Below are positions 1 to 33,228 of a DNA stretch of 33,228 nucleotides, one piece after another (within the stretch, counting starts at the first letter, position 1; each line of letters starts with the position of its first letter). The stretch comes from a virus, in IMG/VR virus record IMGVR_UViG_3300030090_001436, positions 1 to 33,228 of that record. The stretch is one strand, 5' to 3'. Below the pieces are notes generated by a model. That model was given only the letters and a program-made list of their open reading frames with translations, did no database searches and was not told the DNA's origin. Position numbers and translations under genes: made by a program.

Positions 1-234
1 CAGTATTGTCAGATCCAAGACGAAAACTTTCCTCTTGCTATAACGCGCTTTACTTCGTTTGACATAGACGACAAGCCGCTGAGCGTTGAACAAGTCACTT
101 ACGAATCAAACATGGATTACATGGAGCGACAAATTATCAACGCATTGCGCTGCAATGTTGAGGTGAGCATCCTTACGGCAACTCCAATTCATGAATTTAA
201 AAGGCTCTATCACATTTTTAAAAGTGACAAATGA
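1..234 (+). CDS. Unknown protein, C-terminal part only (cut by window edge)
   Basis: Frame 1 is open from the first base to a TGA at 232-234 and gives 77 residues, so the start lies outside the window. The peptide is soluble-looking and mixed in charge, with no membrane segment or motif I recognise. Its stop overlaps the next ATG in an ATGA arrangement, which supports both reading frames as a translationally coupled pair. No function can be assigned. Confidence 0.6.
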   Translation, partial: QYCQIQDENFPLAITRFTSFDIDDKPLSVEQVTYESNMDYMERQIINALRCNVEVSILTATPIHEFKRLYHIFKSDK

Positions 235-404
235 GCATACAAATCTTTCGGCACAATGATGAATGGATTGTGCTAACCGAGTCTTACGCGCTAACGTTCC
301 ACCAAACGCTTGCTGGGGCGATGAAGCATGCCGCAACCGAAGTCGGGGCGTCAGATCGTCATGGAACGCCTAAACAAAGCAATACAGCTTTCAACGACTG
401 GTGA
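231..404 (+). CDS. Small unknown protein (57 aa)
   Basis: The ORF starts at the ATG overlapping the previous stop (ATGA), the classic sign of translational coupling in compact phage genomes. It begins MSIQIFRHNDEWIV and looks like a small globular protein, with hydrophobic residues alternating through the first 30 positions and a polar C-terminus. No known family is recognised. Its last 77 bases overlap the ORF at 328-537 in another frame, so one of the two may be spurious. I favour this one because of the start overlap. Confidence 0.5.
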   Translation: MSIQIFRHNDEWIVLTESYALTFHQTLAGAMKHAATEVGASDRHGTPKQSNTAFNDW

Positions 405-537
405 TCTGCAAAGAGCTGCAATGTTCCTAGAAGGAGCAAGACAGGTCAGACAAGGCTCTCGTCGTCAACGCACCAATGCGCGCTCTTCTCAAGCAACTGC
501 GTGGAAGAAAAAGGTTGACGACTCGATAACATGGTAG
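328..537 (+). CDS. Small basic unknown protein (69 aa)
   Basis: The ORF encodes a helix-prone N-terminal half (LNKAIQLSTTGDLQRAAMFLE) followed by an Arg/Gln/Ser-rich basic tail. An alternative ATG at 361 would still retain the helical part and would shorten the overlap with 231-404. No family is recognised. The helical pattern and basic tail would fit a small nucleic-acid-binding protein, but that is inference. Confidence is moderate because of the overlap and the lack of a clear ribosome-binding site. Confidence 0.42.
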   Translation: MPQPKSGRQIVMERLNKAIQLSTTGDLQRAAMFLEGARQVRQGSRRQRTNARSSQATAWKKKVDDSITW

Positions 538-561
538 CATTCGTTTAGTATTTTAGAGCCG

Positions 562-861
562 ATGGCGACGAAGCACGGCAACCGGGTATATATCCAAGTC
601 CTACTTGAGCCTTTTCGCGGTGAACTCTTCATGCAAGAGGCCGACTCTCAAGGCATCAAACCGTCAGCGCTCATCCGCCAACTGGTCTACGACTATCTCG
701 CAGAAAACACTAAAGAAGAAACCTATTGCGAAGCTCTAGTCAACGACAAGCAAAAATGGCAAGACGCTGTAGACGCTAGGCTTGAGGGCAGAGCTAGAAA
801 CCGCCGTTCCAAAATTGATCAGTCAGACGCAACTATCGACGCATCTAGCTCGCCTATATGA
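562..861 (+). CDS. Ribbon-helix-helix-like protein (99 aa)
   Basis: The N-terminal half has the layout of a MetJ/Arc-type ribbon-helix-helix domain: a beta strand (RVYIQVLLEP), a first helix (FRGELFMQEADSQG), then KPSALIRQLVYDYLAEN as the second helix. The KPSALIRQLV stretch matches the turn and second helix seen in many such proteins. The C-terminal 45 residues are charged and probably disordered. Proteins of this class bind operators as dimers, so a phage repressor or plasmid-type regulator role is possible. The target is unknown. The gene converges on the minus-strand gene at 819-1055, overlapping by 43 bases. Confidence 0.65.
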   Translation: MATKHGNRVYIQVLLEPFRGELFMQEADSQGIKPSALIRQLVYDYLAENTKEETYCEALVNDKQKWQDAVDARLEGRARNRRSKIDQSDATIDASSSPI

Positions 862-1055
862 CCTACTGCTTGCTTAAGCAGTTTGGCCTGATGCCAGTTA
901 GTTCGCACCAGTGACACGCATAACGCCTTAAGCGCACTCTCGTCAGAACAACCCTGAACGTCTCGAACGTTACGTTCCAATTCCAACTCCTCTTCAAGGC
1001 TTTGGTTGACGACCATCCAGTCTGTCCAGCCCATAGCCTCGAAAGCATTTCTCAA
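819..1055 (-). CDS. Small acidic unknown protein (78 aa), TTG start
   Basis: The frame opens just after the dCTP deaminase stop, with a TTG at 1053-1055. The only in-frame ATG near the N-terminus is seven codons further in (MGWTDW). The peptide is rich in Glu and Leu (QSLEEELELERNV) and helix-prone, and reads more naturally than the Arg/Trp-rich overlapping frame at 863-1048. It is the last gene of the minus-strand run from 3207. No family is recognised and the exact start is uncertain. Confidence 0.5.
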   Translation of the reverse strand: MRNAFEAMGWTDWMVVNQSLEEELELERNVRDVQGCSDESALKALCVSLVRTNWHQAKLLKQAVGHIGELDASIVASD

Positions 1056-1056
1056 T

Positions 1057-1575
1057 TCATGCCACGGACGGCATGACTGTCAAGTGGTTGTTGTAATGAC
1101 CTGTTTCCGCATAGCTGCGCATTGGAGCGTTAGACATCGCGTGAAACACCATCTGACCAATCTTCAGGCCGGGATACAACGGCAACGCATGATGCAGCCT
1201 TTCATTCTTTAGTTCGAGCGTCAGCTTGCTTCCGTGCCACCCTGGGTCGCACCAACCAGCAAGCAGGTGATTAAGACCAGATCGTGCGCGGCTTGACTTG
1301 AGTACAAATTGACAGCTGATGTCGTCGGGCAGGTTAAACAGCTCAAGTGTCTCAGCCAAGCAAAACTCGCCGGACTGAAGCATGAACGGCTCATCCTCTG
1401 TCCTGCCTGAGATGTCGATACGAATCAACTCAGGGCTGTAGATGCTTTCGATCATCAGATGATCCCCCAAGCGCAAATCCAAACTTGCTGGGTTCAACAG
1501 CTCTGCATTAAATGGAACGACCATCTGGCCTTTCTCGCACCTAGCCCGGATCTCCCAATCACACAGAACTGCCAT
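1057..1575 (-). CDS. dcd: dCTP deaminase
   Basis: The 172-residue protein carries the hallmarks of the dCTP deaminase/dUTPase fold: NPASLDLRLGD near residues 28-38, the nucleotide-binding SSRARSGL at 94-101, CDPGWHG at 109-115, and LTLELKN at 118-124, whose Glu121 corresponds to the catalytic Glu of the family. A C-terminal GQMVF strand follows. The enzyme converts dCTP to dUTP, feeding dTTP synthesis during phage replication. It is slightly shorter than typical bacterial Dcd (about 190 residues). It is unusual to find a nucleotide-metabolism gene in the same minus-strand run as peptidases and lysis-type genes. A bifunctional deaminase/dUTPase cannot be excluded from sequence alone. Confidence 0.9.
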   Translation of the reverse strand: MAVLCDWEIRARCEKGQMVVPFNAELLNPASLDLRLGDHLMIESIYSPELIRIDISGRTEDEPFMLQSGEFCLAETLELFNLPDDISCQFVLKSSRARSGLNHLLAGWCDPGWHGSKLTLELKNERLHHALPLYPGLKIGQMVFHAMSNAPMRSYAETGHYNNHLTVMPSVA

Positions 1576-1632
1576 CCCTAGGACGCAAAACGCAATCCTA
1601 ATGCTTTTCTCGCTGCCGACCCGATTTGAAAT

Positions 1633-2280
1633 TTACATGAAACCCTTTTTCTTTAACCATTCTCCAGTCAAAGGCGTTGGAGTGTAGTGTTCCCACATTC
1701 TCTTGGGACCGCCGCAAACTTTCAAAGCCTCGACAGTTTTATTCTCAACATACATTGCCCACATAGCTTCAGCTTCAAAGGGCAAAACATTTTCTGGATA
1801 GGTGCGTTCTGCGCCGCGTCGAATCCAGTCGGGCACTGCTTTTTCTGGGTGGATCAAAGCAGTAAAAGTATTTGCCAGCGTGCCTGCCATGCAGTCCTGA
1901 GCAGCATGCCAACCTTCATGCCTGATGACTTGAATCAACTTTGTTGGCTGATCAATGTAAAACTCATTTAGAAACATACTGTTGCCACGCACGTCATATA
2001 CGCCACGCATACGAAATGCAAAGTATTTTTCATCCGCCAGATACACGGCAGCCCCAACCTTGTCCAAGGCTTGGATAATCCCATTCAATTCTGCTGCGGC
2101 AATTTTGTATTCAGGGCCAAGATCCTCCCAGCTTCTGATCTGTCTTATGCCTTCAGTACACTCTTTGAGCATCATGCAGCCAACTGAATCGAAGCTGCGC
2201 CAAGCTTTAACTTTGTCTTGTGCGAAGACTGGCGTGACAAGTGCGGCTGAAGCAAGGATCGAAGCAAAAAGCCTTTTCAT
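1633..2280 (-). CDS. Exported HEGWH zinc metallopeptidase-like protein
   Basis: This 215-residue protein starts with a clear signal peptide (MKRLFASILASAALVTPVFA, cleavage after residue 20). At residues 121-125 it carries HEGWH, an exact HExxH zinc-peptidase motif inside a helix-like IRHEGWHAAQDC. Glu169 or Glu171 in PFEAEAMWAM, about 45 residues downstream, is a plausible third metal ligand, as in gluzincins. Several Cys residues (35, 41, 130, 189) could form disulfides outside the cytoplasm. It lies 3 bases after the C39-like peptidase gene on the same strand. An envelope or cell-wall role during lysis or infection is inferred; I recognise no named family. Confidence 0.62.
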   Translation of the reverse strand: MKRLFASILASAALVTPVFAQDKVKAWRSFDSVGCMMLKECTEGIRQIRSWEDLGPEYKIAAAELNGIIQALDKVGAAVYLADEKYFAFRMRGVYDVRGNSMFLNEFYIDQPTKLIQVIRHEGWHAAQDCMAGTLANTFTALIHPEKAVPDWIRRGAERTYPENVLPFEAEAMWAMYVENKTVEALKVCGGPKRMWEHYTPTPLTGEWLKKKGFM

Positions 2281-2283
2281 GAC

Positions 2284-3030
2284 TTACTCATTAACAAGGA
2301 TCACCCAACCTGTTCTAGGCCCATCAGCCTGCCAACGCTGATAAAACGCAGCCTGCCTCACTCGGACGTTACGTCCCAAATGCGGATTGCTATGGCCACC
2401 CTTCTCCATCTCGGGATAGCCACGAGGGTCTTGAACGATCCATTCCGGGTCGTTGCTGTTCTTCCCTGCGAACCCGCTAATAATCAGCCAGTGTCCGCAA
2501 CCCAAGCCGCTGCACATTGGTGGTTCTCCACGAAGCATGTTTCCGTTATGGAGATAACCGGCTAAAACCGGGCGGCCATTTTCAATCTCCAGTTCCACCA
2601 TGTCAGCGTCACCATCCTTTCGGAACTCAGCTTCCAATCCGAGACTGCGCAATGCTGCCAGCTGAGCATCTACTGAGGTGGTGTCTCCGAACTTGGCGCG
2701 AATCTCGTTGTATTCATCATCTGTGCGAACCTTCTTGTAATAGGCCGCCACCATGGCTGCTGCTGAACTGAAGCATTCGCGGTAGCCCGTTCCAGTTTTG
2801 TTGTCGAGCTGTCTGAAGTAAGGCATGAAGACCTGCTGGTCATATCCACTCTCCTTCCACGCCTGAAACCAATCAGCTTCGTGCTCCTCCAGTAGTTCCG
2901 GCGGCATTGACTCCTCAAGTTGTTTAATTGCAGCCAGCTGGTGGGGCGTGCCACGGAAAAACTGGAAAAACGGTAGTAGGGCAAGACCCATGGCCAGCAG
3001 CAGCAAGGTCAACTGGATAATGCCGGACAC
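2284..3030 (-). CDS. C39-like cysteine peptidase with N-terminal membrane anchor
   Basis: The 248-residue protein opens with one hydrophobic segment at about residues 4-25 and then a charged linker. The catalytic domain resembles the C39-like/papain-fold peptidases: GYRECFSSAAAM with Cys86, GCGHWLIISGF with His180, and VQDPRGY with Asp201, in the order and spacing expected. Such domains cleave peptide bonds; in phages they can act on peptidoglycan cross-links or on virion proteins. The uncleaved-looking anchor and the neighbouring small lysis-type genes suggest an endolysin of the signal-anchor kind, but this is inference. No other muralytic domain is visible in the window apart from the tail-tip NlpC-like protein. 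Confidence 0.68.
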   Translation of the reverse strand: MSGIIQLTLLLLAMGLALLPFFQFFRGTPHQLAAIKQLEESMPPELLEEHEADWFQAWKESGYDQQVFMPYFRQLDNKTGTGYRECFSSAAAMVAAYYKKVRTDDEYNEIRAKFGDTTSVDAQLAALRSLGLEAEFRKDGDADMVELEIENGRPVLAGYLHNGNMLRGEPPMCSGLGCGHWLIISGFAGKNSNDPEWIVQDPRGYPEMEKGGHSNPHLGRNVRVRQAAFYQRWQADGPRTGWVILVNE

Positions 3031-3033
3031 TAC

Positions 3034-3207
3034 CTATTTTTCAACTCTTGTGTCAGGCAATAGAAGATCTTTCAGGTGCTTCACCGCAAGATCATCCAAA
3101 TCGTTATCAGTACGAGTAACGATCTTTTCCAGCATCGCCACAATCAGCTCTTTGAACGCCCGTGATTTCCAAGCAGTCATCAAAATCGGCTTGAGGATTA
3201 GAAGCAT
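3034..3207 (-). CDS. Small phage protein in lysis-like cassette (57 aa)
   Basis: The start is placed at the ATG ending at 3207 because an AGG lies about five bases upstream, whereas the longer frame to 3276 adds an unlikely N-terminus overlapping the divergent gene. The peptide starts MLLILKPILMTAW and continues with KELIVAMLEKIVTRTDND and a Leu-rich end. The spacing of hydrophobic residues suggests an amphipathic, peripheral or weakly membrane-associated helix pair. It sits 3 bases before the C39-like peptidase gene. The role is unknown; holin partner or anti-holin is only a guess from position. Confidence 0.55.
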   Translation of the reverse strand: MLLILKPILMTAWKSRAFKELIVAMLEKIVTRTDNDLDDLAVKHLKDLLLPDTRVEK

Positions 3208-3249
3208 TTGCCTGATTTCGTTACCCTGTAACAGTAGCTCTGTTCTGCT

Positions 3250-3516
3250 ATGGCTTCCAATTCCGAAGATCAGCACGAAAAGGAAGGCGTCAGCGTAGCT
3301 GATGTCGTCAAATGCGCTGTCCTGGTCTGGAGTGCCACACTCCTTACCGTGTCCTATCTGGGCTTCTTCCCTCAGATGAAAATGGACAATACGTTCGTGG
3401 CATCACTGCTGACCGGCGCAATGGCTTCGTTTGGCATCGAGCGCAAGAGCAATGGAAGCGGCAATAAGAAACCGACTATCGTGGAAAACAAGGACACCAA
3501 AGCTGGCATCAAATGA
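3250..3516 (+). CDS. Holin-like small membrane protein (88 aa)
   Basis: After a polar N-terminus (about 18 residues), a hydrophobic segment at roughly 21-41 (VVKCAVLVWSATLLTVSYLGF) is followed by a shorter one (TFVASLLTGAMASFGI) and a Lys/Asn-rich hydrophilic tail. Two short membrane segments plus a basic tail in under 100 residues fit class II holins. The gene diverges from the peptidase run at 3207, leaving only 42 bases between starts, and its stop overlaps the next ATG. Membrane topology is visible; the holin call is inference from size and context. Confidence 0.5.
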   Translation: MASNSEDQHEKEGVSVADVVKCAVLVWSATLLTVSYLGFFPQMKMDNTFVASLLTGAMASFGIERKSNGSGNKKPTIVENKDTKAGIK

Positions 3517-4004
3517 AGCGCACACTTTTGGTATTGGGCATCACACTTGCTGCCGCTTCGCCTGCTCATGCTGATCTGACCCACAAGATCATGTCATCAA
3601 TCTCTCTGCAGGTTGGTGGCGCGGTAACAACCGCAGACAGGATTGGCAGTTCGTTCAGCATCTCAGGCTCAGGTGTTGATACAACTGACGGCCATACTGC
3701 CAACACTGTTTCAGCTGGAACAATCACTAGCGGTGTTTACGCTCCAGGGACGATTGCAGCCACTCAAGACACACCCGGTGAAGCGTTTTCCTTTAGCCAG
3801 AGCTACACGCAAGGCGATGCCGTTCCAACATCAGCCGTGACGACTGGTGCAGCCGCAAACTTTGGCAGCATCACTTCAACTGCTGCAGGCACTGCAGGTA
3901 GCTTGGCAGGCACCATTGCTTCAGATGGAGCAATGACCATTACTGCTGGTGGAGCCAACACCTTGGCAATTGGACAGCTGACCTCAGAACTCACCATCAA
4001 GTAA
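3513..4004 (+). CDS. Exported Ser/Thr/Gly-rich protein (cyanophage accessory family)
   Basis: A signal peptide (MKRTLLVLGITLAAASPAHA) precedes 143 residues dominated by Ser, Thr, Gly and Ala in alternating beta-strand patterns (SFSISGSGVDTTDG, NTVSAGTITSG). No catalytic motif is visible. The ATG overlaps the stop of the upstream membrane protein. From memory, very similar exported proteins occur in marine T4-like cyanophages next to the same neighbours, but their function is not established. A secreted or virion-associated beta-structured protein is the most that can be said. Confidence 0.6.
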   Translation: MKRTLLVLGITLAAASPAHADLTHKIMSSISLQVGGAVTTADRIGSSFSISGSGVDTTDGHTANTVSAGTITSGVYAPGTIAATQDTPGEAFSFSQSYTQGDAVPTSAVTTGAAANFGSITSTAAGTAGSLAGTIASDGAMTITAGGANTLAIGQLTSELTIK

Positions 4005-4451
4005 ATGTGGACAGCCCTTTATATAGCTTGGGGCGTTCTGTGCGTGGTTGCGCTTGCCGCTCCAGAAGCTAAGTCGATCCCAGTCGTTCCTAACTTCCAG
4101 CAGGGCACACTCAAATCCACCACGACCACAAAGACAAAGGTCAACGAGGTTATCAACTCATATCGCTATAGAACGGGTTATGAGTACACAGCCTCTGGCA
4201 CTAACGTCGCACCAGATGGGCCAATCGCTCCAATGAGTTTGGTCACAACGACCAATAGCCTCAATGGTGTTTCTAGTGTTTGGCGCGGTCTCGATCCTGC
4301 ATCAAAGCCATCGTGGAGCATCGTCAATAAAGCCGCTTCTTTCTCGTTTGCCGAGACGCTTCAAGGGCCAGGGCTAACAGAACACACGATCATTAGTCGC
4401 GAGACTGACGTTGAATCAATTACAGAGACGCTGAGCACCTTCACCCAATGA
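4005..4451 (+). CDS. Exported unknown protein (148 aa)
   Basis: The gene begins immediately after the previous stop, with no gap. The N-terminus (MWTALYIAWGVLCVVALAAPEA) is a signal peptide or membrane anchor. The mature part contains Thr-rich strands (TLKSTTTTKTKVNEVINSY) and ends with SITETLSTFTQ. Its position between two other exported proteins, with translational overlap on the downstream side, suggests the three products act together outside the cytoplasm. I recognise the layout from cyanophage accessory cassettes but know of no assigned function. Confidence 0.55.
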   Translation: MWTALYIAWGVLCVVALAAPEAKSIPVVPNFQQGTLKSTTTTKTKVNEVINSYRYRTGYEYTASGTNVAPDGPIAPMSLVTTTNSLNGVSSVWRGLDPASKPSWSIVNKAASFSFAETLQGPGLTEHTIISRETDVESITETLSTFTQ

Positions 4452-5179
4452 AGCGAGTCATAGCAACGCTCTTGCTGCTCACCGCTCCAGCGCAAGCACA
4501 GGTTTCAAGCACTGCCGCGCCAGTTGCTAATAGTTCCGGAAGTGTGACGAATCAGGCTGTTCAAGTCGTCCCAAGTCGCCAGTTTCAAAACACATATGGT
4601 GGAGGGATTAGTTGCCAAGGCGCAACGCTAAACATCAATCCGTTTATTAGCTCTACAACTAGCTGGGCTGATCCGTATGAGTCGTACTACAACGATCCGG
4701 TTTATGACACTCTCGATCTCGTTGGCGCGTTTGATTCGGAGGGTAATCCCGTCCCAGATGGCAGGCCCGATAATCCGGGCAATGTCCTTTTCTATAAACC
4801 TGTTCGTACAGGCCAGAAAAACAACTTCTCCATCAACGGCGGAATCACTGCCACCTTTTCAATACCGCTGGACAGGCATCACGTCAGGACTTGTCGCAAA
4901 GCCGCAGAGAAGCAAGTGGCATTGCTAGATGCCAAGCTCGCCAACGAACGTATGGTCTACGAAATCAAGCGTCTCAAGAACTGCGCTGATCTCATCAGAG
5001 ATGGAGTCAGCTTTCACCCTGACTCACCTTTCTCAGCAATTTGTGCTGATGTTGTTGTCAGCAACGCGCCCCCAGCAATTCCGCCCCACACTCACAAGAT
5101 TATTTACGCAAAGCCCTCTGGCTCTTCTGGCGCTGCGAAACAGACTCAACAACCACCTTCTTCCCCAGCTTCGCCTTGA
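4448..5179 (+). CDS. Exported protein with helical Cys-containing C-terminal half
   Basis: A signal peptide (MKRVIATLLLLTAPAQA) is followed by a beta-rich region with GGISCQGATLNINPF. The second half is helix-prone (CRKAAEKQVALLDAKLANER) with further Cys residues (CADLIRDG, AICADVVV) that could form disulfides after export. The C-terminus is Pro/Ser-rich. It starts in an ATGA overlap and ends by converging on the minus-strand gene at 5100-5861, overlapping it by 80 bases. From memory, homologues accompany the previous two genes in T4-like cyanophages. Function unknown. Confidence 0.6.
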   Translation: MKRVIATLLLLTAPAQAQVSSTAAPVANSSGSVTNQAVQVVPSRQFQNTYGGGISCQGATLNINPFISSTTSWADPYESYYNDPVYDTLDLVGAFDSEGNPVPDGRPDNPGNVLFYKPVRTGQKNNFSINGGITATFSIPLDRHHVRTCRKAAEKQVALLDAKLANERMVYEIKRLKNCADLIRDGVSFHPDSPFSAICADVVVSNAPPAIPPHTHKIIYAKPSGSSGAAKQTQQPPSSPASP

Positions 5180-5861
5180 TCTTCTTAATCGTCTTTTTGA
5201 CGATAGGTTTGACCGCTTTGAGCAAGATGTCCCCTAACGGTTTGACGAAGATGGCAACCGTCGTGGCAATTGCCACAGTCGTGGCCGTAGTGGCTACAGC
5301 AGGCGCACCAGGAAGATAATTACTGATGATCGTTGGTACGTCCAGCTGCTCATAGATCGCCACGCACTTGCCTTCATCATTTCTCTTGTAACCAATGATG
5401 ACGGCAGTTTGCGCTTTGTTCTTGGCACCTAAAGGAATTGCGTCAGGTGGAGGACATGGCAATTCCGTGGCTACGTTTGGAATGTCGGGAACGGCACCCG
5501 GCGGGGAAGAGACACTGTCCGGTTGGTTTGATGCACCAGCCGGCTTTTCTATGTCAACATCAATTGGTGGTGGCTTTGCTGATCCATACGTCAAAGTGCC
5601 GGGCGTGAAATTAAGCGGCTTATACGAAGGCATCTCCGCACCACAGATAACCAAGTTGCCACGCGGATCATCGGTGTAGACCTGCTCATCTCCAGCTGCC
5701 GAACTTCGAGTCTCCACGCAGCCCGGAATATCCGCCACTGGAAATCCAAGCTGCAACGTAATGGGTGGTTCATTTGGAATACTCTGTGGGGGCAGTGAAC
5801 GCCATTCGAGAATCTCTGGAATGGAGATGCGTTGAACCCCAATTTCAGGAATCTCAGGCAT
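5100..5861 (-). CDS. Proline-rich protein with C-terminal membrane segment and basic tail
   Basis: The first 150 residues are rich in Pro, Ile and Glu with little predicted structure (MPEIPEIGVQRISIPEILEW), including a conserved-looking DIPGCVETR and DDPRGNLVICGAEMPS. A hydrophobic segment near residues 187-208 (VATTATTVAIATTVAIFV) is followed by a very basic tail (IVKKTIKKIKAKLGKKVV). I recall the same architecture beside the exported cassette in T4-like cyanophages. It may anchor or interact with the exported proteins encoded convergently; this is inference. Confidence 0.6.
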   Translation of the reverse strand: MPEIPEIGVQRISIPEILEWRSLPPQSIPNEPPITLQLGFPVADIPGCVETRSSAAGDEQVYTDDPRGNLVICGAEMPSYKPLNFTPGTLTYGSAKPPPIDVDIEKPAGASNQPDSVSSPPGAVPDIPNVATELPCPPPDAIPLGAKNKAQTAVIIGYKRNDEGKCVAIYEQLDVPTIISNYLPGAPAVATTATTVAIATTVAIFVKPLGDILLKAVKPIVKKTIKKIKAKLGKKVVVESVSQRQKSQRALRK

Positions 5862-6177
5862 GAAGTCAGCAGAACGGTTTACAGCTGGTCAACTTTGGAT
5901 AGAAAGAAACCGTAGGCGAGAAGGGCCGCCTATTGTTTACACCGTTCTGTGCGGCAAAACAGCAAGACCATTTACCGATCCAAAAGCAATCCTCAAATGG
6001 GTGAAATGGCCAAAAGGTACGCCAACTGGTGATGCTTTACGCGAATGGTTTGCCTCGTTTGAGCAGAAACCTCAGACTCCCGCGCCAGAACTTGATATGG
6101 CAAAAATCAAGGCTGAAGGCTTCGGACCTGAAGCTCATGACGACGATCCAACCGCCAACACTAAAATGGTGACTTGA
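5860..6177 (+). CDS. Unknown soluble protein (105 aa)
   Basis: The ATG overlaps the divergent start codon of the preceding gene by two bases. The sequence looks globular, with ERFTAGQLWIERNRRREGP, then PIVYTVLCGKTARPF, and a Trp-rich ILKWVKWPKGTPTGDALREWF, followed by an acidic disordered tail. No family recognised. It converges on the small membrane gene at 6161-6391, overlapping by 17 bases. The lone plus-strand orientation in a minus-strand block suggests a recently inserted accessory gene. Confidence 0.5.
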   Translation: MKSAERFTAGQLWIERNRRREGPPIVYTVLCGKTARPFTDPKAILKWVKWPKGTPTGDALREWFASFEQKPQTPAPELDMAKIKAEGFGPEAHDDDPTANTKMVT

Positions 6178-6391
6178 TTGGTAAGCCAGTCTCTGTCGGC
6201 AGTTCTGGCAAAGCCTCATCAATCTTGCCAGGCACCATGTTGGTGACGATCTTCGTCATCTCTAGTGTCAGCTCACTCATGTAGTGCTTTGTGAGCGATG
6301 GGATGCGGCTGTAGAGCAACGCCGATCCAACAACCATGCCAGCACTCATGGTGAATGCTGCCACTGACATCACGTTGAAAAGCTTTTGCAT
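6161..6391 (-). CDS. Small membrane protein of cyanophage type (76 aa)
   Basis: The N-terminus (MQKLFNVMSVAAFTMSAGMV) forms a single hydrophobic segment to about residue 27, followed by an amphipathic helix (YMSELTLEMTKIVTNMV) and a Pro-rich end. Proteins beginning MQKLFNV with this layout are, from memory, common in marine T4-like cyanophages, where function is unknown. A single-span inner-membrane protein is the likely topology. The only good Shine-Dalgarno sequence upstream (AGGAGGGG) lies inside the terminator hairpin at 6404-6432, which may limit its translation. Confidence 0.6.
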   Translation of the reverse strand: MQKLFNVMSVAAFTMSAGMVVGSALLYSRIPSLTKHYMSELTLEMTKIVTNMVPGKIDEALPELPTETGLPIKSPF

Positions 6392-6397
6392 GGCAAG

Positions 6398-6432
6398 AAA
6401 AAACCCCTCCTGCTGTGTGAGACCAGGAGGGG
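6398..6432 (-). terminator. Intrinsic terminator after the mini-porin gene
   Basis: A perfect 9-bp stem (CCCCTCCTG at 6404-6412 pairing with CAGGAGGGG at 6424-6432), with an 11-base loop, is followed on the minus strand by six U residues (6398-6403). This is a textbook rho-independent terminator for transcripts of 6461-6823. The 3' arm contains AGGAGGGG, 12 bases before the ATG of the next gene. Confidence 0.85.
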
Positions 6433-6460
6433 TAGAAGCGTCTCTGCGACTTTAGCTTAA

Positions 6461-6823
6461 TCAAAAGCTGTACTTCATGCCAAGTTTAGTCGCAACAGAA
6501 AGCTCGTCGCCAGTCATGGCGCTAACTTCTCCATATACCGAAGCCTTGTCGCTGACAGCCACGGAGCCCCCAAGCTTGCCAGCAAGTTCAACTTCGCTTT
6601 CCACACCATCAGGCATAAGAATTGCAGGTCCGCCCTGGATGAAGAAGCTGTAAGGGCCGTCAGACACCTCATAGCCAACATCCAAGTTCAGCGTTCCACC
6701 AAGGTAGTCATCGCCATAAATGCCGCCATTGAACTCAGGGTTCACATAGACGTCTGCGAGAGCAGGAGATGCCAGCGCAGCTGCTGAAACGGCGACACCA
6801 CTCGCAATCAAAGTTTTGATCAT
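6461..6823 (-). CDS. Mini-porin-like exported beta protein (120 aa)
   Basis: A signal peptide (MIKTLIASGVAVSAAALASPALA) precedes about 97 residues of alternating polar and hydrophobic beta strands with Tyr/Gly-rich turns (FNGGIYGDDYLGGTLNLDVGY, split around residues 30-50) and a C-terminal aromatic (KLGMKYSF) typical of outer-membrane beta-barrel insertion signals. At this length it could form only about eight strands, well short of a classical 16-strand porin. From memory, similar small barrel-like proteins occur in T4-like cyanophages. The role may be altering host permeability or adsorption, which is inference. A strong terminator follows it. Confidence 0.62.
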   Translation of the reverse strand: MIKTLIASGVAVSAAALASPALADVYVNPEFNGGIYGDDYLGGTLNLDVGYEVSDGPYSFFIQGGPAILMPDGVESEVELAGKLGGSVAVSDKASVYGEVSAMTGDELSVATKLGMKYSF

Positions 6824-6834
6824 GAGAAAAAGGA

Positions 6835-6960
6835 TTAACGTTTTCCTTGTCCACGATACTTCTTTCGTCCATGGGACGGTTTTGAATGTGATCCATCCCC
6901 TTGCCTAGTCTTTTTTGGTTTGCTAGGAACAAAATTTTGCCCGTTAAGTGATTTCGCCAT
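6835..6960 (-). CDS. Small basic cyanophage protein (41 aa)
   Basis: A short ORF starting with ATG at 6958-6960 encodes a Lys/Arg/Gly-rich peptide with FVPSKPKKTRQGDGSHSKP and an end in GRKKYRGQGKR. The ATG overlaps the upstream TGA (TGATG), supporting coupling to 6960-7139. I recall close relatives (FVPSKPKKTRQG) in marine T4-like cyanophages, with no known function. The charge suggests nucleic-acid or ribosome contact, but this is a guess. Confidence 0.68.
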   Translation of the reverse strand: MAKSLNGQNFVPSKPKKTRQGDGSHSKPSHGRKKYRGQGKR

Positions 6961-7139
6961 CAGCCCGCAAACTGCTGGTACTTCTGCGCAAGACCAGTAA
7001 ACAAGCCGTGCATTGGATGGTCACGCTTATCGCGACCGTCATACGCATACAGCTTGTTGATCCATGCTTGGCGATTATTCATCGCTTCTACGTCCTCCGC
7101 TCCAGGCTTAGACGCGATCATCGGGTCAGGTCTCTGCAT
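6960..7139 (-). CDS. Small unknown protein (59 aa)
   Basis: The ATG at 7137-7139 is chosen because it lies just inside the end of the upstream gene (stop at 7126), and the frame further upstream reads like a shadow. The peptide contains RQAWINKLYAYDGRDKRDHP and ends HGLFTGLAQKYQQFAG. It couples downstream through TGATG to the 41-residue basic protein. The position directly after the fibre-accessory gene suggests part of the same late transcript. Function unknown. Confidence 0.55.
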   Translation of the reverse strand: MQRPDPMIASKPGAEDVEAMNNRQAWINKLYAYDGRDKRDHPMHGLFTGLAQKYQQFAG

Positions 7140-7659
7140 TGTCAGGATCAGAAGTCCACACGTTATAGCTGCTGCCCTCGATGTATTCCTGCAATGCTTG
7201 CACTCTGCCAAAGTCCGCATGAGGTGACGTGTCACCAACGCTTGCGGTCTCCTCAATCTTGGCCACCATCGCAGCGCACTCAGTCCTGATTGTGGAACGC
7301 CAAGTGCTCCAAGGCGAAGCTGTGTAAGCAGTCTTGGCTGCAGAAAAGCTGCTGTTCTCCTCTTGCAGCTTGGGCCACAGATAATCAGACGGCTGCAACA
7401 GCTTGTAAGCCGTGTCCTTGGTCTGAGCGATCCAGTTGGATTTTAGGTTGGTGTAGGTCTTGGGGATCAGGTTGCCGTCAGAGTCGTAGCCCCAATACCA
7501 TTTCTGATTCCACGTCGGATCAGCGTTGACCCAAGTAATGCCAAGCTCTGCACGATCCTGTTCCGTGCTTAGTCGCAACCAGTTGGCAGGATATTGAACG
7601 CCATCATGCTCCCAAGGAACATCAAGCTGCAGCGTGCGGTCGCCAAGTTGATAAGGCAT
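7126..7659 (-). CDS. Fibre-accessory / tail-fibre-assembly-like protein (177 aa)
   Basis: The N-terminus (MPYQLGDRTLQLDVPW followed by GVQYPANWLRLST) resembles a common phage domain found beside fibre genes that starts with a short strand and the 'YPANWLRLS' motif. The C-terminal half contains a Trp/Tyr-rich helical part (WSTWRSTIRTECAAMVAKIE) like that of fibre-assembly chaperones. It is placed 23 bases after the large fibre gene on the same strand. A role in folding or attaching the fibre is inferred from position and resemblance. Confidence 0.5.
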   Translation of the reverse strand: MPYQLGDRTLQLDVPWEHDGVQYPANWLRLSTEQDRAELGITWVNADPTWNQKWYWGYDSDGNLIPKTYTNLKSNWIAQTKDTAYKLLQPSDYLWPKLQEENSSFSAAKTAYTASPWSTWRSTIRTECAAMVAKIEETASVGDTSPHADFGRVQALQEYIEGSSYNVWTSDPDNAET

Positions 7660-7682
7660 GGGTCTGGGGCGATAAAACGATG

Positions 7683-10600
7683 TTACCGCGCACGGGCGGT
7701 TTTGAAGGGATGCTCAGCAAATGCGGCGTAGATATATGTGTCGCCACTTCGATTGTGCAACTGTCTGGTGTCACCCAACTGAAAACCATTGCTTAGTGCA
7801 AACACAGGTTGCGCAAAACTACCCTCTGCATCATTGGTGTTGGGAGCTAGATACGCATTAAAATCACTGCGCAAATCATCGTAAATAACCCAATTTTCTG
7901 CACGCGAGGTATTACGTAGCAGGACAAATTTAGGACGCATTCCGGTATACACGAATGTACCGTCAGCACTTGAATTGCCTTGATAGCTGCCAAAGGCACT
8001 GTATTGATTGACAGGTGCCCAGCAATATGCAATGTAATCTTTATTGCCGTCATTAACAGCGTTATCTTGGCCTAGACTAAAAACCGAAGATGTTGGCTCA
8101 GTATTGTTAAAGGCACCAGATCCTGTCGTTTCAGCATTACTTGTATCTAGGCGCAAATACTTGGTTCCCCCACTCGTTGAGTGATAAACGTACCAAGTAA
8201 ACGCATCGTCTCTGTTTTTGATTAGAATCCATCCGGGTTTTGCGGACAATCCATGCCCTACGGTATCTCCCGCATTGTTATCACCGTTATAGCTAACAAT
8301 CGAGAAACCAGCAGACGGATTAGCGCGGACGCTAGAAGTGATACTGCCGTCAGTGTTGCTGACCGTTGACGTTCCAGCATCCCAAGTCCATGCCGCGTAC
8401 GTGTTTGAGCTTTGATTTACATGCGAATCTGTACCTAACGTAAAACCTGTGGAGCCAAAAGTGACACCGCTGGTCGAAGCTTCTGCATAGTTTTGGCTGG
8501 GATAAAGTGCCTTATTGTCGCCACGGACAGTGTCGTGAATCATGTGATCTCTACTTCCTGAGCGCTGTTTCATCCATGCCAGATCAGGGCTGAAATTCAA
8601 ACTTCCAACTGTTTGAGAAGAGCCTGTGCCGCTATATAAAACCACATCAAACGCCGTCGAACCATCGGCAATCGTTGGGTCGGCAAGATTCTGCGTGCAG
8701 AGACTTACATAGCCAGTTGGTGGCGTGTACGCAAATGGCCTAGAGCCATAATTTACTTCTGCGGTAGTGCTTGAATGATAAACACTCACGCCAAAAAAGT
8801 AGGTGCCACTCGGTAAACTGCTTGTTGCTGTTCCTTGACTTGTGTTGTTTTTGTAAAACGTTAGCGTTCCATTGTCTAAATCAGCAGCTACGCCGATTAT
8901 GTCATTTGTAGCGTACCCAGAGCCTCCATAAGACGAGTTTGAATCGTTCTGATAAAACCCTCCCTCTTCTTTCCAACCGAAACCATTGCTGCCGTTGATT
9001 TGACCAATGTATCTGCTTGGTTCGCCCTTCTGGTCAATGCCAATAAACATTCCTTCATTGGCATTTGCAGTAGGCTTGACCTCAAAATACCATTTGCCAG
9101 ACGAGGCTCCAATCGTTGAAAAAGCAGACCTATAAGCATTGTTAGTCTTGGCTATCTGTAAATTTCCATTTGACAAAGTAATGTCGGAATGCAAGTTAAT
9201 TGGGTTTAGCGTGGCGTAGTTCCCGCCATTGTTGCCAGAAGCTGCCGTGTAATTTGTCGGCGTGTCGATCAGGCTGTCGATATTAGGTGCAGCGGTATCA
9301 GCAACGCCAGCATCAACTAAGAGTACGCCGTCAACCTCTACACCACCCAGGTAGGGACCGACTAAGCTCGAATTGGTAAGTTGGATGCTAGTTAACTGTC
9401 CACCAAGCGTGGCAGCAGTTAAGGTGACAGGAACATTGTAATTATTTGTTCCGGTAATGTAACTGCCATTAACGCGAGTGCCATACGAACTTCCGTTTGT
9501 TGGGTTGTAAACATACAGAGTAACTGAAGTATTAACTGTAATAGCACTTGATGGCGTCCAAGTCATCGTTGCATCGGAAGCACCAAAAGTCACATCAGAG
9601 CTTGTTGTGATAACACCGTCAAAGGCGTTACCCCATACATAATTAGAATTGTATGCAGTACCAGAACCTAAAGAACTCCAGGTTTGGCTTTGATCCCAAG
9701 CAGAGCCAGCGGCCTGAAGGTTATTAACCGTCCAAGCTGTTGTTACTACAACCGTTCCATCAACTTCAATGGCAGAAGCTCGGACGATATTGGCATTAGA
9801 TGTATTTTCAAATTTAATGCTTGTGATTGAGCCTGTATGGCTTAATGTCACCCAAGCATTTGCACTGCTTTGACCGCCAGTAGCCTTTGAAACGCCATTG
9901 ACATATATCGTTGAGTAGTAACCGACGTAAACACGTAAAGAAGAGGAAGCTGAATATGAGCCGTTAGGCGTCCAAACTAAATCAGAGTTAGTAGAAGAAC
10001 TATCGTACCCTCCATACACAATTGTGCTAGTAGATCCATCAAAAAGATTTTTTGCAGGGTAACTACTTACTGAATAAAAATTAGTCGCTTGAGTCGTGGT
10101 TAAAGCACCAACGGTAGGTGTGTAATCATCAGCAACGGCACTATTTTTTCCAAGCGCAGCGTTGCTGCTGTTGTCAGCGAACTTTAGGTAAAAACTGTTG
10201 TCTGTAACAGTTACGTCTGAATCAACCAAAAGTTTTCCATCAACAACAATGCCTGCCAACGCAGTCCAATCTGATCCGCTTGAATTAACAGTGATTGCGG
10301 TAATCGACGCCCCAAAAGTTGTGTAAGGGTTGCTTACAACTGTTGAAGCGATATTTGTATTATCGACTGGTGTAACCGCTACTGAGCCATTGCTACACGT
10401 AACAGTGATGTTTCCTGAAGAGCCAGTATTGTGCCAAGTGTAAAGCTCAACAGTGCTAGAAGCAGTAAGAGTAATAGCAGCAGGAAGCGTCAAAGTTGCC
10501 GATCCAGGGTAATAGCCCCACAGCTTTCCTGTGCCAAAACTATCGCCAGGAATACCTACATTATTAAACGCTTTAGCTACTTCATAGCCACTGCCTGGTG

Positions 10601-11312
10601 TCGTTCCGCTGTATGTACCACTGCTCCAATCTTGACTTTGATCAACTAAAGGACCATACGTTCCAGCGAACTCCTTGGGCTGCCAGACCGAGTTTGAATC
10701 AAACTCACCGAAGTCAGTCGGCGCAAGTGCTTGACCGTCAACAAAATTTATCTCAGCTAAATAGCCGTCGAAAGGATCAGGCCCAAAGTCAGCAGAATAC
10801 TTTCCAATCGCATGAGGCGCGGCTGCGTTAATACCGCCTTCGTAATTTTGTGTCGGGTAAGTTGCTGATGAAAAACTTGTAACTTGTGCGCCGTTTATGT
10901 ATAACTTAACCCTGTCAGATGCTGTGCTTTGAGTTGTATCAACTGCCCAAACGATGTGTTGCCATGCACTGCAATCACGAAAAACCGCGTCAGTCGCAAG
11001 TTTCCATTGCATAGCGTTTGAACTGTAAGTTTCAAGTTCAATCGTATTATCTGCCATAAAATTTATATATGTATGATGCGTTGAAGTTGCGTTGCTGCCT
11101 CCGCTAAATATGTTTTGCCGCGTACCTAAATTGCCACGTTTTACCCAACCGCTCCAGGTGAAAGTGCGACGGTTGCCAGCAGACGACGGGGTGCGATTCA
11201 AATAGGCCGAATCATCGTCATTAAACCGCAAGCTGCGGTCAATCTGGTAGCCAGCAACAGCTCCAGCCGCCGCTCCAATGAACAACGGGCTTGCAGCTCC
11301 AGGGATACTCAT
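7683..11312 (-). CDS. Large tail fibre/adhesin: LamG-like, three repeats, SPRY-like
   Basis: This 1209-residue protein has a short N-terminal hydrophobic anchor-like stretch, then a concanavalin/LamG-like domain at about 44-215 (RTFTWSGWVKRGNL, WQHIVWAVDTT, GYLAEINFVDGQALAPTDF). Three divergent beta modules follow at about 290-365, 410-520 and 570-670, each ending in a version of 'VDGxLLVD'. A SPRY-like domain spans about 710-860 (GKWYFEVKPT, GIDQKGEPSRYIGQ, GVAADLDNGTLTFYKN). The C-terminus is another beta-rich module (WTWDAGTSTVSNTDGSI). It starts in an ATGA overlap with the preceding fibre gene. Host recognition through glycan binding is the likely role. Confidence 0.8.
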   Translation of the reverse strand: MSIPGAASPLFIGAAAGAVAGYQIDRSLRFNDDDSAYLNRTPSSAGNRRTFTWSGWVKRGNLGTRQNIFSGGSNATSTHHTYINFMADNTIELETYSSNAMQWKLATDAVFRDCSAWQHIVWAVDTTQSTASDRVKLYINGAQVTSFSSATYPTQNYEGGINAAAPHAIGKYSADFGPDPFDGYLAEINFVDGQALAPTDFGEFDSNSVWQPKEFAGTYGPLVDQSQDWSSGTYSGTTPGSGYEVAKAFNNVGIPGDSFGTGKLWGYYPGSATLTLPAAITLTASSTVELYTWHNTGSSGNITVTCSNGSVAVTPVDNTNIASTVVSNPYTTFGASITAITVNSSGSDWTALAGIVVDGKLLVDSDVTVTDNSFYLKFADNSSNAALGKNSAVADDYTPTVGALTTTQATNFYSVSSYPAKNLFDGSTSTIVYGGYDSSSTNSDLVWTPNGSYSASSSLRVYVGYYSTIYVNGVSKATGGQSSANAWVTLSHTGSITSIKFENTSNANIVRASAIEVDGTVVVTTAWTVNNLQAAGSAWDQSQTWSSLGSGTAYNSNYVWGNAFDGVITTSSDVTFGASDATMTWTPSSAITVNTSVTLYVYNPTNGSSYGTRVNGSYITGTNNYNVPVTLTAATLGGQLTSIQLTNSSLVGPYLGGVEVDGVLLVDAGVADTAAPNIDSLIDTPTNYTAASGNNGGNYATLNPINLHSDITLSNGNLQIAKTNNAYRSAFSTIGASSGKWYFEVKPTANANEGMFIGIDQKGEPSRYIGQINGSNGFGWKEEGGFYQNDSNSSYGGSGYATNDIIGVAADLDNGTLTFYKNNTSQGTATSSLPSGTYFFGVSVYHSSTTAEVNYGSRPFAYTPPTGYVSLCTQNLADPTIADGSTAFDVVLYSGTGSSQTVGSLNFSPDLAWMKQRSGSRDHMIHDTVRGDNKALYPSQNYAEASTSGVTFGSTGFTLGTDSHVNQSSNTYAAWTWDAGTSTVSNTDGSITSSVRANPSAGFSIVSYNGDNNAGDTVGHGLSAKPGWILIKNRDDAFTWYVYHSTSGGTKYLRLDTSNAETTGSGAFNNTEPTSSVFSLGQDNAVNDGNKDYIAYCWAPVNQYSAFGSYQGNSSADGTFVYTGMRPKFVLLRNTSRAENWVIYDDLRSDFNAYLAPNTNDAEGSFAQPVFALSNGFQLGDTRQLHNRSGDTYIYAAFAEHPFKTARAR

Positions 11313-13732
11313 GAGACGTTCAGCAGCGAAGTAACCGTAATACGGCTGGAACTTTCCACATAGTAGGCAAGAACATCAACTGCACTAGCTGTTGTCGTTA
11401 ATGTCGGTGCCGTCCCACCAGCAAACTTGTACGCAGAGTTATATGCAAGCGTCCTAGAACCTGTGCCGTCCTGCGTCACCACAATCACACCAGATTGACC
11501 AGCGGTCACGTTGCTTGGAGCGCCTAACGTCCGGTTGCCTGCAAGGGTCAAAGTAAAGTTGTTTCCCAGCGACAGATCCACCGCCACAGTCGAAGCATCG
11601 GTCAAAGCAACAGGCGTTCCACGCTGTGCCTTTGTGTAGCTCTGAGCAACAGCAAGACCAGCAAGGGTCGTCGTTGCATCAGGCAGCGTGACCGTTACAT
11701 CAGCAGTCGGATTGCAGGTTAGGGTCAGCTCGTGATCGTCAGCTGACGTGCCTTCCATCACAATGTTGGCGTTAAACGTCGCAACACCCGCGAAGGTTGA
11801 AGTGCTGTCAAACGTCGCAACGCCTGTCACGTCTAGCGTCCCAGGGACATCGACATTGCTTGTAAATTCAACACCTGATCCTGCAGCGTCTGTTTGCAGC
11901 AGTTGACGTGCGGTGCCGTTTGCAAGCTTGCTAACTGCGATTTCTGCAGTTGCGCTGATGTCTGCGTCCGCAATGGTCGCGTTCGCAATCATCGTGCTTG
12001 TAACCGTTCCAGTGTCACCAGTGGTTACGACGTTGCCCGTGACATCAGGGAACGTGATTGTGCGATCAGCAGTCGGGTTGGTAACTGTGATCGTGGTCTC
12101 GTTTGCATCATCTGCAGAGCCCTCAAACGCCAATACAGCGTTTTGGCCCAACAGCACCGTTCCAGTGAACGTCGGGCTAGCAGCACCAATCTTTTCAGTG
12201 TCTAGTTCTTGAATTGCAGATTGAACGTTAGTTGCTGCAACACCGCCAACCGGAACAACTGAAATGTTGGCAGCAGTCTGACCAGCAATAGCGTTGGAAA
12301 CGTCAATCAGCTGGAACGTTGATCCCGTGCCAAGCGAGATCAACATGTCCGGTGGAGCTAGAGCTTCTGCTGGCGCGTTACCCGAACCAGTGCCGCTCGT
12401 GTCTACAACAACGTAATAGTTGAGGTTGCCAGAAGCAGGTGCAGGCAGTGCAGCACCATTTGTAAAGCCAGCGGCAGAGCCTGCAGTCGTGACACTGCTC
12501 AGCAGGTTGGTGCTTGCGTCATACGTTCCAGCGTTAATCAGGTTACCGCTGATAACCGTGATCGGCAAAAATGATTGCCCGGTGTAGATATAAAGGTCTT
12601 CATTCTTCTCGTCGAAAAAGAATTGACCCTTGAAGTCACCATCGGGAAAGGTGACGATGTTGTCAGTAGCGCCAGCACCACCGAACTTGGTGACTGAAGA
12701 ATCAGAAAGTTTTGCGGCAGTGACAGCATCCGAAGCAATGCGTTCTGCCGGGATCGTGCCGCTTGTCAGCTTTGCAGCTGAGAGATCGGGTATATCCGAA
12801 GCAGCAAGCGTTGCACCAGTTGTGACATGACCTTGTCCATCAATAGTTACCTTTGTAAAGGTGCCAGTCGTTGCAGTATTGCTGTGATTCAGGTTGCCGC
12901 TGCTGTCAACAGCTAGCCCCGTTCCAGGGATAACAGCACCCTTTGCGGAACTGGTCGCTGCAGGTAGATCGCTAGCCGTGATGGCACGGCCGCCAGTGAT
13001 CAAGCCTTTGGCGCTGTATGTAACGACATGGTGTGTTGAGCTGGCCGTTACGTCGTTATCAACCTCAATAGTGTTGGAGTCCATGCGGAGTCCTTCACCG
13101 TTGACGATTACACCGCCTTTAGCGCTGCTCGTCGCAACTGGAATATCGCTGCCATCAATCGCCCTATAAGTAGCCGTACCACCAGCGCCAGTCGGCCCAG
13201 CAAGAAACTGGTTGGCTGCAGACGTGTCGTTAATGACAGCTGCAATCGTGGCAGCGCCACTGGTTGTTGTGACTGTGATGTCAACAATGCCAACCGTGCT
13301 GCCAGCAACGCTGTTAATCGAACTAGGAGCCTTCAGACTCAGCCAAGCAGACCCGTCCCAGCAATACAGGTTGTTGTCATCCGTATCGACAGCAAGCTGA
13401 CCCGTAAACGCTCCGGAGCCCGGCAGTGTTGTGACCAGATCAACCGTTGATTCGTTGGCAAGCTTTGCAGCCGTAATGCCGTCGTCTGCAACCTTAGCCG
13501 TAGTAATTGCAGCGTCAGCGATGTCTGCTGTAGCAATACCGCCTGCAGCAAACAGAATCTTCGCGCCAGGGATCGTATCGTCACTAATTAAGGTGACGCC
13601 ATTGGCAACTAGATCGCCAACCGTCAGCTTCTTCGTTTCACTAGCGCTGCTGTCGACAACAGCAACTAAGTCGCCAGTGGCTAAGGCGGAACCAGCAAGA
13701 GCATTAAGCTCGGTAATTTTTAGGTCAGCCAT
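11309..13732 (-). CDS. Tail fibre protein, cyanophage MADLKITEL family (807 aa)
   Basis: The N-terminus (MADLKITELNALAGSALATGD) and the downstream LAVDTDDNNLYCWDGSAWLSL match, from memory, a widespread marine cyanophage tail-fibre family. The body is made of short Ala/Thr/Ser-rich repeats (for example ASDLPAATSSAKGAV and ADIADAAITTAKVAD), consistent with a long trimeric shaft. The C-terminal region (GNRTLGAPSNVTAGQSGVIV) is a beta-rich tip domain also seen on other phage fibres. An AGGAG sits 11 bases before the ATG. The gene lies between the tail-tube-like proteins and the large adhesin, as expected for a distal tail component. Confidence 0.82.
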   Translation of the reverse strand: MADLKITELNALAGSALATGDLVAVVDSSASETKKLTVGDLVANGVTLISDDTIPGAKILFAAGGIATADIADAAITTAKVADDGITAAKLANESTVDLVTTLPGSGAFTGQLAVDTDDNNLYCWDGSAWLSLKAPSSINSVAGSTVGIVDITVTTTSGAATIAAVINDTSAANQFLAGPTGAGGTATYRAIDGSDIPVATSSAKGGVIVNGEGLRMDSNTIEVDNDVTASSTHHVVTYSAKGLITGGRAITASDLPAATSSAKGAVIPGTGLAVDSSGNLNHSNTATTGTFTKVTIDGQGHVTTGATLAASDIPDLSAAKLTSGTIPAERIASDAVTAAKLSDSSVTKFGGAGATDNIVTFPDGDFKGQFFFDEKNEDLYIYTGQSFLPITVISGNLINAGTYDASTNLLSSVTTAGSAAGFTNGAALPAPASGNLNYYVVVDTSGTGSGNAPAEALAPPDMLISLGTGSTFQLIDVSNAIAGQTAANISVVPVGGVAATNVQSAIQELDTEKIGAASPTFTGTVLLGQNAVLAFEGSADDANETTITVTNPTADRTITFPDVTGNVVTTGDTGTVTSTMIANATIADADISATAEIAVSKLANGTARQLLQTDAAGSGVEFTSNVDVPGTLDVTGVATFDSTSTFAGVATFNANIVMEGTSADDHELTLTCNPTADVTVTLPDATTTLAGLAVAQSYTKAQRGTPVALTDASTVAVDLSLGNNFTLTLAGNRTLGAPSNVTAGQSGVIVVTQDGTGSRTLAYNSAYKFAGGTAPTLTTTASAVDVLAYYVESSSRITVTSLLNVS

Positions 13733-13749
13733 GGGCGGCTAGCTCCTGG

Positions 13750-14619
13750 TTAAATGTCCTGCTGTAACAGCAGTTTAGCGCCGCTGTCTTGATCCAAGCG
13801 TATTTCACCAGAGTCCTCTTGCAAGAGCGCATCCGGCACTACGGTCTTGATCCTTAGCCTTAGCTCACCTGTTGTTATGAAATCAGCGGTGATTTGCACC
13901 GTGCTGTCAGGCGAAAACTGGATAGCGGCTGCCGTGATAATCCCTTCAACGCGCCACCAAACTTCATCATCAGCACGCTCTGTAACGCCGCTTGGATTAT
14001 ATCCGTTCTTTTTAATGTAGAAACGTCCAATAAAATTACTGCCGACCTTTGTGCGATGCGCTAACTCGTATAAATACATCGGCAATTCCTGAGTGCTGTT
14101 GCCGGTGTATTCCCAAAAAGCACTAATTCGACCAGAACCAGAAATTAAACTGTTAACTCTAGTTCTATACTCATCAGATAATACTGTTGTATCAACCGTC
14201 TCGCGCTCAGTATTGATCTCAAAGCTGCTAACCTGCGCCAAAAGACGCGGCGCAGCAGATTCGACAATTACCTCAATCGGTATTGAATTTCCTGGCGTTG
14301 CAAGAGCAACTGCATTCGTCTTGCCGCCACTGACCGCATGGGCAAAACTGTTGTAAAGCCTGATGCCGTCTAGCTCGTCAACGTAAATAAATTTTTTAAC
14401 GCTTGAATCTGAATAACTATTTATGAAATCAAGAGCGCTACCGTCTGTGCTCGTAATTTCAATTTGATCGCCTGTCACTAGCTGACCGTGCTCAAAATCA
14501 AAACTAAAACGCTTTTCGGTAGCATTAACGTCAGCAACGTCAATCGTTGACCGCAACGTGCCACCATTGAAGACACGCCTCAATTCAATTTCACCGTGCG
14601 TACCAAGATATACAGTCAT
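13750..14619 (-). CDS. Tail protein with C-terminal tail-tube-like domain (289 aa)
   Basis: Residues 1-130 form a beta-rich N-terminal domain (YLGTHGEIELRRVFNGGTLR). Residues 130-265 look like the neighbouring tube-like protein: a strand (LLAQVSSFEINTE), TVDTTVLSDEYRTRVNSLIS, then GSGRISAFWEY, and a long strand pair before the end (VQITADFITTGELRLRI). The 'SLISGSG' stretch is identical to one in the protein at 29929-30351. It starts in an ATGA overlap with 14616-15050. A ring or adapter in the distal tail is likely. Confidence 0.6.
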   Translation of the reverse strand: MTVYLGTHGEIELRRVFNGGTLRSTIDVADVNATEKRFSFDFEHGQLVTGDQIEITSTDGSALDFINSYSDSSVKKFIYVDELDGIRLYNSFAHAVSGGKTNAVALATPGNSIPIEVIVESAAPRLLAQVSSFEINTERETVDTTVLSDEYRTRVNSLISGSGRISAFWEYTGNSTQELPMYLYELAHRTKVGSNFIGRFYIKKNGYNPSGVTERADDEVWWRVEGIITAAAIQFSPDSTVQITADFITTGELRLRIKTVVPDALLQEDSGEIRLDQDSGAKLLLQQDI

Positions 14620-15050
14620 GAGATCGTTACAGTAGACAATACACCTGTGCCTTGGAACGCAATCTCAGCACGAACGATGTCGCCAGTTGCCGCTCCAATC
14701 GAAGCGCTAGTGATATAAGCAGTCAGCTTGATGTCGTTGTTGTCCGTTCCATCAATCCAACGGAAGGTCAGCTCAACCGTGTCGTTGCTGCTAACGCCTT
14801 CATTACCGGTCTTATATAGCTTGTTGAGAATGTTGGTGGTGTTAAATGTGCCATCGTCTTCCTTGTAGTACAACAACGTTGCACTGCCGCTATAGCCGAC
14901 AACACCAGGAACATAAACACGAATATGCTCGTTTAGCGTTGTCGTCTCAAGCGTTTCTAAGCTTGACGACAGCTGAAAATTAACGACCTTGGCAAGGGTC
15001 GTTCCACCGAGCTGTAATGCGCCATCCCTGCCGGTGTAGACCTTTGCCAT
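14616..15050 (-). CDS. Tail-tube-like protein, distal paralogue (144 aa)
   Basis: The sequence follows the tail-tube layout: an N-terminal GRDGALQLGG, a strand ending VNFQLSSS, the loop LETTTLNEHIRVYVPGVVGY, then SGSATLLYYKEDDG, and C-terminal strands IKLTAYITSASIGAATGDIV. The same order is seen in 29929-30351. It sits among distal tail genes rather than before the tape measure, so it may form a ring at the tail end instead of the tube. Start and stop codons overlap both neighbours. Confidence 0.6.
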   Translation of the reverse strand: MAKVYTGRDGALQLGGTTLAKVVNFQLSSSLETLETTTLNEHIRVYVPGVVGYSGSATLLYYKEDDGTFNTTNILNKLYKTGNEGVSSNDTVELTFRWIDGTDNNDIKLTAYITSASIGAATGDIVRAEIAFQGTGVLSTVTIS

Positions 15051-15823
15051 CAGATCACGCCAATCAGATTCACTGTAACAGTGCTAATCCCAGGCCGCAC
15101 CTGGACAACCTGCGGTGGACCTTCATATCTGTACTGAGCTTGGCTCCCAGAAGTAGAAGCAGTTGTCGTCGCAGCAGGCGTATTTGCTTGGCCCCCCATC
15201 CCAGAGTGAACAGAGCAGTAGTAGTACAGCGTTGGCGCACCAGTTGCCACTTGAATCCTTGTGTATGAACCAGCTTGCCCAGGCGTTCCAAATGTCGTCA
15301 CCCCAGTCGTGTACTCCGTTCCACTGTTATGAGTGCCGTCGCTAGTCGCAGATAAACGCAGTGGATGGCCCGCGTTTGATGCGTTCTGCTGGCTGAACAA
15401 ATAGATCGTGCCTTCAGTCAGCGTTAAGGTCTGCGCGTTATCGCTTATACCGTCATCAGCAGTTATACCGCTAAAGCGATAGTAATTGCTGCCACCATCA
15501 GCGACCACAGTAACGTTGTAAGTCACAGTAGGAATCTCTGTTTCTGCTGGCTTTAGCGCATCATTGTTTCCGTCCCAACCGCCTAAAGCCTGATTCGGCA
15601 AGTTGAACGTTTGGAACGTGCCTTGCACTTCGTCGTAATGGTCTAGAAAAAGCTCAGCGTTTGGATCGCCAATGTTGGCGTAAGACAGGCTGAGCTTGAC
15701 GTCGGTTCGTTCACTGCCATATAAAATTCGCGTTTCTTGGCCGTTCTGAGCCTTAAAGGTTTTGACCGGATAGCTTCCAGGGTCATAGCTACGGCTAGAA
15801 GGTTTGAGAATCGGATAAGCCAT
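15050..15823 (-). CDS. Tail-tip protein with inserted cupredoxin-like domain (257 aa)
   Basis: Residues 1-90 (FKAQNGQETRILYGSERT, FLDHYDEVQGTFQTFNLP) and the last 30 (YRYEGPPQVVQVRPGISTVT) look like the two halves of a distal-tail (gpM/DUF2460-like) protein. Between them, about residues 100-215, lies a beta domain with the complete ligand pattern of a type-1 copper protein: His153 in AGHPLRL, then Cys203, His206 and Met209 in YYYCSVHSGMGG. The C-x2-H-x2-M spacing is the same as in amicyanin. Ser/Thr/Ala linkers flank the insert. Copper binding, electron transfer or simply a stable fold are all possible; metal binding is inferred, not shown. Confidence 0.72.
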   Translation of the reverse strand: MAYPILKPSSRSYDPGSYPVKTFKAQNGQETRILYGSERTDVKLSLSYANIGDPNAELFLDHYDEVQGTFQTFNLPNQALGGWDGNNDALKPAETEIPTVTYNVTVVADGGSNYYRFSGITADDGISDNAQTLTLTEGTIYLFSQQNASNAGHPLRLSATSDGTHNSGTEYTTGVTTFGTPGQAGSYTRIQVATGAPTLYYYCSVHSGMGGQANTPAATTTASTSGSQAQYRYEGPPQVVQVRPGISTVTVNLIGVI

Positions 15824-18800
15824 TAGGAAGGACGAACCGTGATGACTGAATCGCTTGCAATAAGCTTTGCAAGCTCGCTGACTCCATCATCATCGCAAGG
15901 ATGCTCTGAAGCAACAATGTCCACAGTCCCTTCCTGAGAGAACGTCAACTGCTCCACAACGTAAACGTTTTGCGAAACGCTTTCATTCCTGACCGTAAAA
16001 ACAGAGTCATGGAAGGTCGAGTCAGACACGATATTGTTGCTGACCTCCATCAGCGCTTCCTCTATATCCTGTGAATCTGTTTTAAAGAAAGAAACCGGAT
16101 ATTGGCCATCAGGCATGTCTCTGACACTTGTTACCGCTCCAGTGCTGCTGACCGTGCCGTTGTTAGCGCTGGAATAGGGGCTAGAGGTTGTTATCACCTT
16201 TATGTAAGACCCCGCACGCAAGCTCAAGCCGTCCACAGTCGTTGAAAAACTGATGGTGTGCGAAACCAACTTGCGAATGCCCAAGAAATACTTGGCGACT
16301 TGAATGGCATGGCTTTCTGAAGTGCAGAACTGGGTCAAGTCGAACTGCTCTTGCGGTAGAAGCTCAATGCCGTGCTCCTCAAACTGTCCTGGCAGCTTAA
16401 CCTCAACAACTTTTTCTTCCGGGAACTTGTTCTTGCTTTCTTTCCTGTAACGCATGACTGCCTTAAAAGGCCTGCGCTCTTCACTTCTCAAGTATTCAAG
16501 CTTGTAACTGTCTTCAAGAATGTTCCCAGCGGTAAATAGTTGCTCAATAGGTACTGGACCAATGTTGATCTGCCCGCTTTCTTCTAACACAGGAATTGCA
16601 GGCTTTAATGAAAATTTGCCGTCCATCATCACAAAGTTGCACAGGAAGTAAGGCGCTGTGTCCGTAATGTATTGGCGCAAATTAGTCCTATCCCCAAGCA
16701 CGCCGTTGAAAAAGAGCTTTTGTGCGTGCAGGAAGCGAGAGGTGCTTACAAAATCACTAACTTCTAAAAGAGGTGTATTGCTTTCAGTCATCTTTAACAA
16801 CGCCCCAGCTCCCCCCATGTCATTGGTCAGGAGATAGAACACTAAGTCGGTAAACAGATTGCTAGGCCCAGAGGCTTTACCGTTCGCGCTAAGACTGCCC
16901 AAATTGTAAACAGAAAGATCAGGGTGTAATCGCTTTGTGTGCAGACCGCTGCCGAGCCAGCAACGCATTTGGTCAAGGCTTGTAAAATTACGGCTTGCTT
17001 TTAAAGACAAACCGGCAGTAGTCAGATTGTTGTATATGGGCACAAGTGCATTAGGCACGACTTCGTTTACATAAACGATGCTGTGCTCAGGCTCTGATTC
17101 ATTTGATTTCTGAATAAGCCCCCTGTAGAGGCTCATGTCAGCGTACTGACTTTGTGACTCAAAAAAAGTGTCTCCATCAAAAATAGTTTGAGGATCTGTC
17201 CTGCCAATATCACCAATGACGTATCTAAAACCAACCTGCAAATAAGAAGTGATATAAGGGTTGTCGGCTGAAACACTCACGAGATCGTCATAGGTGTCGC
17301 CTTCGTTCCAGTTGTCTGTCGTGTCGGAATCCTGGACAACAGGTATAGGAGTCTCAGGATGATTCCATCCTTTGCTTTCACCGCTGAAATGATTAACCTG
17401 CTCCTTGACGGTTGCGGTCATCTTGACCTTGATTTTTCTAGGACCATTCGGATAGTTCCGAATAATTGTCTTAGACTCTCCTATGCCTAGATCTGCCGCG
17501 TGCCCAAACAATTCATAATAATAGGCTTGCGTTCGACCAACATCAAACGCACGAGTATCATGGTCCAAGACTCTGTATCGTTGACCTGAAAAAGTCATCG
17601 TCACTCCACTTGGATGGTTGGGCACAAATGGGTTAGAGCTTGGGTAGTTACTAGAAGTTCCTGATGTTGCACCTGCTCCACGCTTAAATTCAACATCTTC
17701 ACCCTTTGAATATCCATCTGAACTGCCGACAAGCTCACAGCTCACAAAAGCCCAAGTAAAGTTAATACCATTCTGTCGTGCGTAGTGACCGTCAGGCAGC
17801 CTTGTCTTTCGCACAGTCCATTTCACGGCCATCCACTTACGAGCGCTAAATTTTTCTCTGGTCTGCAGGCTTTTAACGCCGCCTTCGTTGACTGGGTCAT
17901 CATCACAGCTGCCAAAAATTGTATGGAAAAATGCTCCATTTTTTCCTGTAGTAATAGCATCACTATTTGATATGTTGGCTTCTTTTTCGATAGAAATTGC
18001 AACCCTAATGCTTCCATCTTGGTCTTGAGGAAGAACAATGTTGCGTTCGACTGACTGGGGAATGCTTCTGCTGCCTTGATCAGTAACTGTTTTTGGCTTG
18101 CGGATAAATTCTTTATTTAATCTAATCTGAGATTTAGTTGTTCTCGCCCCAGCAACCGCAATTACAAACCTGCCTAGCCCTGGAACGTCAGAAGAAATGC
18201 GCAACAGGTCTTTCTTTTCTTCTGAGACGGAAGCCGAAAGCCTGACAACAGGTGTTTCGTCGCCAAGAGCACGAAGCTCAGAAGCTGGAATGCCAACAAA
18301 CTTATACTCAAGCTCTGTGGGCGGCAGATCTTGTGGATGGGTAAAACGAATGAAATTGTACTGATCAACAGGCTTGCTTCCTGTAACTACAAAATAAATA
18401 TCTATCCTTTGAAATCTAAACGCATCACCGTTAGCGTCTAGTCCAGCTTGACGCACAAACACTTGGAAGACAGAAGATCTTTTTATAGTTCCTGTGTACG
18501 TTCCAGAGCGTACATTCACTTCTTCATCTTCGAATTCGTCTAATTCGTCTGGAGTAGGAACAGCATTGAACGAGCACAAACCATTAAGGCGCTGGAACAC
18601 TTTGCTGCGTATTCCAACCTCAGTTACGACAGCAGGCCTGTTGTTTCGCACCAAGCCGGTTGCAACACTTGTAAGAGGGAAGAAAGCGGCACCAACACCT
18701 CCATCATCTTTAATAAAATCTTGCGCAGGTTTTACAACACGATCAAAACTGACTAAGCCAACTTTTCTTTGGCGCGACTCGTCAGAATCAACGCATATGA

Positions 18801-20235
18801 ATGTGATTTGCTGGCTCTGATTACCTTCTGGATCATACTGCTCTTTTCTTCTTTTAATAACTTTCCAAAGAGTGTTGCCGATAGCAAACCTTTCTCCAAG
18901 CTGCATTGCATCATCAGCAGCAATCTGTTCTGCCTCTACAGTCGAGTTAATGTCATCGACATTCTCGCCGCCCCGGTTATTGCTGCGCTGGTACTTACGT
19001 TCCGGAATCTCGCTTGGATCAATATCGAAGAGTAGCTTGTCTCCTGCCCTTACATCTACAACAGCACTTAGCTGCCCAGAAAAATCATCATCAACAGTGA
19101 TTCGGCTGCCATTTGCTTTGGTTAGCTCAACAAAACCCATGCGCGGGCTGTACTGACGGCCCTCTCCCTCTTGGTCCTGCTTGCGCACCTTTTTAAGCAG
19201 GCTTTCTTTGCCTATGTCAATGTTGAGATCCTTGTCACCAACAATTTTCATGCGGCGTAACGTAAGCGCATGAGCCTGACTGTTTTCGGTGCCGTCAATG
19301 ATAGACACTGTTTCGTAATTCACCCTATAGCCATTGCCATTTGGAATCGCTCCAAACATCCCAAACCGTGTGTTGTTTGCAGGTGAATAGGCATGACAAA
19401 AGTCTGTAGTCAGATCAGCAACATTGCTGGGACACAAAAACATATCGTCGTCTCTACCAAAGTTTTGTGTAGGGTTGCCAGTGTCAGGCCCGCCCTGCGT
19501 TCCAAATGCAAGATCCTTGCCACGAATACGAGTGCTGCCAGAGGTGGATGTATCGTTCTTCCAATAAAAAGCAAAAAAGTCTTCATGAACAACATCCAAA
19601 GCATTGTTGCCAAGAAAAATTCCTTCAAGATCTGGTTTTTCAATGCCATCAGGCGATATACCATCAGCGAAGCCCTGCTCGCCCACCACAAAAACTAATT
19701 TTGCAGATTGCTGCGTTCCATGGCTAAACATCCGTGACCACACCAGCTTTGGTGTGACAAGCATTCCGCCAATGTTGCTGGCTTCGTCGTAAAGCCCAAA
19801 AATAATTGGAACGGGTGAACCGTAATCTGCTAGCTCATTAAGACTGTCAAAGCCTCGGCTTTGCGTAAAACGGTTGCCAGCGTTTGTGCTGCCAAGGTCC
19901 AGCTGTGACCGTTTTGATGCCTCTGGCATCTTGGGCTTGGGTGTTAGCAGGTAAGCAACACCAGTCAGCACAAGGCTAATGGCAAGGTTGATCAGAATAG
20001 GAACGTAGACAGACTCAGCCGCTTGAATATCAGGGACATGGGCGTACTCAGCCGGACGCACCACACCCCTGCGTCGCACCTCAGCAGCAAACTTGCAATA
20101 CTCCTCTTCCGTTATCCCAATCGTCTTAATTAGCTCTCTTTCATACGGAAGCAGTGGTACGTCGTAAACAGACGGGCCGAAGACCACTGAACCTTCTTCG
20201 ACATTCGATTGACGTACAAGATTCCCCTCTGCCAT
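15823..20235 (-). CDS. Tail-tip host-specificity protein, gpJ-like with gpI-like N-terminus
   Basis: This 1470-residue protein begins with an ordered region (VYDVPLLPYERELIKTIG) and a hydrophobic segment at about 76-98 (VYVPILINLAISLVLTGVAYLL) ending LTPKPKMPE, the pattern typical of lambda gpI-like tail proteins. The rest resembles gpJ: a GSPVPIIFGLYDEASNIGG stretch near 140, long beta domains, and a hub-like region near 1100-1400 (AQKLFFNGVLGDRTNLRQYI; PGQFEEHGIELLPQEQFD). It would form the central tail hub and contact the host surface. Its first 106 bases overlap the NlpC-like gene in another frame. Confidence 0.8.
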   Translation of the reverse strand: MAEGNLVRQSNVEEGSVVFGPSVYDVPLLPYERELIKTIGITEEEYCKFAAEVRRRGVVRPAEYAHVPDIQAAESVYVPILINLAISLVLTGVAYLLTPKPKMPEASKRSQLDLGSTNAGNRFTQSRGFDSLNELADYGSPVPIIFGLYDEASNIGGMLVTPKLVWSRMFSHGTQQSAKLVFVVGEQGFADGISPDGIEKPDLEGIFLGNNALDVVHEDFFAFYWKNDTSTSGSTRIRGKDLAFGTQGGPDTGNPTQNFGRDDDMFLCPSNVADLTTDFCHAYSPANNTRFGMFGAIPNGNGYRVNYETVSIIDGTENSQAHALTLRRMKIVGDKDLNIDIGKESLLKKVRKQDQEGEGRQYSPRMGFVELTKANGSRITVDDDFSGQLSAVVDVRAGDKLLFDIDPSEIPERKYQRSNNRGGENVDDINSTVEAEQIAADDAMQLGERFAIGNTLWKVIKRRKEQYDPEGNQSQQITFICVDSDESRQRKVGLVSFDRVVKPAQDFIKDDGGVGAAFFPLTSVATGLVRNNRPAVVTEVGIRSKVFQRLNGLCSFNAVPTPDELDEFEDEEVNVRSGTYTGTIKRSSVFQVFVRQAGLDANGDAFRFQRIDIYFVVTGSKPVDQYNFIRFTHPQDLPPTELEYKFVGIPASELRALGDETPVVRLSASVSEEKKDLLRISSDVPGLGRFVIAVAGARTTKSQIRLNKEFIRKPKTVTDQGSRSIPQSVERNIVLPQDQDGSIRVAISIEKEANISNSDAITTGKNGAFFHTIFGSCDDDPVNEGGVKSLQTREKFSARKWMAVKWTVRKTRLPDGHYARQNGINFTWAFVSCELVGSSDGYSKGEDVEFKRGAGATSGTSSNYPSSNPFVPNHPSGVTMTFSGQRYRVLDHDTRAFDVGRTQAYYYELFGHAADLGIGESKTIIRNYPNGPRKIKVKMTATVKEQVNHFSGESKGWNHPETPIPVVQDSDTTDNWNEGDTYDDLVSVSADNPYITSYLQVGFRYVIGDIGRTDPQTIFDGDTFFESQSQYADMSLYRGLIQKSNESEPEHSIVYVNEVVPNALVPIYNNLTTAGLSLKASRNFTSLDQMRCWLGSGLHTKRLHPDLSVYNLGSLSANGKASGPSNLFTDLVFYLLTNDMGGAGALLKMTESNTPLLEVSDFVSTSRFLHAQKLFFNGVLGDRTNLRQYITDTAPYFLCNFVMMDGKFSLKPAIPVLEESGQINIGPVPIEQLFTAGNILEDSYKLEYLRSEERRPFKAVMRYRKESKNKFPEEKVVEVKLPGQFEEHGIELLPQEQFDLTQFCTSESHAIQVAKYFLGIRKLVSHTISFSTTVDGLSLRAGSYIKVITTSSPYSSANNGTVSSTGAVTSVRDMPDGQYPVSFFKTDSQDIEEALMEVSNNIVSDSTFHDSVFTVRNESVSQNVYVVEQLTFSQEGTVDIVASEHPCDDDGVSELAKLIASDSVITVRPS

Positions 20236-20498
20236 GTGACTGCAAATGCCCAGGATTGCTGCGGTAGCAGCAGAATATCCCCATCATACTGAGGCCGATC
20301 TACACGGGAACCCCAACGCATAAGGTCGCGACAGATCTCCCACTTACTGGCCTCGTACCAAGATTGCTTGAACGGTGGCGCGTCAATACCCATCCGTTCC
20401 AATGCCTGATAACACATGTGGATGCAGTCGATATGACCGTCACTGCCGTCAGCGCCGAAGCGATACGGCATTCCAATCAGATCACTGCAGTCGGACAC
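20130..20498 (-). CDS. NlpC/P60-like tail-tip protein (gpK-like)
   Basis: The segment GMPYRFGADGSDGHIDCIHM matches the NlpC/P60 entry motif with its catalytic Cys. Downstream GDILLLPQQSWAFAVTWQRG matches the 'GDl..f' strand, but the expected catalytic His after it is replaced by Ala/Phe/Trp. Activity is therefore doubtful unless another His serves. I chose the GTG at 20496-20498, giving a 17-base overlap with the upstream gene; a TTG at 20522 would add eight residues. Gene order (after gpL-like, before gpJ-like) matches lambda gpK, which degrades peptidoglycan during entry or helps tip assembly. Confidence 0.65.
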   Translation of the reverse strand: MSDCSDLIGMPYRFGADGSDGHIDCIHMCYQALERMGIDAPPFKQSWYEASKWEICRDLMRWGSRVDRPQYDGDILLLPQQSWAFAVTWQRGILYVNRMSKKVQWSSARLFTTYHCFRMKES

Positions 20499-20988
20499 TG
20501 TTGCTAATCGGCAAGTTGCCAACCATGCGTTGCGTCAATGAACGCCTAGGCACGTCCGTCCCAACAGCATCCAAAACCGAACTCAGCTCTATGGTCAAAG
20601 AGACGTTGTCCCATTGACCGCCAGTCGCTTGGCCGGTATAGGTGTGGATAACAGTCGCACCTGGGCTTGTAATTTTTTGGTCCCCATCAGCGGTTGAATT
20701 ATCAATAATTAACACCTGTACGAACATCACGTAGCTGCCTTCAATCGCTGCGACAGCCCATGATCGAGTCAAATCATTATTGGGAAAGACAAGCGAAGCA
20801 TCCATGCCGTCGCCAGTGCGGTTGACGGTGACACCAGAAAATCCGAACGGCACGAACTGAAAATCCGCGTTAGTACCATCAGCTCCCGTATGCCTCATCT
20901 CTTTGCCAATAAAAAAGTTTTGAAACCGAAAGTCACGGCTTCCGTTAATCACAATCTGCAAAGCATGTCCTAAAGCAAACTGCGTCAC
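20482..20988 (-). CDS. Minor tail protein, gpL/DUF1833-like position (168 aa)
   Basis: The protein is beta-rich (HALQIVINGSRDFRFQNFFIG; GATVIHTYTGQATGGQWDNV) and ends in VPRRSLTQRMVGNLPIS, an ending common to minor tail proteins that sit between the tape measure and the NlpC-like protein. It lacks the Cys cluster that binds iron-sulfur in lambda gpL. The ATG overlaps the tape-measure stop by four bases. The call rests mainly on gene order, with modest sequence resemblance. Confidence 0.55.
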   Translation of the reverse strand: MTQFALGHALQIVINGSRDFRFQNFFIGKEMRHTGADGTNADFQFVPFGFSGVTVNRTGDGMDASLVFPNNDLTRSWAVAAIEGSYVMFVQVLIIDNSTADGDQKITSPGATVIHTYTGQATGGQWDNVSLTIELSSVLDAVGTDVPRRSLTQRMVGNLPISNSVRLQ

Positions 20989-23624
20989 ATTCCGACCCTC
21001 TTACGAGTGCTGCTGCTCATTTGCAACCGCTTCAATGTCTGCTGCTCACCCTGTTTAGCACCCTGATTGGCAGCTTGCCTCATGCCAGCCTGGAACTGAT
21101 CAGCTGTCACGTAATCAACGCTGTTAATACGCTCCACCGTGTAACGAACGTCGATTGGTGCGGCAACTGCAGCTCCGCCACCTTCGCTCATAGCTCCACT
21201 GCCACCACCGTTTTCAGGAATAACAGCAGAACCGCGAGCACCACGCGAGTAACGCGCCATGCTTTCACGCATCTTCGACTCGGGAATGATGTACTCAGAC
21301 TCACCACCTTCTCCAACAAGAGCGCGAGTTGGGCCTGAAACGTAACCGCCTTCAGCGTAAGCGTTAAGAGGAATTCGACCGCCACCAACCGCAGAGCCTC
21401 CAAGACCAGGAACAACAACATCCGACCCAAACGGATTGCCTTGGCTGCCTGCAGGACTTGGAGAGAATCCAAAAGCAAATGCTTTGGCAATGCCAATCGA
21501 GATGTACGTCGCAATCATTTGCTTCGCAGCGTCCATCAACAGAGATGCAATGTCTCGCAAGAAATCAGCAAACGCTTCTTTTGCAGTCTTCGTGCCCTCA
21601 ACAACTGCAACTAAATTATTGAACAAGGAGTCCGTTACCGGAACGGCAATTGCCATTGCTTCGTTAAAACGTGCTTGCGCTAACGCAGCTTGATCTATAG
21701 CTGGTTGATACTCTTTGTATCGAGCAATGTTATTTTCTAGCTCAACCGCTTTGTCTACTAAAGCCAGTCTTGCTTTGTCGTCCAAGTCTGTCCCAAACTC
21801 AATGTTTTTATATACATCGTCTAACTCTTTATTCATTATTTTAAGCGTTTCGGCAAACTTTAAATTCTGTTCTGACTCAAGCTTGCGACTGCCGCCAAAG
21901 TATGGATCCATCAGGAAATCTTGATTCCCAAAAGGACTGGTTGCACGAATAGCCTGTTGAGCCGCAATTTCTGCAGTCATGTCTGCCATTGAAATTGCCT
22001 GATTCTTAGTGGCTCGCTCCAGCTCAAATGCTGCTTGCGCTTGACGCGCCAGAATTATTGCATTTTCTTTTGCCGCCCGAGCTTCGAACAATGCTGCAGC
22101 AGCAACGTCCCTTTTGACAATCAATCGAGCCTTTTCTGACTCATTTGTTTCTGCAATTACATTCAAACTAGCCTTGTCAAGTGCAAGCTGGGCTCTGTCA
22201 ACCTCAACAGCAGCTTGAACGACCTGAAGCTCTCCTCTAATTAAATTTAATCTGTTTGCTTCTATTTGAGCTTCTATCTGAGCAAGGCCTACGGTTTGAC
22301 TTCGGATGCTGTTTATAAGCCCTTGAACTTGAAGCTGACGCTCCGTTAGCTGTTTTGCTTGATTTTGTTTTTCAAGTGTCTTCAATGTAGCTTGTGGGGT
22401 ATTGGCAAACGGGCCTTTTCTATTTTGAAAGTCAGCAGTTGCATCACTTCGAGTTAAAAAACCCAAGGTAGCCCTTGTTGCACGAGCCAAAAATCCTTGA
22501 TCCTGCTTGATTCCAATAATCAGCTTTGTCAACATTTGCACGCCATTAACAAGCCCTGGAGCGGCAAACGCAACGCCCAGAAGCTTAAGCTCCTTAAAAG
22601 CGTTACTTAAAGCGTCAGTTCCTTCTTTTAACTTGTCTACGTCTTGTAGGCCTAAAGCGCCAAGTTGATCGTTTAACTCCTGAACTGCCAACGCCCCAGC
22701 GACAGAATCAAGTCCTAATTCCTGTAAATCACCAATCAAACCTTTAGTCTTGCTGCCTGCTAACGGCAAAACATCGACTAATTGCTGGATGCTCTTGGTT
22801 GGGTTTTCAAGCGCTTTGCCAAGCTCAATAGCGGACTGAGTTATCGCGTCAAATGGTTTTCCAAGAACTGATCCAAGAATTCCACCAGCAAAAGAGGCTT
22901 GTTGACCGCCAATAGCACCAGCCAACCCACCTCCAAACAGGCCGCCAACAGCAGAAAAGCTAGGACCACCAAAAAGCAATGGAAAACCGCCACCAAGGAT
23001 TGCTCCTTGAGCAGCATTACTTAAAGCATTTCCTCTAGAAGCCTGCCTGCGTTTTTCAGCCTTTGCCTGTCTTTCAAGGGCTTTAGCCTCTCGTTCAGCC
23101 GCCTTTGCATTTTTTTCTCTTACACGGGCTTCTTCTTCTTTCAGTTTCTTGCGAGTCCTGAGGTTTCTAAGCAAATTAGCGCGTCGTTCCAGTTGAGCTT
23201 CACGTTCTTCTACGCTTTGCATTCCCAAAAATGCACGCCTTATATTTTCTTCTGCCCTAGCAAGCTTGTTCGCCTCTCGTTCCGCAACAACAGTTGCTTC
23301 GACAAAATTCTTAAACGACAGGCTCGCTGTATTACTAGAAGCGGATAACGCCTTGAAAGCAGACGTTAAGTCAGCGACTCCAGCTTGTGTTTTTTTGCCA
23401 GAAGATCCGGTTTGTACTAACTTCTTCGCAAGATCATTTAATCTTTTAGTAACCGTACCAATTTGATCAGCTTCCTTTCCTCTTCCGGGCAGCTTTCCTG
23501 CTATATCTACTTCTTTCCCAACTTTTTTTAGAGCAGCCTCAAGCTGCCCAACAGTCCTAATTGCTCGACGGAACTTATCTTCACCGCGCAGTTGCAGGTC
23601 TAGATTGATTCCAAAACTAGACAC
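20985..23624 (-). CDS. Tape measure protein (879 aa)
   Basis: The start is a GTG at 23622-23624. The order is typical: a helical N-terminus, a strongly charged coiled coil at about 120-200 (AAEREAKALERQAKAEKRRQ), a Gly/Ala-rich hydrophobic region at about 205-250 (GAILGGGFPLLFGGPSFSAV), long helical segments at 430-560, and a C-terminal RALVGEGGESEYIIPESKM motif common near tape-measure ends. It sets tail length and is ejected ahead of DNA. Using the general rule of about 0.15 nm per residue, a tail near 130 nm is predicted. Confidence 0.88.
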   Translation of the reverse strand: MSSFGINLDLQLRGEDKFRRAIRTVGQLEAALKKVGKEVDIAGKLPGRGKEADQIGTVTKRLNDLAKKLVQTGSSGKKTQAGVADLTSAFKALSASSNTASLSFKNFVEATVVAEREANKLARAEENIRRAFLGMQSVEEREAQLERRANLLRNLRTRKKLKEEEARVREKNAKAAEREAKALERQAKAEKRRQASRGNALSNAAQGAILGGGFPLLFGGPSFSAVGGLFGGGLAGAIGGQQASFAGGILGSVLGKPFDAITQSAIELGKALENPTKSIQQLVDVLPLAGSKTKGLIGDLQELGLDSVAGALAVQELNDQLGALGLQDVDKLKEGTDALSNAFKELKLLGVAFAAPGLVNGVQMLTKLIIGIKQDQGFLARATRATLGFLTRSDATADFQNRKGPFANTPQATLKTLEKQNQAKQLTERQLQVQGLINSIRSQTVGLAQIEAQIEANRLNLIRGELQVVQAAVEVDRAQLALDKASLNVIAETNESEKARLIVKRDVAAAALFEARAAKENAIILARQAQAAFELERATKNQAISMADMTAEIAAQQAIRATSPFGNQDFLMDPYFGGSRKLESEQNLKFAETLKIMNKELDDVYKNIEFGTDLDDKARLALVDKAVELENNIARYKEYQPAIDQAALAQARFNEAMAIAVPVTDSLFNNLVAVVEGTKTAKEAFADFLRDIASLLMDAAKQMIATYISIGIAKAFAFGFSPSPAGSQGNPFGSDVVVPGLGGSAVGGGRIPLNAYAEGGYVSGPTRALVGEGGESEYIIPESKMRESMARYSRGARGSAVIPENGGGSGAMSEGGGAAVAAPIDVRYTVERINSVDYVTADQFQAGMRQAANQGAKQGEQQTLKRLQMSSSTRKRVGM

Positions 23625-23649
23625 GGCGAAGCGGCGACCTCACTTAATC

Positions 23650-23847
23650 CTACCGCCTAGACATTGTTTGCGCTCTGCTTGACATCTTGGCGTTTTGAAC
23701 AGCCTTCTCCTCCTGCTCCGTCTTTAACTCAAAAAACGCAGCCCATCCGACCAGCTCTTCTTGCGTCATCGTTTGCGAAAGCTGAGCAACGGTCATGCCC
23801 AGCTCCTTCGCTAACGCATAGATAAAAAACCAGTCGCCCTTAGCTTT
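23650..23847 (-). CDS. Tail assembly chaperone, second part (gpT-like), read by +1 frameshift
   Basis: This frame has no start of its own near its beginning but encodes a typical chaperone C-terminal part: KGDWFFIYALAKELGMTVAQ, then LSQTMTQEELVGWAAFFELK, and a charged end. It is open across the stop of the upstream chaperone and lies exactly one base forward in frame. The overlap holds CUC-AAA-AGC-UAA; a Lys tRNA on AAA can slip forward within the four A bases (23845-23848) and continue into this frame. The product would be a G-T fusion of about 180 residues. Lambda and most relatives use a -1 shift instead. Confidence 0.65.
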   Translation of the reverse strand, partial: KAKGDWFFIYALAKELGMTVAQLSQTMTQEELVGWAAFFELKTEQEEKAVQNAKMSSRAQTMSRR

Positions 23848-24190
23848 TGAGGTCTGCTTTCGCTTCCTCCACCTTGTTTTCCGTTCCAGAAGCCAGCATC
23901 GCGAGCTGGATCTCTTGCAACACAGCCGCCTCTACAGCGTTCTTCAGCACAGCAACCTCACCGTCCTGAAACAGTCGCTTGCCTTCAGCGTCTAGTGCTT
24001 TACGCACCATCATGCTCAGCGCAAAGTCAACGGCGTCGTCAGAGTCAGCGTTTTTCTGGATCGACTCACGCTCGGCAATCGTCAATGGATGCCAGTAGAT
24101 CTCCAGCACCACCTCGCCGTCTTGCTCAACCTGATGCTTATACAGCTGGCTTACACCAAACTTGTTGCGAAGAAGCTCTGCGGCTCGCAT
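23840..24190 (-). CDS. Tail assembly chaperone, first part (gpG-like, 116 aa)
   Basis: The ATG at 24188-24190 (MRAAELLRNKFGVSQLYKHQ) is preferred to an upstream TTG. The protein has an N-terminal beta part (EQDGEVVLEIYWHPLTIAER) and a helical C-terminal half (VLKNAVEAAVLQEIQLAMLA). Position between the tail terminator and the tape measure, plus the overlapping second frame, identifies it as the abundant form of the tape-measure chaperone. It stops at 23840-23842, within the frameshift region. Confidence 0.7.
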   Translation of the reverse strand: MRAAELLRNKFGVSQLYKHQVEQDGEVVLEIYWHPLTIAERESIQKNADSDDAVDFALSMMVRKALDAEGKRLFQDGEVAVLKNAVEAAVLQEIQLAMLASGTENKVEEAKADLKS

Positions 24191-24218
24191 CGAAGATCTG
24201 CATTTATTCAATACTATA

Positions 24219-24647
24219 CTATGCAGTTGCAGTAAACCCGCAAGAAATTACACCAACAAAGTGTGAGCGATCTTCAATATCCAATGGCGTAGGACCAACG
24301 ATGTCGAGCACACGAGGAGAACTGCTAAACGTGTCGGTATAGCCAGGGGCGTTGACTGAAGTCAAGCCATCAATTACAGACTCACTAATTGCTGAAAGCA
24401 CTGACGTGCCAGCTGATTTCGGCACATACACGTTGCATTGAATGGTGCCTGAGTAATAGTCCTGGGCTGCGCCTTGGTTTTGGAGCGTGGATTGCCCAAA
24501 ACTGACCGTCATCAAAATGTACTTCTGATCTTTGCCTGGCGTCGTAAACGCAACGTTGTCGTATTTCATCAGCACCGTGGCATCTGCTGCTGCTACAGCA
24601 TCAGTCACGGCTTTTTCAAAAGCTGCCCTGGCGTTGACTAAGGTCAT
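24219..24647 (-). CDS. Tail terminator-like protein (DUF4128-like, 142 aa)
   Basis: The order of elements fits gpU-type tail terminators: an N-terminal helix (NARAAFEKAVTDAVAAAD), then strands (QKYILMTVSFGQSTLQ), a central GTIQCNVYVPKSAGTSVLSA and a final strand pair (FVGVISCGFTATA). It sits directly after the HK97-gp10-like neck protein and before the tail chaperone, where the terminator is expected. The protein caps the tail tube and joins it to the head. The gap to the upstream gene is only two bases. Confidence 0.65.
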   Translation of the reverse strand: MTLVNARAAFEKAVTDAVAAADATVLMKYDNVAFTTPGKDQKYILMTVSFGQSTLQNQGAAQDYYSGTIQCNVYVPKSAGTSVLSAISESVIDGLTSVNAPGYTDTFSSSPRVLDIVGPTPLDIEDRSHFVGVISCGFTATA

Positions 24648-24649
24648 GA

Positions 24650-25162
24650 CTACAGCTCGCTATAGCCAGTGTAAATCTTGCCAGCTTGTGTGCCAAACGT
24701 TCCGATGCCTTGTCTGCTGCCAACAGAAATACGTGGTCTGCGTTCTTTGAAGGCCTCGTCAACCAGTTTTTTCATCTCTGGTCCCTGCACAAACTGCTGA
24801 ACCTTGCCGCTTTCTAACGCATAAATTGAGTACTCAGCGGTGTTGCCGATGTAAACACGGCGCTTGTAGCTGTAAGCCTTGTCCGGCGGATAAAACCTTG
24901 GATCAATCTTGTATTCCTTATTTGTGGGATCTTGGCGTTTCCGTTTTCTAATCCCTGACCACGGAGCGAAGTCTTCAACCTTGTCGTCAGCAACGATTGG
25001 AGACGTGTGCGCCTTCCAGCTCGAAGCAAAAAATCCGGTATAAACCGGACTCCGTTTCTTTGTTGCCAAACGACGCATGATCGTGGCGATCAGCCTGTTG
25101 TAACTCTGCTGAAGATGCGCTTCAACTTCATTTTCAATCTGCTGTGCAACGCTCTTAGCCAT
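24650..25162 (-). CDS. Neck / tail-completion protein, HK97 gp10-like (170 aa)
   Basis: A long N-terminal amphipathic helix (VAQQIENEVEAHLQQSYNRL) leads to RSPVYTGFFASSWKAHTSP, matching the 'sPvdTGrfr.sw' motif of HK97 gp10-like neck proteins. Later segments include a Tyr/Lys-rich strand region (YSYKRRVYIGNTAEYSIYAL) and LESGKVQQFV. The gene is coupled by a one-base start/stop overlap to the head-closure gene. The product should form the neck ring between head closure and tail terminator. Confidence 0.68.
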   Translation of the reverse strand: MAKSVAQQIENEVEAHLQQSYNRLIATIMRRLATKKRSPVYTGFFASSWKAHTSPIVADDKVEDFAPWSGIRKRKRQDPTNKEYKIDPRFYPPDKAYSYKRRVYIGNTAEYSIYALESGKVQQFVQGPEMKKLVDEAFKERRPRISVGSRQGIGTFGTQAGKIYTGYSEL

Positions 25163-25545
25163 CAGAACCGCACCAGCAGCTGATACAGGTACTCCTGATC
25201 ACCCTTAAACGTCCGAATATCCGTGATCTGAGCAACGCGGTTAGATCCCGCGTACTTCAGCGTCACCGTGTCTTCAAACGTAGGCTGGTTGTCTCCGATT
25301 TGATCAGGAGTGATATACAAACGAGCTTTACGCTCCTCACGCCCTTCTTCCTCTTCAGCATCAACAAACTCAACTGGCACGTCAAACGAGTAAGCCGTAT
25401 CAGTCGTTGTCAGCGCTCCCGTGCTGGTGTTGTAAGTCGGAGATGCCTTACGGGTGTACGTGATCGTGTGATCAAACGACTTGCCTAGGTCCGCAACAAC
25501 CTGTTTAGCAACGTTCTTAAACAGACTGTCGAGTTGACCAGCCAT
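25162..25545 (-). CDS. Head-closure / head-tail joining protein (127 aa)
   Basis: The protein is compact and beta-rich: FDHTITYTRKASPTYNTSTG, a Glu-rich stretch VEFVDAEEEEGREERKARLY, then ITPDQIGDNQPTFEDTVTLK and a C-terminal strand (QEYLYQLLVRF). This is the pattern of stopper proteins such as the SPP1 gp16 type, which close the connector after DNA packaging. Gene order (adaptor, closure, neck, terminator) supports it strongly even though sequence similarity is only suggestive. Confidence 0.6.
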   Translation of the reverse strand: MAGQLDSLFKNVAKQVVADLGKSFDHTITYTRKASPTYNTSTGALTTTDTAYSFDVPVEFVDAEEEEGREERKARLYITPDQIGDNQPTFEDTVTLKYAGSNRVAQITDIRTFKGDQEYLYQLLVRF

Positions 25546-25546
25546 C

Positions 25547-26077
25547 TCAACCCCTCACAACGCGGACAGAATACGAGCCACTGCCGCCCAGACAATAAGC
25601 GCCGAGATAAGACTGAAGCCAAGGATAAACGTCGAATACGTTGTTAACAGTTCCAGTAGCCTGACTAGAAGTGTTGTACTCGACTTCCATTTCTCCGAGC
25701 TTGACGGATTTGTATAGTCCCGTATCGCCGGTAGTCCCCGTAATCGAGTCCGTGTCATTAGCGAGCGCGTTCGCTAGCTCATAAGTAGCGTATTTAATCT
25801 CGTTTGGAATCGCGGAGCAAGCAAGCTCAACACGATCCACGTGATAATTATTGCGGGGCCAGCTCAATGCCTGGCTTTGATCGCAACGATCACCATAAAA
25901 ATTCAACGTGTCGATCCAGCGCGTGGCTGAGATCAATGCACGATTTTTATTGTCATCAGACTTGTTGTCCCACTGCGTGCTGCTTGGGACGGTTTCAAAA
26001 TACGCATTGGCTTCTGCCAACGTCACAAAGCTGTTGGCTGTCTCACTCTGGAGCGTGGCGTTGATCGTGGCAGCCAT
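25547..26077 (-). CDS. Head-tail adaptor (DnaT-like domain, 176 aa)
   Basis: The start is placed at the ATG ending at 26077 (MAATINATLQSETANSF), not at 26101, because the residues before it fall in the terminator. The protein shows the common phage adaptor pattern: SFVTLAEANAYFETVPSS, ALISATRWIDTLNFYGDRC, ALSWPRNN, then IPNEIKYATYELANALAND. Proteins with this pattern are often annotated as DnaT-like but occupy the connector position beneath the portal. The gene follows the coat gene, separated by a hairpin. No ribosome-binding site is evident outside the hairpin. Confidence 0.68.
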   Translation of the reverse strand: MAATINATLQSETANSFVTLAEANAYFETVPSSTQWDNKSDDNKNRALISATRWIDTLNFYGDRCDQSQALSWPRNNYHVDRVELACSAIPNEIKYATYELANALANDTDSITGTTGDTGLYKSVKLGEMEVEYNTSSQATGTVNNVFDVYPWLQSYLGAYCLGGSGSYSVRVVRG

Positions 26078-26084
26078 AGCAGCA

Positions 26085-26115
26085 AAAAGGGAAGGCCCCA
26101 CCTAATGGTAGGGCC
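26085..26115 (-). terminator. Hairpin terminator or attenuator after the coat gene
   Basis: On the minus strand GGCCCTACC (26107-26115) pairs with GGTGGGGCC (26094-26102) around ATTA; one pair is a wobble. UUCCCUUUUU follows. The hairpin begins 16 bases after the coat stop and ends 16 bases before the adaptor ATG. The U tract is interrupted by CCC, so partial termination is more likely than complete. Confidence 0.6.
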
Positions 26116-26131
26116 ATTTGTCTCGTCAGGA

Positions 26132-27214
26132 TCAGGACTTGAGGCCGTTATCCAGAGGAGTGTTGACGAAGATCTCAACCATAGGAATGAGGTCAATGTC
26201 GTAGGTGGCAGACCAGTTGCTGCCGGTACGCAGGTTTGCGTTGGTCGGGTTGTCAGAAGCGGAACCCCACTTAGTACCCATCACGTGATAGGCAGAGTGG
26301 TAATCCACAGACAGCACGTCCTGCTTGGACAGCACGTTACGGTCAGCTTCAATCCGAAGATCCTGCTGCACACCCTCAAGGATGGTGCCGGACTTCATCA
26401 TGTAGCAACGGAACTCCTGACGGTTGCCAGTTGTGGTCGGGTCATTGATGTTGACTTGAGAGTCAACGATGACACGGCAACCAGCAAACTCGCCAACTTC
26501 ACGAGCACCGACGCCAACACCGCCACCACCCCAAGTCACTGCGCCAGAAGCAGCAAGTGCAGAGGTAGAGAAGGTCAGCAGGCCCACCTGATACAGGTAG
26601 TAAGCAACAGACGGGTGAACAATCAGAAGATCCATTTCCTCACCACGCTCACCCAGTTTGGAGCGAGCTTCTGCGACAGTTGCAGCGGTCAGGTAGTTGG
26701 CTTCGCCGGTAGAACCAGAACCACCCAGTTGCTTTTCAAGGCGGTGGCCATTGAGAGCAGTGTGGAACAGGCCAGTCAGTTGCTCAAACAGACGAGTGCT
26801 GTTCAGCTTGTTAATGGCATCAGCCAGCTGGTTGCGGATGTGAAGCATTGGATCTTCACCAGCAGCCAAGACTGCAATGTCATCCACGGCGTAGGCAAAG
26901 CCACGGTGAACGATGGATGCAATCTGGGTTCCAGTGCCGATTTTCTGAGGAGTCAGATAACCAGCGCCACTGGTGCCCCAAGTAGCGGTGCCATCAAAAA
27001 TCTCTTCTGTAGGAGACACAGGGTTGAACTCAGGAACCTGAATTCGCGTGCCACCTTCACGGGCGTCGAGCAGTGCATTACGCACCACAGCGCCAGATTT
27101 GATGAACTGGCTGCGTTCTTTGATTGCCTCAGCCACGTAGGTGCTGAGATTATTCCTTTTTACGATGTCCGCCAGAAGGACACCGCCGGAATAATTCTGA
27201 AATGGTGCGGCCAT
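26132..27214 (-). CDS. Major capsid protein, HK97-fold (360 aa)
   Basis: The sequence has the hallmarks of a P22/HK97-type coat protein without delta-domain: an N-terminal arm, an E-loop-like region (LLDAREGGTRIQVPEFNPVS; EEIFDGTATWGTSGAGYLTP), the spine-helix region (GEDPMLHIRNQLADAINKLN), and P-domain/A-domain segments MDLLIVHPSVAYYLYQVGLL and EFAGCRVIVDSQVNIND. It follows a scaffold gene and precedes the adaptor. No maturation protease is encoded nearby, so the coat may mature without cleavage. Two small hairpins lie just upstream. The stop-free antisense frame here is a composition effect. Confidence 0.88.
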   Translation of the reverse strand: MAAPFQNYSGGVLLADIVKRNNLSTYVAEAIKERSQFIKSGAVVRNALLDAREGGTRIQVPEFNPVSPTEEIFDGTATWGTSGAGYLTPQKIGTGTQIASIVHRGFAYAVDDIAVLAAGEDPMLHIRNQLADAINKLNSTRLFEQLTGLFHTALNGHRLEKQLGGSGSTGEANYLTAATVAEARSKLGERGEEMDLLIVHPSVAYYLYQVGLLTFSTSALAASGAVTWGGGGVGVGAREVGEFAGCRVIVDSQVNINDPTTTGNRQEFRCYMMKSGTILEGVQQDLRIEADRNVLSKQDVLSVDYHSAYHVMGTKWGSASDNPTNANLRTGSNWSATYDIDLIPMVEIFVNTPLDNGLKS

Positions 27215-27243
27215 TTCTTATTCAGGGTTAAGGTTTGCGGGGT

Positions 27244-27280
27244 TTCAAGTCACAGACTTGAAGTGGTGTCCCACAGGGAC
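27244..27280 (-). other. Two tandem hairpins between scaffold and coat genes
   Basis: On the minus strand GTCCC-TGT-GGGAC (27268-27280) is followed by TTCAAGTC-TGT-GACTTGAA (27244-27262), a perfect 8-bp stem with a three-base loop. Both loops are TGT. No U tract follows, so these are not terminators. They may stabilise the coat mRNA or mark a processing site; that is inference. Confidence 0.55.
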
Positions 27281-27984
27281 TATTTACCAGCCTCTCTCTT
27301 GAGCACAGCTGCAAGATCAGGGTCGGTAGCTTGCAAGGCCATTTGCCTTGTTAAGTTAATACTACCTTCCAACCAAGGATTAGCGATACCTGCGGCACCA
27401 GCAGTTCCTGTAGTTGGCTTAGCGCCCATACCAGCTTGTGCGCTTGGTTTGAAGTGATGCTCAAAACCGGAACCAGGGTTTTTTAGCTTGGCAAGATAAA
27501 CGTTGATGTCTTCTTCGACGCCACCGTTCAACACCTTGACGCTGCCATCTTCTGCTTTTTTTAGATTGCTCTGAACAAGCTGCAGCATCTGTTCAGCGTT
27601 AATTGCACCAGACTGGCTAATCGCTGACAATGCAGACGTTTTCATCGCCGCTGTCTCGTTAGAGGCGCGAAGCTCTTCCAACTGACGTTGCAAGTCAGCA
27701 ATTTCTTGCTGCTTATCCTGTGCAGTCTTGTTGGCCTCTTCCCAAAGGTCCTTCCACTGCCCTTGATCTTCCAAGGTTTTACGACGTTGATCGTCTTGTT
27801 TCTTGTAAACGTCGTCAAGCTTGCCTTTGATGCCTTGAAACTTTTCCTCAGCTTCAGTGGCACGCTGCTGGAGCGTTTGAATTTGCTGCTCGTAAGCAGA
27901 AACATCGACAGCAGGAGTTTCAGTCGCAGCCACGGGCTGTTCAGGCGACGCCACAGGCGTTTCCTGGATGACTTGTTCTTCCAT
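27280..27984 (-). CDS. Scaffold protein (234 aa)
   Basis: The sequence is acidic and almost fully helical: a disordered Pro/Glu/Val N-terminus, then a long coiled coil at about 30-120 (YEQQIQTLQQRATEAEEKFQ; DKQQEIADLQRQLEELRASN), and a C-terminal region with INLTRQMALQATDPDLAAVL that would contact the coat protein. It lies immediately before the coat gene and shortly after the portal, the standard scaffold position. No protease domain is fused to it. Confidence 0.82.
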   Translation of the reverse strand: MEEQVIQETPVASPEQPVAATETPAVDVSAYEQQIQTLQQRATEAEEKFQGIKGKLDDVYKKQDDQRRKTLEDQGQWKDLWEEANKTAQDKQQEIADLQRQLEELRASNETAAMKTSALSAISQSGAINAEQMLQLVQSNLKKAEDGSVKVLNGGVEEDINVYLAKLKNPGSGFEHHFKPSAQAGMGAKPTTGTAGAAGIANPWLEGSINLTRQMALQATDPDLAAVLKREAGK

Positions 27985-27998
27985 TATTAGAAGTGAAT

Positions 27999-28163
27999 TT
28001 ACTCTTCTACTTTACTAGCCTTTGCTTTTTTGGCGGCAGGTTTTTTAGCGGCAGGCTTTGCAGCGACTTCTGCTTTCTTTTCAGAAGCAGGATCCCAAGA
28101 GTCAACAAGTTCCCATTTGTAGGAACCATCTGCTTGCAACACCTTGTCAAGAGACTTGGCCAT
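27999..28163 (-). CDS. Small Lys/Ala-rich protein (54 aa)
   Basis: A short ORF from ATG at 28161-28163 encodes a folded-looking N-terminal half (MAKSLDKVLQADGSYKWELV) and a low-complexity basic tail with repeated KPAAKK units. It fits exactly between the portal and scaffold genes with gaps of 21 and 14 bases. The Lys/Ala tail resembles histone-H1-like or capsid-interior DNA-binding tails. The function is unknown; a DNA-binding internal head protein is possible. Confidence 0.62.
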   Translation of the reverse strand: MAKSLDKVLQADGSYKWELVDSWDPASEKKAEVAAKPAAKKPAAKKAKASKVEE

Positions 28164-28184
28164 GCTGTAAAAAGCGATTTAGTC

Positions 28185-29636
28185 CTACTGTAACTCTGGC
28201 GCAGAATCTGGCGACTCAGCAGCTGTTGGCAGGATTTCACCCTGAACCAGCATGTCGCGGAACTCCTCGCGATCAATCACGTTGTCTTCAAACAACTGAG
28301 CCATCGCTGCAATGTCTTGGCCAATCAGACGTTGCAAGTCAAAGTCACGGCTGATCTTTACCTCAGGCGGTTCAAGACCCAAGTAATCAGCAGCCATGTC
28401 ATAAGCCTTTTGCAAGCCAGACTCCAGATCCATTGAGACCATCGACAACATCGAGTTGGTGTCAATACGATCTAAACGACGCGCATCAGCAGATTCAGCA
28501 ACAAACTTTTGCTGGCTCAGCGTACTAATGCCGAGTGTCGCCATCTGTTGCTGCAGCTCCTGGATCTCAGCCGATTGCGCCTCAAACGCGCTTGCCGCAG
28601 GTTCCACGTAATAGACCTTGTTACCCGGCTGGGTCGCCATCGCGTAATTAACGCTGATAGCCATGTCTTTCGTCTGATCGTCCCAACCCTCAAGGACGAG
28701 CATCGGTTGCGAAGCGATGTGAAGACTGTGGATAAGATCCGCTTGCCGTTGATAGTGGGCCAAATTGAGATGAGCAATGTCCAGTAGCGGTGGCTTACTG
28801 GTCAACGTATCGGTTTTATTTGCATAAACCGTTACCAAGGGGATCTGCCCAAGCGAAAAATCGCCTGACTCAACCAGCTCGTACTGCGCTGTAGCGTCGG
28901 ATTGATTGAATGCAGAGGGGTATGGGTTCTGCCCTTGCATCTCTTTCTTTTGCTCTTCTTGCCTAAAGACGCGATAACGACCTGGCTCGATGACACGTAC
29001 TTGGTCATAAACTTTTTCTCCGAACTCGCCGTCAGGAACTACAGCTTTTTCCCCAATCCGAACTTGTGTAAGGTTTCCGTAATTGGTTTCGCGGTCCAGT
29101 CGCCAACCGTACACCTGAGTTGGATCCACCTCAATCCAATAGGGCCGACGATTAAGAGCACGCTCCTCTGCAAGACTTCTTGCGTCCGTAGGCGCAGGAA
29201 AATCAACCAACGTGTGGCAGTGCCCATACGTCAGGGCACAAATCAAGAGTCGTCGAGCGTACTCATCTAAATCTGAGCCACACCCGTCAACGTCCTTGTT
29301 GAAAACATCTGTCCAGTAAGGATCACCCTGGACGCTAATTGGTTTTCGCAGAATCAACCCGGCTGCTGCACGAAGTAACCGCTGTGTATAAGGCGTAAAA
29401 ACAGAGCGATTAACCCGCGCTAAATACGCGCTGTAGTCCTCACGGGGTTCTAAAGGCAGAAATGCCTCGCAGTTGTCACGTAGATACTCCGTACCGTTTG
29501 TAACGGCTTTCATGATCTCCCAGCCCTTCATCTGGTCGATCACGGCCCGTGTTCGCACGAACGGACTATCAACGCTTCCCATGTAGGAAGAGCTGACAAG
29601 ATGCGTTCTAACGAGACCGGGAACGGAGTAAGTCAT
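28185..29636 (-). CDS. Portal protein (DUF4055-like, 483 aa)
   Basis: The 483-residue protein shows the pattern of DUF4055 portals: FVRTRAVIDQMKGWEIMKAV near the N-terminus, a YLARVNRSVFTPYTQRLLRA helix, GLILRKPISVQGDPYW, GHCHTLVDFPAPTDARSLAE, then PYWIEVDPTQVYGWRLDRET. The stem helix and C-terminal crown region include LQQQMATLGISTLSQ and FEDNVIDREEFRDMLVQGEI. It forms the dodecameric DNA entry channel and docks the terminase. The order portal, small basic protein, scaffold, coat is standard. Confidence 0.86.
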   Translation of the reverse strand: MTYSVPGLVRTHLVSSSYMGSVDSPFVRTRAVIDQMKGWEIMKAVTNGTEYLRDNCEAFLPLEPREDYSAYLARVNRSVFTPYTQRLLRAAAGLILRKPISVQGDPYWTDVFNKDVDGCGSDLDEYARRLLICALTYGHCHTLVDFPAPTDARSLAEERALNRRPYWIEVDPTQVYGWRLDRETNYGNLTQVRIGEKAVVPDGEFGEKVYDQVRVIEPGRYRVFRQEEQKKEMQGQNPYPSAFNQSDATAQYELVESGDFSLGQIPLVTVYANKTDTLTSKPPLLDIAHLNLAHYQRQADLIHSLHIASQPMLVLEGWDDQTKDMAISVNYAMATQPGNKVYYVEPAASAFEAQSAEIQELQQQMATLGISTLSQQKFVAESADARRLDRIDTNSMLSMVSMDLESGLQKAYDMAADYLGLEPPEVKISRDFDLQRLIGQDIAAMAQLFEDNVIDREEFRDMLVQGEILPTAAESPDSAPELQ

Positions 29637-29656
29637 GACACCTCAAAGTTGAGTTA

Positions 29657-29917
29657 CTAGCAGCCCCATCGACGACGAGCCGCTTTACCCCGTTCACCTG
29701 TCCAGTTACGACTTCGAGCGCAGAAAGAACGCTTACGGGCAGCCTCTTCCTTTGTCTTTGGCTTGCCAGTAACCGGCGGTTTCAAATTAGAACCCGTTTG
29801 CCGGTTGTACTTAGCCCGACCTTTAGCGGTCAGGCCAGCACCTTTACTAGCAGGCAGTTTTTCGCCACGCCCAACACTAAGGTTGGGACCACGCTTACGT
29901 TTTTTGCGCTCTGCCAT
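29657..29917 (-). CDS. Small Arg/Lys-rich protein (86 aa, DUF6321-like)
   Basis: The protein is extremely basic and ends with a Cys-containing motif: GLTAKGRAKYNRQTGSNLKP, then KTKEEAARKRSFCARSRNW and AARRRWGC. Similar 'GLTAKGRAKYN...SFCAR...RW' proteins occur in many marine phages and have been grouped in a DUF family, which I believe is DUF6321. AAGGG lies about 11 bases before the ATG. The two Cys residues and high charge suggest nucleic-acid contact. Function is not known. Confidence 0.65.
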   Translation of the reverse strand: MAERKKRKRGPNLSVGRGEKLPASKGAGLTAKGRAKYNRQTGSNLKPPVTGKPKTKEEAARKRSFCARSRNWTGERGKAARRRWGC

Positions 29918-29928
29918 CGTTCTAACCC

Positions 29929-30351
29929 TTATTGAAGGTTAGAAGTGATGGTGCCGCTGGTAACGAAGTTGCAGGTAGCGACAACCAAATCGCCAACAGT
30001 AGAGCTGATGTCCATGCTGGTGATAATCCCTGCAAAGCTCACAGCATCAGAACCAGTGGTGGTGCCAGTCGTAAACAGCTCAAACGTGGCATCAGCAGTG
30101 TCGTTAGCCGTAACTACATCTTCGATAAACGCTGCTTGACCCGTTGCATCAGGGTCGTAAACCAGCTCAACAGTGCCAGAACCTGAAATCAGACTGCCAA
30201 CAAATGCACGGAAGGTGTCACCATGATCGGTAACGTCCAACGTGTCTTTGGTGATGTTCAGCGTCCAGCTGCGAGTGCCAACAATGGTTGCGTTGGAAGA
30301 ACCAGCAGCATCAAACTGGACCGCACCTTGCTCTCCGCGAAGGATGGCCAT
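29929..30351 (-). CDS. Probable major tail tube protein (140 aa)
   Basis: The layout matches small siphovirus tube proteins: GEQGAVQFDAAGSSNATIVG, a strand ending RSWTLNITKDTLDVTDHGD, then TFRAFVGSLISGSGTVELVY, and C-terminal strands VSFAGIITSMDISSTVGDLV followed by CNFVTSG. It is the best candidate for the tube because no such gene lies between the tail terminator and the chaperone, where it is normally found. It instead sits before the portal with its own promoter-like sequence at 30370-30398. The tail-tube fold is inferred from pattern; the position is unusual. Confidence 0.62.
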   Translation of the reverse strand: MAILRGEQGAVQFDAAGSSNATIVGTRSWTLNITKDTLDVTDHGDTFRAFVGSLISGSGTVELVYDPDATGQAAFIEDVVTANDTADATFELFTTGTTTGSDAVSFAGIITSMDISSTVGDLVVATCNFVTSGTITSNLQ

Positions 30352-30369
30352 GATTAGACATAAGAAGGG

Positions 30370-30398
30370 TCTATACGGTTGATTCTAACCGTTCACAA
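30370..30398 (-). promoter_or_regulatory. Promoter-like site with palindromic spacer
   Basis: Read on the minus strand, TTGTGA (30393-30398) and TATAGA (30370-30375) are separated by exactly 17 bases. The spacer region is the perfect inverted repeat ACGGTT-AGAATC-AACCGT (30375-30392), overlapping the end of the -10 box. This is the arrangement of a repressible or activated sigma-70-type promoter. It lies 19 bases before the tail-tube-like gene. Confidence 0.5.
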
Positions 30399-30411
30399 CC
30401 CACAAGCCATC

Positions 30412-30714
30412 TCAAGACTTCTTCTTTTTCGCCTTTCGCCGCCGATGTTGATAAGAAATCTTCTTTGACCCTGTTTTTTCTTTCTTAAAACGAGCCTTTT
30501 CTCCTGGGCTCATCTCTTTAGTTGTTTTTGGCGTTTTATCTGACACTCTGCGTGATGGTCGACACGCTGGATACGCTCTGTCTTCACCCTTAGAACGGCC
30601 ACAAGGCTTCCCGGTCTTTATATCGACCCATTTCTCGTCAAACCATCGGCCAAGACCACCACGGCCTTTACTTTTTGGTTTTGCGGGTTTTCGTGGTTTT
30701 TTTCGTTCCGCCAC
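30412..30714 (-). CDS. Basic DUF5872-like protein (about 100 aa)
   Basis: The core RGGLGRWFDEKWVDIKTGKP, then CGRSKGEDRAYPACRPSRRV, matches from memory the DUF5872 pattern (Trp, Trp, CGR, YPxC) widespread in phages and giant viruses. The rest is Lys/Arg-rich, with KTTKEMSPGEKARFKKEKTG and a basic C-terminus. I start it at the GTG ending at 30714, giving a 47-base overlap with the upstream gene; an ATG at 30777 would extend it into a longer overlap. The two Cys residues could bind a metal. Function unknown. Confidence 0.65.
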   Translation of the reverse strand: MAERKKPRKPAKPKSKGRGGLGRWFDEKWVDIKTGKPCGRSKGEDRAYPACRPSRRVSDKTPKTTKEMSPGEKARFKKEKTGSKKISYQHRRRKAKKKKS

Positions 30715-30868
30715 TGGTTGCTTTGCGATAGGTGCCACCACGCTTTTTATATTCGCGCACCAGCCACGCATTTGCATACGCGCTCGGATAAACCGCGAAC
30801 TTGCGCTTAGCTTCAGCCTTGACTCGGCTGTAAAGCGCCTTGTTTACTGGGACGTTTTCACTTGCCAC
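30668..30868 (-). CDS. Small basic protein with YPSAYANAWLVREYKKRGG motif (66 aa)
   Basis: A GTG start at 30866-30868 gives a protein with NKALYSRVKAEAKRKFAVYP, then SAYANAWLVREYKKRGGTYR and a Lys/Thr-rich tail. The 'YPSAYANAWLVREYKKRGG' stretch is, from memory, one of the most common small motifs in marine phage genomes and often sits next to DUF5872-like genes. The start lies within the end of the 33-residue gene, and the end overlaps 30412-30714, so three small genes are chained. Function unknown; nucleic-acid binding is suspected from charge. Confidence 0.7.
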   Translation of the reverse strand: MASENVPVNKALYSRVKAEAKRKFAVYPSAYANAWLVREYKKRGGTYRKATSGGTKKTTKTRKTKK

Positions 30869-30959
30869 AGCTGCACCGCATCTTTTTACTGCCCTTCTTC
30901 ATACCCTTTTTCTTGCCGTTGGGCTTTTTCTTGCCACCAGCTCCGTAATGACCAGGCAT
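30858..30959 (-). CDS. Very small Lys/Gly-rich protein (33 aa)
   Basis: The ORF from ATG at 30957-30959 encodes MPGHYGAGGKKKPNGKKKG followed by MKKGSKKMRCSCGK. Its stop lies inside the start region of the next gene. Similar Gly/Lys-rich peptides beginning MPGHYG accompany the other small basic proteins in marine phages, as far as I recall. The CxC near the end could bind metal. Confidence 0.55.
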   Translation of the reverse strand: MPGHYGAGGKKKPNGKKKGMKKGSKKMRCSCGK

Positions 30960-31099
30960 GACGCAAAATGCGACGACATACCCAGTCTAACGCCCTAAAT
31001 GATTGCGGACTAGAACCGGCTCGCGCGCCTGACGCCCCTCACACCTGATCCGCTGCAGGTCACTTGTCCTTCGCCTTTTGGCAAAGTTACCCAACCATT

Positions 31100-32353
31100 T
31101 TAGTAGATGCGGTAGCTCGTTGCTCCCAATGTCTCAGGCTTGGCAAGGTTGAACTGTTGCAGCACCAAATACCCGAAAGCATCAAAAGCGTGGTCCACAC
31201 CTAGGTTCTTATTTGGCAAACCAGTCCCTGGCGCGTAAGTCAGCGTTCGCAACGACTTAATCAATTCCTTGCAACGCGGATGAATCTTGACCCGTCGCGC
31301 TCCAGAAGCATCCATCAAACCAGTGTTGACTGCTGTGATCTTGTCGCGGATCTTCCACGGTGATCTGGGGCTTTGAACCGTAAAACCACTGCGTCTGAGG
31401 ATTGCGTGGTCCGTTACGCCCACACCGCTTGTCTTCCTGGCACCGCCTGTTGGGTCAGGACAAGCGATAACTCGACGATCCACACCGTATCTACGGGTAA
31501 CTTCATCAGCAAAATCCCAAGTGGTGGCCCCGCCAGTCAGCATGATCTCGTCAAACACATACAACGTGTCCTGATCCTTGACTGCACAGATGCCAGACAT
31601 TGGATCCACGTTGAAGTCAACGCCTAGCAGTAGTGGTTGGATCGAAATATCCTTGGCATCCGTTGAAATGTTGTCATCAGAAAAACTGATGGCCACCAAA
31701 CCAGTCAGGTTCTCGAAGGACGCTTCAAATTCCTGGCGGAACGTGCGCGTATCAAGTTGAGCGCGGGCTGCTTCGACCTCGTGCTTACTGACGTTTCCGC
31801 CTTCAATCGTTGTATAGCTCCATCGTTGCCATTCGTTTGTTTCGTCGTCTGGGACATAACACCACAAGTCATAAAACCAGCTAGCTGTACCGTCTGGCGT
31901 CGAAATAAACAACGCCCAACCCTCTTTATCCGCTAATGCAGGCCTGATCACCTCAAACCAGACCTCTGAATCCATAAATGCCGCCTCATCAAGCACTACG
32001 CCCGACAAACTCCGGCCCCTCAACGCCATTGCGTTCTCAGTACCCTTCAATTCGATCGTTGACCCGTTGATTAGCTCGATTCGTAGGTCTGTTTCGTTCT
32101 TGCTGTGAATCCAAACCTTTGGAACCAGCTTTTTTAACGCTCTCCACGCAATATCTTTGGCCATCCGATACGTCGGAGCACAATAAAAAAAGGTCTCGCC
32201 GGGACGGTTGAGCGCTCCACGAAGTAGTTCGACGCACGAAAGGTACGATTTGCCGAATCGACGACCGGCAACTAAAACTCGGAAGCGTTTGTCGCTTGAA
32301 AAAACTTGGCCCTGTGCCCATCTCAGGCTTACGGGCTCTGCTTTTGTGCTCAT
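31100..32353 (-). CDS. terL: Terminase large subunit (417 aa)
   Basis: The start is placed at the ATG ending at 32353 (MSTKAEPVSLRWAQGQ); the frame extends to 32485, but the extra residues look unrelated and would overlap terS. The ATPase part has Walker A VLVAGRRFGKS (residues 27-36), Walker B LSGVVLDEAAF with Asp122 and Glu123, and a coupling-motif-like STPDG at 151-155. The RNase-H-like nuclease follows, with Asp246 in LLLGVDFNVDP, Asp300 in ACPDPTGGARKT and Asp387/Asp391 in LGVDHAFDAFGY. The protein packages and cuts the genome. About 140 bases without a gene separate its stop from the small basic genes. Confidence 0.92.
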   Translation of the reverse strand: MSTKAEPVSLRWAQGQVFSSDKRFRVLVAGRRFGKSYLSCVELLRGALNRPGETFFYCAPTYRMAKDIAWRALKKLVPKVWIHSKNETDLRIELINGSTIELKGTENAMALRGRSLSGVVLDEAAFMDSEVWFEVIRPALADKEGWALFISTPDGTASWFYDLWCYVPDDETNEWQRWSYTTIEGGNVSKHEVEAARAQLDTRTFRQEFEASFENLTGLVAISFSDDNISTDAKDISIQPLLLGVDFNVDPMSGICAVKDQDTLYVFDEIMLTGGATTWDFADEVTRRYGVDRRVIACPDPTGGARKTSGVGVTDHAILRRSGFTVQSPRSPWKIRDKITAVNTGLMDASGARRVKIHPRCKELIKSLRTLTYAPGTGLPNKNLGVDHAFDAFGYLVLQQFNLAKPETLGATSYRIY

Positions 32354-32455
32354 GCCTATTACATTACACAGGTTTTCAACCCCTACCCCCCCGTCAGACC
32401 GTTCCACAACGCAGCGCAGCAAGTTATTATCCAAAGAAACAGGGTCGAGACAGTA

Positions 32456-32830
32456 ATGCAGCCCGAACTGACAGAAGCTAAGCAAGCCCGCGTTCGACGG
32501 CTCTATAAACGTCAGCTTGAAGGACTCTCGTCAACGGCGCTTGTCTACGATCACGCTGAAAAAGAACAGGTCTCAATTCAGACCGCTTGGCGCGATTGGG
32601 CAGATGTCAAAAAAATCGTCGATGAAGATTGGAAAGCTGACCGCGAAAACATGCTGGCGCGTCTTCAGCACATGCGTACCAAACTATTTAATCAAGCTCT
32701 GAAGAAAGGACAGCTGCAAACCGCAAGCCAAGTGCTCGACTCCATCGGGCGTGTCATCGGTGAATCCGTCGAGACAGTCAACATTCAGGCACCTGAACTA
32801 AAAATCTCGATTGAAGATAAGGGCGACTGA
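32456..32830 (+). CDS. terS: Terminase small subunit (124 aa)
   Basis: The ATG at 32456-32458 gives a protein with an N-terminal helix-turn-helix-like region (LTEAKQARVRRLYKRQLEGL, then ALVYDHAEKEQVSIQTAWRD), a central helical oligomerisation part (ENMLARLQHMRTKLFNQALK) and a short acidic end that would contact the large subunit. Size and layout fit small terminases that recognise pac or cos. Its position next to terL supports this, but it is encoded on the opposite strand. A strong terminator follows 27 bases after the stop. Confidence 0.72.
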   Translation: MQPELTEAKQARVRRLYKRQLEGLSSTALVYDHAEKEQVSIQTAWRDWADVKKIVDEDWKADRENMLARLQHMRTKLFNQALKKGQLQTASQVLDSIGRVIGESVETVNIQAPELKISIEDKGD

Positions 32831-32857
32831 TCTCCGCGCTCACAACTTCAGACCCCT

Positions 32858-32881
32858 GCCCCCCACTTAGGGGGCTTTTTT
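32858..32881 (+). terminator. Intrinsic terminator after terS
   Basis: GCCCCC (32858-32863) pairs with GGGGGC (32870-32875) around a six-base loop and is followed by TTTTTT (32876-32881). It is a compact, strong rho-independent terminator on the plus strand, ending the short terS transcript. Confidence 0.85.
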
Positions 32882-33042
32882 ATTACACGAGTGCTGTTGC
32901 TCAGATATATGTTTAGGTTCCCCGCCTGTTACATAGTATTACAATAACAGCAACACCACCCCCCATGTGCCCTCTGATGCATTACAATAGTGGTAACAAC
33001 GAAGGGGAGAGAAGCTGACGAGTCAGCAACTCAAACTTTCAG

Positions 33043-33072
33043 TTGTACTTATCACCAATGCTGTGATAGGAT
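33043..33072 (+). promoter_or_regulatory. Possible extended -10 promoter reading off the right edge
   Basis: TTGTAC (33043-33048) lies 18 bases before TAGGAT (33067-33072), which is preceded by TGA, fitting the TGn extension of an extended -10 promoter. The match to consensus is only fair. It would transcribe the hairpin-rich leader at 33082-33189. Confidence 0.3.
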
Positions 33073-33081
33073 AGAGACCAA

Positions 33082-33189
33082 GCAGGGGTGACAGGCCTGC
33101 CCGAACCTTGAGTCCGGCACAGCCGGGATAAATAGCCACCACTGAGAGCGATTCAGCCTCAAGCGCAGCCTGCACGGGTTCACCCTGGC
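33082..33189 (+). ncRNA. Possible structured RNA or structured leader
   Basis: GCAGG/CCTGC (33082-33086, 33096-33100) forms a first hairpin. CTTGAG (33107-33112) and CTCAAG (33158-33163) then enclose two smaller hairpins, CCGGC-ACA-GCCGG (33114-33126) and CTGA/TCAG (33142-33145, 33153-33156), which would give a three-way junction. A fourth hairpin has GGG-TTCA-CCC (33176-33185), extended by GCC/GGC. No known RNA family is recognised. The pairings are visible in the sequence; their biological meaning is inference. Confidence 0.3.
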
Positions 33190-33228
33190 AGTGCTGGCAA
33201 CGTGCGAGACCGACTCAGCGCTTCACAG

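Follow-up and report, generated by a model that had tools for sequence, protein, structure and literature searches.

Few metal sites are known in phage tails, and most of them are iron sites. The HxH iron-binding motifs of T4 gp37 and the Ferrojan horse hypothesis are discussed in PMC11705849, and a cyanophage auxiliary metabolic gene for a copper protein, petE (plastocyanin), is listed in PMC3037559. Among tail proteins, T5 pb9 is arranged as a ring of six at the tip of the tail (PMC10038345). The domain that we describe here invites comparison with each of these. Like the HxH motifs of T4-type fibres it places metal ligands in the tail devices of marine phages, but its fold and its ligands are different and its metal is probably copper. 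Like petE it is a predicted copper protein encoded by cyanophages, whereas petE is a free, soluble electron carrier and the module is a domain of a virion protein. The outer parts of the protein that holds it align with pb9 of the T5 pb9/Dit family, but its insert is a cupredoxin, and the hub, modelled with low confidence, aligns modestly. The locus thus presents a known fold in a new place, a cupredoxin domain within phage tail proteins; a search of the open-access literature found no report of a cupredoxin in virion proteins, nor of blue copper or copper binding in phage tails. Our preferred reading, which we hold with moderate confidence, is that residues 98-216 or thereabouts form a mobile cupredoxin module with an amicyanin-type C-x2-H-x2-M loop and a predicted type-1 copper, carried on tail devices, with attachment as its most probable role.

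The window, by which we mean the whole 33,228-nucleotide stretch of viral DNA that was analysed, holds a siphophage-like structural operon with terminase, portal, major capsid and head-tail connectors, and with tail tube-like and fibre proteins after the module gene. On the minus strand the tape measure gene (20985-23624) is followed by 20482-20988, by 15823-20235 and then by the module gene, which therefore occupies a Dit-like position downstream of the tape measure. The features to which we refer are as follows.

15050..15823, minus strand: distal-tail-like protein with cupredoxin module, 257 aa, P0001 (open reading frame; phrog_15525; pb9 alignment of the hub)
15545..15823, minus strand: N-terminal tail hub part, residues 1-93 (kept in nine insert-free relatives; pb9 alignment)
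15176..15532, minus strand: cupredoxin-like module, residues 98-216 (AF2 model; 50 of 50 listed rows cupredoxin; found in unrelated proteins)
15365..15367, minus strand: His153, first predicted Cu ligand, in a GHP motif (in register with the plastocyanin His ligand)
15215..15217, minus strand: Cys203, predicted thiolate Cu ligand (sole Cys of the protein)
15206..15208, minus strand: His206, second predicted His Cu ligand (column conservation)
15197..15199, minus strand: Met209, predicted axial Cu ligand (column conservation)
15137..15175, minus strand: Thr/Ser/Ala-rich linker, residues 217-229 (sequence; pLDDT <50 at 220-227 in the model)
15053..15136, minus strand: C-terminal tail hub part, residues 230-257 (same block in insert-free relatives)
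20985..23624, minus strand: tape measure protein, encoded upstream in this tail operon (phrog_1538, 3e-7)
15823..20235, minus strand: large tail protein, 1470 aa, with a J-like C-terminal region, directly upstream of the module gene (phrog_27845)
7683..11312, minus strand: tail fibre or virion structural protein (phrog_19943, 7e-189)
31100-32485: terminase
28185-29636: portal
26132-27214: major capsid

No near relatives of the first 25 kb of the window were found among deposited phages; the hub of P0001 is closest to the Synechococcus siphophages S-CBS1, S-CBS3 and S-LBS1. A separate feature of the operon is that three further minus-strand regions (29929-30351, 14616-15050 and 13750-14619) match the major tail protein families phrog_10528 and phrog_1407. 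One lies between terminase and portal and two adjoin the module gene, and they are possibly duplicated tail tube proteins.

An earlier note on this DNA, made from the letters alone, had proposed that the protein is split, with its two ends belonging to one distal tail protein and a beta domain lying between them. This is borne out by nine tail-protein relatives that do not have the domain (loci L051, L062, L063, L069, L071, L072, L076, L355 and L376), and by the alignment of the ends and of the middle to different folds. In the insert-free relatives the GNxDAxxA block is joined straight to NYRYEGPPQV and then to ...STVTVNLIGVL, and the existence of such relatives makes the domain a true insert. 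The split itself stands, and its limits were adjusted, from about 100-215 for the beta domain and 228-257 for the C-terminal part, to a module at about 98-216, a Thr/Ser-rich linker at 217-229 and a C-terminal hub part at about 230-257. Residues 2-106 of P0001 match the minor tail protein family phrog_15525 (4.8e-19). The full-length AF2 model has a pLDDT of 73, with low confidence in the hub and pLDDT below 50 at residues 220-227, and its residues 95-222, approximately, align to cupredoxins. Taken jointly, the two ends of this low-confidence hub align to 7qg9_V (Z 7.5, rmsd 2.7, 84 residues, model 1..257 on chain 1..204), a score tied with many other rows; we read this chain as T5 pb9 because it has 204 residues and because of the title of the entry. 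The same low-confidence hub matches 8hqz_H with Z 7.4 (model 1..257, the two chains covering 82-84 residues). For a domain inserted into a tail-tip protein the support is good as far as the insert goes; for the putative Dit/pb9 identity of the hub it is moderate. No scars of an insertion and no repeats were found on either side of the module. A match to Pfam CBM_4_9 (E 5e-4, below the cut-off) was rejected, as it straddles the junction of hub and module and the fold is that of a cupredoxin.

To model the module separately we used an alignment of 71 module sequences, in which the added relatives were less than 66% identical to each other. The resulting AF2 model is an all-beta sandwich with pLDDT 89.1 and pTM 0.84, so that the cupredoxin-like beta domain described in the earlier note was recovered with confidence; the model superposes on cupredoxins with a best Z of 9.1, and all 50 of the 50 VIA matches listed are cupredoxin folds. 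The best of these is 2dv6_A, the N-terminal cupredoxin domain of Hyphomicrobium denitrificans nitrite reductase (rmsd 3.0 over 107 residues, 21% identity), and rusticyanin follows at Z 7.7, in a Z range of 7-9 that is modest. The best Foldseek match in the PDB was also Hyphomicrobium nitrite reductase, with a weak E of 1.1e-3 and a probability of 1.00. The nearest solved cupredoxins (2dv6, rusticyanin 1rcy and plastocyanin) share with the module the beta sandwich, the mid-domain His and the C-terminal C-x2-H-x2-M. They differ in that their identity to it is only about 19-21%, and in that the module sits inside phage tail proteins and is no free electron carrier. From the cupredoxin superposition, together with the in-register profile alignments described below, we infer that the four ligands would lie near one another. 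Three predicted beta-sandwich proteins of pithovirus- and marseillevirus-like giant viruses in BFVD (A0A481Z6J5, A0A481YVH3 and A0A481YXP1) also match the module model, at E 1e-5 to 5e-5.

Sequence comparisons place the module in the same superfamily, and outside the families that have been named within it. The 71-sequence profile aligns to plastocyanins at E 0.05-0.1, and each of the four ligands (H, C, H and M) falls on its plastocyanin counterpart; the family profile matches the C-terminal cupredoxin domain of proteins that are multicopper oxidase-like by sequence marks (genome E 3.5e-5); and hhalign against a pseudoazurin/amicyanin set gave E 3e-5 with a probability of 73%. An azurin-type origin was rejected, since hhalign to the azurin set gave nothing (E 0.08), which leaves the pseudoazurin/amicyanin/multicopper oxidase-like proteins as the closer sequence group. 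Pfam Copper-bind (PF00127) does not match the window protein; it matches 7 of the 71 module members, the best at 3.6e-4, and L134, the relative shown with scores, is below its gathering cut-off. The NCBIfam amicyanin model TIGR02657 likewise has no match to the window domain and matches four of the 71 relatives (best E 0.034), and a phmmer search of the PDB with the single window protein gave nothing useful. Each sequence comparison alone is not strong; joined with the fold, they make cupredoxin membership convincing. By fold and profile the module belongs to the cupredoxin superfamily, and by their own models it is outside Pfam Copper-bind and NCBIfam amicyanin. Amicyanin shares with it the C-x2-H-x2-M spacing, but the remaining sequence is unlike. 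The C-terminal (T1) domain of multicopper oxidases shares the HP motif at the first His as well as the profile match, but the module consists of one domain and lacks the HCH and HxH motifs that mark a trinuclear centre.

The earlier note had pointed to similar stretches in marine phage structural proteins, and the module does recur in tail and baseplate families. It was matched in 64 of 50,697 phage records and in none of 72,556 plasmids; cyanophages, pelagiphages, Methylophilales phages and uncultured marine phages are among the matches listed, and at least 588 relatives were confirmed among viral contigs in one scan. When 405 module-bearing ORFs were grouped by their flanks they gave 48 clusters (33 singletons), with contexts that include J-like tail tips, T4-type fibres, baseplate wedges and virion structural proteins. 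A single ORF can hold as many as three copies, and where the module lies within its host protein differs greatly from case to case. One of the module-bearing proteins, Syn1_099, has the annotation "virion structural protein"; proteomics of S-SM1, with orthologues marked, is reported in PMC3037559. In a cluster of 47 ORFs (for example L111, L106, L107, L110, L112, L133 and L136) the phage proteins begin with a zinc-ribbon-like segment, M-A-R-F-A-S-G-R ... S/C-D-R-S/C-G-F-R-Y, and often terminate exactly with the cupredoxin module.

Relatives of the window phage carry the module in the distal tail protein, in another protein or in two proteins, and in some it was not found in the fragment examined. 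In L355 it is absent from the distal tail protein and present in a homologue of the fibre encoded at 7683-11312 of the window; L376 has it in a 286-aa frame, and L040 in two proteins. Seven tail-protein relatives showed no module within the contig fragments examined, from which it seems dispensable. The module is mobile, common to tail fibres, baseplate wedges, tail-tip J proteins, distal tail proteins and the envelope lipoproteins of the SAR86 order, and it is optional within a phage lineage.

His153, Cys203, His206 and Met209, the ligand set named in the earlier note, were found at those residues (codons 15367-15365, 15217-15215, 15208-15206 and 15199-15197). Cys203 is the only Cys of P0001 and Met209 its only Met besides M1, and there are four His in total. 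C-x2-H-x2-M is unique among the approximately 30 genes of the window (9,723 aa), and shuffling of the module residues yields it with a frequency of 0.0002. Because several of our scans for relatives used patterns containing YYYC..H, we judged ligand conservation on a scan by EYTTGVT and on the tblastn set. The former, which is blind to the ligands, searched with residues 170-176 only and gave 78 sequences below 80% identity; the scan peptide itself is to be ignored in the ranking of columns. All four ligands are present in 71 of the 78, Cys, His and Met are lost jointly in the other seven, and partial Cys/His/Met sets do not occur. His153 is present in 74, being lost in four of the seven degenerate members, and among 105 columns His206 ranks 8th and Met209 9th in conservation. 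The earlier note had offered a lack of joint conservation among homologues as grounds for abandoning the site, and this sample speaks the other way. The fold, the ligand set, the insertion into a tail-tip protein and the recurrence in structural proteins of marine phages, all proposed there, are each backed by a test of their own.

Among deposited phages found by tblastn the set is intact in 17 of 22 and degenerate in S-SZBM1, P-RSM6, S-MS29, S-CREM1 and PSS2, the last of which, alone in this set, keeps the aligned Met while the other three ligands are gone. The Met loop also varies in length: besides C-x2-H-x2-M we found C-x2-H-x3-M in P-HM1 gp7 and C-x2-H-x4-M in Sf-CH1b, and the cellular relatives L428 and L436 have Gln at the expected Met position. 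Both of these longer spacings, and the change of Met to Gln, occur in type-1 copper proteins; stellacyanin has Gln as its axial ligand. Conservation of the ligands together with such loop variation would be the pattern expected of a selected metal site, and we consider it quite probable that the module binds copper, as one ion in a predicted type-1 site.

The ligand-less versions bear on a different account, in which the domain is a cupredoxin-fold decoration serving purely for adhesion, as the Ig-like domains of tails do, with inherited ligands and no copper in the virion. We regard this as unlikely. The fold is kept without metal ligands at about five points of a weakly resolved tree, and in isolates as well, so it can be useful without the metal; the module is located in tail and baseplate protein families; and virion proteins are made in the cytosol, which is copper-poor. 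Ligands that had been inherited and were no longer used should, however, be lost one by one, whereas some nine-tenths of the ligand-blind sample keep the full set and no partial Cys/His/Met combinations are seen. The count of about five independent losses is subject to the poor resolution of that tree, and a single origin of the ligand-less versions would also be compatible with it. Sub-families that keep the fold (L361, L396, L346, L331 and L412; L385, L097 and L104) have YYYAEGT or YAEPAVAN in place of YYYCxxHxxM, and these constitute natural negative controls. PSS2 gp080 (L094, 112 aa) is a free-standing degenerate module encoded directly after the tape measure gene.

Cells carry the module as well. 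We found it in single-cell and metagenome-assembled genomes of SAR86, Bacteroidota and SAR116, including 71 of 151 genomes of the SAR86 order; in a draw of 200 genomes from the phylum only two gave a strong match. The proteins of the SAR86 order are often lipoproteins with a lipobox (ACGGGG...) and are sometimes barely more than one module (about 180 aa). Some matches in bacterial assemblies look like phage proteins (L105, L106-L112 and the Pelagibacter fibre-like L116-L118), and in a tree of 73 modules phage and cell rows cluster, with a resolution too poor to give the direction of transfer. Small, near single-module lipoproteins (lipobox ...ACGGGGG) occur at L123, L126, L135, L137, L429, L430, L444 and other SAR86-order loci, and are possibly an unstudied envelope copper protein family of ocean bacteria. 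Two larger architectures were seen in the same order. Lipoproteins of about 570 aa (L446:463-2163, L447 and L138/L424) have a metalloprotease-type segment, AHEYFHVYQN (HExxH-like), followed by a C-terminal cupredoxin module. SAR86 lipoproteins of about 636 aa (L439, L440 and L448), present in many genomes of the order, have a divergent module and then a His-rich C-terminal segment (HEHQFHELPGLTFYMP...YHG).

Relatives in bacterial envelope lipoproteins, where redox partners could exist, would suit a tail whose copper centre swaps electrons with a partner at the host surface or in the periplasm, or brings about oxidation locally, while the phage adsorbs or crosses the wall; so would the complete type-1 ligand set and the fold kinship to electron-transfer cupredoxins. 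We nevertheless find such a tail improbable, as there is no partner and no conserved redox neighbour gene, and as a domain that is missing from some tail-protein relatives and variable in its position within the host protein is easier to reconcile with a module for general display than with a fixed route for electrons. A redox or copper-sensing role of the tail module is speculation. That the ligand set binds another metal, such as Fe or Zn, is very improbable: phage tail metal sites described so far do include iron-binding ones (T4 gp37 HxH and the Ferrojan horse; PMC11705849), but His/Cys/His/Met with such loop lengths is a hallmark of type-1 copper, the closest matches by structure and by profile are copper proteins, and the module is without an HxH motif.

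We return to the preferred reading, that tail devices display a mobile, copper-binding cupredoxin module. As assembly of the tail takes place in the cytosol, the module would probably be made in the apo form and would take up copper later, after lysis or at the host surface. A pb9-like hexameric ring, if formed, would give six copper sites per virion. The role that we propose is that of a stable, surface-exposed accessory domain for host attachment, in which copper would lock or tune the host-contacting loop; a metal-stabilised, surface-exposed attachment module is our best guess as to function. A stronger proposal, that type-1 sites on marine phage tails are loaded with copper whose redox state or delivery acts in host recognition or entry, seems to us unlikely. 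If it were true, the sea would hold a stock of copper bound to phage tails, and the iron "Ferrojan horse" would have a counterpart in copper.

Deposited isolates make the idea of a copper site directly testable with ready-made controls, as intact modules are found in the S-TIM5 group, P-SSM2, Mosig and Baldr, and naturally ligand-less ones in PSS2, P-RSM6 and S-SZBM1. A fold is now assigned to a recurring, previously unannotated block in PHROG tail families 27200, 30742, 693, 677 and 708 and in the SAR86 lipoproteins. The recurrence of the domain suggests that the tails of many ocean viruses may bear copper, and an intact blue-copper site across cyanophages, pelagiphages and Methylophilales phages, shuffled among tail proteins, would add a new class to the metal-bearing parts of virions.
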